A stretch of DNA of 64,000 nucleotides from Xiphophorus maculatus (lineage: Eukaryota; Chordata; Actinopteri; Cyprinodontiformes; Poeciliidae), in assembly GCF_002775205.1 (NCBI RefSeq), contig NC_036456.1, positions 23,370,968 to 23,434,967 on the forward strand, given 5' to 3'. The notes below the pieces were generated by a model. The model made no database searches. It saw only the letters and a list, made by a program, of their open reading frames with translations, and had not been told where the DNA came from. The stretch's first letter is position 1, and every line of letters starts with the position of its first letter. The position numbers were made by a program, and so were the translations under genes. Below, piece after piece: positions 1 through 64,000 of the stretch.

Positions 1-221
1 ATCTCTGCTAACATGATGTTTTTCTCCAGGACAGGTCTCGGTATGAACTCTTTCCTGCACTGAGGGCAGCTGTATTTTCTCCTCTGATCTTCTCCATCCC
101 AGTGTGTTTTAATACATTTCATACAGTAGCTGTGTCCACAGGGAATAGTCACCTGATCCTTCAGTAGATCCAAACAGATGGAACAAAAGATTTTCTCTTG
201 CTGAACTCCTCTCTGAGCCAT
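1..221 (-). CDS. TRIM-family E3 ligase, N-terminal part (runs off the left edge)
   Basis: The minus strand from 221 reads [13 protein letters not shown] and then a complete C3HC4 [18 protein letters not shown] and SCPQC are all present, so the eight zinc ligands are intact. The frame is open to base 1, giving 73 codons. RING domains of this family recruit an E2 enzyme for ubiquitin transfer; the B-boxes, coiled coil and C-terminus lie outside the window. The start ATG (219-221) is the position shared by all TRIM copies in this cluster and follows the same upstream block. It is most like the copies at 23657 and 30210 in its first ten residues. Whether it carries PRY-SPRY or the proline-rich tail cannot be known from here. 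Confidence 0.85.
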
Positions 222-664
222 TTCTGCTCTCAGTAACGACTTTGAGTTTCTCTTCCTCAGAATAGGAACTGGTTTAAGTTCACATGTAAATATCAGGTAA
301 ATGCTCTGTCAATGGTCCCACCCATCATGACGTCTACAAAGCAGACGGGGAGGGAACAAAGAAGCTGTTTGAGCTGAACACAGATCTTTAACCCTGAAAT
401 ATGTTTGAAAAACTGAGTGGAGGTAAAAAGGTTGTTCAGCTTAAGTTGCCATGTTCCAAGGAAACAAACTGTTTTCTTGAGGAAAACAGTTTGTGGACTG
501 TGGTTGATGTTTTCATCAACCACAGTCAAACAGAACCACATGTGCCACATGCAAATTCTGCAGATGGAGACAACAAATTATGGATCAGAACTTTTTTTCC
601 AGGTTTATTGGAAACTCTTACCATACTATGTGTATTTCTCTATAATGAGATAGTACAGTGATTT
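222..664 (-). promoter_or_regulatory. Upstream flank of the left-edge TRIM gene
   Basis: This flank is homologous to the sequence upstream of the TRIM genes at 4791 and 12681. It holds a near-ISRE (AGTTTCTCTTCCT, 245-257, one base off consensus), the shared TGTAAATATC block near 285-294, and the shared ccacccatcatgacgt block near 318-333, which contains a TGACGT half-site. Two perfect hairpins (465-493 and 496-527) lie further upstream. No transcription start can be fixed. Confidence 0.5.
465..527. repeat. Two adjacent perfect hairpins
   Basis: Bases 465-476 (CAAACTGTTTTC) pair with 482-493 around a 5-base loop. Bases 496-509 (GACTGTGGTTGATG) pair with 514-527 around a TTTT loop. Both stems are perfect and two bases apart. 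The corresponding flank of the other TRIM copies lacks them, so they probably arose by local inverted duplication. No function is evident. Confidence 0.8.
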
Positions 665-1126
665 TGTCATGATTTGAGGTTTTCTGTGTGTTTATTTTAA
701 GTTTCTGAGTCTCTGAGTCTCCGTATTTTCCTGTCTTCCCCTTGATTGTTTCCAGGTGTGTCTCGTTCCCTGATTACCTCCTGTGTATTTAATGTCACCT
801 GTGTTGCTGTGTCTTTGTCGGGTCCTTGTCGAATGTGTTGAACTAGTCTTTGTTTGCCGGTGCTACCAGTGTTGAGCCTTTTGTCTTCCACTCAGCTGTG
901 CTGCCTGGATTTTGGACTTTGGATTGTTTTTGTGCATTATTTTCATGATTAAACACCATAATTCATCTCTACCTGGGTCTACAGCGTCCTGCCTCACCGC
1001 CTCACACCACCACTTATGACAGAAGGACCCGACCAAAAGGAACTACGGTGAGGCATGCTAAAAGGAAAATAACAGCAATATGGACACGGCAAACTGGGAT
1101 GAGTTAAAAAGAAATATTAAGGACTC
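665..1126 (+). mobile_element. LTR-retrotransposon remnant (one LTR plus leader), Ty3/Gypsy-like
   Basis: The segment opens with TGTCAT (665) and its LTR-like part closes with ATGACA (1021), a perfect 6-base inverted end pair. A short leader and what looks like the beginning of a gag-type frame follow up to about 1126, where TRIM sequence resumes. The composition resembles fish Ty3/Gypsy LTRs; the family call is from memory of such LTRs, not from a search. It is a broken fossil: most of the internal region and the second LTR are absent. The age cannot be measured here because there is no second LTR to compare. Confidence 0.45.
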
Positions 1127-1187
1127 TCAGTAAATCCAAACAGATGGAACAAGAGATGTTATCCATCTGAACTCCCCTCTTCTCCAT
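1127..1187 (-). pseudogene. TRIM RING-start fragment
   Basis: From ATG at 1185-1187 the minus strand reads [20 protein letters not shown], the start of a TRIM RING as in the neighbouring genes. Homology then stops about 20 codons in, at the junction with the LTR-element remnant. The rest of the RING, B-boxes and coiled coil are missing. Upstream (1188 to about 1570) the usual TRIM 5' flank is recognisable, including the ccacccattataacgtt block, but the ISRE-like site is lost. It is a dead relic of a former tandem copy. Confidence 0.75.
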
Positions 1188-1570
1188 TTAAGCTCTCAGT
1201 AACAATGACTGTTTTGGTTTTCATTCCCAGCAACAGAAACCTGGCTGGGGTGTAAATATCCGGTTCCTGAAGGGTGTGTCTCTGGTTCCACCCATTATAA
1301 CGTTTGAAAACCAGAGGGGCAGGAATCAAGGCAGCACTTTGACCGAAACTCTGTCTGCCAGCCCTCAAATATGTTTTTATCACTGAATGAATTTAAAACG
1401 GTTGCTAAGCTCAGGTTGAAATGCTCCAGGTTTCATTCCTGGTTGAATACAAGTAGAAAACAGAAATTGCAGCTGCGTAGAAAACTGAAAACATCCTGTT
1501 TTTATCTTAGTGTTAACATTAAGCACAGTGAAACAGTATGTACTGTATATGTTGCATGCAAATTCTGCAA

Positions 1571-2385
1571 ATAGAGACAAGAGATTATGGATCAGATATT
1601 GTCTCTCACATCAACTCTAAATTATGATTACTTGCCTAAGCAACAAATCAAATAGCCTTTGATTAATAGTAAATGGAGCTTTGATCAAAAATACTTGATG
1701 TGTAATTGTTGACTTTGACAAAATGTAATGCTTGTTGGATTACCAACCTGTCATGCTATATTGCACAATCTGATGAATAGTTATATGTGTTGGCTAAAGG
1801 ACTCTATAAAAAGTAAAACTGTATCTGAGTTTCCTGCTATTAAGATCATTTATATTTCATTCATTGGAGTTTTAGATTTTATGAACTCTTCACCCGTACT
1901 TCCCATCGTCTTGTACAGAAACCTTCACTATGACTACAGAAAGCTTTTATAGCTGTTAAACACTGAATAACTGTAAACCTGGATGAGACATACGTTCTAT
2001 TAATACATCAGAAATCTGAGTCGTCTTCCTCGTTGGTAACGGCTGTTTATTGTAGTGTCTGAACATGTTGCTGCAGTAAACATTGTGGCTCCACCTGTTC
2101 TCAGATATGAACTTCTGACGGGAATAAATTAGTTCTTCAGATCATCTAAATAGAGATAAATACTCACTTTTCAAGTACCATTATTTTTTAGAAATATTTT
2201 TTTTTACATCTGAATTAGTACAACTCAATAAATAAACTACATACTTAACAAATAAAACTACATAACAGTTGTTATTTGTCTGGATCCACATAATCAGCAC
2301 AAGTTCAGACAGTACCCGGGGAAAGTACCCGAGGCAAAAAGAGGGCAGAAACTGTTGGTTGTTTCAGGTCTAATCAGTTATAATT
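1571..2385. other. Intergenic, no gene seen
   Basis: AT-rich sequence without a convincing coding frame, RNA gene or complete repeat. Confidence 0.5.
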
Positions 2386-2825
2386 AGGCCTGTCACAATA
2401 AACAGTAAAGCAATCACATGATAAATTAAAGGGAGCTCAATCATTTCCATTACCATGATTTATTGTTTTTCTCATTTCTTTCTTTCTACCAAAAACTGGA
2501 TGATAAAAATCTTCGGTTCGGTGTTTTGGTCTCAACTAGCCCTGTGTTTGACGGACAGTTTTGTTTACAAACACTTTATAATTTATTTTATTCATTGTTT
2601 CATTTATTTTAGATATTTAAAATGTCTTCCATTTCCAGTGTTAAATGTTCATTAGAATGTAAAGTTTATTGATATTTAAGAATGTATTCTTGCATTATTG
2701 TGCTACTATCATTAGATTATTTGAAAATTGTCACAAAACTACAATATTATAGAATATTACATTTTATCTCAATAACTTCTGGGAAAATTAATCGCTCAGT
2801 AAATATTTGTTATTGTGACAGGCCT
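2386..2825. mobile_element. MITE-like element with 16-bp perfect terminal inverted repeats
   Basis: AGGCCTGTCACAATAA (2386-2401) is repeated exactly inverted at 2810-2825. The 440-bp interior has no transposase frame, so this is a non-autonomous DNA transposon. The size and ends suggest a hAT-like origin, but I see no clear 8-bp target duplication. Diverged copies of the interior occur at about 36955-37200 (inverted) and 38825-39130 in RNF150 intron 1. Confidence 0.75.
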
Positions 2826-4790
2826 TGTTGTAATCTAACCCACCCGCCTGCTGCTGCTTTCTTTAAAAAAATAAAAGTAAGCCTGAAATTGAAATGACCA
2901 AAAGAGAAAAACAATCTAGTTTAAGTCCCTGAACAAAACATATAGTAAAGTAAAATAAGGTCTTTAGGGTGCAGAGTGTTGCCAGGTATTCTGAATATAA
3001 ATAAATAAGTAAAAGAATGTTAAATTAAAATTCTGCCACCTTTTCTAATCATTTTTATGCTGGACAGCAGAAAAATGCCTCACCATTAGAAAAAAGCTTT
3101 TCTGCCTAATAACACAAATACATTTAAACAGCCTCTAAGTCACGGGACTTTACAGATAATATTGTTTGATAGGCAACAAAAAAAAATATTTTAGTAGCAT
3201 GAACAAAACGGAACACTTTTGAACAAATGATTACTTCACATAAAATCTAGAGCCTTTTCTTTTGTGCCTGCCTCTTAGCAGTTATTCCACGGTTTCTCAC
3301 AAAGTCCCTGATATTTTGTGCTGTTCTTTGAACCAGCACAGGACCTTCCACCAACTTGCAGTGTTTGCACTCATTTTTAGTGGCAAGTTTTCCTTTACCT
3401 GTGTGAGCTTTAAAATGCCTCATAACAGCAGAAACCTCAGCACTTGACCATGTTTTTTTATCTTATTCTTGGTGCACCAGAGGAGGTCTCTGAAGGGAAA
3501 AAAGTAAAGAGAAAAATTATTAAAACTGTTTATTAAAACAGAAAATGAAACACAGGATAACAACCTCATTACAAAAATGTTGTTCAATCATGAAAGTGAA
3601 CCTTGTGAGAACAAACTGCAGCCAAATGAAACCGGACAAGCCCCGCCCCCGTACACACACACCTGTACCTCATCACTATTTCCTCCTGAATTAACCATCT
3701 AAACAACATGTTTGGAATTGGCCTTTTCCTTTTGACCAACAAATCTTCAGTTAACAAGCAATCTGAAATTTGTGCATGTTAAAAGCAACAGTCTCACGCA
3801 GATTCAAAAACTGTTAGCTTTGACATTCTTTATTTTTCTTTTATAAAAGTTAACCAGGATGAAAGATTAAATAACCAAAATCAACTAAATGTTACAAATA
3901 AATTTAGATTATTCAGATTTTTACAATATTACAGCATCACACAGATATAATCATTAAAGCAGAAAATAAACACGGCAAGCTTGGCTGTTGTATAAAGTCT
4001 CCCATAAAAAAACACATAAAGCATGTTAATCAATGTAATCAATGTAGTTTACTAGATAACATCAGCTCTTCTCTACAATCAGGAGAGAATTTGCTTCTCT
4101 GCTAAATCCAGAAATGAATGGACTCCATTCTGAAAACATCTTTTACAGATTATGAATAAGTGAATTTTCCACTCTAAGCCAATACATTGTTCCACACTTT
4201 GGCATCTTTGCTTCAATGTTCAAAAACTATTTTTTCCTTTGGAAAGAAGAATATTGTTATGAAATTGATCAATTTCCTTCTTTAACCTTTCAACTACAAT
4301 AAATGCTGAAAAGGATGATAGTTTTCTCACAGCAGGAAGTTATTTTTACCTGCTGATGTCCTTTTACATTTCACTTACCAGCCCATACTAAACACTGTTT
4401 GAGTTTTAAAAAGTTGCGTTATCATAATCTGATCTTCGTCCAACAAAATAATGACAAATTTTCTGATTGATGATGATAGTAGCAATTAGTTTCCATCAGC
4501 TAATTTTTACATGGATTTAAATGAAAAAGTAATTCATGTAAATGTAATTAGAGAATCAAAATCCTCCTTAGCAGTGAGAGTCTCCATGGGTGAACAGAAA
4601 CAGGAAGGGGCAGCACTCAAATGAACTCCAACACCAACAAAACAAAAAGATAATAAAGTAACTCCGTAAAGACAGCTGATCTGTGAGCAGTGAAGAAATG
4701 AAAACAAAACTCTCAGCAACAATGGAGGAGAATCAAACACCTGAAACTAAAATACACATTTTTAAAAACTGGACGTCGGATCACTGCTGA
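2826..4790. other. Intergenic, downstream of the full-length TRIM gene
   Basis: AT-rich sequence without a supported gene. Nearest to the TRIM stop it should hold that gene's 3' untranslated region on the minus strand. A TTTATT (AATAAA on the minus strand) at about 3829-3834 is a possible but distant polyadenylation signal. Confidence 0.4.
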
Positions 4791-6383
4791 CTATTTCAGT
4801 TTAATGAACTCAGCAGATGATTCCTCACCAAAAAGTTGAATCCCAGCATGTAGAGGCTGAGTGAATCTGGTCTGGACTCTGTGGATCAGAGTCATAGTTT
4901 TAGAGACATTGTAGAAAGACAGAAAACCTTCTCTGTGATCCAGGTACACTCCTAGTCTGGAGGAAACAGGACCTGATACTGGAGTTTTAATGTTGTTGTG
5001 AAAACCTACATAACCTTTTGTGATAAAATATAATGACCAGGATTTGTCATTGACTCCAAATCCTCCTTTTCTGTTGATGTTCTTGTAAGAAACTGCTACA
5101 GCAATTCCTCCTCTCCACTCCACCTCCCAGTAACAACGTCCAGTCAGACTCTCTGTACTCAGAACCTGATAACATAAATTATCAAATCTGTCTGGATGAT
5201 CAGGATAAGATTGTCGTTCTTTTACCCTCGTTACTTTTCTGTTTCCCTCAGATAATAACAGAAACCTGTTTGCTATGTTTGGATCCAGGGTGATTTCTTG
5301 CATATATTTTAGGAATCCAGCTCTGGTCTTTGGTTCTGGTTCTGACAGTAAAACATCCACATCACTAATTGACCGTGAGATGTTTGTCCATTTGTCTCTC
5401 AGGATGTCCTTTAGTTTATCTCTGAGCTCTGACACAGCTGCTGACACGTCCTCAAAGTGTCTCAGAGGACGGACAATGATGCTGGATGAGTGTGTAGACT
5501 CACTGAGTGCTGGCAGTGAGGGGTAGTTGAGGAGAAACTGGGTGTGATCCTCTGTGTGTGAGAGCTGCTCCAGCTCAGCGTCTTTCCTCTTCAGCTCAGT
5601 GATCTCCTGCTCCAGCTTCTCCTGAACATCTTTGACTCGACTCACTTCAGTTTCCTGCTGGGATCTGATCTGCTGCTTCACATCAGAGCTTCTTTCCTGG
5701 AGGAGACGGATCAGCTCAGTGAAGATCTTCTCACTGTCCTCCACTGCTTTATCAGCAGAGACATTGATGGCCTCCACCTCCTGTTGAAGCAGCTTCACAT
5801 CTTTCTCTTGGTCCTGGATTCTTTGCTTGATTCGTTGTCGACTCTCCTGGAGCTCCTTCTGCTTCTCAGCCCTTTCTGCTCTTTCAATACGACAGAAGAG
5901 CTCCATCACCTTATCATGACGAGAGCAGATGTTCTCCTGGAGCTTCTTGGAGGGATTCACCAGCTTGTGCTTTTTTAATGGTGGAGCATCATGGTGATGT
6001 TGGAGGTGAGTCTCACAGTAGGAAGCTGGACAAGATAAACAGGACTTGACAGCTTTCCTCTTCCTCCCACTGCAGACATCACAGGCCACATCTTCAGGTT
6101 CAGCATAGCAGTGATCAGCTGGAGCAGCTTGGAGTCCAGTCCTCTTCAGTTCAATATCCACTAAATCTGCTAACATTGTGCTTTTCTTCAAGACAGGTCT
6201 TTTTCTAAATTTTTCTCTGCATTGAGGGCAGCTAGAGTTTCTCCTCTGAACTTCTCCATCCCAGTGGTCGTTAATGCAGGTCATACAGTAGCTGTGTCCA
6301 CAGGGAATAGTCACCGGATCCTTCACTGTCTCCAAACAGATGGAGCAAGAGATTTTCTCCATTTGAACTTGTCTATAGTCCAT
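4791..6383 (-). CDS. TRIM16-like E3 ligase with PRY-SPRY, intronless, B-box2 deleted
   Basis: This is a 530-residue protein in one exon. In order: a C3HC4 RING (residues 13-55, all ligands present), B-box1 (about 101-140), a B-box2 stump, a long coiled coil (about 170-280), and PRY-SPRY (about 364-530) with LDPNIANRF, WEVEWRG and LGVYLDHREGFLSFYNV. Compared with its paralogues, 25 residues after FCR are replaced by four (IERA). This in-frame loss of 21 residues removes most B-box2 zinc ligands. In the family, RING binds the E2, the coiled coil dimerises and SPRY recognises the target, often in antiviral immunity. I chose the ATG at 6381-6383 because it aligns with the start of every other copy; an in-frame ATG at 6450-6452 would add 23 residues. 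It is the only gene here that keeps SPRY. Confidence 0.92.
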   Translation of the reverse strand: MDYRQVQMEKISCSICLETVKDPVTIPCGHSYCMTCINDHWDGEVQRRNSSCPQCREKFRKRPVLKKSTMLADLVDIELKRTGLQAAPADHCYAEPEDVACDVCSGRKRKAVKSCLSCPASYCETHLQHHHDAPPLKKHKLVNPSKKLQENICSRHDKVMELFCRIERAERAEKQKELQESRQRIKQRIQDQEKDVKLLQQEVEAINVSADKAVEDSEKIFTELIRLLQERSSDVKQQIRSQQETEVSRVKDVQEKLEQEITELKRKDAELEQLSHTEDHTQFLLNYPSLPALSESTHSSSIIVRPLRHFEDVSAAVSELRDKLKDILRDKWTNISRSISDVDVLLSEPEPKTRAGFLKYMQEITLDPNIANRFLLLSEGNRKVTRVKERQSYPDHPDRFDNLCYQVLSTESLTGRCYWEVEWRGGIAVAVSYKNINRKGGFGVNDKSWSLYFITKGYVGFHNNIKTPVSGPVSSRLGVYLDHREGFLSFYNVSKTMTLIHRVQTRFTQPLHAGIQLFGEESSAEFIKLK

Positions 6384-6620
6384 TTCAGCTCTCAGTAAAA
6401 TCAACTGTGTGAGTTTCTCTTTTGTAGAACAGAAACTGGCTTCAGTTCTCATGTAAATATCAGGTAACTGAAGGGCGTGTCACTGGTTCCTCCCATCATG
6501 ACGTTTGTAAACCAGAGGGAGAGGAAACAAGGATGCATCTTGAACTGAACACTGTCTGCTAACCCTGAAATATGTTTCAGTGCTTGAGTAGAGATAAAAA
6601 GTTGCCCAGCTCAGGTTGAA
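6384..6620 (-). promoter_or_regulatory. Upstream flank of the full-length TRIM gene
   Basis: This carries the conserved TRIM 5' block: an ISRE-like AGTTTCTCTTTTG (6412-6424, imperfect), TGTAAATATC (about 6453-6462), and cccatcatgacgtttgtaaa near 6494-6513. The same order and spacing occur upstream of the copies at 1, 12681 and 17663. Confidence 0.5.
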
Positions 6621-7392
6621 GGGCTCCATGATTTATTCCCAGTTGGATCCAACTAGAGAACAGTAACTGCAGCTGCTATGAAAACTATAAACACATGCTG
6701 TTTTTATCTGCTAAAGGGTAAATGGCCTGAACTTGTTTTATCAAGTCTAGGGGATCCCAAGGCACTTCACACTACATTCAGCTTGTAAATCAGAGGGGGT
6801 GTAGGAACCATTTGTCCTTTCCTGTGTTTATTGCCACCAGGGGGCGTATTTCATTTTGAGTTCTGTGTGTCTGATGGGTTATGGGGTTATTTAAGGTCAA
6901 CCGTGATTCTGTTCAGGTGTTGTTAATGGGAAGAGTCAACTGTTTGGTTCAAATTATTGTCAAATTTATGTGTATCTAAATGGAAGTAGTAAAACAATGG
7001 ACATTGTTCTGATAATAAATGACTTTATAATAAGTCAAACTGAAGATCGGCATTATAAATCTTAACTGAGCGCACGTAAAAAAAAAAAACGCCTTTCAGG
7101 AACAGCAGCCAGTAGAATAAAATATAAGATTTTAGCTGCTACAGTGCTTCAAAAATGACCGTGACCTTACAATTTGAGGAGACTGATTAAATATATATTT
7201 TTTGTCCTTTGCGTTAACCATTAGGAAAGAGAGGAGATGCTCTGTCTGGGAAAGCAAGCTTACAGCTGATTCAAGAAACTGTAAAGTGACACCAATATTA
7301 GTTCTTTTAAGGAGACAGTTTGCATCTGGCACATTTACAAGCAGGTTCATTTCTTTAGTCCAGAAACATTATAGTGAGGTTAGAGGTGAATC
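6621..7392. other. Intergenic, no gene seen
   Basis: The segment near 6760-6950 has an LTR-like feel (a tttaaggtc-type motif) but no matching ends. Nothing here can be annotated with confidence. Confidence 0.4.
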
Positions 7393-7455
7393 CTTAGATG
7401 GATCCAAACAGATGGAACAAGAGAGTTTCTCCAGCTGAGTTTCTCTGTGAGACAT
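7393..7455 (-). pseudogene. TRIM RING-start fragment
   Basis: From ATG at 7453-7455 the minus strand reads MSHRETQLEKLSCSICLDPSK, 21 codons of a TRIM N-terminus, then homology ends. An exact ISRE core (AGTTTCTCTTTCC, 7484-7496) sits about 30 bases upstream, as in the intact genes. It is a relic of a deleted tandem copy, cut at almost the same codon as the fragment at 1127-1187. Confidence 0.75.
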
Positions 7456-9281
7456 TTTAACTATCAGGAATAGCGATCGCCTAAGTTTCTCTTTCCTAGA
7501 AGTTAGTTTAAGCTTTATCTGGATCTGTGACTCATTCAATCAGACATTGAACTGTCAGAGTGAACAAAGCGGCGTTTACAGTGTAATTTAGTAGGAATCA
7601 CAGAGTCCATGACGTTAGAGGAAAAGCAAGTTTGAAACAGAAACTGATTATCTCTGTTTACAGCAGCATCTTTAGTCCCAAGGTTTGTGTTTAAGATGTA
7701 GATTCAGATTTAATTATCATTTTATTTAATTTTGACATCAGTTTTTCAGTTTTATTAAGTTAAATAAATAATCTCCAACCAAAAAGCTAATTCTTGTCAC
7801 TAAAATGAAACAAACTGCTTCTCCAGTTTGACCAGCAAGTACATTAAGAAACTATCCAAATTAAGCAAACAGCTTGTAAAGCCACACCTGATCATGAAAT
7901 GAAGTGACCTTTGAACCTACACCTGATGCGATAGACGATGTTTATAGAGTTACAGTTTCTATGTGTGCAACAGCACTAAGCTGCAGAGGCAGGGAAGCTG
8001 CTTCATCAATATAATTCACAGCTGAACACTGTGAGATTCAGGAAATGAGTTTCCCCTTAACTGGATATAAAACCTTAGATGGTTCCTCTGGAGAAGAAAA
8101 GTGTTTATTGATTTGGATGTAGAGAGGAACCGATTTAAAATGCTTCATCATTAGAATAAAATGAATGTGTGGAGACCCAGTTTGGTGAGCAGCTGTCCTC
8201 ATACAGACTCCTCTTGACAGGGCAGTCATTTTATATGAAACTCCACAGAATCCCTCCTTTTCAAGTGTAGACATCTAAGGTAATGAAAATATATAAAAAA
8301 TAAAGTGAAACAAAATTCAAAGTTTCTTTTTTAGTAAACTGAAAAGCCGTTACTGGCCAGCTGTACATCATGTGGGGTTTAACCATTTATAAGAGGTTTT
8401 GTGCATCACCCAAATCTGACAACCTTTTGGGGCCTCCATGTTTAGACCCTTAATTTGTTTCAGGATCGTTAATAATGCAGATCACCACTGGCTTAGTTAA
8501 TGATAGAAAACATCTGACTGCTGTGGATGCCTTATTCTAGGAAACTGTAATCAAATTGGCCTCTTTAACACTTGTTGTATTTTTGTGGTTAAAGAACCGG
8601 GCCAACTGTTGCAATATGTCCTGTATGGACAATATCTGATCCAGTGACAGTCTTATTCACAGAAGTGGCGGCTAGCCACTTTCCTATTATCACAATAACC
8701 TTTTAATACTTTAAACCATCAAATCTTTATTTAAAGTTAAACTTTTGCATCAGAGGTTATCTTAAATCTGAAGAAGTGAGTTTTTGAGTCGGTTCATGGA
8801 ATTTCACATCAAACCACTACTGTTTAATTTCACGACTAAATATTTATTGTGCAGATATGAAAAAGAAAATTATGGTACAGCAAAAATAGGTGAATAATTA
8901 AGATTATAGGCTGCAGCAAATGTATACAATAAAAGAAAATTATTGATCCCCACCCATAGAAACTTTGCAATCAGATGGAAAATTTGATAAAAAAATATCC
9001 ACATTTAACTACATGCAGAGAAATTATATTTATTCAATCTAAACACTGTAATCATCTAAAAATAACCACCATTGACCAGTAAATTAAACACTAATTAGAA
9101 CAGCATCATACATCTTAAATGTAATGGTTTTACAAATTCTCAATAAAACAAAACCAATTATTAATGGAAGGTGATAGGCTGAAAGAGATTATCTCAAAAG
9201 ATATAACAATAAAGGTTGTTAAGTTTTGGAGGGTTACACTTAAACTCTGCTGGGCATCAACACGTGAACTGGGCCAAAATA
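7456..9281. other. Intergenic with weak old-duplication homology
   Basis: The stretch about 7780-8000 shares short blocks (cagcttgtaaagccacacctg and neighbours) with 16430-16680 and its duplicate near 21300. It is probably an older copy of the sequence that accompanies TRIM units. No gene was seen. Confidence 0.4.
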
Positions 9282-9310
9282 CACTGCCTGGCCAAAAAAA
9301 AGTCGCCACC
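9282..9310 (+). repeat. Left terminal inverted repeat of the Tc1-like element
   Basis: CACTGCCTGGCC, then 8 A, then GTCGCCACC; 29 bases that mirror 10514-10543. Confidence 0.9.
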
Positions 9311-9326
9311 AAAAAATGGTCACACT

Positions 9327-10382
9327 CTAATATTTAGTTGGACCGCCTTTAGCTTTGATTACAGCCCGCATTCGCTGTGGCATTGTTTCAATAAGCTTCT
9401 GCAGTGTCACAAGATTTATTTCCATCCAGTGTTGCATTAATCTTTCACCAAGATCTTGTATTGATGATGGGAGAGTCTGACCACTGCGCAAAGCCTTCTC
9501 CAGCACATCCCAAAGATTCTCAATGGGGTTAAGGTCTGGACTCTGTGGTGGCCAATCCATGTGTGAAAAAGATGTCTCATGCTCCCTGAACCACTCTTTC
9601 ACAATGTGAGCCCGATGAATCCTGGCATTGTCATCTTGGAATATGCCCGTTCCATTTGGGAAGACAAAATCCATTGATGGAATAACCTGGTCATTCAGTA
9701 TATTCAGGTAGTCAGCTGACCTCATTCTTTGGGCACACAATGTTGCTGAACCTAGACCTGACCAACTGCAGCAACCCCAGATCATAGCACTGCCCCCACA
9801 GGCTTGTACAGTAGGCACTAGGCATGATGGGTGCATCACTTCACCTGCCTCTCTTCTTACCCTGATGCGCCCATCACTCTGGAACAGGGTAAATCTGGAC
9901 TCATCAGACCACATGACCCTCTTCCATTCCTCCAGAGTCCAATCTTTATGCTCCCTAGCAAACTGAAGCCTTTTTTTCTGGTTAGCCTTACTGATTAGAG
10001 GTTTTCTTACGGCTACACAGCTGTTCAATCCCAACCCCTTGAGTTCCCTTCGCATTGTGCGTGTGGAAATGCTTTTGCGTTCACAATTAAACATACTCCT
10101 GAGTTCTGCTGTTGTTTTTCTTCGATTTGATTTGACCAAACGTTTAAGTAATCGCCGATCACGATCATTCAGGATTTTTTTCCGACCACATTTCTTCCTG
10201 GAAGACGATGGTTCCCCACCATCCTTCCAGTTTTTAATGATGCGTTGGACAGTTCTTAACCCAATTCTAGTAGTTTCTGCAATCTCCTTAGATGTTTTCT
10301 CTGCTTGATGCATGCCAATGATTTGACCCTTCTTAAACAGACTAACGTCTTTTCCACGACCACAGGATGTGTCTTTTGCCAT
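9327..10382 (-). CDS. Tc1-like DDE transposase, intact
   Basis: 351 residues in one exon, the usual length for Tc1 transposases. The N-terminus has the paired helix-turn-helix DNA-binding region ([13 protein letters not shown]..., [19 protein letters not shown]), followed by a basic GRKK stretch. The catalytic triad is visible: D in WSDESRF, D in FQDDNARIH and E in NPIENLW. I count 36 residues between the second D and the E, not the 34 typical of Tc1, which fits the DD36E group described under the name Incomer. The start ATG (10380-10382) lies 161 bases inside the right terminal repeat. No stop or frameshift interrupts it, so it may be active or very recently so. Confidence 0.93.
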
Positions 10383-10513
10383 GGTTGTTTAAGAAATGAG
10401 GAGTTACTCATTGCATCAGCTGGGGTTAAATAACTTGTTGAAAGCTGAAAGATAATCGCCTATGCAGTACTTATCCAATAGGAGGCTTGTACCTATTTGC
10501 TTAGTTAAATCCA

Positions 10514-10543
10514 GGTGGCGACTTTTTTTTTGGCCAGGCAGTG
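10514..10543 (-). repeat. Right terminal inverted repeat of the Tc1-like element
   Basis: Inverted match of 9282-9310 with 9 instead of 8 bases in the homopolymer. Confidence 0.9.
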
Positions 10544-11230
10544 TAGATCAACCAGTTGGACATGAACATGGGTTTGAAGCAGGTTGTCTGCTGGTCTCAG
10601 TGGAGAACATTTATCAGCCCCAGAGTAATTAAAATATAATTTACTATGAGATTTAATGGAAAGTTGAACAGAAGAAAAGACTCCCTTAAAAATCTTAATC
10701 AAATGAAAGGAGAGTTTTGTACAATATACATACATAACATTCACATGATTAAAATTAAACTGACATCAAATGACTTTATCATGTATGGAAAATCACAATT
10801 TAAACCAAAAACCTGAAACATAACTAACAAGGTATTCACTCTTAAAGTACTGTAAAATTTCTGCACATCGTGTTTCTTTGGTCCAAATTACCACAGTCTC
10901 TTGGAGATGCTGGGTCCCCATCATCGGTTTAAGGGATCATTAGTTCAGTGATCACTTGTTGATTGTTTCCTGTGACATCTGTGTACATGAGTCTCCACCA
11001 GCTTCCATTTTTTCTGAGCATGTGGCTGAGGAACTTCTTGCATGCAGCTGCACCAAACTACCAGTAGGTGGCTCTAAAGAACTAAAAATCCCTGAAGAGG
11101 ATTCCCTCTAGTCAAATATCTTCACTTCCTGCTTGCAAGCCACTTTTTTCATCTTTTATTAGTGCCTCTGCCTCCATGTTGTTAAGACACCAGGCTCAAG
11201 GTAAAGTTGAGGAGGGTGGAACTGCATCAA
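10544..11230. other. Downstream flank of TRIM, shared with two other units
   Basis: From about 10776 (tgtatggaaaatcac) this matches 22506-22955 and 29084-29525 nearly base for base. No gene is seen. In each copy it lies downstream of a proline-tailed TRIM gene, beyond the 20-bp minisatellite. Confidence 0.6.
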
Positions 11231-11800
11231 CTATTATATTATGGGCAAGAATGTATACTATTTTATTCAACATACACCTGTTTGTGAATAAAAATGTAAG
11301 TTTGATGTTGAAGTTAGAGAACGTTTCTATTTATTTTGTAATTTTCGTCGTGATAGCGGGAAAATCCCTCCTCACTCCCCAACATACAAATGGTTCGGCT
11401 GCAGAGAAAACTTATTTCTTTAATTTCATCATTCTGCCCCAGTGCTGGACTAAATGCCCGGTTCGCTACAGACAGCCTGAGTCGGTCCCACCGCTGTGGG
11501 TCAGAACCAGATATCCTGATATAAAGAAACGGTACCAAGACTGTCGCCGAGACGCAGCTCAGATCCCCGGTACCACCTGTTCACTGTTCGCTCTCTGCTT
11601 CACCTTAACCTAATGTTACTACCAGGCGGTTCACACGTCTGCTCAGAGATCGGAAAATATCCACCCCATAAAGCCGGGAAACCAAAACCTCCTCTGTGAC
11701 ACTGAACCCATTTTTATTCTATCTCTGCTGAAAACATTAAAGTAAAATTTAACAGCATCGTCATTGTCAAAAGAAATGAATGCTACAGTTTTAGGTCTGT
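11231..11800. other. Segment present only in the first of three homologous flanks
   Basis: Between ggaactgcatc and tgtggtctgtg the other two copies are continuous, while here about 570 bp intervene. There are no clear terminal repeats and no recognised coding content, so it may be an insertion here or a deletion shared by the others. Confidence 0.55.
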
Positions 11801-11827
11801 GGTCTGTGTTACATTCAAGTATTTATA

Positions 11828-12124
11828 GAATGTCTGGACGGGCCCCTGAATGTCTGGAGGGGCCCCTGAATGTCTGGACGGGCCATTGATTGTCTGGAGG
11901 GGCCCCTGAATGTCTGGACGGGCATTTGAATGTCTGGACGGGCCCCTGAATGTCTGGAGGGGCCCCTGAATGTCTGGAGGGGCCTCGAATGTCTGGACAG
12001 GCCATTGATTGTCTGGAGGGGCCCTTGAATGTCTGGACGGGCCCCTGAATGTCTGGAGGGGCCCCTGAATGTCTGGACGGGCCCCTGAATGTCTGGACGG
12101 GCCCCTGAATGTCTGGACGGGCCC
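11828..12124. repeat. 20-bp minisatellite, about 15 units
   Basis: The unit is GAATGTCTGGACGGGCCCCT with gacgg/gagg variants; I count 15 TGTCTGG cores. Homologous arrays at 22983-23101 and 29555-29652 have 6 and 5 units. It lies about 560 bases past the TRIM stop codon, probably beyond the polyadenylation site. Confidence 0.95.
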
Positions 12125-12280
12125 TACCAGCAGCTACTGAGTTTTCTTTGCCCTGATTTTTCTGAATCTTAAAATTCTCAGAGGTGCTAACATCAAAAAC
12201 ATTATGCAGAGTTAAACCCTCTGAGCTTTTTCAATGTTTAAAGCAGCCAAGTTGTTATAGACAGTCAGATATTATTTGGG

Positions 12281-12286
12281 TTTATT
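12281..12286 (-). terminator. Likely polyadenylation signal of the TRIM gene at 12681
   Basis: TTTATT on the plus strand, AATAAA on the gene strand, about 395 bases past the stop. It is conserved at 23258-23263 and 29809-29814 in the paralogous units. Confidence 0.5.
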
Positions 12287-12680
12287 TAGTAAAAAAGCAG
12301 GAAATTTGCTTATTTCATAACTTCATAACCAGAGATCTTCTCTCCTATAGTCTAACAGCTACAGTCTCAGATCAACACAATCCTTCAGCTGTCAGCAGCA
12401 GAAACCACAACTTTACACCTATCAAGAAAAAAGACTACATTTGCTTTGCATTGTCCCCACATGATGACAGGGACACAGTAGGATCCAATTAAATATTAGA
12501 TTCTTGATGGGTTGTTGCTATGTTGTTGTACGTTGTTTTAAGATCTTGTTCAATGAACCTTTTTAACGATGAAACCCTGCAGCTCCAAAGATCTCTGCAC
12601 GGCCCTGCTCCGAGGAACTGTTGGTTCAGTCACTGTCCCGGTGCCAGTACCAGAACTAAGATTTCTAGGCCAGTTGGTTT

Positions 12681-14138
12681 TTATAGCCGTCTCACCACTC
12701 GTCCCCTTGCATAGAATGGACGTGGGGGCAAGATTGGTTGGGGTGGGGACACAGCTGTGGATAAAAGAGAGGATGGGGCTGGGGGTGCAGGGTTGGAGTG
12801 GGTGGGGTGAGCTCTGCAGATAATAAAGGATTTGGCTGGACGTGAAAGGGTAGGTAAGGGCATAAGAGAGGATCGAGGTGTAAGTGGGAGGTCAGATAAG
12901 GAGAAACGAGGGGGTGGAGGTGGAGGGGCAGCTATGGAGCGTCTGGGCATGGGGATGATTGGCCTGCGTTTCCGACTGAAGTCATCAAGGTTAGTCTTTA
13001 AACATTGACCTGCGATTTCCTTGGCAATTGGTTTTGGTTCTGCCAGTAGAACATCCACCTCAGTGACCTTCAGTTCAATATTTGTCCATGTTTCTCTCGG
13101 GATGTCCTGCATTATGTCTCTGAGCTCTGACACAGCTGCTGTCACGTCCTCAAAGTGTCTCAGAGGACGGATGTTGATGCTGGATGAGTGTGTAGACTCA
13201 CTGAGTGCTGGCAGTGAGGGGTAGTTGAGGAGAAACTGGTTGTGATCCTCTGTGTGTGAGAGCTGCTCCAGCTCAGCGTCTTTCCTCTTCAGCTCAGTGA
13301 TCTCCTGCTCCAGCTTCTCCTGAACATCTTTGACTCGACTCACTTCAGTTTCCTGCTGGGATCTGATCTGCTGCTTCACATCAGAGCTTCTTTCCTGGAG
13401 GAGACGGATCATCTCGGTGAAGATCTTCTCATTGTCCTCCACTGCTTTATCAGCAGAGACATTGATGGCCTCCACCTCCTGTTGAAGCAGCTTCACATCT
13501 TTCTCTTGGTCCTGGATTCTCTGATGGATTTGTTGTCGACTCTCCTGGAGCTTCTTCTGCTTCTCAGCTCTTTCTGCTGCAGCTGGGACTGTTTCATGGC
13601 CTTTATGTTTATCCATAGTGCAGAGATAACAGATACACTGCTGATCAGTACGACAGAAGATCTTCATCACCTCATCATGATGAGAGCAGATGTTGTTCTG
13701 GAGCTTCTTGGAGGGATCCACCAGTTTGTGCTTTTGTAATGGTGGAGCATCATGGTGAGGTTGGAGGTGATTCCCACAATAAGATGCATGACAAGTTAAA
13801 CAGGACTTAACAGCTTTCATTTTCCTCCCAGTGCAGACATCACAGGCCACATCTTCAGGTCCAGCATAACAGTGATCAGCTGCAGCAACTGTCTTTTTCA
13901 AATTTTCAACCAACGTTGCTAACATGATGTTTTTCTTCAACATAGATCTCTGCCTAAATGGCTCTCTGCACTGAGGGGAGCTGTGTAATCTACTCTGATC
14001 TTCTCCATCCCAGGAGATTTTAATACAGTTCATACAGTAGCTGTGTCCACAGGGAATAGTCACTGGATCCTTCAGTAGATCTAAGCAGATGGAACAAGAC
14101 AAATTATCTTGGTCTTGGGAATCTCTTCTCTGCGCCAT
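12681..14138 (-). CDS. SPRY-less TRIM with mosaic proline-rich tail; RING ligand lost
   Basis: 485 residues, one exon. A RING (residues 15-57), B-box1 (about 99-138), B-box2 (about 151-183, complete) and coiled coil (about 190-300) align with the SPRY-bearing gene at 4791. After EPKP, where PRY would begin, the protein switches to MAGQ-like sequence and a proline-rich tail (IAAPPPPPPRF, NPAPPAPSS, SPPQPILPPRPFY, ending RGRVVRRL). The seventh RING zinc ligand is serine (residue 54, SSPQC instead of SCPQC), so E2 binding is probably impaired. The tail combines stretches resembling the tails of both the 17663 gene and the 23657/30210 genes, suggesting a recombinant origin. The start is the first ATG in frame; a GTG-opened extension upstream is not used. 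Target and partners of the tail are unknown. Confidence 0.88.
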   Translation of the reverse strand: MAQRRDSQDQDNLSCSICLDLLKDPVTIPCGHSYCMNCIKISWDGEDQSRLHSSPQCREPFRQRSMLKKNIMLATLVENLKKTVAAADHCYAGPEDVACDVCTGRKMKAVKSCLTCHASYCGNHLQPHHDAPPLQKHKLVDPSKKLQNNICSHHDEVMKIFCRTDQQCICYLCTMDKHKGHETVPAAAERAEKQKKLQESRQQIHQRIQDQEKDVKLLQQEVEAINVSADKAVEDNEKIFTEMIRLLQERSSDVKQQIRSQQETEVSRVKDVQEKLEQEITELKRKDAELEQLSHTEDHNQFLLNYPSLPALSESTHSSSINIRPLRHFEDVTAAVSELRDIMQDIPRETWTNIELKVTEVDVLLAEPKPIAKEIAGQCLKTNLDDFSRKRRPIIPMPRRSIAAPPPPPPRFSLSDLPLTPRSSLMPLPTLSRPAKSFIICRAHPTHSNPAPPAPSSLLSTAVSPPQPILPPRPFYARGRVVRRL

Positions 14139-14300
14139 TTCAGCTCTCAGAAATAACTGAGTTTCTCTTTCCAACAACAGCAACTGATTTGAGCCAGGTG
14201 TAAATATCACGTTCCTGAAAAGAGTGTCACTGATTCCACCTATCGTGATGTTTATAAACCAGAGGGGGAGGGAACAAAGTAGGACTTTGAACTGATTACT
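14139..14300 (-). promoter_or_regulatory. Promoter-proximal block of TRIM at 12681, with ISRE
   Basis: On the gene strand GGAAAGAGAAACT (14160-14172) fits the ISRE core GAAANNGAAACT exactly, 21 bases before the ATG. Further upstream GGTTTATAAAC (about 14252-14262) could serve as a TATA-like element, with a start of transcription near 14228. The whole block is duplicated at 19004-19165. Confidence 0.55.
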
Positions 14301-15601
14301 GTCTGCCGAACTGAAAACGTTTTTACAATTGAGTTTATTTTAAAAGGCCGTTGAGCTCAGGTTAAAAGTGAGCAGTTTCTATTCTAATTTGGTTGCAACT
14401 CCACAAAATTGCATGCTATGAAAACTATCATAGCATCCTGTTTTTATCTTAGTAAAAATTAACCATTCAAAAAGCTACATAAATCATGTGCAAATCATGT
14501 ACATAAACAAAAGATTATGGGTCACAAATATTTAATTGGTTTATGATGTTTTTGTCCCAAATATAGAAACTTCCACCCGTACTGGCACTCAACGTGAAAG
14601 ATATTCAATAAGGGTTCAATAAGTTCAATAAGGGGCATTATCTTACACTGAAGCATTTAGAAGGATCCAGTCTTAAATTTTAATTCATTTTTTGGATTCT
14701 CTCTTCAAAATTGGAAAGACAAGACAACAAATAATTTAAGAGGAGTAGCAGGAGAGGAAATTATAGAAAATTACTTCAAGAAAAATATCTCCTTCCCAAA
14801 ATGTTCCCCATATTTAGTCAGAACTTCTGAATAATTGAATTAATCTACCAACATAAGGAATGAGGCAAACCTGCTGAGATAAGACACATTTATGCCAGCG
14901 GAGTGCACAATGACTTTCTCTTCTGTCAGTCCCTGCCAACAAACACCACAAGAGAAGCAATTTTAAACTCAAGTTTTTGGTGAAGAATAATGTGGATTGG
15001 TAAAGACACGTCTGGATTTGTACAGATGGTGCAACTGCAATGATAGGAAAACAGAAAGGATTCATTTGTTTGTGCAGTTTACTCATCTGCTGCTACAACA
15101 CACTGTTCCACCCACAGAGAACAGCTGAGATAATGTCTAAAATCTGTTGTGGACGAGTCTGAATACAATTAACCAGATCGAAGGAAAGTGTTGCCTTGCT
15201 AACAGAAGGCTGCAGGTTGCTCTGGTGAGCGCTGCACTCGGGCCAAACGAAACTGAAGGCTGTGGTGTTTTTCCTTCGTCACTACCCGGCATTTCCAGGC
15301 CTTTAAAGATGGCAGCGTCAACTGTTGAAGCGTCAACAGAAAGCCACTGAACGCATGTCTTCTCCAAGCGCTGTGTGATGAAGTAGGAAGCGAACACACA
15401 AAGTGTGTTTCACGCACAGGTTTGTTGGTTACCATCGGAAAAGTTCTCACACATCTGTTTGAACTTCAAGATGAGGTAAAACTCTTCCTGGACCATACTT
15501 ATGAATTGCATAAAAAAAGGTGGATAATTTCTAATGGCTCACAAAATTGGCATACTTAGCTGATATTTTCAGCACACTCAACACATTGAATTTGGTTTTG
15601 C

Positions 15602-15900
15602 ATGGAAGGCTATCACCACTTTCATTGTCCAGGAGAAAGTTTGGATGATGGCGGTAGGAGTTTGTTCCTCATTCAGTGGGTTGCTGGTTTGGCTCCTGTT
15701 GTTTGCCTCTGTTGTGTCTTTGAGCAAGACACTTCACCTGCCTTGCCTGCTGGTGTAGGTCAGAGGTCCCGATGTAACCGGTGCTTGGCAACCTCAGTTC
15801 TGCCAGACTCCCCCAGGGCAGCTGTGGCTACTATCCAGTAGCTTGCCACCATCAGCGTATGAATGAGTGCACAACATTTGCAAGACCTTCAATCACAGCG
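15602..15900 (+). repeat. Interspersed fish repeat
   Basis: Contains gtgggttgctggtt, ttgagcaagacacttcacc and ccccagggcagctgtggcta, phrases I recognise from a widespread teleost interspersed repeat. The exact family is not certain. Its duplicate is at 20440-20740. Confidence 0.55.
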
Positions 15901-17229
15901 GGAGATTGCTTGATGTTGTGTTTCCATCCGAATTTGAAGTCTTTTAGATTTCTGAATTAAATGTTACGATCTGTGATTACTTCATCCAATGCCAGTATGT
16001 TTTAGTTCTTGTGGGTGGCAAGGCCTCAGCTGCTTGGTGTTATTAGTCGACTTTCTTCAGTTTTAATAGAATTTAGCCTGATTGTTGTTGCAGTTTGTTA
16101 ATTGTAGTTTGGTGTTTTGAGTCTGATTCAGAGTTAGGTGTTGATGCTTATTTATTGATTAAATACTGTATATTTTTGCAAGTTACAGTACAGACATTTT
16201 ACATTAAAATAATTTAACCCTTCATGTTATTTTGCTGTATGATGAAAGTTGTTTTATTGTGAAATTGTAGTCATGTTACTACTGTCCATTTGATTACATT
16301 TTCTACCACTGGGCTTGTGGTAGAAACACAATAAGCAAACCCATACACAGTTTCAGTCAAAGTTTATTCATTTAAAAAAATTTCCCTTCCAGCTAAAAGC
16401 TTTTAATTTGATTTGAAGTTAAAAGCAAACAAACTGCACACCCAGTTAGATCAACAACTACATAAAGGAACTTTTAGCAAACAGCAGCTTGTAAAGCCAC
16501 ACCTGTAGTTAAACATTTAACATAATCAGAAACAACCTTTGTACCTCCAGCACCACTTCTGATTAAAAACCAGGTCTGGCAGCTGTTGCTATCTTTCATT
16601 TACAAGTTGAAGGTCTTATTTACAGAACTACAGTCTTCATGTGTGGAACAAATCACGACATGAAATTTACTCACATCTCACGGATATGACGTTAATTTGC
16701 TGATTCTCGTCAATCAACCAAATTTATTTGTATAACACATTTCAACAATATGACAGCTCAAAGTGCTTCAATCGCAAAAACATAAAAATCCATCATAGAC
16801 AAATATAGTAGGTAATTTAAGGGGAATTTTTACTTTACAAATGATTAACAGCCAATTCACACGGGATTAAGATGACAGACAATCTGTGCTATTAATACAA
16901 ATATGTGATCAACAGAGTTTATCACTGTAGTGGTGATACGCTAGTTTAAAATTGCAGTCAAATCCACATATATCCTAGTTCTTTTAGAACAGAAAACATT
17001 AAAGAGGCAAATTTCTGACGCAGTCCCATCAAAGCATGCTAAAGAAAATATAAAATAACACATCTTAGAGCTGTATTTATACTGTGACATCAGGAAATTG
17101 TGATATTTCTACCTGAGGTTATTATACTGGCCCATTCCAATTTGGGGACGACAGTTAAAAGGGTTAATAATATTGGACAATTTGTGCTTAATGTCCAGCA
17201 ACCCCCACTGCTAACAAAGCCATTACAGA

Positions 17230-17410
17230 GAAAAGAAACCTAGCATCGGACCACTGACACCTGGATCAGTTCTCAGCTCCCTTCACCAACAAATCTCCAC
17301 CTTTGGTTCTGGTTGGGTTCTCTTTGTTCCATGAAGTCTCATACGGGGTACCCCAAGGTGTAATCCTGGGACTCCTCTTATTAAATATCTATATGCTCCC
17401 ACTAGCTCAG
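17230..17410 (+). mobile_element. LINE reverse-transcriptase fragment
   Basis: Bases 17342-17410 read YGVPQGVILGLLLLNIYMLP, which matches the conserved GVPQGSxLGPLLF motif of LINE reverse transcriptases, probably of the L2 type. The frame is short and decayed. Duplicate copies lie at about 22070-22255 and 28645-28830, so it was present before the TRIM units multiplied. Confidence 0.8.
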
Positions 17411-17468
17411 GTTATTTCACATTATTAAACAAACCATGAAAACCATAACTGCAAGATTATGAGAATCA

Positions 17469-17474
17469 TTTATT
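17469..17474 (-). terminator. Likely polyadenylation signal of TRIM at 17663
   Basis: TTTATT on the plus strand gives AATAAA about 190 bases past the stop codon on the gene strand. Confidence 0.5.
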
Positions 17475-17662
17475 AATACACAGACTTCATCTACTATCAA
17501 ACAAGACAAATTAAATCATTATTAGTTACTTCTCAGATTATTCTCCTCTTGCATCTTTTTTGTTGCCGTTTCTGTAAAACAAAAAGACTAACAGAATTAC
17601 ATATCAATCAAATGATTAAAATCTAACCTTCTTAACTTTCTTTTTATCCCAACAAAAGAAGA

Positions 17663-19003
17663 TTATTTCGTGTATGGATAAAAACAATTCATAGGATAGT
17701 ATGGCTGTTCATAAACGAAAGGATTTGGCTGGACGTAAGGGGTTTGGTAAGGGAGAGGACGTCCCATATTTGGGAGGACAGATGAGGGGAAAGGAGAGGG
17801 TGGAGGTGGAGGGGCAGCTATGAAGAAAGGAGAGGATGGGACTAGTTGTGGAGGTTTGGTCCTGTCGCATAACTGGTTGGGTCTGTCTGACCTGCAGTCA
17901 CTGACGTCATCAAGGTTAGTCACATCAGTGACCTTCAGTTCAACGTTTCTCCATGTTTCTCTCAGGAGGTTCTGCATTTCGGCTCTGAGCTGTGACATTT
18001 CTGGTGTCATGTACTCAACGTCACTCAGAGGACAGATGTTGCTGATGGGTTCGGGTTTACAAACTCTGAGTGCTGGCCTTGAGGGGTAGTTGAGGAGAAA
18101 CTGGTTGTGATCCTCTGTGTGTGAGAGCTGCTCCAGCTCAGCGTCTTTCCTCTTCAGCTCAGTGATCTCCTGCTCCAGCTTCTCCTGAACATCTTTGACT
18201 CGACTCACTTCAGTTTCCTGCTGGGATCTGAGCTGCTGCTTCACATCAGAGCTTCTTTCCTGGAGGAGACGGATCAGCTTGGTGAAGATCTTCTCCCTGT
18301 CCTCCACTGTTTTATCAGCAGAGACATTGATGGCCTCCACCTTCTGTTGATGCAGCTTCACATCTTTCTCTCGATCCTTTATATTCTGCTGGATTCGTTG
18401 TCGACTCTCCTGGAGCTTCTTCTGCTTCTCAGCCCTTTCTGCTGCAGCTGGGACTGTTTCATGGCCTTTATGTTCATCCATAGTGCAGAGATAACAGATA
18501 CACTGCTGATCAGTGCGACAGAAGATCTTCATCACCTCATCATGACGAGAGCAGATGTTGTTCTGGAGATTCTTGGAGGGATCCACCAGTTTGTGCTTTT
18601 GTAATGGTGGAGCATCATGGTGAGGTTGGAGGTGATTCCCACAATAAGATGCATGACAAGTTAAACAGGACTTGACAGCTTTCATTTTCCTCCCAGTGCA
18701 GACATCACAGGCCACATCTTCAGGTCCAGCATAACAGTGATCAGCTGCAGCAACTGTCTTTTTCCAATTTTCAACCAACGTTGCTAACATGATGTTTTTC
18801 TTCAACATAGGTCTCTGCCTAAATGGCTGTCTGCACTGAGGGCAGCTGTGTAATCTACTCTGATATAATCCATCCCAGGAGATTTTAATACAGTTCATAC
18901 AGTAACTGTGTCCACAGGGAATAGTCACTGGATCCTTCAGTAGATCTAAGCAGATGGAACAAGACAAGTTATCTTGGTCTTGGGAATCTCTTCTCTGCGC
19001 CAT
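17663..19003 (-). CDS. SPRY-less TRIM with proline/aromatic tail
   Basis: 446 residues, one exon. RING (about 15-57) has all eight ligands, including SCPQC; B-box1 and B-box2 are complete, followed by the coiled coil. After VTNLDD the protein has no PRY-SPRY but a tail of about 85 residues: IAAPPPPPSPF, then a run rich in proline and aromatic residues ending QPYYPMNCFYPYTK. This end differs from the RRL end of the other three tailed copies. With its flank it is the sister of the gene at 12681: 5' halves and upstream 3.5 kb are nearly identical. The E3 function looks intact; substrate binding by SPRY is absent, and polyproline may bind WW, SH3 or EVH1-type partners (inference). The start is the ATG at 19001-19003, just downstream of an exact ISRE. 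Confidence 0.9.
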   Translation of the reverse strand: MAQRRDSQDQDNLSCSICLDLLKDPVTIPCGHSYCMNCIKISWDGLYQSRLHSCPQCRQPFRQRPMLKKNIMLATLVENWKKTVAAADHCYAGPEDVACDVCTGRKMKAVKSCLTCHASYCGNHLQPHHDAPPLQKHKLVDPSKNLQNNICSRHDEVMKIFCRTDQQCICYLCTMDEHKGHETVPAAAERAEKQKKLQESRQRIQQNIKDREKDVKLHQQKVEAINVSADKTVEDREKIFTKLIRLLQERSSDVKQQLRSQQETEVSRVKDVQEKLEQEITELKRKDAELEQLSHTEDHNQFLLNYPSRPALRVCKPEPISNICPLSDVEYMTPEMSQLRAEMQNLLRETWRNVELKVTDVTNLDDVSDCRSDRPNQLCDRTKPPQLVPSSPFFIAAPPPPPSPFPSSVLPNMGRPLPYQTPYVQPNPFVYEQPYYPMNCFYPYTK

Positions 19004-19165
19004 TTCAGCTCTCAGAAATAACTGAGTTTCTCTTTCCAACAACAGCAACTGATTTGAGCCAGGTGTAAATATCACGTTCCTGAAAAGAGTGTCACTGATT
19101 CCACCTATCGTGATGTTTATAAACCAGAGGGGGAGGGAACAAAGTAGGACTTTGAACTGATTACT
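19004..19165 (-). promoter_or_regulatory. Promoter-proximal block of TRIM at 17663, with ISRE
   Basis: GGAAAGAGAAACT on the gene strand (19025-19037) is an exact ISRE core, 21 bases before the ATG. The block duplicates 14139-14300 almost without change. Confidence 0.55.
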
Positions 19166-21886
19166 GTCTGCCGAACTGAAAACGTTTTTACAATTGAGTG
19201 GATTTTAAAAGGCCGTTGAGCTCAGGTTAAAAGTGAGCAGTTCCATTCTAATTTGGTTGCAACTCCACAAAATTGCATGCTATGAAAACTATCATAGCAT
19301 CCTGTTTTTATCTTAGTAAAAATTAACCATTCAAAAAGCTACATAAATCATGTGCAAATCATGTACATAAACAAAAGATTATGGGTCACAAATATTTAAT
19401 TGGTTTATGATGTTTTTGTCCCAAATATAGAAACTTCCACCCTTACTGGCACTCAACTTGAAGGATATTCAATAAGTTCAATAAGGGGCATTATCTTACA
19501 CTGAAGCATTTAGAAGGATCCAGTCTTAAATTTTTATTCATTTTTTTTAATTCTCTCTTCAAAATTGGAAAGACAAGACAACAAATAATTTAAGAGGAGT
19601 AGCAGGAGAGGAAATTATAGAAAATTACTTCAAGAAAAATATCTCCTTCCCAAAATGTTCCCCACATTTAGTCAGAACTTCTGAATAATTGAATTAATCT
19701 ACCAACATAAGGAATGAGGCAAATCTGCTGAGATAAGACACATTTATGCCAGCGGAGTGCACAATGACTTTCTCTTCTGTCAGTCCCTGCCAACAAACAC
19801 CACAAGAGAAGCAATTTTAAACTCAAGTTTTTGTGAAGAATAATATGGATTGGTAAAGACACGTCTGGATTTGTACAGATGGTGCAACTGCAATGATAGG
19901 AGAACAGAAAGGATTCATTTGTTTGTGCAGTTTACTCATCTGCTGCTACAACACACTGTTCCACCCACAGAGAACAGCTGAGATAATGTCTAAAATCTGT
20001 TGTGGACGAGTCTGAAAACAATTAACCAGATCGAAGGAAAGTGTTGCCTTGCTAACAGAAGGCTGCAGGTTGCTCTGGTGAGCGCTGCACTCGGGCCAAA
20101 CGAAACTGAAGGCTGTGGTGTTTTTCCTTCGTCACTACCCGGCATTTCCAGGCCTTTAAAGATGGCAGCGTCAACAGAAAGCCACTGAACGCATGTCTTC
20201 TCCAAGCGCTGTGTGATGAAATAGGAAGCGAACACACAAAGTGTGTTTCACGCAGAGGTTTGTTGGTTACCATCGGAAAAGTTCTCACACATCTGTTTGA
20301 ACTTCAAGATGAGGTAAAACTCTTCCTGGACCATACTTATGAATTGCATAAAAAAAGGTGGATAATTTCTAATGGCTCACAAAATTGGCATACTTAGCTG
20401 ATATTTTCAGCACACTCAACACATTGAATTTGGTTTTGCATGGAAGGCTATCACCACTTTCATTGTCCAGGAGAAAGTTTGGACGATGGCGGTAGGAGTT
20501 TGTTCCTCGTTCAGTGGGTTGCTGGTTTGGCTCCTGTTGTTTGCCTCTGTTGTGTCTTTGAGCAAGACACTTCACCTGCCTTGCCTGCTGGTGTAGGTCA
20601 GAGGTCCCGATGTAACCGGTGCTTGGCAACCTCAGTTCTGCCAGACTCCCCCAGGGCAGCTGTGGCTACTATCCAGTAGCTTCCCACCATCAGTGTATGA
20701 ATGAGTGCACAACATTTGCAAGACCTTCGATCACAGCAGGGGATTGCTTGATGTTGTGGTTCCATCTGAATTTGAAGTCTTTTAGATTTCTGAATTAAAT
20801 GTTACGATCTGTGATTACTTCATCCAATGCCAGTATGTTTTAGTTCTTGTGGGTGGCAAGGCCTCAGCTGCTTGGTGTTATTAGTCGACTTTCTTCAGTT
20901 TTAATAGAATTTAGCCTGATTGTTGTTGCAGTTTGTTAATTGTAGTTTGGTGTTTTGAGTCTGATTCAGAGTTAGGTGTTGATGCTTATTTATTGATTAA
21001 ATACTGTATATTTTTGCAAGTTACAGTACAGACATTTTACATTAAAATAATTTAACCCTTCATGTTATTTTGCTGTATGATGAAAGTTGTTTTATTGTGA
21101 AATTGTAGTCATGTTACTACTGTCCATTTGATTACATTTTCTACCACTGGGCTTGTGGTAGAAACACAATAAGCAAACCCATACACAGTTTCAGTCAAAG
21201 CTTATTCATTTAAAAAAATGTCCCTTCCAGCTAAAACCTTTTAATTTGATTTGAAGTTAAAAGCAAACAAACTGCACACCCAGTTAGATCAACAACTACA
21301 TAAAGGAACTTTTAGCAAACAGCAGCTTGTAAAGCCACACCTGTAGTTAAACATTTAACATAATCAGAAACAACCTTTGTACCTCCAGCACCACTTCTGA
21401 TTAAAAACCAGGTCAGGAAGCCGTTGCTGTCTTTCATTTACAAGTTGAAGGTCTTATTTACAGAACTACAGTCTTCATGTGTGGAACAAATCAGACATGA
21501 AATTTACTCACATCTCACGGATATGACGTTAACTTGCTGCTTCTCGTCAATCAACCAAATTTATTTGTATAACACATTTCAACAATATGACAGCTCAAAG
21601 TGCTTCAATCGCAAAAACATAAAAATCCATCATAGACAAATATAGTAGGTAATTTAAGGGGAATTTTTACTTTACAAATGATTAACAGCCAATTCACACG
21701 GGATTAAGATGACAGACAATCTGTGCTATTAATACAAATATGTGATCAATAGAGTTTATCACTGTAGTGGTGATACGCTAGTTTAAAAATGCAGTCAAAT
21801 TCACATATATCCTAGTTCTTTTAGAACAGAAAACATTAAAGAGGCAAATTTCTGACGCAGTCCCATCAAAGCATGCTAAAGAAAAT
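19166..21886. other. Upstream/intergenic part of unit A, copy 2
   Basis: Same content as 14301-17050: the hAT-like peptide relic near 20290-20325, the interspersed repeat at 20440-20740, and the fish repeat piece near 21545-21660. No gene was seen. Confidence 0.5.
20440..20740 (+). repeat. Interspersed fish repeat, duplicate
   Basis: Duplicate of 15602-15900 carried by unit A. Confidence 0.55.
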
Positions 21887-22069
21887 ATAAAATAACACAT
21901 CTTAGAGCTGTATTTATACTGTGACATCAGGAAATTGTGATATTTCTACCTGAGGTTATTATACTGGCCCATTCCAATTTGGGGATGACAGTTAAAAGGG
22001 TTAATAATATTGGACAATTTGTGCTTAATGTCCAGCAACCCCCACTGTTAACAAAGCCATTACAGAGAA

Positions 22070-22255
22070 AAGAAACCTAGCATCGGACCACTGACACCTG
22101 GATCAGTTCTCAGCTCCCTTCACCAACAAATCTCCACCTTTGGTTCTGGTTGGGTTCTCTTTGTTCCATGAAGTCTCATACGGGGTACCCCAAGGTGTAA
22201 TCCTGGGACTCCTCTTATTAAATATCTATATGCTCCCACTAGCTCAGGTTATTTC
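22070..22255 (+). mobile_element. LINE reverse-transcriptase fragment, second copy
   Basis: Same GVPQG motif segment as at 17342-17410, duplicated with the unit. Confidence 0.75.
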
Positions 22256-22982
22256 ACATTATTAAACAAACCATGAAAACCATAACTGCAAGATTATGAG
22301 AATCATTTATTAATACACAGACTTCATCTACTATCAAACAAGACAAATTAAATCATTATTAGTTACTTCTCAGATTATTCTCCTCTTGCATCTTTTTTGT
22401 TGCCGTTTCTGTAAAACAAAGACTAACAGAATTACATATCAATCAAAGGATTAAAATCTAACCTCCTTAACTTTCTTTTTAGACCAACAAAAGAAGATTA
22501 TATCATGTATGGAAAATCACAATTTAAACCAAAAACCTGAAACATAACTAGTGAGGTATTCACTCTTAAAGTATTGTAAAATTTCTGCACATCGTGTTTC
22601 TTTGGTCCAAATTACCACAGTCTCTTGGAGATGCTGGGTCCCCATCATCGGTTTAAGGGATCATTAGTTCAGTGATCACTTGTTGATTGTTTCCTGTGAC
22701 ATCTGTGTACATGAGTTTCCACCAGCTTCCATTTTTTCTGAGCATGTGGCTGAAGAACTTCTTGCCTGCAGCTGCACCAAACTACCAGTAGGTGGCTCCA
22801 AAGAACTAAAAATCCCTGAAGAGGATTCCCTCTAGTCAATTATCTTCACTTCCTGCTTGCAAGCCACTTTTTTCATCTTTTATTAGTGCCTCTGCCTCCA
22901 TGTTGTTAAGACACCAGGCTCAAGGTAAAGTTGAGGAGGGTGGAACTGCATCTGTGGTCTGTGTTACATTCAAGTATTTATA

Positions 22983-23101
22983 GAATGTCTGGACGGGGCC
23001 CTGAATGTCTGGATGGGCCCCTGAATGTCTGGAAGGGGCCCCTGAATGTCTGGACGGGCCCCTGAATGTCTGGACGGGCCACTGAATGTCTGGACGGGCC
23101 C
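22983..23101. repeat. 20-bp minisatellite, 6 units
   Basis: Same GAATGTCTGGACGGGCCCCT unit as at 11828-12124, with six cores. Confidence 0.93.
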
Positions 23102-23257
23102 TACCAGCAGCTACTGAGTTTTCTTTGACTTGATATTCCTGAATCTTAAAATTCTCAGAGGTGCTAACATCAAAAACATTATGCAGAGTTAACCCCTCTG
23201 AGCTTTTTCAATGTTTAAAGCAGCCAAGTTGTTATAGACAGTCAGATATTATTTGGG

Positions 23258-23263
23258 TTTATT
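23258..23263 (-). terminator. Likely polyadenylation signal of TRIM at 23657
   Basis: AATAAA on the gene strand about 395 bases past the stop, at the position conserved in the paralogues. Confidence 0.5.
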
Positions 23264-23656
23264 TAGTAAAAAAGCAGGAAATTTGCTTATTTCATAACTT
23301 CATAACCAGCGACCTTCTCTCCTATAGTCTAACAGCTACAGTCTCAGATCAACACAATCCTTCAGCTGTCAGCAGCAGAAACCACAACTTTACACCTATC
23401 AAGAAAAAAGACTACATTTGCTTTGCATTGTCCCCACATGATGACAGGACACAGTAGGATCCAATTAAATATTAGATTCTTGATGGGTTGTTGCTATGTT
23501 GTTGTACGTTGTTTTAAGATCTTGTTCAATGAACCTTTTTAACGATGAAACCCTGCAGCTCCAAAGATCTCTGCACGGCCCTGCTCCGAGGAACTGTTGG
23601 TTCAGTCAATGTCCCGGTGCCAGTACCAGAACTAAGATTTCTAGGCCAGTTGGTTT

Positions 23657-24997
23657 TCATAGCCGTCTCCCCGCTCGTCCCCTTGATCTCATTATAAATA
23701 ATGGTGGTGGGCGGAAGAGTGGTTGGGGTGGGGATTCAGCTGTGGAGAAAAGAGAGGATGCAGGTGGGGGTGGAGGGTTGGCTCTGGAGCGGGGCCGGGG
23801 GATGAATAGCCTACGTGTCCAACTTGAGTGATCAGGGGTATGGTATACAGTCTTTAAACATTGACCAGCCATTTCCATGGGAGTTGGTTCTAGTTCTGAC
23901 AGTAGAATCTCCACTCTAGCTACTGCATCTGAGATGTTTCTCCATGAGTCTCTCATGACGTCCTGTAGTTGATCTCTGAGCTCTGACACAGCTGGTGCCA
24001 CGTCCTCAAAGTGTCTCAGAGGACAGATATCGATCCTGGATGAGCCTTTAGACTCACTGAGTGCTGGCAGTGAGGAGTAGTTGAGGAGAAACTGGTTGTG
24101 ATCCTCTGTGTGTGAGAGCTGCTCCAGCTCAGCGTCTTTCCTCTTCAGCTCAGTGATCTCCTGCTCCAGCTTCTCCTGAACATCTTTGACTCGACTCACT
24201 TCAGTTTCCTGCTGGGATCTGATCTGCTGCTTCACATCAGAGCTTCTTTCCTGGAGGAGACGGATCAGCTCAGTGAAGATCTTCTCACTGTCCTTCACTG
24301 CTTTATCAGCAGAGACATTGATGGCCTCCACCTCCTGTTGAAGCAGCTTCACATCTTTCTCTTGGTCCTGGATTCTCTGATGGATTTGTTGTTGACTGTC
24401 CTGGAGCTTCTTCTGCTTCTCAGCCCTTTCTGCTGCAGCTGGGACTGTTTCATGGTCTTTATGTTCATCTATAGTGCAGAGATAACAGATACACTGCTGA
24501 TCAGTATGACAGAAGATCTCCAACACCCTATTATGACAAGAACAGATGTTCTCCTGCAGCTTCTGGGATGGATTCACCAGCTTGTGCATTTTTAATGGTG
24601 GAGTATAATAGTGAGGTTGGAGGTGATCCCCACAGTAAGAAGCTAAACACGTTAAGCAGGACTTGACAGCTTTCATCTTCCTCCCAGTGCAGACATCACA
24701 GGCCACATCATCAGGTCCAGCATAGCAGTGATCAGCTGGAGCAGCTTTTAGTCCAGTCTTCTTCAAATCTTCCACCAACTCTGCTAGCATGATGTTTTTT
24801 TTGAGGACAGGCCTCTCGCTGAAGGTTTTCCTGCACTGAGGACAGTTGTAGATTCTTCTCTGATCTTCTCCATCCCAGAAGTCTTTAATACAGTTCATAC
24901 AGTAACTGTGTCCACAAGGAATAGTCACCGGATCCTTCAGTAGATCCAAACAGATGGCACAAGAGAGTTTCTCCTGCTGGACTCCTCTCTGAGCCAT
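23657..24997 (-). CDS. SPRY-less TRIM with proline-rich, RRL-ending tail
   Basis: 446 residues, one exon. It starts [18 protein letters not shown]-box1 and B-box2 ligands are complete (CAIC, PCGHSYC, NCPQC; CDVC; CSCH, FCH, CICYLC). The coiled coil is almost identical to the other copies. After ELEP the tail runs MAGQCLKTVYH..., NPPPPPASSLFSTAE, SPPQPLFRPPPLF, and ends RGRAGRRL. There is no PRY-SPRY and none lies downstream. The start is the ATG at 24995-24997, matching paralogues; four codons upstream open only with TTG. It lacks the ISRE-bearing flank of the 12681 and 17663 genes and has a different upstream sequence. It is about 94% identical by my count to the gene at 30210. A cytoplasmic E3 ligase role is expected from the family; the tail's role is unknown. 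Confidence 0.9.
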   Translation of the reverse strand: MAQRGVQQEKLSCAICLDLLKDPVTIPCGHSYCMNCIKDFWDGEDQRRIYNCPQCRKTFSERPVLKKNIMLAELVEDLKKTGLKAAPADHCYAGPDDVACDVCTGRKMKAVKSCLTCLASYCGDHLQPHYYTPPLKMHKLVNPSQKLQENICSCHNRVLEIFCHTDQQCICYLCTIDEHKDHETVPAAAERAEKQKKLQDSQQQIHQRIQDQEKDVKLLQQEVEAINVSADKAVKDSEKIFTELIRLLQERSSDVKQQIRSQQETEVSRVKDVQEKLEQEITELKRKDAELEQLSHTEDHNQFLLNYSSLPALSESKGSSRIDICPLRHFEDVAPAVSELRDQLQDVMRDSWRNISDAVARVEILLSELEPTPMEMAGQCLKTVYHTPDHSSWTRRLFIPRPRSRANPPPPPASSLFSTAESPPQPLFRPPPLFIMRSRGRAGRRL

Positions 24998-27900
24998 TTT
25001 ACCTCTCAATAATGAAAGTTTGAATCAGTCAACTCCGAGTATAAATAGATGTAAGTTACACCCACCTTAAAAATATGTGGATAAACTGGTATGCCTGTGT
25101 TTCATAGAAGAGATGCTTTCAGGCTGATTCATTCCCACAAGGTGTTTAACTTTTTCTGTTCTCTGTTTCTGCATTTGTGGTAAAGATGGAGGTTCTGATA
25201 TTTATGTGAAATGAAATAACCATATTGTTTAATACAAAATAAACAAAAATTACTCAGTGACATATAAGTGTGCATGAGTCAACAGAAATGCTGAATAATT
25301 AGCATAAGCTTTAGAAAATACATTGCTGAAACTAATGTCTTAAAGCAAATAATGAGCACAATTCTGCACAGAAATAAAAGAGGACTGGGTTTATTCCTGG
25401 AAATAAAGAAATAACAAGTGTTGCATTGTATCCAGAAATTTCACTGAAATGGAGAGTATTAATAGTTCACAATAATACTCAAGTAATGTTGTTGAATACC
25501 ACAGTTTCCAACAACTGTCGTATCCAACAAAATATATATTTATATTTGCTGAAAATCAGAGAAAAAATGTTGCTCCTCTGCCGTCTCCCAGCGCTAACTA
25601 GAAACAACCAATCAGAGCCAGGCGCTGCTCCTACGCTCCACTGCCAGCTGGTGTGACCCAGAGTAAAACCTGCCCTCATGCATTCCTGTACTGCTCTGAA
25701 TGCATTACTATTGGTTATACTCACAGTCAGTCACATAATGCATTCAGCCAGTTACTGTGTCTGGAGTGGTAATACAGACCTACTCCAGTTTCCCCAGTCA
25801 GGTGTGAGAGGGAGGGAAGCTGTGATGGTTGGTGCTTCTTCCCCCTCCATCTCACCAAACTGATACACAAATCACTATTCACCTCTAATCCGTTGAGTAG
25901 AAATGGCGCTTTAACATTTTCATAGAAATTACTCATCTTCTCCAGAGTTTCTTCATCCTGTTAAAAGGTTTTATTGGACCTGTGTCAGAACTGGACCTCC
26001 CTGTTTCCTCTGTTGTCCTTAGCAGCAACAAGTGGACGATCCAAGTATGACACTCTGGGCTGGACTTAGAGAAGTTGTTGTAATTAAACAAGGACAGCAC
26101 AAATAAACTATTATATTTTAATTTTTGAACATTTTCATGTATTCCCCACTTTCTATTGAGTTTGTATAAACTTTTCACTGGGATGTCCAACTCATGAGGC
26201 ATTCTGAGATACTTGGTTCTCTTCTGATCTCCTTTCCCTGTTCTCCATGTCTACCTTTCACAGCATGGCTACATTCCAGCTGCCACTACACTTCTCTGCA
26301 CGAGTCAGCATCCAAGTCCACCGTTTTAGACCATCTCCTTCAACACAGATGGACAAAACATGGTAGCTGCACTGAGGTTGAAGCAGACAATTTTACAAAT
26401 GTATTGTGAGTTTCTTTGTGAATGTGTGTTTCCTTGATTACTCACTTCACATAGTTCAAACACCATCACACCTGCTGGAATGCATAAGGAAAACTTCCTT
26501 ATGCAGAAGGAAAACTTCCGTTTGCCTTCCAGCACAAAGACGTTTTTTATTGAGCAGGTTCAGCAGAAACAAAACCCAAGAACACTTCCAGTGTTTGAAC
26601 AGCGCATTCCTCAGACAGTCTGTTTCTAACAAACTTGTTTCTTCTCAGCGTTTCCATCACTGAGTCTAAAATCAGAAGGTTTACGTAGATCATTGGCTTT
26701 CATTCCTAATTTTCAGAATCCACTGTCTTTCATGCTTTAGATATTTCTCTGCACCAGCACACCTGCATTAAATGAATGCATTAACCACTAAACATGCAAT
26801 TAAGTGCTACAGAAGTCTAGCAGTCATTAATTTACTTACAGCAGGTTTGTGGGGGCAGGAAAATGCCTAAAACTTGCTGGACTGTGGCTCCTGAGGAATA
26901 GTTCTGGACAGAACATCAGTACATAGAAAAATAAATAGTTTGCTAAAATGAAGGTAAAGTTGTTTCATCAGTGACTGTACCATTAAAAATCATGTTTTTT
27001 TAAAACAACTTACAGGGTTCCCCCCCCCCCCATCTCTTTACATTAGATTGAGTTTCTCATAGTTCAAAGGAATACATAGAACTTTTACAGAAAGTACCTA
27101 AAAATATACAAGCACAGACACAAACATGAGGAGGAAAGCCAACAAAAATATTAAAAATAAAAACAGCGCAGTGTGTAAGAGTCTGTAAATGGAGCTCCTT
27201 GGTCTGCAGGAGTCCTCAGGAGAAACTGTCCTTTACAGCATCAGAAAATATGTAAATTATAACTTCTGATGCTCCTCCTCCTGCAGGAGCGGTGCAGTGA
27301 TTTGGAAACATGAATTTGTCCCTATCATCCAGATGCAGACAGTCTAGTACTTACAGAGCAAATCTCACCACAATAGAGACATTGGTTGAATCAAAGTTTG
27401 AAATATTTCAGGAAATCAAAAATATTTGATTTGTAAGGAGCTGATACTGCCAATTCAGCCAGCAGAGGGCAAAAGCAGTGGCATTACAAATCGATCAATA
27501 GTATAAGTGTTAGTTGCCAGGGCATCTGAAAGTCAGTTCACCTGTCTCCCTTTATAAGATGTCCAGTCAGTGTAGGATGATTCTTGTATCGTGGAATTAT
27601 TTTCCATTTTCTGGTTTTCAGATGTTTCATATTCCCGAGTGCCAATTCATCCATAATCTTCCTCTTATCCTTGATTGATTTGTAGATGCAGAGATGCCCA
27701 AACTTCCCTCTTTTCTACTGGAATCCCAAAGTAATCCAACATGGTCATTCCAGCATATCCTTTCTTTAAGATTATTTTTTTGAGAATAAACCTTGCTGTT
27801 AATTTATCCGCTTAGTTGTCTTCTTTCTGACAGATTTGTTGGTTTATTGGTTTTGACACTTTTTTATCTTGAGTTTTGCTGCCACCATGTGGCCAAATTG

Positions 27901-28141
27901 ATGATAGTATATTTAATTCTAGGTAGCTCAAAGATTTTGGTTTCTGAAATGATACAATGCAGCCGTATAGTGCCTTCAATAAGACATTGTACAGTGTGTG
28001 TGTTCTGAACCTGAACCACGTTAACATCACAAGAAACACTGTGTATGAATATAATTCATTGATGTGTACAATACAGTATAGTTTCAGTCTATTTAATACA
28101 CCACAATCAACTTATCTGGTGGTTAAAAATGAAAACTTGTC
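24998..28141. other. Upstream/intergenic part of unit C, copy 1
   Basis: No gene supported. A repeat piece with aaccaatcagagccaggcgc near 25600-25630 resembles a common fish repeat. A hairpin lies at 26481-26505. A C-run lies near 27018. About 27320-28012 is absent from the sister unit and contains a decayed coding-like stretch on the minus strand (near 27620-27780, MTMLDYFGIPVEKREVWASL) that I could not assign; it may be a LINE relic. Confidence 0.45.
26481..26505. repeat. Perfect 11-bp hairpin within a larger imperfect palindrome
   Basis: TGCATAAGGAA pairs with TTCCTTATGCA around a 3-base loop. Flanking tgctggaa (about 26473-26480) and ttccagca (about 26527-26534) extend the symmetry. The copy near 33281-33345 has one changed loop-side base. 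Confidence 0.75.
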
Positions 28142-28458
28142 TTAAACTATTGTTTTAATTTCCATTAAAAATGTTGCTTATGTTTCATTATGCAATTATT
28201 TTCTTCTGTGTTGTTGCTGAACTAAATTGATAAGATTGAAAGAAATGTGCACAGATAATCAGCACATCAGATACAAGCTGTAACCTGTAGGCTGTGAAGG
28301 CTGTCTACTTTACTTATATAGGGCCATAGATCTAGTCAAAGTAAAATCTTATCTACACCAGAAGACGATGTATTTTGATACAGGATGTCGCCTCTCCTGT
28401 TTCTACGCCCAAAGAAAGGTTATTTTCTCATGTAAAGTGTGTGTGTGTGTGTTCTGGG
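28142..28458. other. Unique spacer between the two unit C copies
   Basis: Not found in other units. It ends in a (GT)n run at about 28436-28451 directly before the start of unit C copy 2, a plausible duplication breakpoint. Confidence 0.6.
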
Positions 28459-28644
28459 ATAAAATAACACATCTTAGAGCTGTATTTATACTGTGACATC
28501 AGGAAATTGTGATATTTCTACCTGAGGTTATTATACTGGCCCATTCCAATTTGGGGATGACAGTTAAAAGGGTTAATAATATTGGACAATTTATGCTTAA
28601 TGTCCAGCAACCCCCACTGCTAACAAAGCCATTACAGAGAAAAG

Positions 28645-28830
28645 AAACCTAGCATCGGGCCACTGACACCTGGATCAGTCCTCAGCTCCCTTCACCAACA
28701 AATCTCCACCTTTGGTTCTGGTTGGGTTCTCTTTGTTCCAGGAAGTCTCATACGGGGTACCCCAAGGTGTAATCCTGGGACTCCTCTTATTAAATATCTA
28801 TATGCTCCCACTAGCTCAGGTTATTTCACA
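28645..28830 (+). mobile_element. LINE reverse-transcriptase fragment, third copy
   Basis: Third copy of the GVPQG segment found at 17342-17410. Confidence 0.75.
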
Positions 28831-29554
28831 TTATTAAACAAACCATGAAAACCATAACTGCAAGATTATGAGAATCATTTATTAATACACAGACTTCATC
28901 TACTATCAAACAAGACAAATTAAATCATTATTAGTTACTTCTCAGATTATTCTCCTCTTGCATCTTTTTTGTTGCCTTTTCTGTAAAACAAAGACTAACA
29001 GAATTACATATCAATCAAAGGATTAAAATCTAACCTCCTTAACTTTCTTTTTAGACCAACAAAAGAAGATTATGTCGTGTATTGAAAATCACAATTTAAA
29101 CCAAAAACCTGAAACATAACTAGTGAGGTATTCACTCTTAAAGTATTGTAAAATTTCTGCACATCGTGTTTCTTTGGTCCAAATTACCACAGTCTCTTGG
29201 AGATGCTGGGTCCCCATCATCGGTTTAAGGGATCATTAGTTCAGTGATCACTTGTTGATTGTTTCCTGTGACATCTGTGTACATGAGTTTCCACCAGCTT
29301 CCATTTTTTCTGAGCATGTGGCTGAAGAACTTCTTGCCTGCAGCTGCACCAAACTACCAGTAGGTGGCTCTAAAGAACTAAAAATCCCTGAAGAGGATTC
29401 CCTCTAGTCAAATATCTTCACTTCCTGCTTGCAAGCCACTTTTTTCATCTTTTATTAGTGCCTCTGCCTCCATGTTGTTAAGACACCAGGCTCAAGGTAA
29501 AGTTGAGGAGGGTGGAACTGCATCTGTGGTCTGTGTTACATTCAAGTATTTATA

Positions 29555-29652
29555 GAATGTCTGGACGGGGCCCTGAATGTCTGGATGGGCCCTTGAATGT
29601 CTGGGGGGGCCCTTGAATGTCTGGACAGGCCCCTGAATGTCTGGATGGGCCC
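29555..29652. repeat. 20-bp minisatellite, 5 units
   Basis: Same unit as at 11828 and 22983, five cores with more internal variation (gacagg, gggggg). Confidence 0.92.
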
Positions 29653-29808
29653 TACAAGCAGCTACTGAGTTTTCTTTGCCCTGATATTTCTGAGTCTTAA
29701 AATTCTCAGAGGTGCTAACATCAAAAACATTATGCAGAGTTAACCCCTCTGAGCTTTTTCAATGTTTAAAGCAGCCAAGTTGTTATAGACAGTCAGAAAT
29801 TATTTGGG

Positions 29809-29814
29809 TTTATT
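29809..29814 (-). terminator. Likely polyadenylation signal of TRIM at 30210
   Basis: AATAAA on the gene strand about 395 bases past the stop, conserved with the paralogues. Confidence 0.5.
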
Positions 29815-30209
29815 TAGTAAAAAAGCAGGAAATTTGCTTATTTCATAACTTCATAACCAGAGATCTTCTCTCCTATAGTCTAACAGCTACAGTCTCAGAT
29901 CAACACAATCCTTCAGCTGTCAGCAGCAGAAACCACAACTTTACACCTATCAAGAAAAAAAGACTACATTTGCTTTGCATTGTCCCCACATGATGACAGG
30001 GACACAGTAGGATCCAATTAAATATTAGATTCTTGATGGGTTGTTGCTATGTTGTTGTACGTTGTTTTAAGATCTTGTTCAATGAACCTTTTTAACGATG
30101 AAACCCTGCAGCTCCAAAGATCTCTGCACGGCCCTGCTCCGAGGAACTGTTGGTTCAGTCAATGTCCCGGTGCCAGTACCAGAACTAAGATTTCTAGGCC
30201 AGTTGGTTT

Positions 30210-31550
30210 TCATAGCCGTCTCCCCGCTCGTCCCCTTGATCTCATCATAAATAATGGTGGTGGGCGGAAGAGTGGTTGGGGTGGGGATTCAGCTGTGGAG
30301 AAAAGAGAGGATGCAGGTGGGGGTGGAGGGTTGGCTCTGGAGCGGGGCGGGGGGACGAATGGCCTGGGTGTCCAACTTGAGTGATCAGGGGTATGGTATA
30401 CGGTCTTTAAACATTGACCAGCCATTTCCATGGCAGTTGGTTCTAGTTCTGACAGTAGAATCTCCACTCTAGCTACTGCATCTGAGATGTTTCTCCATGT
30501 TTCTCTCAGGACGTCCTGTAGTTGATCTCTGAGCTCTGACACAGCTGGTGCCACGTCCTCAAAGTGTCTCAGAGGACAAATATCGATCCTGGATGAGCCT
30601 TTAGACTCACTGAGTGCTGGCAGTGAGGGGTAGTTGAGGAGAAACTGGATGTGATCCTCTGTGTGTGAGAGCTGCTCCAGCTCAGCGTCTTTCCTCTTCA
30701 GCTCAGTGATCTCCAGCTCCAGCTTCTCCTGAACATCTTTGACTCGACTCACTACAGTTTCCTGCTGGGATCTGATCTGCTGCTTCACATCAGAGCTTCT
30801 TTCCTGGAGGAGACGGATCAGCTGGGTGAAGATCTTCTCACTGTCCTCCACTGCTTTATCAGCAGAGACATTGATGGCCTCCACCTCCTGTTGAAGCAGC
30901 TTCACATCTTTCTCTTGGTCCTGGATTCTCTGCTGCATTTGTTGTCGACTCTCCTGGAGCTCCTTCTGCTTCTCAGCCCTTTCTGCTGCAGCTGAAACTG
31001 TTTCATGGTCTTTATGTTCATCCATAGTGCAGAGATAACAGATACACTGTTGATCAGTATGACAGAAGATCTCCAACACCCTATTGTGACAAGAGCAGAT
31101 GTTCTCCTGCAGCTTCTGGGATGGATTCACCAGCTTGTGCATTTTTAATGGTGGAGTATAATAGTGAGGTTGGAGGTGATCCCCACAGTAAGAAGCTGAA
31201 CACGTTAAGCAGGACTTGACAGCTTTCATCTTCCTCCCAGTGCAGACATCACAGGCCACATCATCAGGTCCAGCATAGCAGTGATCAGCTGGAGCAGCTT
31301 TTAGTCCAGTCTTCTTCAAATCTTCCACCAACTCTGCTAGCATGATGTTTTTTTTGAGGACAGGTCTCTGCCTGAAGGTTTTCCTGCACTGAGGACAGTT
31401 GTAGATTCTTCTCTGATCTTCTCCATCCCAGCAGTCTTTAATACAGTTCATACAGTAACTGTGTCCACAAGGAATAGTCACCGGATCCTTCAGTAGATCC
31501 AAGCAGATGGAACAAGAGATTTTCTCCTGCTGGACTCCTCTCTGAGCCAT
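30210..31550 (-). CDS. SPRY-less TRIM with proline-rich, RRL-ending tail (sister copy)
   Basis: 446 residues, one exon, sister of the gene at 23657. RING, both B-boxes and the coiled coil are complete. The tail again lacks PRY-SPRY: NPPPPPASSLFSTAE, SPPQPLFRPPPLF, ending RGRAGRRL. Most differences from the sister change an amino acid; in the tail R-to-P, L-to-P, I-to-V, R-to-P and I-to-M are visible. The start is the ATG at 31548-31550; the four codons before it open only with TTG. Its upstream flank is like the sister's and lacks the ISRE block. Partners and targets are unknown. Confidence 0.9.
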   Translation of the reverse strand: MAQRGVQQEKISCSICLDLLKDPVTIPCGHSYCMNCIKDCWDGEDQRRIYNCPQCRKTFRQRPVLKKNIMLAELVEDLKKTGLKAAPADHCYAGPDDVACDVCTGRKMKAVKSCLTCSASYCGDHLQPHYYTPPLKMHKLVNPSQKLQENICSCHNRVLEIFCHTDQQCICYLCTMDEHKDHETVSAAAERAEKQKELQESRQQMQQRIQDQEKDVKLLQQEVEAINVSADKAVEDSEKIFTQLIRLLQERSSDVKQQIRSQQETVVSRVKDVQEKLELEITELKRKDAELEQLSHTEDHIQFLLNYPSLPALSESKGSSRIDICPLRHFEDVAPAVSELRDQLQDVLRETWRNISDAVARVEILLSELEPTAMEMAGQCLKTVYHTPDHSSWTPRPFVPPPRSRANPPPPPASSLFSTAESPPQPLFRPPPLFMMRSRGRAGRRL

Positions 31551-34218
31551 TTTACCTCTCAATAATGAAAGTTTGAATCAGTCAACTCCGAGTATAAATA
31601 GATGTAAGTTACACCCACCTTAAAAATATGTGAATAAACTGGTATGCCTGTGTTTCATAGAAGAGATGCTTTCAGGCTGATTCATTCCCACAAGGTGTTT
31701 AACTTTTTCTGTTCTCTATTTCTCCATTTGTGGTAAAGATGGAGGTTCTGACCTTTATGTGAAATGAAATAACCATATTGTTTAATACAAAATAAACAAA
31801 AATTACTCAGTGACATATAAGTGTGCATGAGTCAACAGAAATGCTGAATAATTAGCATAAGCTTTAGAAAATACATTGCTGAAACTAATGTCTTAAAGCA
31901 AATAATGAGCACAATTCTGCACAGAAATAAAAGAGGACTGGGTTTATTCCTGGAAATAAATAAATACCAAGCGATGTAGCGTAGGTAGAGCTGGGCATAG
32001 AGTACCCAAAAATTTTACTCAAGTAAGAGTACAACTACTTCAATATATTTTTACTCAAATAAAAGTAAGAAGTAGCTTTTCAAGACATTAATCAAGTAAG
32101 AGTAAAGCCCTACAGATAGAAAATAACATGTAACCAACAAAGCAGGTCTAAAAACTAGGAAGGTTTGTAGGAATGTGTCTGTTTCTCCTACATATATTTG
32201 TTAAAATATGTTTGTTTTCTCTTTGTTGTAGTTACTTGTGTTAAATAAAGTATCCAGAAATTTCACTGAAATAGAGAGTACTAATAGTTCACAATAATAC
32301 TCAAGTAATGTTGTTGAATACCACAGTTTCCAACAAAATATATATTTATATTTGCTGAAAATCAGAGAAAAAATGTTGCTCCTCTGCCGTCTCCCAGCGC
32401 TAACTAGAAACAACCAATCAGAGCCAGGCGCTGCTCCTACGCTCCACTGCCAGCTGGTGTGACCCAGAGTAAAACCTGCCCTCATGCATTCCTGTACTGC
32501 TCTGAATGCATTACTATTGGTTATACTCACAGTCAGTCACATAATGCATTCAGCCAGTCACTGTGTCTGGAGTGGTAATACAGACCTACTCCAGTTTCCC
32601 CAGTCAGTTGTGAGAGGGAGGGAAGCTGTGATGGTTGGTGCTTCTTTCCCCTCCATCTCACCAAACTGATACACAAATCACTATTCACCTCTAATCCGTT
32701 GAGTAGAAATGGCGCTTTAACATTTTCATAGAAATTACTCATCTTCTCCAGAGATTCTTCATCCTGTTAAAAGGTTTTATTGGACCTGTGTCAGAACTGG
32801 ACCTCCCTGTTTCCTCTGTTGTCCTTAGCAGCAACAAGTGGACGATCCAAGTATGACACTCTGGGCTGGACTTAGAGAAGTTGTTGTAATTAAACAAAGA
32901 CAGCACAAATAAACTATAATATTTTAATTTTTGAACATTTTCATGTATTCCCCACTTTCTATTGAGTTTGTATAAACTTTTCACTGGGATGTCCAACTCA
33001 TGAGGCATTCTGAGATACTTGGTTCTCTTCTGATCTCCTTTCCCTGTTCTCCATGTCTACCTTTCACAGCATGGCTACATTCCAGCTGCCACTGCACTTC
33101 TCTGCACAAGTCAGCATCCAAGTCCACCGTTTTAGACCATCTCCTTCAATACAGACGGACAAAACATGGTAGCTGCACTGAGGTTGAAGCAAACAAATTT
33201 ACAAATGTATTGTGAGTTTCTTTGTGAATGTGTGTTTCCTTGATTACTCTTCACATAGTTCAAACACCATCACACCTGCTGGAATGCATAAGGAGAACTT
33301 CCTTATGCAGAAGGAAAACTTCCGTTTGCCTTCCAGCACAAAGACGTTTTCTAATTGAGCAGGTTCAGCAGAAACAAAACCCAAGAACACTTCCAGTGTT
33401 TTAACAGCGCATTCCTCAGACAGTCTGTTTCTAACAAAGTTGTTTCTTCTCAGCGTTTCCAACACTGAGTCTAAAATCAGAAGGTTTACGTAGATCATTG
33501 GCTTTCATTCCTAATTTTCAGAATCCACTGTCTGTCATGCTTTAGATATTTCTCTGCACCAGCACACCTGCATCAATGAATGCATTAACCACTAAACATG
33601 CAATTAAGTCTAGCAGTCATTAATTTACTTACAGCAGGTTTGTGGGGGCAGGAAAATGCCTAAAACTTGCTGGACTGTGGCTCCTGAGGAATAGTTCTGA
33701 ACAGAACATCAGTACATAGAAAAATAAATAGTTTGCTAAAATGAAGGTAAAGTTATTTAATCAGTGACTGTAACCATTAAAAATCATGTTTTTTTAAAAC
33801 AACTTACAGGGTTCCCCCCCCATCTCTTTACATTAGATAGTTCATAGTTCAAAGGAATACATAGAACTTTTACAGAAAGTACCTAAAAATATACAAGCAC
33901 AGACACAAACATGAGGAGGAAAGCCAACAAAAATATTAAAAATAAAAACAGCGCAGTGTGTAAGAGTCTTTAAATGGAGCTCCTTGGTCTGCAGGAGTCC
34001 TCAGGAGAAACTGTCCTTTACAGCATCAGAAAATATGTAAATTATAACTTCTGATGCTCCTCCTACAGGAGTGATTTGGAAACATGAATTAACCATGTTA
34101 ACATCACAAGAAACACTATGTATGAATATAAGTCATTGATGTGTACAATACAATATAGTTTCAGTCTATTTAATACACCACAATCAACTTATCTGGCGGT
34201 TGAAAATGAAAACTTGTC
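31551..34218. other. Upstream/intergenic part of unit C, copy 2
   Basis: Same content as 24998-28141 but with a repeat inserted near 31970-32240 and without the equivalent of 27320-28012. No gene was seen. Confidence 0.5.
31980..32240 (+). repeat. Interspersed fish repeat inserted in unit C copy 2
   Basis: Begins around agctgggcatagagtaccc and contains actcaagtaagagtac motifs, which I recognise as a widespread teleost repeat, probably a non-autonomous DNA element. It is absent at the equivalent site near 25410, so it postdates the duplication. A related piece is at 43318-43410. Confidence 0.6.
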
Positions 34219-34328
34219 ATAGCTTGTCAAACCTTTTTAAATGTCTTACAAATATTGGCTTGTATCATTTAATTCCCAATAATACAGAAGTGCTAACACA
34301 ATAATTTTGTGTTAGGGCACAAAAATAC

Positions 34329-34359
<31 letters not shown>

Positions 34360-34799
34360 GTTGTTGTTGTTGTTTTTATTGTTGCTGTTGTTAATGAAAC
34401 TTATGAATGTATTTGAATTTCTTTGATAAAAGTCCATGCTAATCAAGATGAGTAAAATAAACAGGCATGTAAATATGCCAGATATTTACACGTGGAGAAG
34501 TTTTATATCAATGGTCATTTTTATTTTATTATATAAAAATAACGATTATTTGTCCAAAAGATAATGATTTGTAATTTTCCTTATTACTGCTAGGTGGCAG
34601 CATTATCGTAATTTAAGCTACATAAAGTGAAAGGGTTTATAGGCCGTCAAAGTAAAATACAGATTTCCGTGTTTTCTCTTAACAATACATGAAATCGTTG
34701 AAAAAAAACTCCGTAATTTTAAATATATTTATTTTAAGAAAGCATTATTTCAGCATAGATGTTCAAGTCTTACTCGGCAAATTTGAGTTTGTGTTCGAA
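34219..34799. other. Intergenic between TRIM cluster and RNF150
   Basis: AT-rich, with an (ATT)n microsatellite at 34329-34360 running into (GTT)n. No gene was seen. Confidence 0.55.
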
Positions 34800-34819
34800 A
34801 TACAAAGAGGCTTTTGTTT

Positions 34820-35265
34820 TTAAAAGTAACTTCCGGAAGTTCGTCGCCTCGCTTCCTGTAGCTTCACAGTGGCCCAGTCAAAACAATGCAGTGTAGCAGC
34901 TGCGAGTAACGTCAGCTTTAAAGAGCAAAAATCTAATTTCTCCACGGTCTCGGTGCTCCGTGTCCGCCCGCTTGCTGTATCACCCCGGCGGGCGTCGGTC
35001 GGATCGTGCCCGGGGTTTATTTCACTCCGAGCCGCCATTGTTCGGGATTTAACCGTTTTTGTTTGGCTGGAAATGGAATCCGCTAACGGCTGGCTGACAG
35101 CAGCAGAGGGGAGGGGCTGAACGGCGAAGCAAACCCGGAGTTTGCGTCGATAAACTCGGTGAAATAAACTCTCGGTAGGCCGGTGGGTGACATGGTGGAG
35201 TAGTAGTGCTCGTCGGCGCTGAAGCTCTCGGTGTCCTCCGACCTCTCTCCCCGGGGAGGACCGCC
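34820..35265 (+). promoter_or_regulatory. rnf150: RNF150 CpG-rich promoter and 5' untranslated region
   Basis: CG density rises sharply against the AT-rich surroundings. AACTTCCGGAAGTT (34828-34841) is a perfect palindrome made of two head-to-head ETS sites, a usual feature of TATA-less housekeeping promoters. The start of transcription is not visible. The leader ends at ccgccATGg, a strong start context. Confidence 0.65.
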
Positions 35266-35725
35266 ATGGCGCCGGGCTCTCTGGTGGCGGCCTGCCGCAG
35301 TCTGGCCCTCTCTACGTGGCTGCTCTCCTTCTGCTTCGTCCACCTGCTGTGTCTGGACTTCACCGTGGCCGAGCGGGAGGAGTGGTACACCGCCTTCGTC
35401 AACATCACCTACATGGACCCGGCCACCTCCGAGGTGCGCACCGAGAAGACGGAGTGCGGCCGCTACGGGGAGCACTCCCCGAAGCGGGACGCCAAGGGGG
35501 TGGTGGTGCTGCCCGCCTCCCCTCTGGACCGGCAGGCCTGTGAACCCCACACCCGGTTCGTGGTGCCCTCGCAGGCCGCGGCCGGCTGGATAGCGCTGAT
35601 AGCCCATGGGAACTGCACTACCAGGGACAAAATCCGCCATGCTGCCGCCCACAACGCCTCGGCGGTGGTCATTTTCAACGTGGGCTCCACCAACCCCAAC
35701 GACACCATCACCATGCGCCATCAAG
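35266..35725 (+). CDS. rnf150: RNF150 coding exon 1
   Basis: Codes residues 1-153 plus one base: leader and most of the PA domain. The donor follows caag; reading past it gives intron, not protein. Confidence 0.95.
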
Positions 35726-38700
35726 GTACGAAACAGAAGCTGGGTTCATTGGGAATCCACTTTATTTCTCTCCATCCAACTCAAACTAACAGGGTGTTTA
35801 TGACGGCGAAATAGGGCAATTGTAGATAAAAAAGAGGAATACATTTCTGCCAAAACCCCCTCAGAAATCTGGATTATATGCTCAGAAATTTTCTAGAAGA
35901 AGCAGACATTTCCAAGTTTGAAAAGTCGAAAAATTTGCTATTTAAAAAAATCTCAATTTTTCTGGAAAAAAAACGTTGAAATTTCAGTTTGAAAAAGTAA
36001 CAAAAAATGCTAGTAAAAAATTCATAAATCTTCACATTAACCTCAGAAACTTTCGAGAAAAAACAAGGAGACTTTGCTGGAGAAAATTCAAAAAGATTCT
36101 AGAAAAACAAATAAACTTGAGTTTATAAAGCCAAAAGTTTGCCAAAGAAAACTCACATTTTAAAATTACTATCAGAAGTTTTTGAGAAAAAACAGAAGGC
36201 ATCAGTTTCAAAAGTTTCAAAGTAGGAAGATAAAAATAAACCTTTTTTGGAGCAAGAGGAAATATTTTCTGCTGTTCTGCAGATTACAAAGTTTCTTTTT
36301 GATATCTGGACTTCAGAGGAACATAAATTCAGCACAAGTTTGTTTCAGTCTGATCTGAGCTTTTTAAACAATGTAGCTTCTGGGGAGGCCTGAAAACTAT
36401 AACAGATTTTAATGGCTTTATATATTATCCCTGAAGTTATTGCAATAAATAATAATGTTATTTATGCACTGATATAAAAATGAGGACAGATGGGCGTGCC
36501 GTGGTGGCGTAGTGGTTAGCGCGATCCATATTTGGAGGCCTTGAGTCCTCGACGCGGCCGTCGCGGGTTCGACTCCCGGACCCGATAATATTTGCCGCAT
36601 TTCTTCCCTCCTCTCCTTCCCCGTTTCCTGTCAGCCTACTGTCATATAAGGGACACTAGAGCCCACAAAAAGACCCCCTGGAGGGGTAAAAAATTTAAAA
36701 AAAGAGGACCGATATCGATATCTGATTTTAATACTGCTACTGTGGCCGATACCTGATATTTACCAATCAGGTATCTCTTTATTGTTTTGATGTGCAGAAA
36801 CAAATGGCAACAAGATGAAAACAAATATTGGTTGTTAATATCGACCTGGTTTTATTCACCAATATGTTAAAAAAAGGCTAATATCAGCCTTTACCGATGT
36901 TAGTGCTGATGCATCATATCTATAAATGTTATTTTGAGACCATTTTCAAGACATTCTCAAAGATCAATAAACTTTAAATTCTCATGAGTATTTAACTGGA
37001 ACTGGAAGACACTTTTAATATCAAAAATAAATAAACAAAACAGACACAACCAATAGAGTGAATTATGAAATCGCTGTAAACAAAATGATCCTAGTTGAGA
37101 CCAAAGCACCAGACTGAAGACTTTTATCGTCCAGTTTTTGGTAGAGTAAATCATGCAAATGGAAATCACTGAGCTCATTTTAATTTATCATTTGATTAAT
37201 TGATGTATTGTAATAAACTTCAGACAGATTTGAGCCGAGCCTGTGGAGCAGCAGGATATTAACTCCTCCGATGTTTCGGCCTCTTCTGATTGGATTACGT
37301 GCGGAGCAGCTTGACGTGTTGTTGTCGGTCACGATGCGGCGCTGCGTTACGTAACGGCAGCAGCGAACCAACAGCTGTCTGTCCGACAGCTGGACTCGCC
37401 TTCAGCTCCTCCTGCAGGCCTCCACTCTGACTGCTCAGTCCAGGAAGAAAATGGAAAATACTCTCCATTTGTTGACTTTAAATCTAGTTTCTCATGACGT
37501 TTTTAGTTTCTTGGAATCCGTGTTTGGAAACTCGGTGAATGTTCCAGTCGAAACATCTGCAGGTCGTTTAGACGCTGTTGAGTCTTCAGGTTGCCGTGTT
37601 TATCCACCAATCGTTTGGTCTGGTTTTCATTAAAATCTTCATTACACGGCTTCTTCAGTCTTTTTTCAGATGAATTTCTTTGGTATTTGTTCAAATCACT
37701 ATGCAGTCAAATCACAAGTGATTAACCTGCTCCTGATGATTTTACATAGATTTATTAGAGTTTTGATTTAATTAAGAGACAAAAATCTGCAAACATAAGG
37801 GATAACCTTGAAATATACGTCCAATAAATAAAGTTACTTCAGGTCTGGAGTCATATTTTGAATATTTTAATTAAGAGATGCTCAGTCTTTACGTTTGCAG
37901 GAATCTATATTCTCAGAATGATGAAAACACAGAGAAGAGACAGATTAATTTGGATTTAATTTAGCCCACATACGAGTTAAAAATATAAAATGTTTGAGTT
38001 TTAATATCAGAAAATGTCTTGAATTTGGTCAGTTTTAGATTTTATAGTCTTAAAAACATTCTTTCACTGACTCTAAAACTTCTTTTAAATGTGTACGCCT
38101 ATTGTTTTCTACACTGACTTAAAAAAATCTAATTAATTTTGTTTCACCATCTGGTTTTTGTTATCATTTGGTCATTGTTGTGTAATTTCAGCTGAGGTAA
38201 TAAGTTATTTTGTTTGTAGCAGAACGTTCCTTTAAACCCAGGAAGGAAAAATGTTGTGAAACTGGTTTGTCAGCATTCCTGAAGCATTTCTCTCTACCAG
38301 CTCCTTTATGAGAATATATTTAGTTTAATGGGAAACATGGATGTCAACAGTTGGCTAAAACCTGTTGTCAGTACCAGCTATAATGTCTACAGGGTAGGTT
38401 GCTAGACAACAAGTGCAAAAGTTGCTGACTCACGTACCAGAGTTAAAAATAAGTGAGATGAATTGATGTTATATTTAGCACAGAAAGTAAAACAGAGCCA
38501 CCAATTAATGCGTTTTTTTAAGTGTGCCGGATTAGAGGCTAAACGAGGATTTGTGTATAGCAGCCGACTGCAGGCTAGCTAGTTAACAACTATAGAAATC
38601 ATTTAATACCATAGTTATTCATTGACTATGCTTTATAAGCATAGTTTTACTTTATAAGATCAAAAGAAACTAGAAGTGTTAATATTCTGCACCATAAGCA

Positions 38701-41700
38701 GACATACTTCTACTAAATTCAACGAAACATTTCTCCATTTTCTGCTTTCGGTTTCCACTACTGTGTTTAAAGTTCAGTGTTTTTATAACGAGATACAGTT
38801 TTAGCATGGTAAAATAAAACAAACAAAATCATTTCCACTTGCATGATTTATTGTTTTTTCTTCTCATTCTTTAAAAAACTGAATGATAAAAGTCTTCAGT
38901 CTGGTGTTCTGGTCTCAACTGGCCCTTATTTTGAAGGATGATTTTGTGTACATAAACTTCATAATGCATTTTATTTGTTTCTGTTGTTTTGTTTATTTAT
39001 TTTGGGTATTTAACATTTCAGTGTTAAATGTTCATTATAATTTAAAGTTCATTGGTCTTTGAGAACGTGTTCTTGCATTATTATACCAACATATGTTTAG
39101 ATTTGATGAGAAAATTCACAACTTACTCAAATTTGACCACAATGGAAAAAATGATGAATCATTATTTGCCCCTTTTTGTTTGTTTTGTTAGATAAAATCA
39201 GTAATTTTCCCCTCAGAGTTGGAAAAGCTAATTAAATTTAGGCACGAGTTTCTTTGAGTCACGTCCGGTCGGTAAAATCCAGTGATTACATTTATAGCAG
39301 CAAACTGTTGCCTGTTGCATAATATTATGGCTCTGCCTCCCACTCAGTGACACAAATACACTTATTTTTAACCTGATTTATTTGGAGTAGATGTTTTCAG
39401 TTTCCCAAAAGCACCAAAATGCTGCTTAATTCAGATATTTCCTGGCTTCTGGATTTAAATCTCGACGAACGTGATTCTTTTTTAGTGGTGAATCTTTGAC
39501 CTCCAGGTCAGAGTGGGTGGGTGGGTGGATTCCCCGTCTGGTCAGGCCTGCTGGCTGTTAATCCACCTGAAAGCAGACAGTGTGGAATCAGCTGCTTCAT
39601 CACTTTATCTCTCAGATCAGAGCTGCTCATCGCGTCACACGAAGCTCAAACTGGGACATCAGATCCAGAAACGTCTGATAAATTAGTTCAGGTTTGATTT
39701 CTGTTTGGGGTTTTTCTGGACCGCTTGACTCTGTTTAGAAAAAAACAACAACATTCTTACAAAGTCTAACATTTTGAAAAGAAAAATCAACATTTAAAAC
39801 TTGAAGAAATTGTAAAAATGCCCATACTTCCATCAAAGTCTTAATTTTTTAATTAATTCCAGAAAAGCCTTGGTGTAGAAACGTCTTTCTACACGATGAT
39901 GATGTCAGAAAACAGCTGCGTTTCCATTACAAGCGCTCGCAAGTTTGTCAATATTCCCACCAGTTTTCAGCAGTTTTTATTCAACATTTCCAGAAAAAAC
40001 AACAAATTTAAATGTGTCTGTCTCTGTTAGAAGTACTGATTTGTACTAAAACCAAAGTTAACTTTCTTATCTTTTTAACAAAATATTTAAAGAGAAACAA
40101 ATTCTGATTCAGTAACAAAAGTTTCAGAGGGTTTCATAATAATTCAGAGACAAGTTCTGCGCTTTTTATGTTTCATCTTCTGTGTTGTAAAGTAATATCA
40201 AATAAAACTAGAAACATGCATTTCTGTAAAAATGCAGTGTGAACGTTGGAAGCTAACTTCTTCATTTTTACAGGAATTTGTTGAAGTATTTGAGAAAATA
40301 GAGAAAAGCGAAATTGTGTTGAAAAAACACATTTTCGTAATCGCGGGTTTTCCAATCTAATGTAAATGCATCTGTTCAGGCGATAAGTCATAAACATTCC
40401 ACACCGTGTTCCTCCAACTACTTCCTGTTTTCGTCTTTGTGGTTTTTGCCAGTAGTAACATCTGCTTGTTGATCATGTGATGTGAAAAAAGTTTTTCTAC
40501 TGCAGTTTTGCAAAAGAACCATCTCACCCTAGTACTAAAACTTTTAATACAAAAACAAGAGTTTTTACAAAATTCGTGTTTCCATCAAGCAAATTTATTT
40601 TCAGTATTTAAAATTTTTAAATTTTTAAATTTTAAATACATTATCAAATACATGATCAATAAAAAAGCAGCTATTGAGCCAATCCATCTTCTCTAGGGGT
40701 TAAGTTTGCTACCGGTGATATTTGGTTCTTAAACTACAAATCCCACAACAAGTACAGACGAGAACTGGCCCAGTTTGCAGCCATGTTTGAAACCCGTCTG
40801 CAGTGAAGTGTTCAGAGTAATAGGTGTCACATCTGATTTCTACTAATCTCAAAGTGCAGGATGGTCTGTTGACGCCTTTACTGACCAGGTTTACTTGGAT
40901 TTCTGCAGATCAAGGGAACATGAATCAAATTTTACGTCTGAGTTTCTGGGCTGACAATAATTTACACAACTTCTTTTATCTAGTGATTTCAGCAGATAAA
41001 ATAAGATGTAAAAATTTTTTTTCCCAACAGCTGTAAGCAAACTAATGAAGTTTGGGATTCTGGAATGTTTTTGCAACTGTTGGAAAATGATTCGGTTCTA
41101 TTCCTAAAGCATCTGCAGCCTAAATGGTTTGGCTTTAAACCGACAGTACGATGCTGAGCAGGAAGTGTGGCCTTATTTACTGGAGCCAGATAAAATCTCC
41201 TGGTGGTAAACATGACAGATTAAAACAGGACTGAGCTGCATTCATGAAGATGATCTAAAACAGACATTTTCAGGGTTCCTGCAGGTTCCAGATCAAATTT
41301 AAGACTTCTTAAGACCTTTGTGAATAAAATTTAATATCTTTGTCCCTTGTTTTCACTCGCATGGTTCTGTGACTGTAGGGGAGGAAACTAATGGGGAAAC
41401 GCAGACTGATAGATAAAGATTAGAGACACACTTTAACTACGCTGCAACAGTTTGTTGCACTTCAACCTTCCAAAATGTGAATTAGCAACTTGAACTTTTT
41501 CCCTCCTTTCAGATACCTCAACACATTTCTGTAAAAACAAAAAAAGTTACCTTCTGACATTCACTGCATTTCTTTCTAGTTTTATCTGATGTTACTTTAC
41601 AAAAGAGAAGATGAAACAAAACATGCAGAACTTGTTTGAAACGTGAAACGTCTGTTACTGAATCAAAACTTGTTTTTCTTTATTTTTGAAAAAGATGAAA

Positions 41701-44700
41701 ATGCAAATCAGCACTTCTAAAATAGAGCCTAATTTAAAGTTGTTTTTTCTGAAAATGTTGAGTAAAAACTCAGCTGAACAACTTGTGATTGGATTTTTTG
41801 GGCGACAACATGACCGCCTCAGTCGGGTTTAAATTAGTTTGGCGATTATATAACTGCTGTGAAGGACCTCACGGTTACACAGGAGCGATATTGATCCCAG
41901 GGGAATATTTTTAGGTCAACACCAATCAATGTTTTTGTTATTTTGCTCAGTCGATACGAGTTCAACGTTGGCCTCCAGGGATTTGATCCAACTTGTGCTC
42001 TTCCAGTCTCCACTGAGAGCAAATACAGTCTCTGCTGAGCAAACAATCAGGAGCTGCATCTCGTCTTTCTCGGTATTTACTTTTCCTGTAAATACTGGAG
42101 TCATAGGTGAGACTCAGAGATGGTAACATAAACCTCATAAAACACCACCAAACTATCACCTCAAACAGGACACGACCGTTAAACACCGGCTCTCTGTTCG
42201 ATACTTAGTCAGTTTGAAGTCAAATTAAAAGGAAAATATGTTTAAACAATGACATTTTGCTGCTTGTTTAAAGACTAATTTGGGTAAGAAAACAAATCAA
42301 CCAATGAACATTGTTGCGTGCGGTCTCCAGGCAGAGTTTGTCGAATAGTCTTCGGATTTTAAATTGTAGCCATTTTGTTTTTTCACTTTTTATAGGATAT
42401 TTGTGGCATTTGTCTTAATTGAATTTGGCCAAACACTTTAGAAAGTTTAGTGGTTTCCTTCCTTGTCATTGAGCGTGGTATTTATGTTGACTTTCTGACT
42501 TTTTCTGTGAACCTACATCCTTCATGTGGAACAATAAAAAACTGAACTGATTGTTCTTTATTACCCTTTTCCAAATGTTGGTCCGTTTAATGCAGACTAA
42601 AGGTGGCAGGTGTGACTTTAATAACACAACTGTTGCTGGAGTCCTCACCTTCCTAAAATACTGCCATAAAAATGGCTGCTAGAAAAAAGTGTTAAGAGGT
42701 CTGACAATTAAATCTTTAATAATTAGTTATTATCAAGTCCACAGTGAAGAACACAACCATGTACAATTGATTTGTCACAAAATCCTCATGAAATGTATAA
42801 CAGTATATGATCTTAAAATGTGTATCGTAGGCATGTGGAGAAGTCGATAAAAGAAAAACGGCCCAGCAGTCAGCCCTGAGGTTCTCCTTAACTTTAAGGT
42901 GAAAGAATCTGAAATTGTTCTCACACAATTTACTGTAATACAAATAAAGTTATCTCTCCATACTAACTTCTCGTGTCACATGACACATCTGAGAACTTTA
43001 TAACTGACAGCCATTTTGATAGGTATCCATAACTACCTATTATTACAGTTGCTATGACAACTATTAACTGTGTTATGACACGTTCTCTGTCTCATATGGA
43101 TGGATCCTGCCTGCAGTGATTTTATGTATTTTTTTTGCACATTCATCAAGAGTCCTCATGTTTTCTCCTTGTTGGTCTGGAAGACAAGCTCATCTACGCT
43201 TTGTGCTGCAAGATGGCCGTTCAGTGGCGTGGATCACTTCTGGTTCAGACTTGTGGGAACTATGTATACTTTAAATATTCAGTTAAATATTCTAATAAAG
43301 TGTCAACTCATAACAATCAGAGGCGGGCGGAGTACCCAAAGATTGTACTCGAGTAAGAGTAGCACTACTTCAACACCTTTTTATTCATGTAAAAGTAAAA
43401 ATGTATCCGTCCACCTTTAACTTTCCTGAGTCTACCTTGTTTTTAAAATGTCCTCCATCTCACTTGGTTTGAATTATTCCTACAAATGTCAAAACCCCAG
43501 TGAGAGCATTCCTTCAGTTCGCCTGTTTCTGATTAAAGTTTTCCCTCCTAGTCTCTGCCCTCATGTTGCCTGTGTGCTGCACACTTGTTAGGACTTGGTG
43601 CATTTTTCTGGTCCAGCTCACATAGACCTGTTCTTACGTGTCTAAAGCTAAACTTCTGCAGACTCTGTTTGTCTGTGGAAGCCAGTGTCGCTCCGGGATA
43701 TTTTCCGCCTCTCTTTGGTGTTACATCAGGATGTACGGAGTCAGGCCCCAGTCACAAGCTAAACCTCAGATTTAAATCTGAAACAGCTGAGATGTGGTCG
43801 ACAGATTGAATTTTCTCCTCAGACATTTGGGACTGAAAGGTTTTAAAGTCTGATTTCGAGCGAGCAGCTGCAGAATATCGAGCTTATGTTTAGTCTCAGA
43901 ATCATTGCCACCCTGACCTTTGTGCCAAATGATTTGTCTGCAATTGTATTTTAAAACTTCCTCTTTTACTTTAACTTCCTGTCTTGCTATTTATCACCTT
44001 CTTTATTAAAGTATCACTTTGTAGAGTCCAACTCCTTGAGGGTCACGTGATAAAATGAGTTAAATAGGCCTTTAAAAACTCCAGGAATGCATGAAGACGT
44101 TCAACACTGACCTCAGTGATTTGCTCTAAAATGACAGGAGTTTGGCTGTAATTACAGCATCTAAAATGGTTAAATCAGCTCTGGTTAGTCTCAGGTGTTG
44201 ACACAGTTTCAGTTTCTTGATAAATCAGTTTATTCCTGTGGAAAATGTTGGATCCATTCAAGCCTGTTGCTCCTGGTCATTTGCAGACTTTGGTCTGCAC
44301 ACATCATGGAGATCAGGTCAGAGTTCAGCCCATTGTTACATCTTTCTGCAAGCCTGGAAGTTTCTAAATTAAAACTGGAACAACAGGAGACAGAATGAGA
44401 AGTAATTCAACGAGGAAGTCCCCCCTCCGCTCACAAAAAACAGCGTAATAATAATAACATGTTTAGCGAATATTATTTACCTATGTTATTTTTTTATGTT
44501 CCATATATATATTTATACATTAAAATGATGTTCCGTATCTGTATTTTTTTGTTAAACTGGTGTCCCTTATTTATATTTTTGTGTTAAATGGTGTTCCGTA
44601 TCTGTATTTTTTTTGTTAAACTGGTGTTCCTTATTTATATTTTTGTGTTAAATGGTGTTCCGTATCTGTATTTTTTTGTTAAACTGGTGTTCCTTATCTA

Positions 44701-47700
44701 TATTTTTGTTAAACTGGTGTTCCTTATCTATATTTTTGTGTTAAATGGTGTTCCGTATCTGTATTTTTTTGTTAAACTGGTGTTCCTTATCTATATTTTT
44801 GTTAAACTGGTGTTCCTTATCTATATTTTTGTGTTAAATGGTGTTCCGTATCTGTACTTTTTTGTTAAACTGGTGTTCCTTATCTATATTTTTGTGTTAA
44901 ATGGTGTTCCGTATCTGTATTTTTTTGTTAAACTGGTGTTCCTTATCTATATTTTTGCATGAAACTAGTTTTCTGTGCCTGTATTTCTGTGTTTAGCTGG
45001 TTTTCCGTATGTGGAGCGGCGCTGCCTGCGGCAGTCTGACGGGACTCGCTGTAAAACCTGCTGCAGGATTACAGAAATCCTGTGAATCGTCCTCAGAGAG
45101 GCTTACATAATCTCGTGTTGAGGCTGAATCCTGAAGCCGATCGGTCCGCTGGAGTGAAACCAGGCCACTCAGCGCGTCGCCCACCATGTTGGCTCATAAA
45201 GTGTATTTTTAGAGCGGTGGTCGCCATGGCGATGTGGGGATGTGTCAGGCTCAAGCTGCTATTGGATCAGTGAGCGAGGTGATGAATGTAATCTGTGTCC
45301 GATTGATTCAGAGGTGAAGAGGAGAAACGGTGGAAACGTTTCCCAGAGTTTAATGCGCTCGTCAAAATATTCCAGTAATGAAACTATAAACCTGAGATTA
45401 AAACGTTTACACTGTAAAACACACTGAGAGTTCATGGAAATGAATCAGTTTATAATATGAGCGACAAACAACTCAGTATGAATCTGTTTAGTAGAAACTG
45501 GGGTAAAGATTTTAAAATTAAATTCAAAACACCCGCCGATCTCAAACAGATATTAAAGTTTAGACTTTTGTTGTTGATTTTACTTATTTATTAGGAATAT
45601 TTCCACTTTAAAATGTGAATATGGTGAAGTTTCACTGCAGCGCCTGAAGAAACGTCTTTTCTGATCGGTTTCTGCAGCCTGACGTCCAGATTTGGCCGGA
45701 CTGGTGTTGCTGGGTGTCGGCTAGAAAACGTCAACATTTAACAATCACAAGCTGCTGCTACAAAAACATTTATGTGTAGCTGATTAGTCAGATTAGTTTA
45801 TGTTCACAAACATACAAGTGAGATTACAGCTGCTGAGACTAAATGAAGCTAAACTCGGTTTGCTCTTCAGAATCAGTTGTTTATTTAGTTTATTATTACG
45901 AACTGAAGCCTTTCTTGGAGTTTGATGGTTTATATGAACGGCTCATCGCTGAGTTTAAAGGCTCTGGATTCAGTTCACTGTGAAGTTTAAGATGCATTAA
46001 AGGCTTAAAAGTTCATCTTTATTGAACTCAGCTCTGCTTTCATAATCAATCATTTTATCCTCCAACAAAGAGCTGGTAGTTATTACCCACAATTTGAACT
46101 CAAGCTGAGTTGGGTAAAAAAATAAAACTTTAAATATTTCTGTTCCTCACTCATCAGAATCTGAATAAACTTTTTTTATTTGAGTTGAATCTGTTAACTG
46201 GCAGCACTAAAAAAAAACACCTAAAAAATAAAATCAGCTGCTGTTCTTGAACTTTTTGGATTACAAGGAAAAGCTTGGTCTCTTTAGAAAGATATTTTTA
46301 TTTTCATAGATGCAGCCAAACATGTTTCATCTGTAATTAATATGTAGTTATTATGTTTGTATCACAAAAAAACTCTTTTTTTTCTTAATTTTTATGAAAC
46401 TAGACATGAAGTGTTAAAGGTATAGACTGGAAAATAAAATAAAACAGAATGTAAAGCCTTTACCATTCATGTTTCAAGCTATTAAAATAAATATAAGAAA
46501 AAATGGAAGTAAAGAACAATTTAGTTCCTTTTTTAAAGTAAGAAAATATTTTATTGCTTAAAATGCAAAACAGTTCAAACATCACCTTAGTCTCAAGTTT
46601 TAAAAAAAAGTGTTTTTAAGGTATTAGTAAATATTTTTATATTATACTTCACTTTTGGTCTCAAATTTAAATTGTGAAAAAGTTTTTATAACATTTCTAA
46701 TCTAATCTTCCACGACCTTTCAGAATAAAACCAACAGGAAGTGACCGAGCGTTTCCTTCTCTCAGGTACAGGCGAGGTGGTCGTCATCATGATCCCGGAG
46801 CCGAAGGGTCGGGAGGTCGTGTCGCTGCTGGAGCGCAACATCACGGTTACCATGACGATCACCATCGGCACCAGGAACCTGCAGAAGTATGTGAGCAGGA
46901 CGTCGGTGGTGTTCGTCTCCATCTCCTTCATCGTGCTGATGATCATCTCCCTCGCCTGGCTCGTCTTCTACTACATCCAGAGGTTCAGATACGCCAACGC
47001 GCGCGACCGGAACCAGGTAACGGGTTTATAATTAATCACAGCCAACAAAACAACCAGAACCGAACTTCAGAAAATGCCTTTATCTCCAATACATAAAAAC
47101 TGTCAATAATGGGGAAAAACTATAACAAACTGGGACCATCTGGTCTGTTTATGAAATTAAAATATACTGAAATCAGAGATATAAAGACATTAGTTTTGTG
47201 TTTATGAATCTATCGCCTTTTCAAACTTTTGTGAAATGAAGTTTTTTGAGTTATTTTTTCTCACGCAAGCAATTTATGTCAACTATCGGTAAATTTGGCT
47301 CTTCCTCACAAAATGGCGACAGCAAACGTTGAGATAAAGCACCAGTCAGATATTTTATTATTTATTACCCAAACAAAGTAAACATAATTATAATACAATA
47401 CTTGGGTTAACTTTTAGATCCAAACTTCAAGAAGAGTAAGAAAACTAAAACTAAACAAACTAAATATTTAACTAATAAAAACAAACACCCTCCAAGAACT
47501 AACTAAAACTGAAACAAACAAAAAGTCACAATGAAATAAAACTAAACTATAATGAAAAACCCTGGTTTGCACAGAACCAGAAAACGGGTCAACAGAACCT
47601 CAGAGTTCCCACAACACAGCCAACCAAGTGTTGAATAAACAGTTTCATCCTCTAACGATGGGAAACAGTTAATCCTCGACGTCGTTCTCTCTCCCGTTTC

Positions 47701-50700
47701 CCGTCTGCAGCGTCGTCTTGGCGACGCGGCGAAGAAGGCCATCAGCAAACTTCAGGTTCGCACCATCAGGAAGGGCGACCAGGAGACGGAGGCCGACTTC
47801 GACAACTGCGCCGTCTGCATCGAAGGCTACAGGCCCAACGATGTGGTCCGCATCCTGCCCTGCAGGTAGAAACTCAAACTTCCTTCCTTCAAATAAGAAA
47901 TGCTGGAAAAGACTTTTAACTGAATGAAGTCTGAGTATTACGATCCTCTACAAGGAGCTGCGTTGGTTGTTTGAAGCTTCAGGATGGATCAAGTTGGTCA
48001 GAAGTGAAGATGTTTTCAACCCAGAGGATGTTTTTAAAACCTCGTGTGACAAAAACTAACTCAAAGGGGACGTACAGTATTTAGCAAAATTCACGTTTTT
48101 ATGCTTCCATTTGGGTCTCAACTGCCTTAAAAACAGCTTAAGCGCTTAAAAAAAACACCCAGCTGGGTTTTGGTACAAGTTCATATTTTTTGGTGGCTGG
48201 AAAATGAGCAGTTTCAAATGTTACAAATCAGCAGGTACTGCACCGTTACCCAGCATGTATTTATTTATTTATTTCGGTCATCTTTAGAGTTTCAATACAA
48301 GTTAAAAATAAAAAACACACATTACTGACAAAAGAAACAACTGAAAGAAAACAGTAAAAACAAGAGTTTTGTCATCATCTGGAAACCATTGTTGGTTGTG
48401 CAGAAGGCTCTACTAATGCTTTTCAGATATATATGGTTGTATAACTGCATTTGTTTGCAGCCATTTTCACATGCGAATGTAAACGCTGAATTGGGGGAGA
48501 GTAACTATCACATAAAAATGTAAATACTTAGAAGAACCAAATGATTCATTGATGTTTTCTACCTTTATATTTGTTATTTGGTGTCGGTTCTGGTTCTGTT
48601 GGGCTCAACAGAAACTCTTACACCCGACTTAAAGCAACCAGCTGCGATGTGGGAATCCCGAGGCGTTCCCAGTCCAGATGTGATCTCTGTGGTCCGTCTC
48701 CACCCAGAGCAAACAGCCGGTTGGACGTCCAGGCAGCCGACCAGAACCCAGAACGTCCAGGAACATTTCGCTCCGACTTCTCTCCCATCTGCTCAGACAA
48801 TCCCACCGACGACGACAGAAAACTTTCTTTAAAGCTCTAAATAAAATCGCTTTGGTCACAGAGAGATCAGGAAACGATCTTCTGATGTAGTTGGGTCAGG
48901 GTTAAAGGTCACAGATCAGCAGTGGAGCTGCGTTAAATATTTGAAATCTAAATTTCATTTAGGTGATTTTCACGTTTTTGAAAAAGCTTGACAAGCAAAT
49001 TGTTCAGTTTATAATAAAGTTCAGTTTAACGTTTGATTAAGTTTGGAAATTCATCCCTTCACTTTAACACAATTTGTTTTTATTGTTTCAATGTCATGAA
49101 TATTTATTATTCTTAACGGCTCAATGACTTATTGACCTGCTCAATTCAGATGAAGGTTGGCTTATATTTTATACTTTAAACAATGTTCTTGAAATTGAAT
49201 TAAATTATTGTTTTGTTGTCAGATCAGTCGATTACGACAGCAAGACATTTTTGATGGGGAAAAAAGGAGAAAACTTCAGCCAACAAACTCAAATTTTGAG
49301 AGTAATCTGGTAAATTATTTAGAAAAAACAAGAGTTTTTTTAGAGTTTGAAAAGTTGAAAATTTGTTAGAATAAAACTCAAAAACGTGGAAATTCCTGAC
49401 GCTTAAAGGTTGACAGTTTTACACTTTTGAACATTTTCAAAAGTTAAACATTTTTGATTTTTGAAAATCAGAAAATTGAAAATTATTTCTGAAGTGTTTT
49501 CTTTTTTATTTCCTATTTTTCAATCTCAGAAATATTCTTTGAGATTTTTTTAATCTATTTTGGCTCTAATGCATCGTTTTAATCTGAGTGAGAAAAAATT
49601 TCAAAACAAATTTAGTTTTATCTTGTCCTGCTGTAAAATGTAGAATATTATCACCAGACATTAATACAGTATAAATATCTTTTATAATAGTGAATTTGGT
49701 TAATTTGTGTTTTCTTTCCAAAGTGCTGGAAAAGTTTGAATCCGTACCTTGAAAGTTTTTGAGAAGTGCTTGAATTTTCCTGTTTTCTCAGACATCTGTT
49801 CCATAAGAGCTGCGTGGATCCGTGGCTGCTGGACCATCGTACGTGTCCGATGTGTAAGATGAACATCCTGAAGGCCCTGGGCATCGCTGTGAGTCCGGCT
49901 CCTCTCCGCTCGCTCCGGTTCTGGTTCTGTTCTCATTTCAAGGTTTGACCGTTTCCGTTTTCCTCCCAGCTGAATGCCGACTGCCTGGACGACCTCCCGC
50001 TGGACTATGACCTGGCGCTGGGCGGCGTGGGGATGGGCGGAGTCGGCGCCCTGGCGCTGGAGGCTGGGGCGTCCAGCGACGGGACGCTGAGCGAGGGCGG
50101 GTCCTCGGTGGTTCTGGACCCCGGCGTCAGGCGGGTCGGGCTCCCGCAGGACTACCAGGACCCCGACCCGCTCAGAGACAGCCCCGTGACGGCCACCACC
50201 GACACCCACACAGGTTGGACTCTCACTCTGCTGGGCGTTAGTCAGAGTTACACTGACACCCGGTGGCGGTTCTGAGGCATTACAGAATCAGAACCCAGTT
50301 CATTGTGCAAGAGAGAAAATTTAAATGCTCTCAAAGGCAAGTCAAATAAATAAAATAAAAAATTTGCATGTCTCAATAAATATAAAAAATACAGTAGGAA
50401 CACAAACAACTGGGAAGTTAAGAAAAAATAAATAAATGTTGATCAAGTTTTAGATGAATTATCTGTGTTCAGGGAAACAAGAGCTTAAACATAGAAGCTG
50501 TTTTTAGTTGCTTTACTCCAGGTAGCAACAGAAGCTACTTACTTTAGCTTCTGTTAAATACCTTATTGATAGAGGTGCACCGATTTATAGGCCAGCCGAT
50601 TTCCTTAATTTTTTGAGATTGATGATCGGCCGATTTTTACTTATGAAGCTGATTTTATCCACTGATTTTATCTCTTGGCAAAGATCTAAGAATCAACCAC

Positions 50701-51246
50701 TGTGGTCTTTTGCTCTTTGTTGAGAGGTTTTGACTGACCACCAAGTTCTGTCTGCACGTTTATAATTAACAATAGTGACAATAGTGTTGCCAACAACTTT
50801 CTTGCTATATTGAGCAACATTTCCGACAAAAAAAAAAAAAGGCAGTCGGCAGGATAAGCTTTTTAAAAGATGAGCTTTTTAAAAGATTGGTAACAGGCTG
50901 GAAAACTGCAGTCGGTGCAGCGATACTTATTAATGTAGCTCTATAGCTTTAGCGTCAGTTTTTGCTAAATGCTGTTGTTTTAGCGCTTTAGCATTAGCTT
51001 CTGCTATACACTATGTTTGTTTAGCGTCAGCAGGACAAATGTTTATGGTTAGTGCAGCTAATGTTTTGGCTAGCGGTACCACTGCTGGTTCTGGTGCTGA
51101 CTTCATCTTCATCTCCTCGTCTTCCAGGTGAGCTGCAGCCGATGGCGAGCAGCGCCTCTGTGGCATCGCTGGTCATCGCCGTGGAAACCGGCCTGTCGGA
51201 TGAGGAGGGGTCCATGGATCGACCTCATATGGGTGCCAAATCCTGA
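35266..51246 (+). CDS. rnf150: RNF150, PA-TM-RING E3 ubiquitin ligase (six coding exons)
   Basis: Exons 35266-35725, 46766-47016, 47711-47865, 49792-49888, 49970-50213 and 51128-51246 join in frame with GT/AG borders to 441 residues (human RNF150 is close to this length). In order: signal/leader segment ([17 protein letters not shown], about 16-32), luminal PA domain (about 70-190) with N-glycosylation sequons at N46, N116, N130, N145 and N178, a transmembrane helix (about 199-224), and a RING-H2 with C270, C273, C288, H290, H293, C296, C307, C310. The Goliath/GRAIL-type family ubiquitinates membrane proteins in endosomes. The N-terminal [20 protein letters not shown] and [19 protein letters not shown] stretches are signature RNF150 sequence. 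Paralogue a or b cannot be decided here. Intron 1 is about 11 kb. The gene is on the opposite strand to the TRIM cluster. Confidence 0.96.
35870..36250. repeat. A-rich degenerate intronic repeat
   Basis: Repeats of the form gtttgaaaag-t-gaaaatttgc alternating with ctagaaaaa. Related stretches lie at 49250-49560 and 53930-54170. The period is irregular. Confidence 0.5.
36487..36700 (+). mobile_element. tRNA-derived SINE
   Basis: gtggcgtagtggttagcgc fits a pol III A box and gggttcgactccc (about 36565) the B box, at tRNA-like spacing. A tRNA-unrelated tail follows. It lies in the sense strand of RNF150 intron 1. Confidence 0.75.
36705..36905. mobile_element. MITE-like fish repeat
   Basis: Opens with gaccgatatcgatatctga and closes near ccgatgttagtgctgatgc, phrases typical of hAT-like MITEs in fish. 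No target duplication is clear. Confidence 0.4.
36955..37200 (-). mobile_element. Diverged copy of the 2386-2825 MITE (inverted)
   Basis: The minus strand shares the atgatttat, accaaaaactgga and ggtctcaac segments with the interior of 2386-2825. Confidence 0.6.
37230..37450. other. CG-rich island in intron 1
   Basis: Locally rich in CpG, with the palindromes GTTACGTAAC and CAGCTGTC-tgtcc-GACAGCTG near 37344-37395. It could be an alternative promoter or enhancer; no exon could be supported. Confidence 0.35.
38825..39130 (+). mobile_element. Diverged copy of the 2386-2825 MITE
   Basis: Shares catgatttattgttttt, tctggtctcaact and cagtgttaaatgttcatta stretches with 2454-2680, in the same orientation. 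Confidence 0.65.
41268..41360. repeat. Short interspersed repeat piece
   Basis: cagggttcctgcaggttcc ... aagacttcttaagacctttg is typical of an abundant fish repeat; a related inverted piece appears near 61030-61160. Confidence 0.4.
43318..43410 (+). repeat. Piece of the actcaagtaagagta repeat
   Basis: ggagtacccaaagattgtac and gagtaagagtagcactactt match the repeat inserted at 31980-32240. Confidence 0.6.
44529..44960. repeat. About 30-bp AT-rich minisatellite
   Basis: Units alternate between gttaaactggtgttccttat- and gttaaatggtgttccgtatc- types, each about 30 bp. The open frame through it is an artefact of the repeat. Confidence 0.9.
46766..47016 (+). CDS. rnf150: RNF150 coding exon 2
   Basis: Acceptor ctctcag, donor after aaccag. 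Codes the end of the PA domain ([16 protein letters not shown]), the transmembrane helix and the [12 protein letters not shown] stop-transfer region. Confidence 0.95.
47711..47865 (+). CDS. rnf150: RNF150 coding exon 3
   Basis: Acceptor gtctgcag, donor after tgcag. Codes [19 protein letters not shown] and the first half of the RING (CAVC to ILPC). Confidence 0.95.
49250..49560. repeat. A-rich degenerate repeat in RNF150 intron 3
   Basis: gtttgaaaagttgaaaatttg and flanking aaaaacaagag blocks recall the repeat at 35870-36250. Confidence 0.45.
49792..49888 (+). CDS. rnf150: RNF150 coding exon 4
   Basis: Acceptor ttttctcag, donor gtgagt. Codes the second half of the RING ([21 protein letters not shown]) and [11 protein letters not shown]. 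Confidence 0.95.
49970..50213 (+). CDS. rnf150: RNF150 coding exon 5
   Basis: Acceptor ttcctcccag, donor after cacacag. Codes [10 protein letters not shown] and a glycine-rich, low-complexity cytosolic stretch of about 80 residues that is more GC-rich than the rest. Confidence 0.9.
50571..50930. mobile_element. hAT-like MITE in RNF150 intron 5
   Basis: Left end gaggtgcaccgatttat and right end gtcggtgcagcgatac are roughly inverted; ggccgattttt is typical of this fish repeat. Confidence 0.5.
51128..51246 (+). CDS. rnf150: RNF150 coding exon 6
   Basis: Acceptor gtcttccag. Codes [26 protein letters not shown] and the C-terminus GAKS, with stop at 51244-51246. The family's usual VETGLSD-like end is recognisable. 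Confidence 0.92.
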
Positions 51247-53720
51247 GAACAGCCCAGCAGAACCGAGCCAGAACCAGGCCAAAATAAACAGGACCTCATT
51301 GAACCAGAAGGTCCAGAGAGACTAGAACCATCTGACATAAACGTGCTAACAGCCTGGTTCTGGATTAGGCCCGTCTGGTCCAGAACCACGAGGCTCGACT
51401 GGGATGGATTCTTGGAGCGGACCCGCTCAAAGGAAGCGGACGTGTTTCAGTTTTCACCTTTGATCGTTCTTGGTTCTTCATCCCGACTCCGCCTGGTTCC
51501 GTCCCCAGATGATCCAGTTGGTTCCGTCAGCAGAACCCAATCATTCCTGACAGAACCCATCCGTCTGGTTTCTCCAGAGTTCTTTCACAACGAGTCTCTC
51601 CTTGCTCTGGTTCTGGTTCTCCAGATTCGGACCGCCTCTCTCTGACATTTTGCATCGTCTGACTGAAAGACTTTGATCTCAATCGGACTCTGATCGACCC
51701 GGCAGTATTACTCCTGCAGTATTGAAGACCCGCCTCCTTCGTTCGGGTCAGTTTGCTCCTTGACCTCTGACCTTTTCTGAGTTCCGGTTTCAATTCTTCC
51801 TCTGTCGTTTCTGGAGCGATGTAGGAATCAACAAAGTTTTATTTAAAACCTGAAGCACAGATGAAAGGAAGAAGAAGAAGATGCTGCCTGGATCTCTAAA
51901 TCGGTACCAGAACCAAACCTGGAGCAAACGTTGAGTTTCTCAACTCTCCATCTCCTTTAAACTTCGGTTTCCACCACAGGAACTCTTGGTGCTTTTGGAC
52001 CACAGCAGGTTTCCTTTGGAGCCAAAATCCCGTCGGGTTTCGGGTTCGATCTCATTGGAAATTCCTCATAGAACCCGTTTGACGTCCTGTTGGACCGCCG
52101 TGGATTTCCTGTAGTTTCTGGAGCAAATTCCACCTCGTTTTGTTCAAACCAGTTCTTTACTATTTGAATATTCAAATAATTAGTCAAACATTTAAGATGT
52201 GATGCAGAAATCTGTGATTATTTGAGCCATTTTTCATCCCATCAGCTCCTCTGATGCTTCGTGTTTATTAGCAAAACATTAAATCTGCAGAAATGTAACA
52301 GAAAACGATGAGGCAAGATAAATATCTAAAACCTGCCAGTTTCCTAAAGAGTTTATCTCATTAAAAACAGTTTAACTTTTAACATGCTTTAGGTGACCAG
52401 CACCAATAGATAACTGGCTTAACGAGCCTAAAGTTGATAAATTAGCTGATATTTGTGATAAATTTCTGATAGTCCTCTTGTTGATCAAATCTGTCTAAAA
52501 TATAACTCTGGAATTTATTGGTAAAACGTAAAAGATGCTCAGATTGTTGGGAAAATGTCAAAATTTGTTAAATCCACAGAATATTAAGAATATTCTATAT
52601 TAAGAATAATATATTAAGAGTAATCTATAATACTGTTGGTTTTTAGGTACACAGGAATTTTTTTAATGTAGTTCCTTGATTTAAAGGTTCCAGTTCTCTG
52701 ATCAATTAAATCAGTTTTGCAATAAATTAACATTTTTCTGAGGTTTTCTGCTGAATTGTTTCTTGTTTTTATGGTACGAACCGGTTGCAGCTTGGAGGAT
52801 TAAACAAAACAGCAGCGAGAACTTTTAATTTAATAAGTTATTCTTTCTAATAAAGAATAATTTTAATCCCTTTCCGGGTCTTTTGAGCGCAATGCTAACG
52901 TTGAGCGTAATGCTAACGTTTAGCGTAATGCTAACGACGGGATCTTCCTCGGTGAATTGCCGGGGTAATTTAGCGGTACCTCTCCAGAACCGTGTGGTCC
53001 AAAAGCACCTTCAGCTTTGCCTTGCTCTTCTCGCTCAACGCGCCTGCGCCGTCATCCTGCTGCCTTTTTCTACCTTTCACTTCCGACAATCTGCTGGTCT
53101 GGACCGCCGCCGCGTTATTCCCCCCCAGAAACACGGACTGCGAGTGAAAGGTTCCCGGTTCTGCCTCGACCCGTTCCTCGTCCTGTAAATATGAAACGGG
53201 TTCACCTCGCTGTTTGTTCGCTCCGGACGTTTTCGACGAGAAAGAAAAAGATTGTCGTCTATTTTGATACCAGAGGAGACGTTTATTTTTGTAACGAAGC
53301 AGCAGAGACTGATTTATCCGCGCCGTCCGACCCGCCAGCAGCCCGGATGGTTCTGATCGGGCTGGTTTAGATGTTCAGTATTTGTGTAATTGTACATAAA
53401 AGCTTGTTGTTGTTTTTATTTCCAGAGCTTGTTTGGTTGAAACCTGAGAGAACTGAGCTCACCTTCATGGAGGGAAACGAAGAAGCGACTTCAGCGGAAA
53501 CAGTTTCCTTTCGTATTTGTCTGTTTTCCCGTCTCAGTGCTTCTGTTTCCTGTGGGTTCGGTTCCTCTCAGACTCTTTCTGGACTTCTTTCTTTGCTTCA
53601 GCGGGTTCCCGTTGTAAACACTAAGTAATTTATACTCTGTGAAATCAGAGAGCTTGTAAGAAATGACGAATTTGTACGAATTGTCTTGGACAATTTTCAG
53701 CGAGAAATGTTTTAATTAAA
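51247..53720 (+). other. rnf150: RNF150 3' untranslated region (probable)
   Basis: There is no coding content. ATTAAA at 53715-53720 is the best polyadenylation signal before the next gene. Three 18-bp direct repeats (gagcgtaatgctaacgtt) lie at about 52885-52938, and a CG-rich patch at 53030-53350. Transcript length is inferred. Confidence 0.45.
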
Positions 53721-53929
53721 GTCACCTGCTTTGTGTTGTGAGTTTCCTCCTTTACAGAGTTTTTATTCCGTTTCCTCATATTTTTATTTTTTATTTTTAG
53801 GGAAAATTAAAGAAAGTAGAGTTTTAAAATGTCACCTAGAATAGAAATAATGTTTATTTAAATTGAGTTATACAGGTTCACACAAAAGATTGAAAAGTCC
53901 TAAAATATATAACAAACATTTATATTAAT

Positions 53930-54170
53930 AATATTTTTACAATATGACTAAAAAATTCTGTCATCAAAAATACCTGAATCCAAAGTTTAAAAAGCTGAAA
54001 ATTTGCAAAAATAAAAACAGAAAAGTCAGATTTTTAGATTAATGTCAGAAATTTCCATGAAAAGAACTTTGACATTTCTGGGTTTCAAATGTCAAAAATT
54101 TCCTACAAAAAACTCAAAACTTTCTAGAAAGAGTTTGGAAATTTCAGAAAATTTCCAAAAGTAGATTTTT
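53930..54170. repeat. A-rich degenerate repeat, third location
   Basis: Contains aaaagctgaaaatttgcaaa and repeated gaaatttcc blocks, like those at 35870 and 49250. Confidence 0.45.
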
Positions 54171-54171
54171 T

Positions 54172-54475
54172 TTCTGTGGTGCAGTTGATAGCACTGCTGC
54201 CTTGCAGCCAGAAGGTTCTGGGTTCGATTTCCGGCCCGGGGTCTTTCTGCAGGTTCTGGGTTCGATTCCCGGCCCGGGGTCTTTCTGCAGGTTCTGGGTT
54301 CGATTCCCGGCCCGGGGTCTTTCTGCAGGTTCTGGGTTCGATTCCCGGCCTGGGGTCTTTCTGCAGGGAGTTTGCATGTCCTCCCTGTACATGGTGGGTT
54401 CTCTCCGGGTCCAAAAACACTTAACCGAGTCAGGTTGGTCTGTATAAATTATCTTTAGGTGTGTGTGTGCGCATG
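54172..54475 (+). mobile_element. tRNA-derived SINE with B box amplified four times
   Basis: gtggtgcagttgatagcactgc is the A-box region; the classic ggttctgggttcgattcccgg B-box block is present four times in a 38-bp tandem array (54214-54365), followed by the usual gggagtttgcatgtcctccc body of V-SINE-type elements. Confidence 0.85.
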
Positions 54476-55346
54476 TTACCTGTTTGATAATTGAATTTAT
54501 GTTTAGTTTGCAAAGGACAAAATAAAATGCAGTAATTTCTTCCTATTTTGGTGTGAAAATGAAGCTGCAGCTTCATCCGTCCATCGGGTGACAAACTAAA
54601 CTACCACACAAAAATACTTGGTTAGATTTTTTGTTTTTTGTTGTAAATACAGAGCAACTTGCCTCCACTAACTGCACAATTAATTATTTTAGATTTACAA
54701 GAACAGAAGCGAATATCAAGAAATGTTAAATTTGAAAACTATAACTTGCAGTCGGTTAGGAGAGAGATTTCTTAAATATTTCAGGTTTCCTGAAAGGTCT
54801 GAAATTACTTTTAGTATTTTTTTTATTATTATTTTTTATAGGCTGGATAAATTTAGCAGAAAATGCGGTGAGTGTAACTTTTCTCCAAGCTTAATTTCTA
54901 AAACATAAAGATCTCAACCAACCAGAGCTGCTTTACACATTATGTACCAACAAGGTTCTGATTTACTTTTCCACTACAAACCTTGAATTTATCTTATATT
55001 TTTGTCTCAGAGACCAAACACTTCAAAGCATTTGTGTTAATGAAGCTCTGATGTTTTATTTTTTGTCTTGGCTTCTTGTACTACTCAGCCTGTCCACATG
55101 GTGGCGGTAGGTGCAGCATTAATTTCAGTATGATGGTCATTTTGTGATTAAAAGTTAAATCGGGGAACTATTTTATTTTTCCACTTTATTCAAATAAATT
55201 AACAAATATTTATCTATGTGGTTGTTTTTTCACAGTAATGACACAATTACTGTCATTGTAGTTTTCAGTCATTTTTCTGTTTCATGAAATGTCCAAAACA
55301 GAATAAAAATTATTTCAGATATTTTTTGTCACAAGGTTGGAAACAG

Positions 55347-55377
<31 letters not shown>

Positions 55378-56000
55378 AGTTTCCACAAATTTCAACATTT
55401 TGTTGAAGAAAATGTATCCAGTTTCACTTTGATTTTCTTTAAAATCCCAAAATAGAAATAAAATGTTTTCTCTTTGAAAATGCCTTTAAAGAAAAATATT
55501 TCATTAAGATGAACCCAGAGTTAAAATGGTTCTTTGGATGTGTGTTTTTTTAAGTGCTTCAAGGTGATATTTATTGTGAGTTGGTGCTACATAAACTGAA
55601 TTTAATTGATTCCTGTTTAAATGGTGCAGAGAAAAGTCGCATACTGACTCAGGAAACGTGTAGCATCTCCCATCTTCTGGACTGCCTGGCCTGTTGGGGC
55701 CCAACGCCAGGGGCCCAGAGAGTCACTGGGCCCCATGAGCTTCACCAGTAAAATGTCACAGAAACAGACCCATGCTGACATCCAAGTGTGACACGTTTAG
55801 AGCTGAACTCCATCAACCGGATGTTAAAAGTTTCCCATCATTTCTAATCAGTTTTAAAGGAGATAAAATGAAGAAAAGACGCCTGAGAGGTCAGGAATCA
55901 TCAGCATCACAAAGCTTAACGTTAAGAGGTTTAAGAAGATGAATAATGGAGGAAAGAAAGGCATAAGATGAGAAAAAGGAGGAGGAGCGACAGCAGCTTT
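54476..56000. other. Intergenic, no gene seen
   Basis: AT-rich, with a run of 26 T at 55347-55372. Confidence 0.5.
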
Positions 56001-56019
56001 CTGCTCCTTCACTGGTATT

Positions 56020-56112
56020 AATTTATTCAGCGCTGCTTCCTCTGGAGCAGAGAGGAGCAACGAACCGGAGCAGCTGAGCGTTGGCTTCCTGATTCCTACG
56101 GAGCCTGAATAG
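56020..56112 (+). other. Possible non-coding first exon of the GPRIN gene
   Basis: A less AT-rich stretch ending in aatag followed by gtacga (56113), a possible donor; a matching acceptor with pyrimidine tract precedes about 57232 (gatgtag). This is guesswork without transcript data. Confidence 0.25.
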
Positions 56113-57284
56113 GTACGAATATATCCAATATGTTTCTGAACAGACATTTTGTTTCTAGACTTGTTGTAGATTTGATTGTTGAGGGACCATCATGGAGTCA
56201 CATTTCTTGAGTCTTGCGCTGTTTTCAAACCTGATAGTTCAGTAGACTCGGTTCGATTTGGGACCAAAGTTGCAACATTTCTTACATTTTCAGCTGCTGT
56301 GGTTCTCTTTCACTCTGACTCAATCGATTCAAACTCTTTGAAAAACTTGTTCTCCTCCTCACCTTTGGGGGCGCTGCACCAAGAACCACTGAAGGAAACA
56401 ACATGAAAACCTCTGAAGAAGACGCTATTACCAATTGTCATGAAAATTGTAAGTAAACCAGGCTAATTTAATCAGATGTTGACATTACATATGGTTGCAA
56501 TAACCAGGAAGAAGACCACACAGGTTTGGACTTTCGGGTTTCGTGACTCTGGTAAGGCACAGACCCACCAGTGAATGGTAAAGTTTGCTACATTAGAAGA
56601 TATTTCTCAAATATGTGTCCATATGTGAAAATTTATTCACAAAATTGGAAAAATTATTTAGAATTTGTCGTTTCTATTTACCGTTTCTAAGGCGATACTT
56701 CAGTATGCGCACAGCAAAATGTTGATGGGAACATGATTAGTGAGAGCAACTTCCTCCTTCACAAAATTTAAACAAAATGGAGTGGTGTTATTTCTCTTGT
56801 CTTTAGTAAAAGACCACAAGCCATTTCCACCGCTAGCACTGGACTCACCTGTTTGTTTGACCTGGGCTTTAGTCCAATTCATGCTTTTGGAGTGATTGCC
56901 GTTCACATATGCATTGGAACCGCACCAGAGTTCACTTCAATCAAACTGAGACCGAGGGTTGTAGACTGATCAGCGTTTGTGTTTTTGGGCCAAATGAGAG
57001 TTTGATTCCACATTCACACTTCCACACAAGACCCAGATTCTCTAGACAAATAAACTAAAGTTGGACTAACGTGGACTAAACAGGGCTGGTGTGAATGAAC
57101 CCTAATACAATAGTTCTAGAATGGTATAATTTCCCAACTATAAAAATATTATTAAATTGAATCATCATTAGGTGAAGATTATCTATTTGAAGTTTGTGAT
57201 TTTTCACTGTTTCTGTCTCCATCTGATGTAGATCCTCGTTGGGATTCTGCCTGATTTTCAGCTGAACAAGCAGGAATCATCACG

Positions 57285-58929
57285 ATGTCGACACCTCCGA
57301 ATGCCACTAAACAAAGAACGGATATTCTCCAGTTGGAACGTGGCGTTCCAGAAGATGTGGAGCCTTCAAGCACAGCGGTGAACACGGATCCCAACGACAA
57401 CTGGGGTACAGAGCCAAACTTCAACCTCAACTTCAATCTGAGCTCTACGACTAGCCCTCGTCCCACCAAAGAGCCCTCAAAGATGCATTCTGGGAGTAAA
57501 AAGGAAGATAAAAATAAAGGAGGAGCAGCTGCAGATTTTAACACCATTTCAGTACCAAGTGAAAAACCTAGGAGCAAAATCCCAACAGCAACAGCTCAGA
57601 TGACTGTGAAAAACAAAGTCGGCCAACAGCCGAAATCTCCAAACATTAAGCTTTCCTCTTCACCCAAAGTAGAAAGTCATGGAAACTTAGCACTGAGTCC
57701 CAAACCAACCGGTGCGGAGCTGAGGAGCAGCCAAAGATCTACAGAAAAAGTCAGAATTGAAACACCTAAAGCAGAATCTGTAAAGCCAGTGACGCCTGAG
57801 CTGACAACTAACTCTGCAAACAGCATAAAACCAACCGAAAAGACGCAATCAAACAGCAAAGATGTAAAGGACGTTCACCTTGAGACGCCACCAAAAACTC
57901 TGCAGCTGCCTAAAATCCCAAAGCTCCATAATCAAAAGGGAGATAAGAGCAGCAACAGCCCAAAATTAACAAATCGAACTCCAACAATGATGGCCAAAAT
58001 AAAAAAATCAGATCCACTAAACTCGACAACTGACCAAAAACCTGAAGACGACTCTGGAGCTCAAGGTGTTTTCACAACCTCAGGAACCTCACAGAAAGAG
58101 AAAACAGGGTCACCACTTCTCAGGACCAAACCATCCCGAGTAACTTCTCTGAGTCCGAAACCAGCCACACAAAGAAAAACCACCGGAACCGGAACCATTA
58201 GCGTGTCACGCTCTGAGGGGAATCTTCACAGTAAAGACTTAAAGGTCAAAACCAGTTCAACCCCCAAATCTACTAAACGATCCAAAGACAGTCTGGATTC
58301 AAAACTCAGCTCCAGGTCCAGAGGTGGGTCCAGAGACGCACTGGATTCCAGAAGCAGCAGCGCCTCGAAAAGCAGTTTGGACTCTCGGGACAGTTTGGAT
58401 TCTAAGAAGCTCCAGAGTTCAAAGCTTATCCAAAATCCACACGACCCGAAAACCTCAGCAGAAACCAGGATGAAGAAAAGCCACCAAGGTTCGGAGAAAG
58501 ATTTCAAAACGGTCTCAAAGAACAATCACGATTCGAAACTTCTTCAAAACTCGAAAGCAAGTTTTGATCCCAAAATCAAAACCAACTCTGGTTCTGATTC
58601 TAAACCAGGCATTACCCAGTCAAGATCTCCAGCTACCCTGCAGGCCTCTGCTTTCAGTATGGATCTTCTTGGATGTGGTTCCCTTTCTCCCATCTCCAGC
58701 GGAACCATCAAGACGTCAGGTTCTGCTGTTGAGCTCAGTTTAAATCATAAGAGCCAATCAGATTCATCGAGTTCTGGACAAGTTCTACCTGGTTCTAAGT
58801 CGACACTCGCTGATTTGTCCTCTCCGATATCAGCAACTCAGAGTCCAGGATCCAGTACTGGAAAAAGTTTTACTTCTACTCTAACTGGATCAAACAAGGA
58901 GAACAAGAAGAGTCCAAGTTCCACTCCAG
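57285..58929 (+). CDS. gprin3: GPRIN coding exon 1
   Basis: ATG at 57285 in catcacgATGtcg, with no upstream in-frame ATG seen before a splice-like acceptor at about 57232. The donor is tccactccag/gtaata; reading on gives only five more codons. Confidence 0.82.
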
Positions 58930-60770
58930 GTAATAACAACTGAAGTGTCAAAATACCACAGAGGCACATGCAACGGTTCAGAGACACTCAGGACCCAAAT
59001 ATTCAGCAAATGGGCAATTCAACGTGGAAAAAACATAAAATTTCAGGGGCAGACCTGTGAGGACACTTGCAATAATTATTGTGACTAAAGATAAATGCTT
59101 GGAGGAGTTTCTCTAGATCTTGCTGAGACATAAGTCCTCTAATCCTGGAAATGTTCTTCAGGTGATAAAAGGCTGACTTTGTAACTGTCTTTATGTGACT
59201 CTGAAGGTTCAGGTCAGGGTCCATCACCACACCCAGATTTCAGATCTGATCTCTAGTTTCCAGTTGTAATAACTGAAGCTGTGCGTTGACTCTAGATCTA
59301 GATCTGTCCAGTAGTTTTATAACTACTGTTTTTAAAGTTTGGTAGTAAATGTCTCTAGGTTTTACCTTCAATTTAGCTGAAGAACATTAGCTTGGCAGCC
59401 ATGTTGCAACGCCATGATGTGCCAAAGCAAAGCACCTCATCTACCGTGAGCCATGAATTTACACCAGTTTAATCAGGGCTTTAAACTTTATCAAACATGA
59501 GTTACTGTTTCCTTGACACAATGAAGCAAAGTCTCTGTCAACAGATGATGTACCTCTTTGTTTTTTTTTTGTTACTTCAGGTATCCTGGCCCCTTTGGCA
59601 TCTTCCAGTCCTAAAACCAGGCCTGTGGTGACCTCGAAAATCCTGGAAGGATCCACAGATACCTCAGGAGATCCTGCAGTTATGAAAAAAGATCCTAACA
59701 GTTCATCCCGAAATACTAGTCTGACTCGAGGTCTTACCTTTGACTCAATCACAAAACCAGGTAGTAATACTGACAATAAGCATTTAAAAGCTGCTGAGAG
59801 TGAGGTTAATACTCAAGGAAAGGTGGAGGTTTCGCAAGAGGCCAAGAATGACAGGGATGGACGTCCATCAGGAGATTCGGAGGGGAGATCGGTTCTCCCA
59901 CTGAGTAAAGCTGGTCACCCAGGAGACACAAATATCATCTCATCACCTCGGGCAACCAGAGCAAGAGAACCAAAGCAGAAAATACAAGTTCATAGGAAAA
60001 AGAATGAAGGGAATCCTTCATCTCCCCTTCGTCCTGTCTCTTCTTCTTCCACTCATACACCAACCAAGAAGACAGTCAAAGAGACTGCCCCTAAGCCTGA
60101 GCTTTCTCAAAGACTCCATAAACGTGCAGGGGCTCAGAAAGAGGTGGGCGTTCAGGTGGAGGTGGACGTGGTCGAGCGTTCTGCTTCCACAAGCCCCAGC
60201 CTCCACCGTGGACCTCCCACCTCCTCCATGATTGGTTCCTCCAGCTGCCAATCATCGCTGAGCGACGTGCCCCCCCTCAAACATGTCTGCCAGATTGAGA
60301 TTGAGCTGTGCAGCCAAACGCTGTTTCCCTGCGTTGTTCCCGACAAGGCCAGTTCCCTCCCTGCATCTTTGCGCTTTCAGCAGAACCCCGCTCTTATGTC
60401 GGGCTTTGGACCACACCACAATCCAGATGTTGGCGCCGAGAGCCTCTGGGAAGATGAAACTAAAGAGGAACAATGGCAGCCCAACAAAAAACAGGAGGAT
60501 GGGTTTAAAGGGCAGACGGAAAAGCCCCCGGAGGTGTTGTGGGACAAACAAGGGATGACGTGGGAGGTTTACGGCGCCTCTGTAGACCTGGAGTCTCTGG
60601 GGACGGCCATCCAGTCCCACCTGGAGATGAAGATTCGAGAGCAGGAGAGGCACATCCAGATACTTCGGAAGTCCATCTGCTCCAACAGCAGCTTTGCCCG
60701 GTACAAGAGGAAGAAGAGACGGAGAAGGTTTCTGGGTTGCTGCATCAAGGCGTCCGCCGTGTCTGACTGA
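57285..60770 (+). CDS. gprin3: GPRIN-family protein, GPRIN3-like (two coding exons)
   Basis: Exons 57285-58929 and 59581-60770 join in frame (Gly549 is split by the intron; GT/AG borders) to 944 residues. The long N-terminal part is low-complexity, rich in Ser, Lys, Pro and Thr, with DSLDS-type repeats (about 327-370). The diagnostic parts are near the end: [18 protein letters not shown] (about 737-754), [12 protein letters not shown], then [19 protein letters not shown] (about 870-888) running into a helical block, and a basic, cysteine-containing tail [15 protein letters not shown] (about 924-938) fit for palmitoylation. GPRIN proteins bind activated Gi/o alpha subunits at the plasma membrane and promote neurite outgrowth. 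The C-terminal block is closest to GPRIN3 as I recall it; GPRIN1 or 2 are less likely. Confidence 0.82.
59010..59290 (-). mobile_element. LINE fragment in the GPRIN intron
   Basis: On the minus strand [20 protein letters not shown] and [20 protein letters not shown] match the part of L2-type LINE reverse transcriptase downstream of the catalytic site. It is short, decayed, and antisense to the gene. Confidence 0.75.
59581..60770 (+). CDS. gprin3: GPRIN coding exon 2
   Basis: Acceptor after a T run, gttacttcag/gtatcc. Codes 395 residues including the conserved C-terminus; stop at 60768-60770. Confidence 0.85.
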
Positions 60771-62595
60771 GATCAACGTTCAGAGACGTCAAACATCTGA
60801 CTTTCACTAATCCAAGCTGGATAAGAGCCAGGAAACTGTAAAACATCCCTCATATTTAAACGTTTGTAAAGTAATTAGGCAACATAACAACTGCCAGAAA
60901 AAAATACCTTCCAAAATCTGGGCATTAATAAGCTTAATATTACAAAATATTACTATTCTGGGAAATTTGATTGAAGATAAATGTTTTTCCTCGTGTCTTT
61001 AAGGATAAAGTTATTAAAGAAAGGATTTTAGTTATAGGGTGTCCATGCATGCTTAGAAAGTTGCACAATCATATATCTAAAATTAAAGCCTTAAAAGGTC
61101 TTAAATTAACTTAAAAAGTAAGTTAGCCTTTAATACGTTAATTCCCAGGTCTTAAATTTGTTTTGACAGAATAATTTAATACCATACGCTTTATGTATTT
61201 TTTTCTGACAGGATTTTTCTCTCAGGCAAAAGTTTGAGTCGTATTCAGAAATCTTCTATGCTTTGACTCAAGTGAGATGATTGAAGCTGTCGCTAACTAG
61301 CTGCTAATATACCCTTGCTAGCTAGACAGCTTTTTTGCTTCTACCATGTGTAAGTGAAAATTTACCACCAGTTAGCTTGACGAAATTGGTACATTTGTGT
61401 GGAGAATCAGGTCTTAAATTTCATTCATGATGATCTTAGAACGGTCTTAAAAAGTCTTAAGTTTGAGTTGGTGAAACTGATTTAGCAAAACTGATCAAAC
61501 TGTGAAAGTTTGTCAGACCTTCTTTAAGAAATGTGTTTCCATCTCTCCTTTTTTCTCTCAACTATTTTCTGGAAAAGTCAAATCACAAACACTTCAAATT
61601 TATTTTGAATTTTGTCGTTTCCATCAACTGTTTCCAATGCGATCATTCAAATTGTGCAGAAAAACTCTGATAGAAGCATGTCTTTGGACTTAAATGTCAA
61701 ATATAAAACCGAAATCCTTTCTTCTGTCTCACTATCTGGGTCCTTATCTGTAGGTTTTAGTTGGACCGGTGTCGGTGCGTGTTTAGCCGTGTTTAGCCGT
61801 GTTGAGGTTTTGTCTGAGAGCAGAACGGGTCGGTACCTCGGCTTTCCGGTGGCAGCTGCAGTGGTTGTTGACGTGGAGCTGAGAGGACAGCAGCTCCATT
61901 CCTGGTAAATATTTCATCCAGTTTCTTTTTTATGAAACTCGGCACAAAGCACTCAGCAGAGAGCTCCCAGCTGCAGACTACAGGATTTGCTAAGGAGTTA
62001 AAAAGTCACTTCTTTTCCTCTTTTCCTGTCATCTCACTTTCCCTTAGTTTCCTCACTAATTTCTCCTTCCACTTCTGTTTTATTCTCCTTTCTTCTTGTC
62101 TTTTTCTTTATTTCCAAATCATTTTTTGTTTTCTTTATGCTTTTTCCTTATTTGCTTGTTTTTCCTATTTTCTTCTTTTCTCCTTCAGTTTTTCTTTCTA
62201 TCTCTTTCTTGTCCAAATCTTCTCGTTTACTTCTCGTTTATTTTCTTTCCTTCTCTTTCCTCTAAGTTTGACGTTTTCCACTTTTTGCAAGTTTTACTCC
62301 ATTATCCACACAACTTTCTGTTTTTTCTTCCATTTTTACTTTTTCCTGTTTCTTTTTGTTCCTTCTCTCGTTTTATTCGATCATATTTCAGACCTGAGTG
62401 ATAAACTTGTCGTTCTTCCCTCCCTCTCTCTCCTCTTCCTCCTGAACCTCTCCACCGCTGATGGAGTTGCATCATTTATCTGAATTATTCAGAAACATTA
62501 AACCCACGCTCGTGTTAACAACGGAAACTCCACCATATTTAATTCATATGTACATAAGAACACAGTGACTGTAAGGATTCTAATGTTTAATTAAA
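60771..62595 (+). other. GPRIN 3' untranslated region (probable)
   Basis: No coding content. A strongly pyrimidine-rich tract runs about 61990-62400 (the long open frame across it is low-complexity F/L/S). ATTAAA at 62590-62595 is a possible polyadenylation signal. A repeat piece with cttaaaaggtcttaaat lies near 61080. Confidence 0.4.
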
Positions 62596-63280
62596 GCTTC
62601 TTTACAAACTCGCTCATAGTTTTGTATTTTGTCTTTCCTGTCTTGTGTAAACTGTTTGTAATCTTTGAACCTTTATGTGTGATGTTTAAACCATGCATTC
62701 TTGGTTATAACCTCTTATTATTGTAGCGTTGCCTCCCTCCAGCAGCCATTGGGTGAAAACATGTTACTTCATGGACAGTTTACCAGTCAGTTACAGGAAA
62801 CCCTTCCACCTATTGACTCACTTCTAATGGTATTTTAGAAAGAAAGGTCAACATAACACACATAAATTTGGACTTTGTGAGGAAGCTGCACACACATGTA
62901 CAAGAAAAACATACAAACTCCATGGAGAAAGACCCTAATGTGGGATTTGAGTTGTACACCCAAAACTTGCTTTTAAAATTGATTTATTAAATAATCATTC
63001 CACTTAAGGAGAAATTACATCAACGAAAGCCCAAAATTAATGTAACAAACATGCGAATAATGAAAGGAAATAAACTTCTGACTATTGTTAAAAATTTGAA
63101 TTTTTATTGTACTTTTTGAGAATTTTTTAAAAATAATTTTATGGTTCACAAAATTATGTTTATCTCCAAAAAATTAACTACCCTAATCTTTATTGGAAGT
63201 TTTGCACACAGTCTTTATTTTCCTGGTCAGTAACTTGGACCTGATTAAGCTCAAGAAACCAAAACAGCTTCACGTCTTTT
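62596..63280. other. Intergenic, no gene seen
   Basis: AT-rich sequence, nothing assignable. Confidence 0.5.
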
Positions 63281-63453
63281 TTTGGTGCTGACGTCAGAAC
63301 ATGCTGTGCTCTGATTGGACGCCTGGGGATCCGTTTAAAACACACAGCTTTAGCTGAAGAGTCACAGCGCGAGCGCCACTCCGGGCCGCTGGACACCTGT
63401 TGCCAAGGAAACTGAAACGGGCGGGAAAATTACCAGTTAATGACCTGAAAAAG
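63281..63453 (+). promoter_or_regulatory. Putative promoter and first exon of an unseen gene
   Basis: Within 170 bases: a perfect CRE TGACGTCA (63289-63296), an inverted CCAAT (ATTGG, 63314-63318), an RFX X-box-like GTTGCCAAGGAAAC (63399-63412), an E2F-like GGCGGGAAAA (63420-63429), and a donor-like aag/gtaaat after 63453. The coding part would lie to the right of the window. Direction is inferred from the donor. Confidence 0.45.
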
Positions 63454-64000
63454 GTAAATTAGTTTTTTTTAGTTTTGTTTTGTTACCGCCATTTTGGTTT
63501 TAATGTTTTCAAAAAGTTTGGAAATTGTTTCAAGGAAAGAATTTATATCCTACATTTTACTTTTTAAAAATATTTTTAGTTTCTTGAATTTTTCTTGTAA
63601 ATACAACAATCTTACCTTATATCTATTAAAAATAAGCATCGATTTTATAAAGAAAAACTGTGTTTTATATGGTATTATAGTCTTGAAAACATGTATTTTC
63701 TCATCCTACTATACTTTCTGAACATGCTTGAATTTGTATTTTTTCGTTCATAAACTCTTAATTCTGACATATGCAGTCTCAAACATGTATACGCCGTGTA
63801 AGGTCTTGTCATTAGCAGGTCACATGTGTTTTTTGTTGCGTACACTGTTCTGAAGGTCGTGCTCACCAAGAACAGACTTCACTGGTGTTTGTTGCCAAGA
63901 CAGTTTTAGTCCAAATATATCAGCAGCAGGTGATCTTTATTAATTACCATCAGAGTTTTGATCTGGCCTGGTAAAATATAGATCACATCACCAGAAAATG
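63454..64000. other. Right edge, no gene seen
   Basis: AT-rich; possibly the first intron of a gene whose promoter lies at 63281-63453. Confidence 0.35.

Follow-up and report, generated by a model that had tools for sequence, protein, structure and literature searches.

The 64,000-nucleotide stretch of DNA analysed here (the window) contains four tandem TRIM genes, A to D, that end in proline-rich tails, together with a fifth, S, that ends in PRY-SPRY. This raises the question of whether A to D are a variant of their family that may act alongside its SPRY-bearing members, or truncated copies that are drifting to pseudogenes. The features concerned are:

14138-12681, minus strand: gene A, 485 amino acids; RING with the seventh ligand changed from Cys to Ser, B-boxes, coiled coil and a 119-residue proline-rich end starting at EPKP
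19003-17663, minus strand: gene B, 446 amino acids; RING, B-boxes, coiled coil and a divergent tail
24997-23657, minus strand: gene C, 446 amino acids; RING, B-boxes, coiled coil and a proline-rich tail
31550-30210, minus strand: gene D, 446 amino acids; RING, B-boxes, coiled coil and a proline-rich tail; a recent duplicate of C
6383-4791, minus strand: gene S, the sole PRY-SPRY gene that lies complete in the window; B-box 2 short by 21 residues
12681..13025, minus strand: tail of A, which includes 135 bases missing in C and D
17663..17920, minus strand: tail of B, which in part matches A tail DNA at 78% and whose last bases match DNA lying intergenic downstream of C and D
23657..23881, minus strand: tail of C
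30210..30434, minus strand: tail of D
29628..30136, minus strand: dispersed repeat that begins ~74 bases past the D stop; the C and A matches also cross into it

The interval 12681-31550 is bounded by the last base of the A stop (12681) and the first base of the D ATG (31550), and each of the four genes is one single frame on the minus strand, with its ATG at 14138, 19003, 24997 and 31550, respectively. All four frames are open and all encode a PPPPP block. Pfam identified a RING, one B-box over the cut-off and TRIM_CC in every one of A to D, the first B-box being a match to PF22586 that lies below the Pfam cut-off in all four. The eight RING zinc ligands are intact in B, C and D, and A has Ser for Cys at the seventh. 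Neither PRY nor SPRY was detected by Pfam in A to D, and no Pfam family covers their tails at E<=1; S carries both PRY and SPRY. Past the coiled coil and linker, A to D diverge from S into the proline-rich tails. AlphaFold on five sequences gave a mean pLDDT of 49.5, with the coiled coil alone confident and the RING also low. An earlier note on this DNA had described four genes with RING, B-boxes and coiled coil whose frames stay open into PPPPP tails, and Pfam and the translations confirm this description at these coordinates. Its view that the bodies are in step with S holds for the architecture but not in every detail, as S is short of 21 B-box 2 residues and A has lost a RING ligand. Similarly, the departure was placed exactly where PRY should begin; no PRY follows, but tblastn similarity to S stops 8 to 19 residues short of the Pfam PRY start in S.

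An HMM built from 15 SPRY domains (that of S and those of 14 further loci in the genome) was applied to all stop-to-stop frames of at least 12 residues in the window, and recovered S at E 5e-90 with the next-best frame at E 1.5. In tblastn searches with the same 15 domains nothing in the window outside S was better than E 0.041. Thus no second SPRY, nor a remnant of one, was found within the window by either method. The model search over the cluster that the earlier note had put forward as a check returned S alone, and the statement that no SPRY lies downstream in any unit is borne out in the window. Across the genome the Pfam SPRY model has at least 150 matches (the best 150 of 411 candidates) and the D core matches at least 115 rows (the best 110 of 622 candidates). 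We examined 80 loci with a core match, which represent part of the family and three of which are A, C and D. Six of the 80 end within the coiled coil, two with SPRY and four without it in the stretch inspected. SPRY sequence follows the end of the coiled coil in 71 of the 71 examined relatives that reach that point. A few of these SPRY sequences are partial or frame-broken, some of the loci are nearly identical to one another, and small contigs could represent alternative haplotypes. A to D are therefore exceptional among the examined part of the family.

The genes appear to fit the intronless finTRIM family, a label based on their architecture, on published exon sizes and the single-exon description, and on features typical of finTRIM sequence. 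They combine a RING, two B-boxes and a TRIM coiled coil (A without one ligand, the first B-box below the cut-off) with closeness to clustered SPRY-bearing relatives in the same genome. The C-terminal B30.2, which is typical of finTRIMs and not universal among them, is absent from A to D by Pfam and the SPRY HMM; a tripartite motif without a specific C-terminal domain, as Pfam returns here at E<=1, is also what defines TRIM class C-V. In the sections consulted of PMC2657112, finTRIMs are described as a large teleost TRIM family, of which 47 of 55 medaka members are single-exon and considered most probably retrotransposed; transcripts are known both with and without B30.2, those from trout having short unique C-termini. 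Forms without B30.2 are retained within the family (PMC2657112 and PMC3137616, in the parts consulted), and the latter source counts ‘several ftrs' among new class V genes born through loss of the C-terminal domain. The novelty that the earlier note saw in this layout, for which it knew of no described family, was thus overstated, since loss and exchange of B30.2 in finTRIMs are reported in those parts of both papers. A finTRIM or other teleost TRIM with a proline-rich tail was not found in searches of an open-licence library. Judged by their sequence, A to D are a real, locus-only C-terminal variant of a known, fast-changing family.

The exon sizes given for finTRIMs in the consulted part of PMC2657112 (555-594 + 96 + 234 + 154 + 60 bp) place the break into the tail near the ancestral exon 5/6 boundary, about where exon 5 would be expected to end. 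From this position it might be argued that the tail is intron sequence left unspliced, or a minor end, and that the main transcript joins a distant terminal exon instead; the tails of A, C and D each contain a pyrimidine-rich stretch with a CACAG end, which would fit such a structure. Given, however, that the window holds no other SPRY or remnant by HMM and tblastn, and that most of the inspected relatives consist of a single open frame running from RING through SPRY, we consider this explanation highly improbable.

Comparison of the tails indicates that they are common in origin yet not one single sequence, and in this respect the earlier idea of a tandem set sharing a C-terminal replacement was right. 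The C and D tails are near copies. Those of A, C and D have a common start and end, with the stop in the same position (TAA in A, TGA in the other two), A having 135 additional bases in mid-tail relative to C and D. The B tail matches A tail DNA at 78% over query bases 82-196 (E 2e-17); after this A-like part a 7-base difference shifts its frame relative to A, and the tail finishes in bases that match DNA lying intergenic, 1.1 kb downstream of D. The C content of the tails is high (36-40%). A retained intron 5 may be the origin of the tail, as its place fits roughly and GTCAAT follows in A, C and D. Downstream, the first AATAAA past the D stop falls within the dispersed repeat 29628..30136; 38 of the 43 rows listed for this repeat come from beyond the window, at 68-81% identity (the best 40 of 426 candidates).

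In this genome the tail was found at this locus only. Searched against the whole genome, A tail DNA matches A, B, C and D only (seven rows, all four candidates scored). With a wider query, 37 of the 42 listed rows cover the coiled-coil side only and the other five are A, C and D (the best 40 of 101 candidates); with the D tail and its 3' flank, every match listed for the first 289 bases falls in A, C or D (the best 40 of 426). No SPRY DNA is present among the matches listed for these two wider queries (the best 40 of 101 and of 426). At the protein level the D tail finds the locus itself only, and the A tail nothing convincing off-locus, its five outside rows having E values of 0.026-0.8 (all candidates scored in both searches). 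The B tail protein matches itself and at least 143 weak rows with E values of 3e-4 to 1 (the best 150 of 238 candidates); the five matches inspected are all copies of a single repeat carrying tRNA-like boxes, which we take to be a SINE. The DNA of this repeat agrees with the B tail across only 18-22 bases (89-91%), and we therefore attribute the match to composition, although the B tail may contain a small piece of repeat origin.

Several possible sources of the tail were considered and rejected. A frame-shifted SPRY was discarded because the A tail DNA query matches only A to D. The five outside rows of the A tail protein search were taken as chance: L023 resembles what is presumably a ZFP36-type zinc-finger gene, L024, L028 and L030 are frames without TRIM sequence, and L029 has no frame of at least 120 residues. 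L072 on C21 has ~170 proline-rich residues separating its coiled coil from SPRY, a linker unique in the genome (seven of seven candidates scored), and was rejected as it has no convincing similarity to the tails. Derivation from another gene was likewise rejected, as genome searches with the A, B and D tails (for B, the best 150 of 238 candidates) found no source.

The bodies of the four genes are mosaics. In the coiled coil, A, C and D reach 97-99% identity with the nearest SPRY-bearing copies in the set compared, and B reaches 95%, whereas identity between A and D is 82% in the RING and 86% in the B-boxes. The A linker is closest to L003 (93%), those of C and D, each other aside, are closest to L057 (89-91%), and the B linker, with L003 as its best match at only 75%, has no close relative among the rows compared. 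The D core matches several copies on the same chromosome at 79-82%. A tree of the N-terminal region was built from 30 rows; in addition to A to D and S it included 25 of 62 full-length loci. L041, L047, L049, L052 and L065 were left out, as the marker motif was not found in them. In this tree A and B adjoin L046 (94/94, unstarred) and C and D are placed elsewhere, and forcing A to D into one clade gives an AU p of 0.0512, which is borderline and not a rejection. The simplest account would be that the tail arose once and that the bodies were repeatedly overwritten up to the tail edge, which would account for the exact-looking departure from S. We infer that the overwriting occurred by gene conversion.

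Divergence between the recent pairs can be read in two ways. C and D differ by 2.83% in coding sequence vs 1.59-1.66% in the flanks, and A and B by 6.0% in the core vs 1.36% in the flanks. We read this excess as variation probably imported by gene conversion, possibly with a contribution from diversifying selection. Coding sequence that is more divergent than its flanks is also a point in favour of the main rival to our best guess, namely that A to D are truncated copies drifting to pseudogenes, in which the frame left by the loss of SPRY ran into stop-poor, C-rich DNA and encodes a functionless tail. The chances are against such drift, but it is a real prospect. The loss of a RING ligand in A and the intergenic DNA at the end of the B tail are in keeping with it, as are the gaps between the A and B tails (17, 4, 7 and 4 bases in one alignment), which are not multiples of three. 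Open frames could, moreover, arise by chance: dinucleotide-shuffled tails stay open in 3.2% (A), 3.9% (B), 8.4% (C) and 12.0% (D) of cases, and after 19% random change the A or D tail remains open in 29-34% of cases. An open frame survives random substitutions alone in 20% of trials for D and in 7.5% for the A core.

Against drift is the distribution of indels. The coding sequences of C and D, tail included, have no indels in 1341 aligned bases vs 12 in 3896 flank bases, and the A-B core, tail excluded, has none in 1083 bases vs seven in 3520 flank bases; pooled, this amounts to 0 in 2424 coding bases vs 19 in 7416 flank bases (Fisher p 0.0066). It should be emphasized, however, that nine of the 12 C-D flank indels sit in one distant flank, and with near flanks only the p value is 0.038 for the two pairs pooled, 0.28 for C-D alone and 0.21 for A-B alone. 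As the indel signal rests heavily on this flank, support for upkeep of the frame is only moderate. The four indels between the A and D tails (9, 3, 135 and 9 bases) are all multiples of three and leave the stop position unchanged, and the intact RING ligands of B, C and D also speak against decay. The frames of A to D are thus probably, and not certainly, under upkeep.

Constraint on the amino acids is a separate matter. Omega of the tail is 1.03 (0.57-2.07) for A-C and 1.16 (0.59-2.58) for A-D, and values of about 1 with such wide bounds show no constraint on the tail residues, in keeping with pseudogene drift. In the same comparisons omega of the RING and B-boxes is 0.27-0.39, with upper bounds of 0.55-0.81. 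Within the recent pairs, A-B and C-D, the RING and B-box values exclude 1 for the C-D B-boxes only, and the selection seen on these domains may predate the tail. The coiled coil of C-D has an omega of 2.9 (0.68-5.27), and the linker reaches 5.5 (1.76-25.85) in A-B and 2.64 (1.32-8.48) in S-D.

These values bear on the proposal of a tail under selection as a new module for recruitment or target recognition, which would contact SH3, profilin or similar proline-binding partners. A PPPPP block in all four genes, the basic RGRxxRRL terminus of A, C and D, and the motifs KRRPIIP, PPPPPR and PILPPR in A and RANPPPP in C and D, which we take to be SH3-type patterns, would be in line with such a role. 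Patterns of this type are, however, frequent in proline-rich stretches, and those of A differ from those of C and D. With tail omega also about 1, we consider a selected module improbable. The earlier suggestion that the tail recognizes a new target is likewise unsupported, as no domain was recognized in it.

Our best guess is that A to D are partners or decoys of their SPRY-bearing relatives. In full, the reading is that they are finTRIM-type genes with a replaced B30.2 end and converted bodies that act in this way, and we place it slightly short of an even chance. A to D would be intronless, retro-derived genes descended from one ancestral copy at the locus, in which the B30.2 end was swapped for a C-rich reading frame encoding a proline-rich, probably disordered tail. 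Later gene conversion from SPRY-bearing paralogs would have overwritten the bodies, above all the coiled coil and linker, and the tail, for which no counterpart was found elsewhere, would have persisted as the mark of the subgroup. If A to D are transcribed, their proteins, with coiled coils near-identical to those of SPRY-bearing relatives, could join the oligomers of the latter, and a role as partner or competitor through this shared element, as the earlier note had proposed, is plausible. Mixed oligomers might dilute or re-direct the SPRY-bearing proteins in the manner of TRIM5gamma and TRIM5delta, which lack B30.2 and, in the consulted part of PMC1906832, exert a dominant-negative effect on TRIM5alpha upon over-expression; the tail would contribute at most proline-motif contacts. 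A bolder possibility, which we consider doubtful, is that A to D are stable SPRY-less finTRIM regulators, in which the tail is kept as a module and the coiled coil is matched by conversion, such that proline-binding signalling proteins are brought to a changing antiviral repertoire.

If expressed, A to D would provide a genomic, rather than splicing-based, counterpart to the TRIM5 short isoforms within a large fish TRIM family, and a case in which decoy or partner genes are held in step with their targets by gene conversion. Otherwise, they would be an example of C-rich DNA providing open tails upon the loss of B30.2.

Currently described systems share some of these features. The finTRIMs of PMC2657112 resemble A to D in their RING, two B-boxes and coiled coil, in clusters of one orientation, in single-exon copies and in transcripts without B30.2. 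The short forms differ, however, in that they derive from trout transcripts and multi-exon zebrafish genes, and the sections consulted of that paper describe no common genomic proline-rich tail. In the consulted part of PMC3137616, zebrafish ftr06 and ftr52 are likewise finTRIMs in which B30.2 is replaced, by a chromodomain and by RanBD-cyclophilin A, respectively; these are known domains on separate exons, whereas A to D have an unrecognized tail in the same open frame. TRIM class C-V also matches A to D in having no recognized C-terminal domain, and is defined by that absence and not homogeneous, as the same part of PMC3137616 describes it. Finally, TRIM5gamma and TRIM5delta are similar in being without B30.2, but are splice isoforms of one gene in what was consulted of PMC1906832, whereas A to D are separate tandem genes known from their sequence.

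The coiled-coil block, which recurs at five places in the window, is near-identical across family members on many chromosomes, and the RING parts of these genes differ. Judged from sequence, this sameness of the coiled coil may reflect either gene conversion or strong constraint. In the linkers, the stretches between coiled coil and tail, omega was 5.5 (1.76-25.85) for the SPRY-less genes A and B, and 2.64 (1.32-8.48) for D and the SPRY-bearing gene S. These high values may have arisen either through conversion from different paralogs or under diversifying selection.

5330-5880, 13028-13578, 17945-18443, 23884-24434 and 30437-30987: copies of the coiled-coil block
13026-13205 (approximate): linker of A
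17921-18080 (approximate): linker of B

Between A and D, divergence is 2.2% in the 3' flanks (window 12020-12680 and 29560-30209) and 16.4% in the tails. Within both flanks lies a dispersed repeat whose first bases, CAGGGCC, we take to be a putative hAT-like end. A Tc1-type transposase with an open frame of 353 residues lies between S and A (9327-10388, minus strand), and a tRNA-like dispersed repeat, presumably a SINE, has a copy at 36492-36706 with 90-94% identity to copies on other chromosomes. Positions 3-239 are the start of a further TRIM copy that extends past the left edge of the window and the fetched continuation of which (L039) contains SPRY, and positions 1125-1376 hold a 5' fragment similar to the region around the start codons. 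The flanking genes contribute the following features, the first of which we assume to be RNF130/RNF150-like.

35191-35814, plus strand: PA-domain exon
57255-60770, plus strand: frames with a terminal GRIN_C domain

Elsewhere in the genome, two finTRIM-type loci bear additional segments.

G000:C21:24411515-24414197: L072, a single-frame finTRIM-type gene
G000:C14:23830144-23832620 (L054:2-1489): L054, ~0.4 Mb past the right end of the window

In L072 the coiled coil and PRY-SPRY are separated by ~170 proline-rich residues, a linker that is unique in the genome and displays no convincing similarity to the window tails. In L054 a single open frame, whose length is 496 residues in the DNA retrieved and 532 as listed in the genome table, combines a finTRIM-type RING, a following region with a partial coiled coil, and three LIM domains (Pfam E 1.1e-29); no Pfam match to a B-box was obtained in this locus. 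A close second copy of the LIM part was not found, the pieces on C3 being at 47% and 65%. From its predicted domain order L054 is a TRIM-LIM fusion, the layout of which resembles that of TRIM5-cyclophilin.
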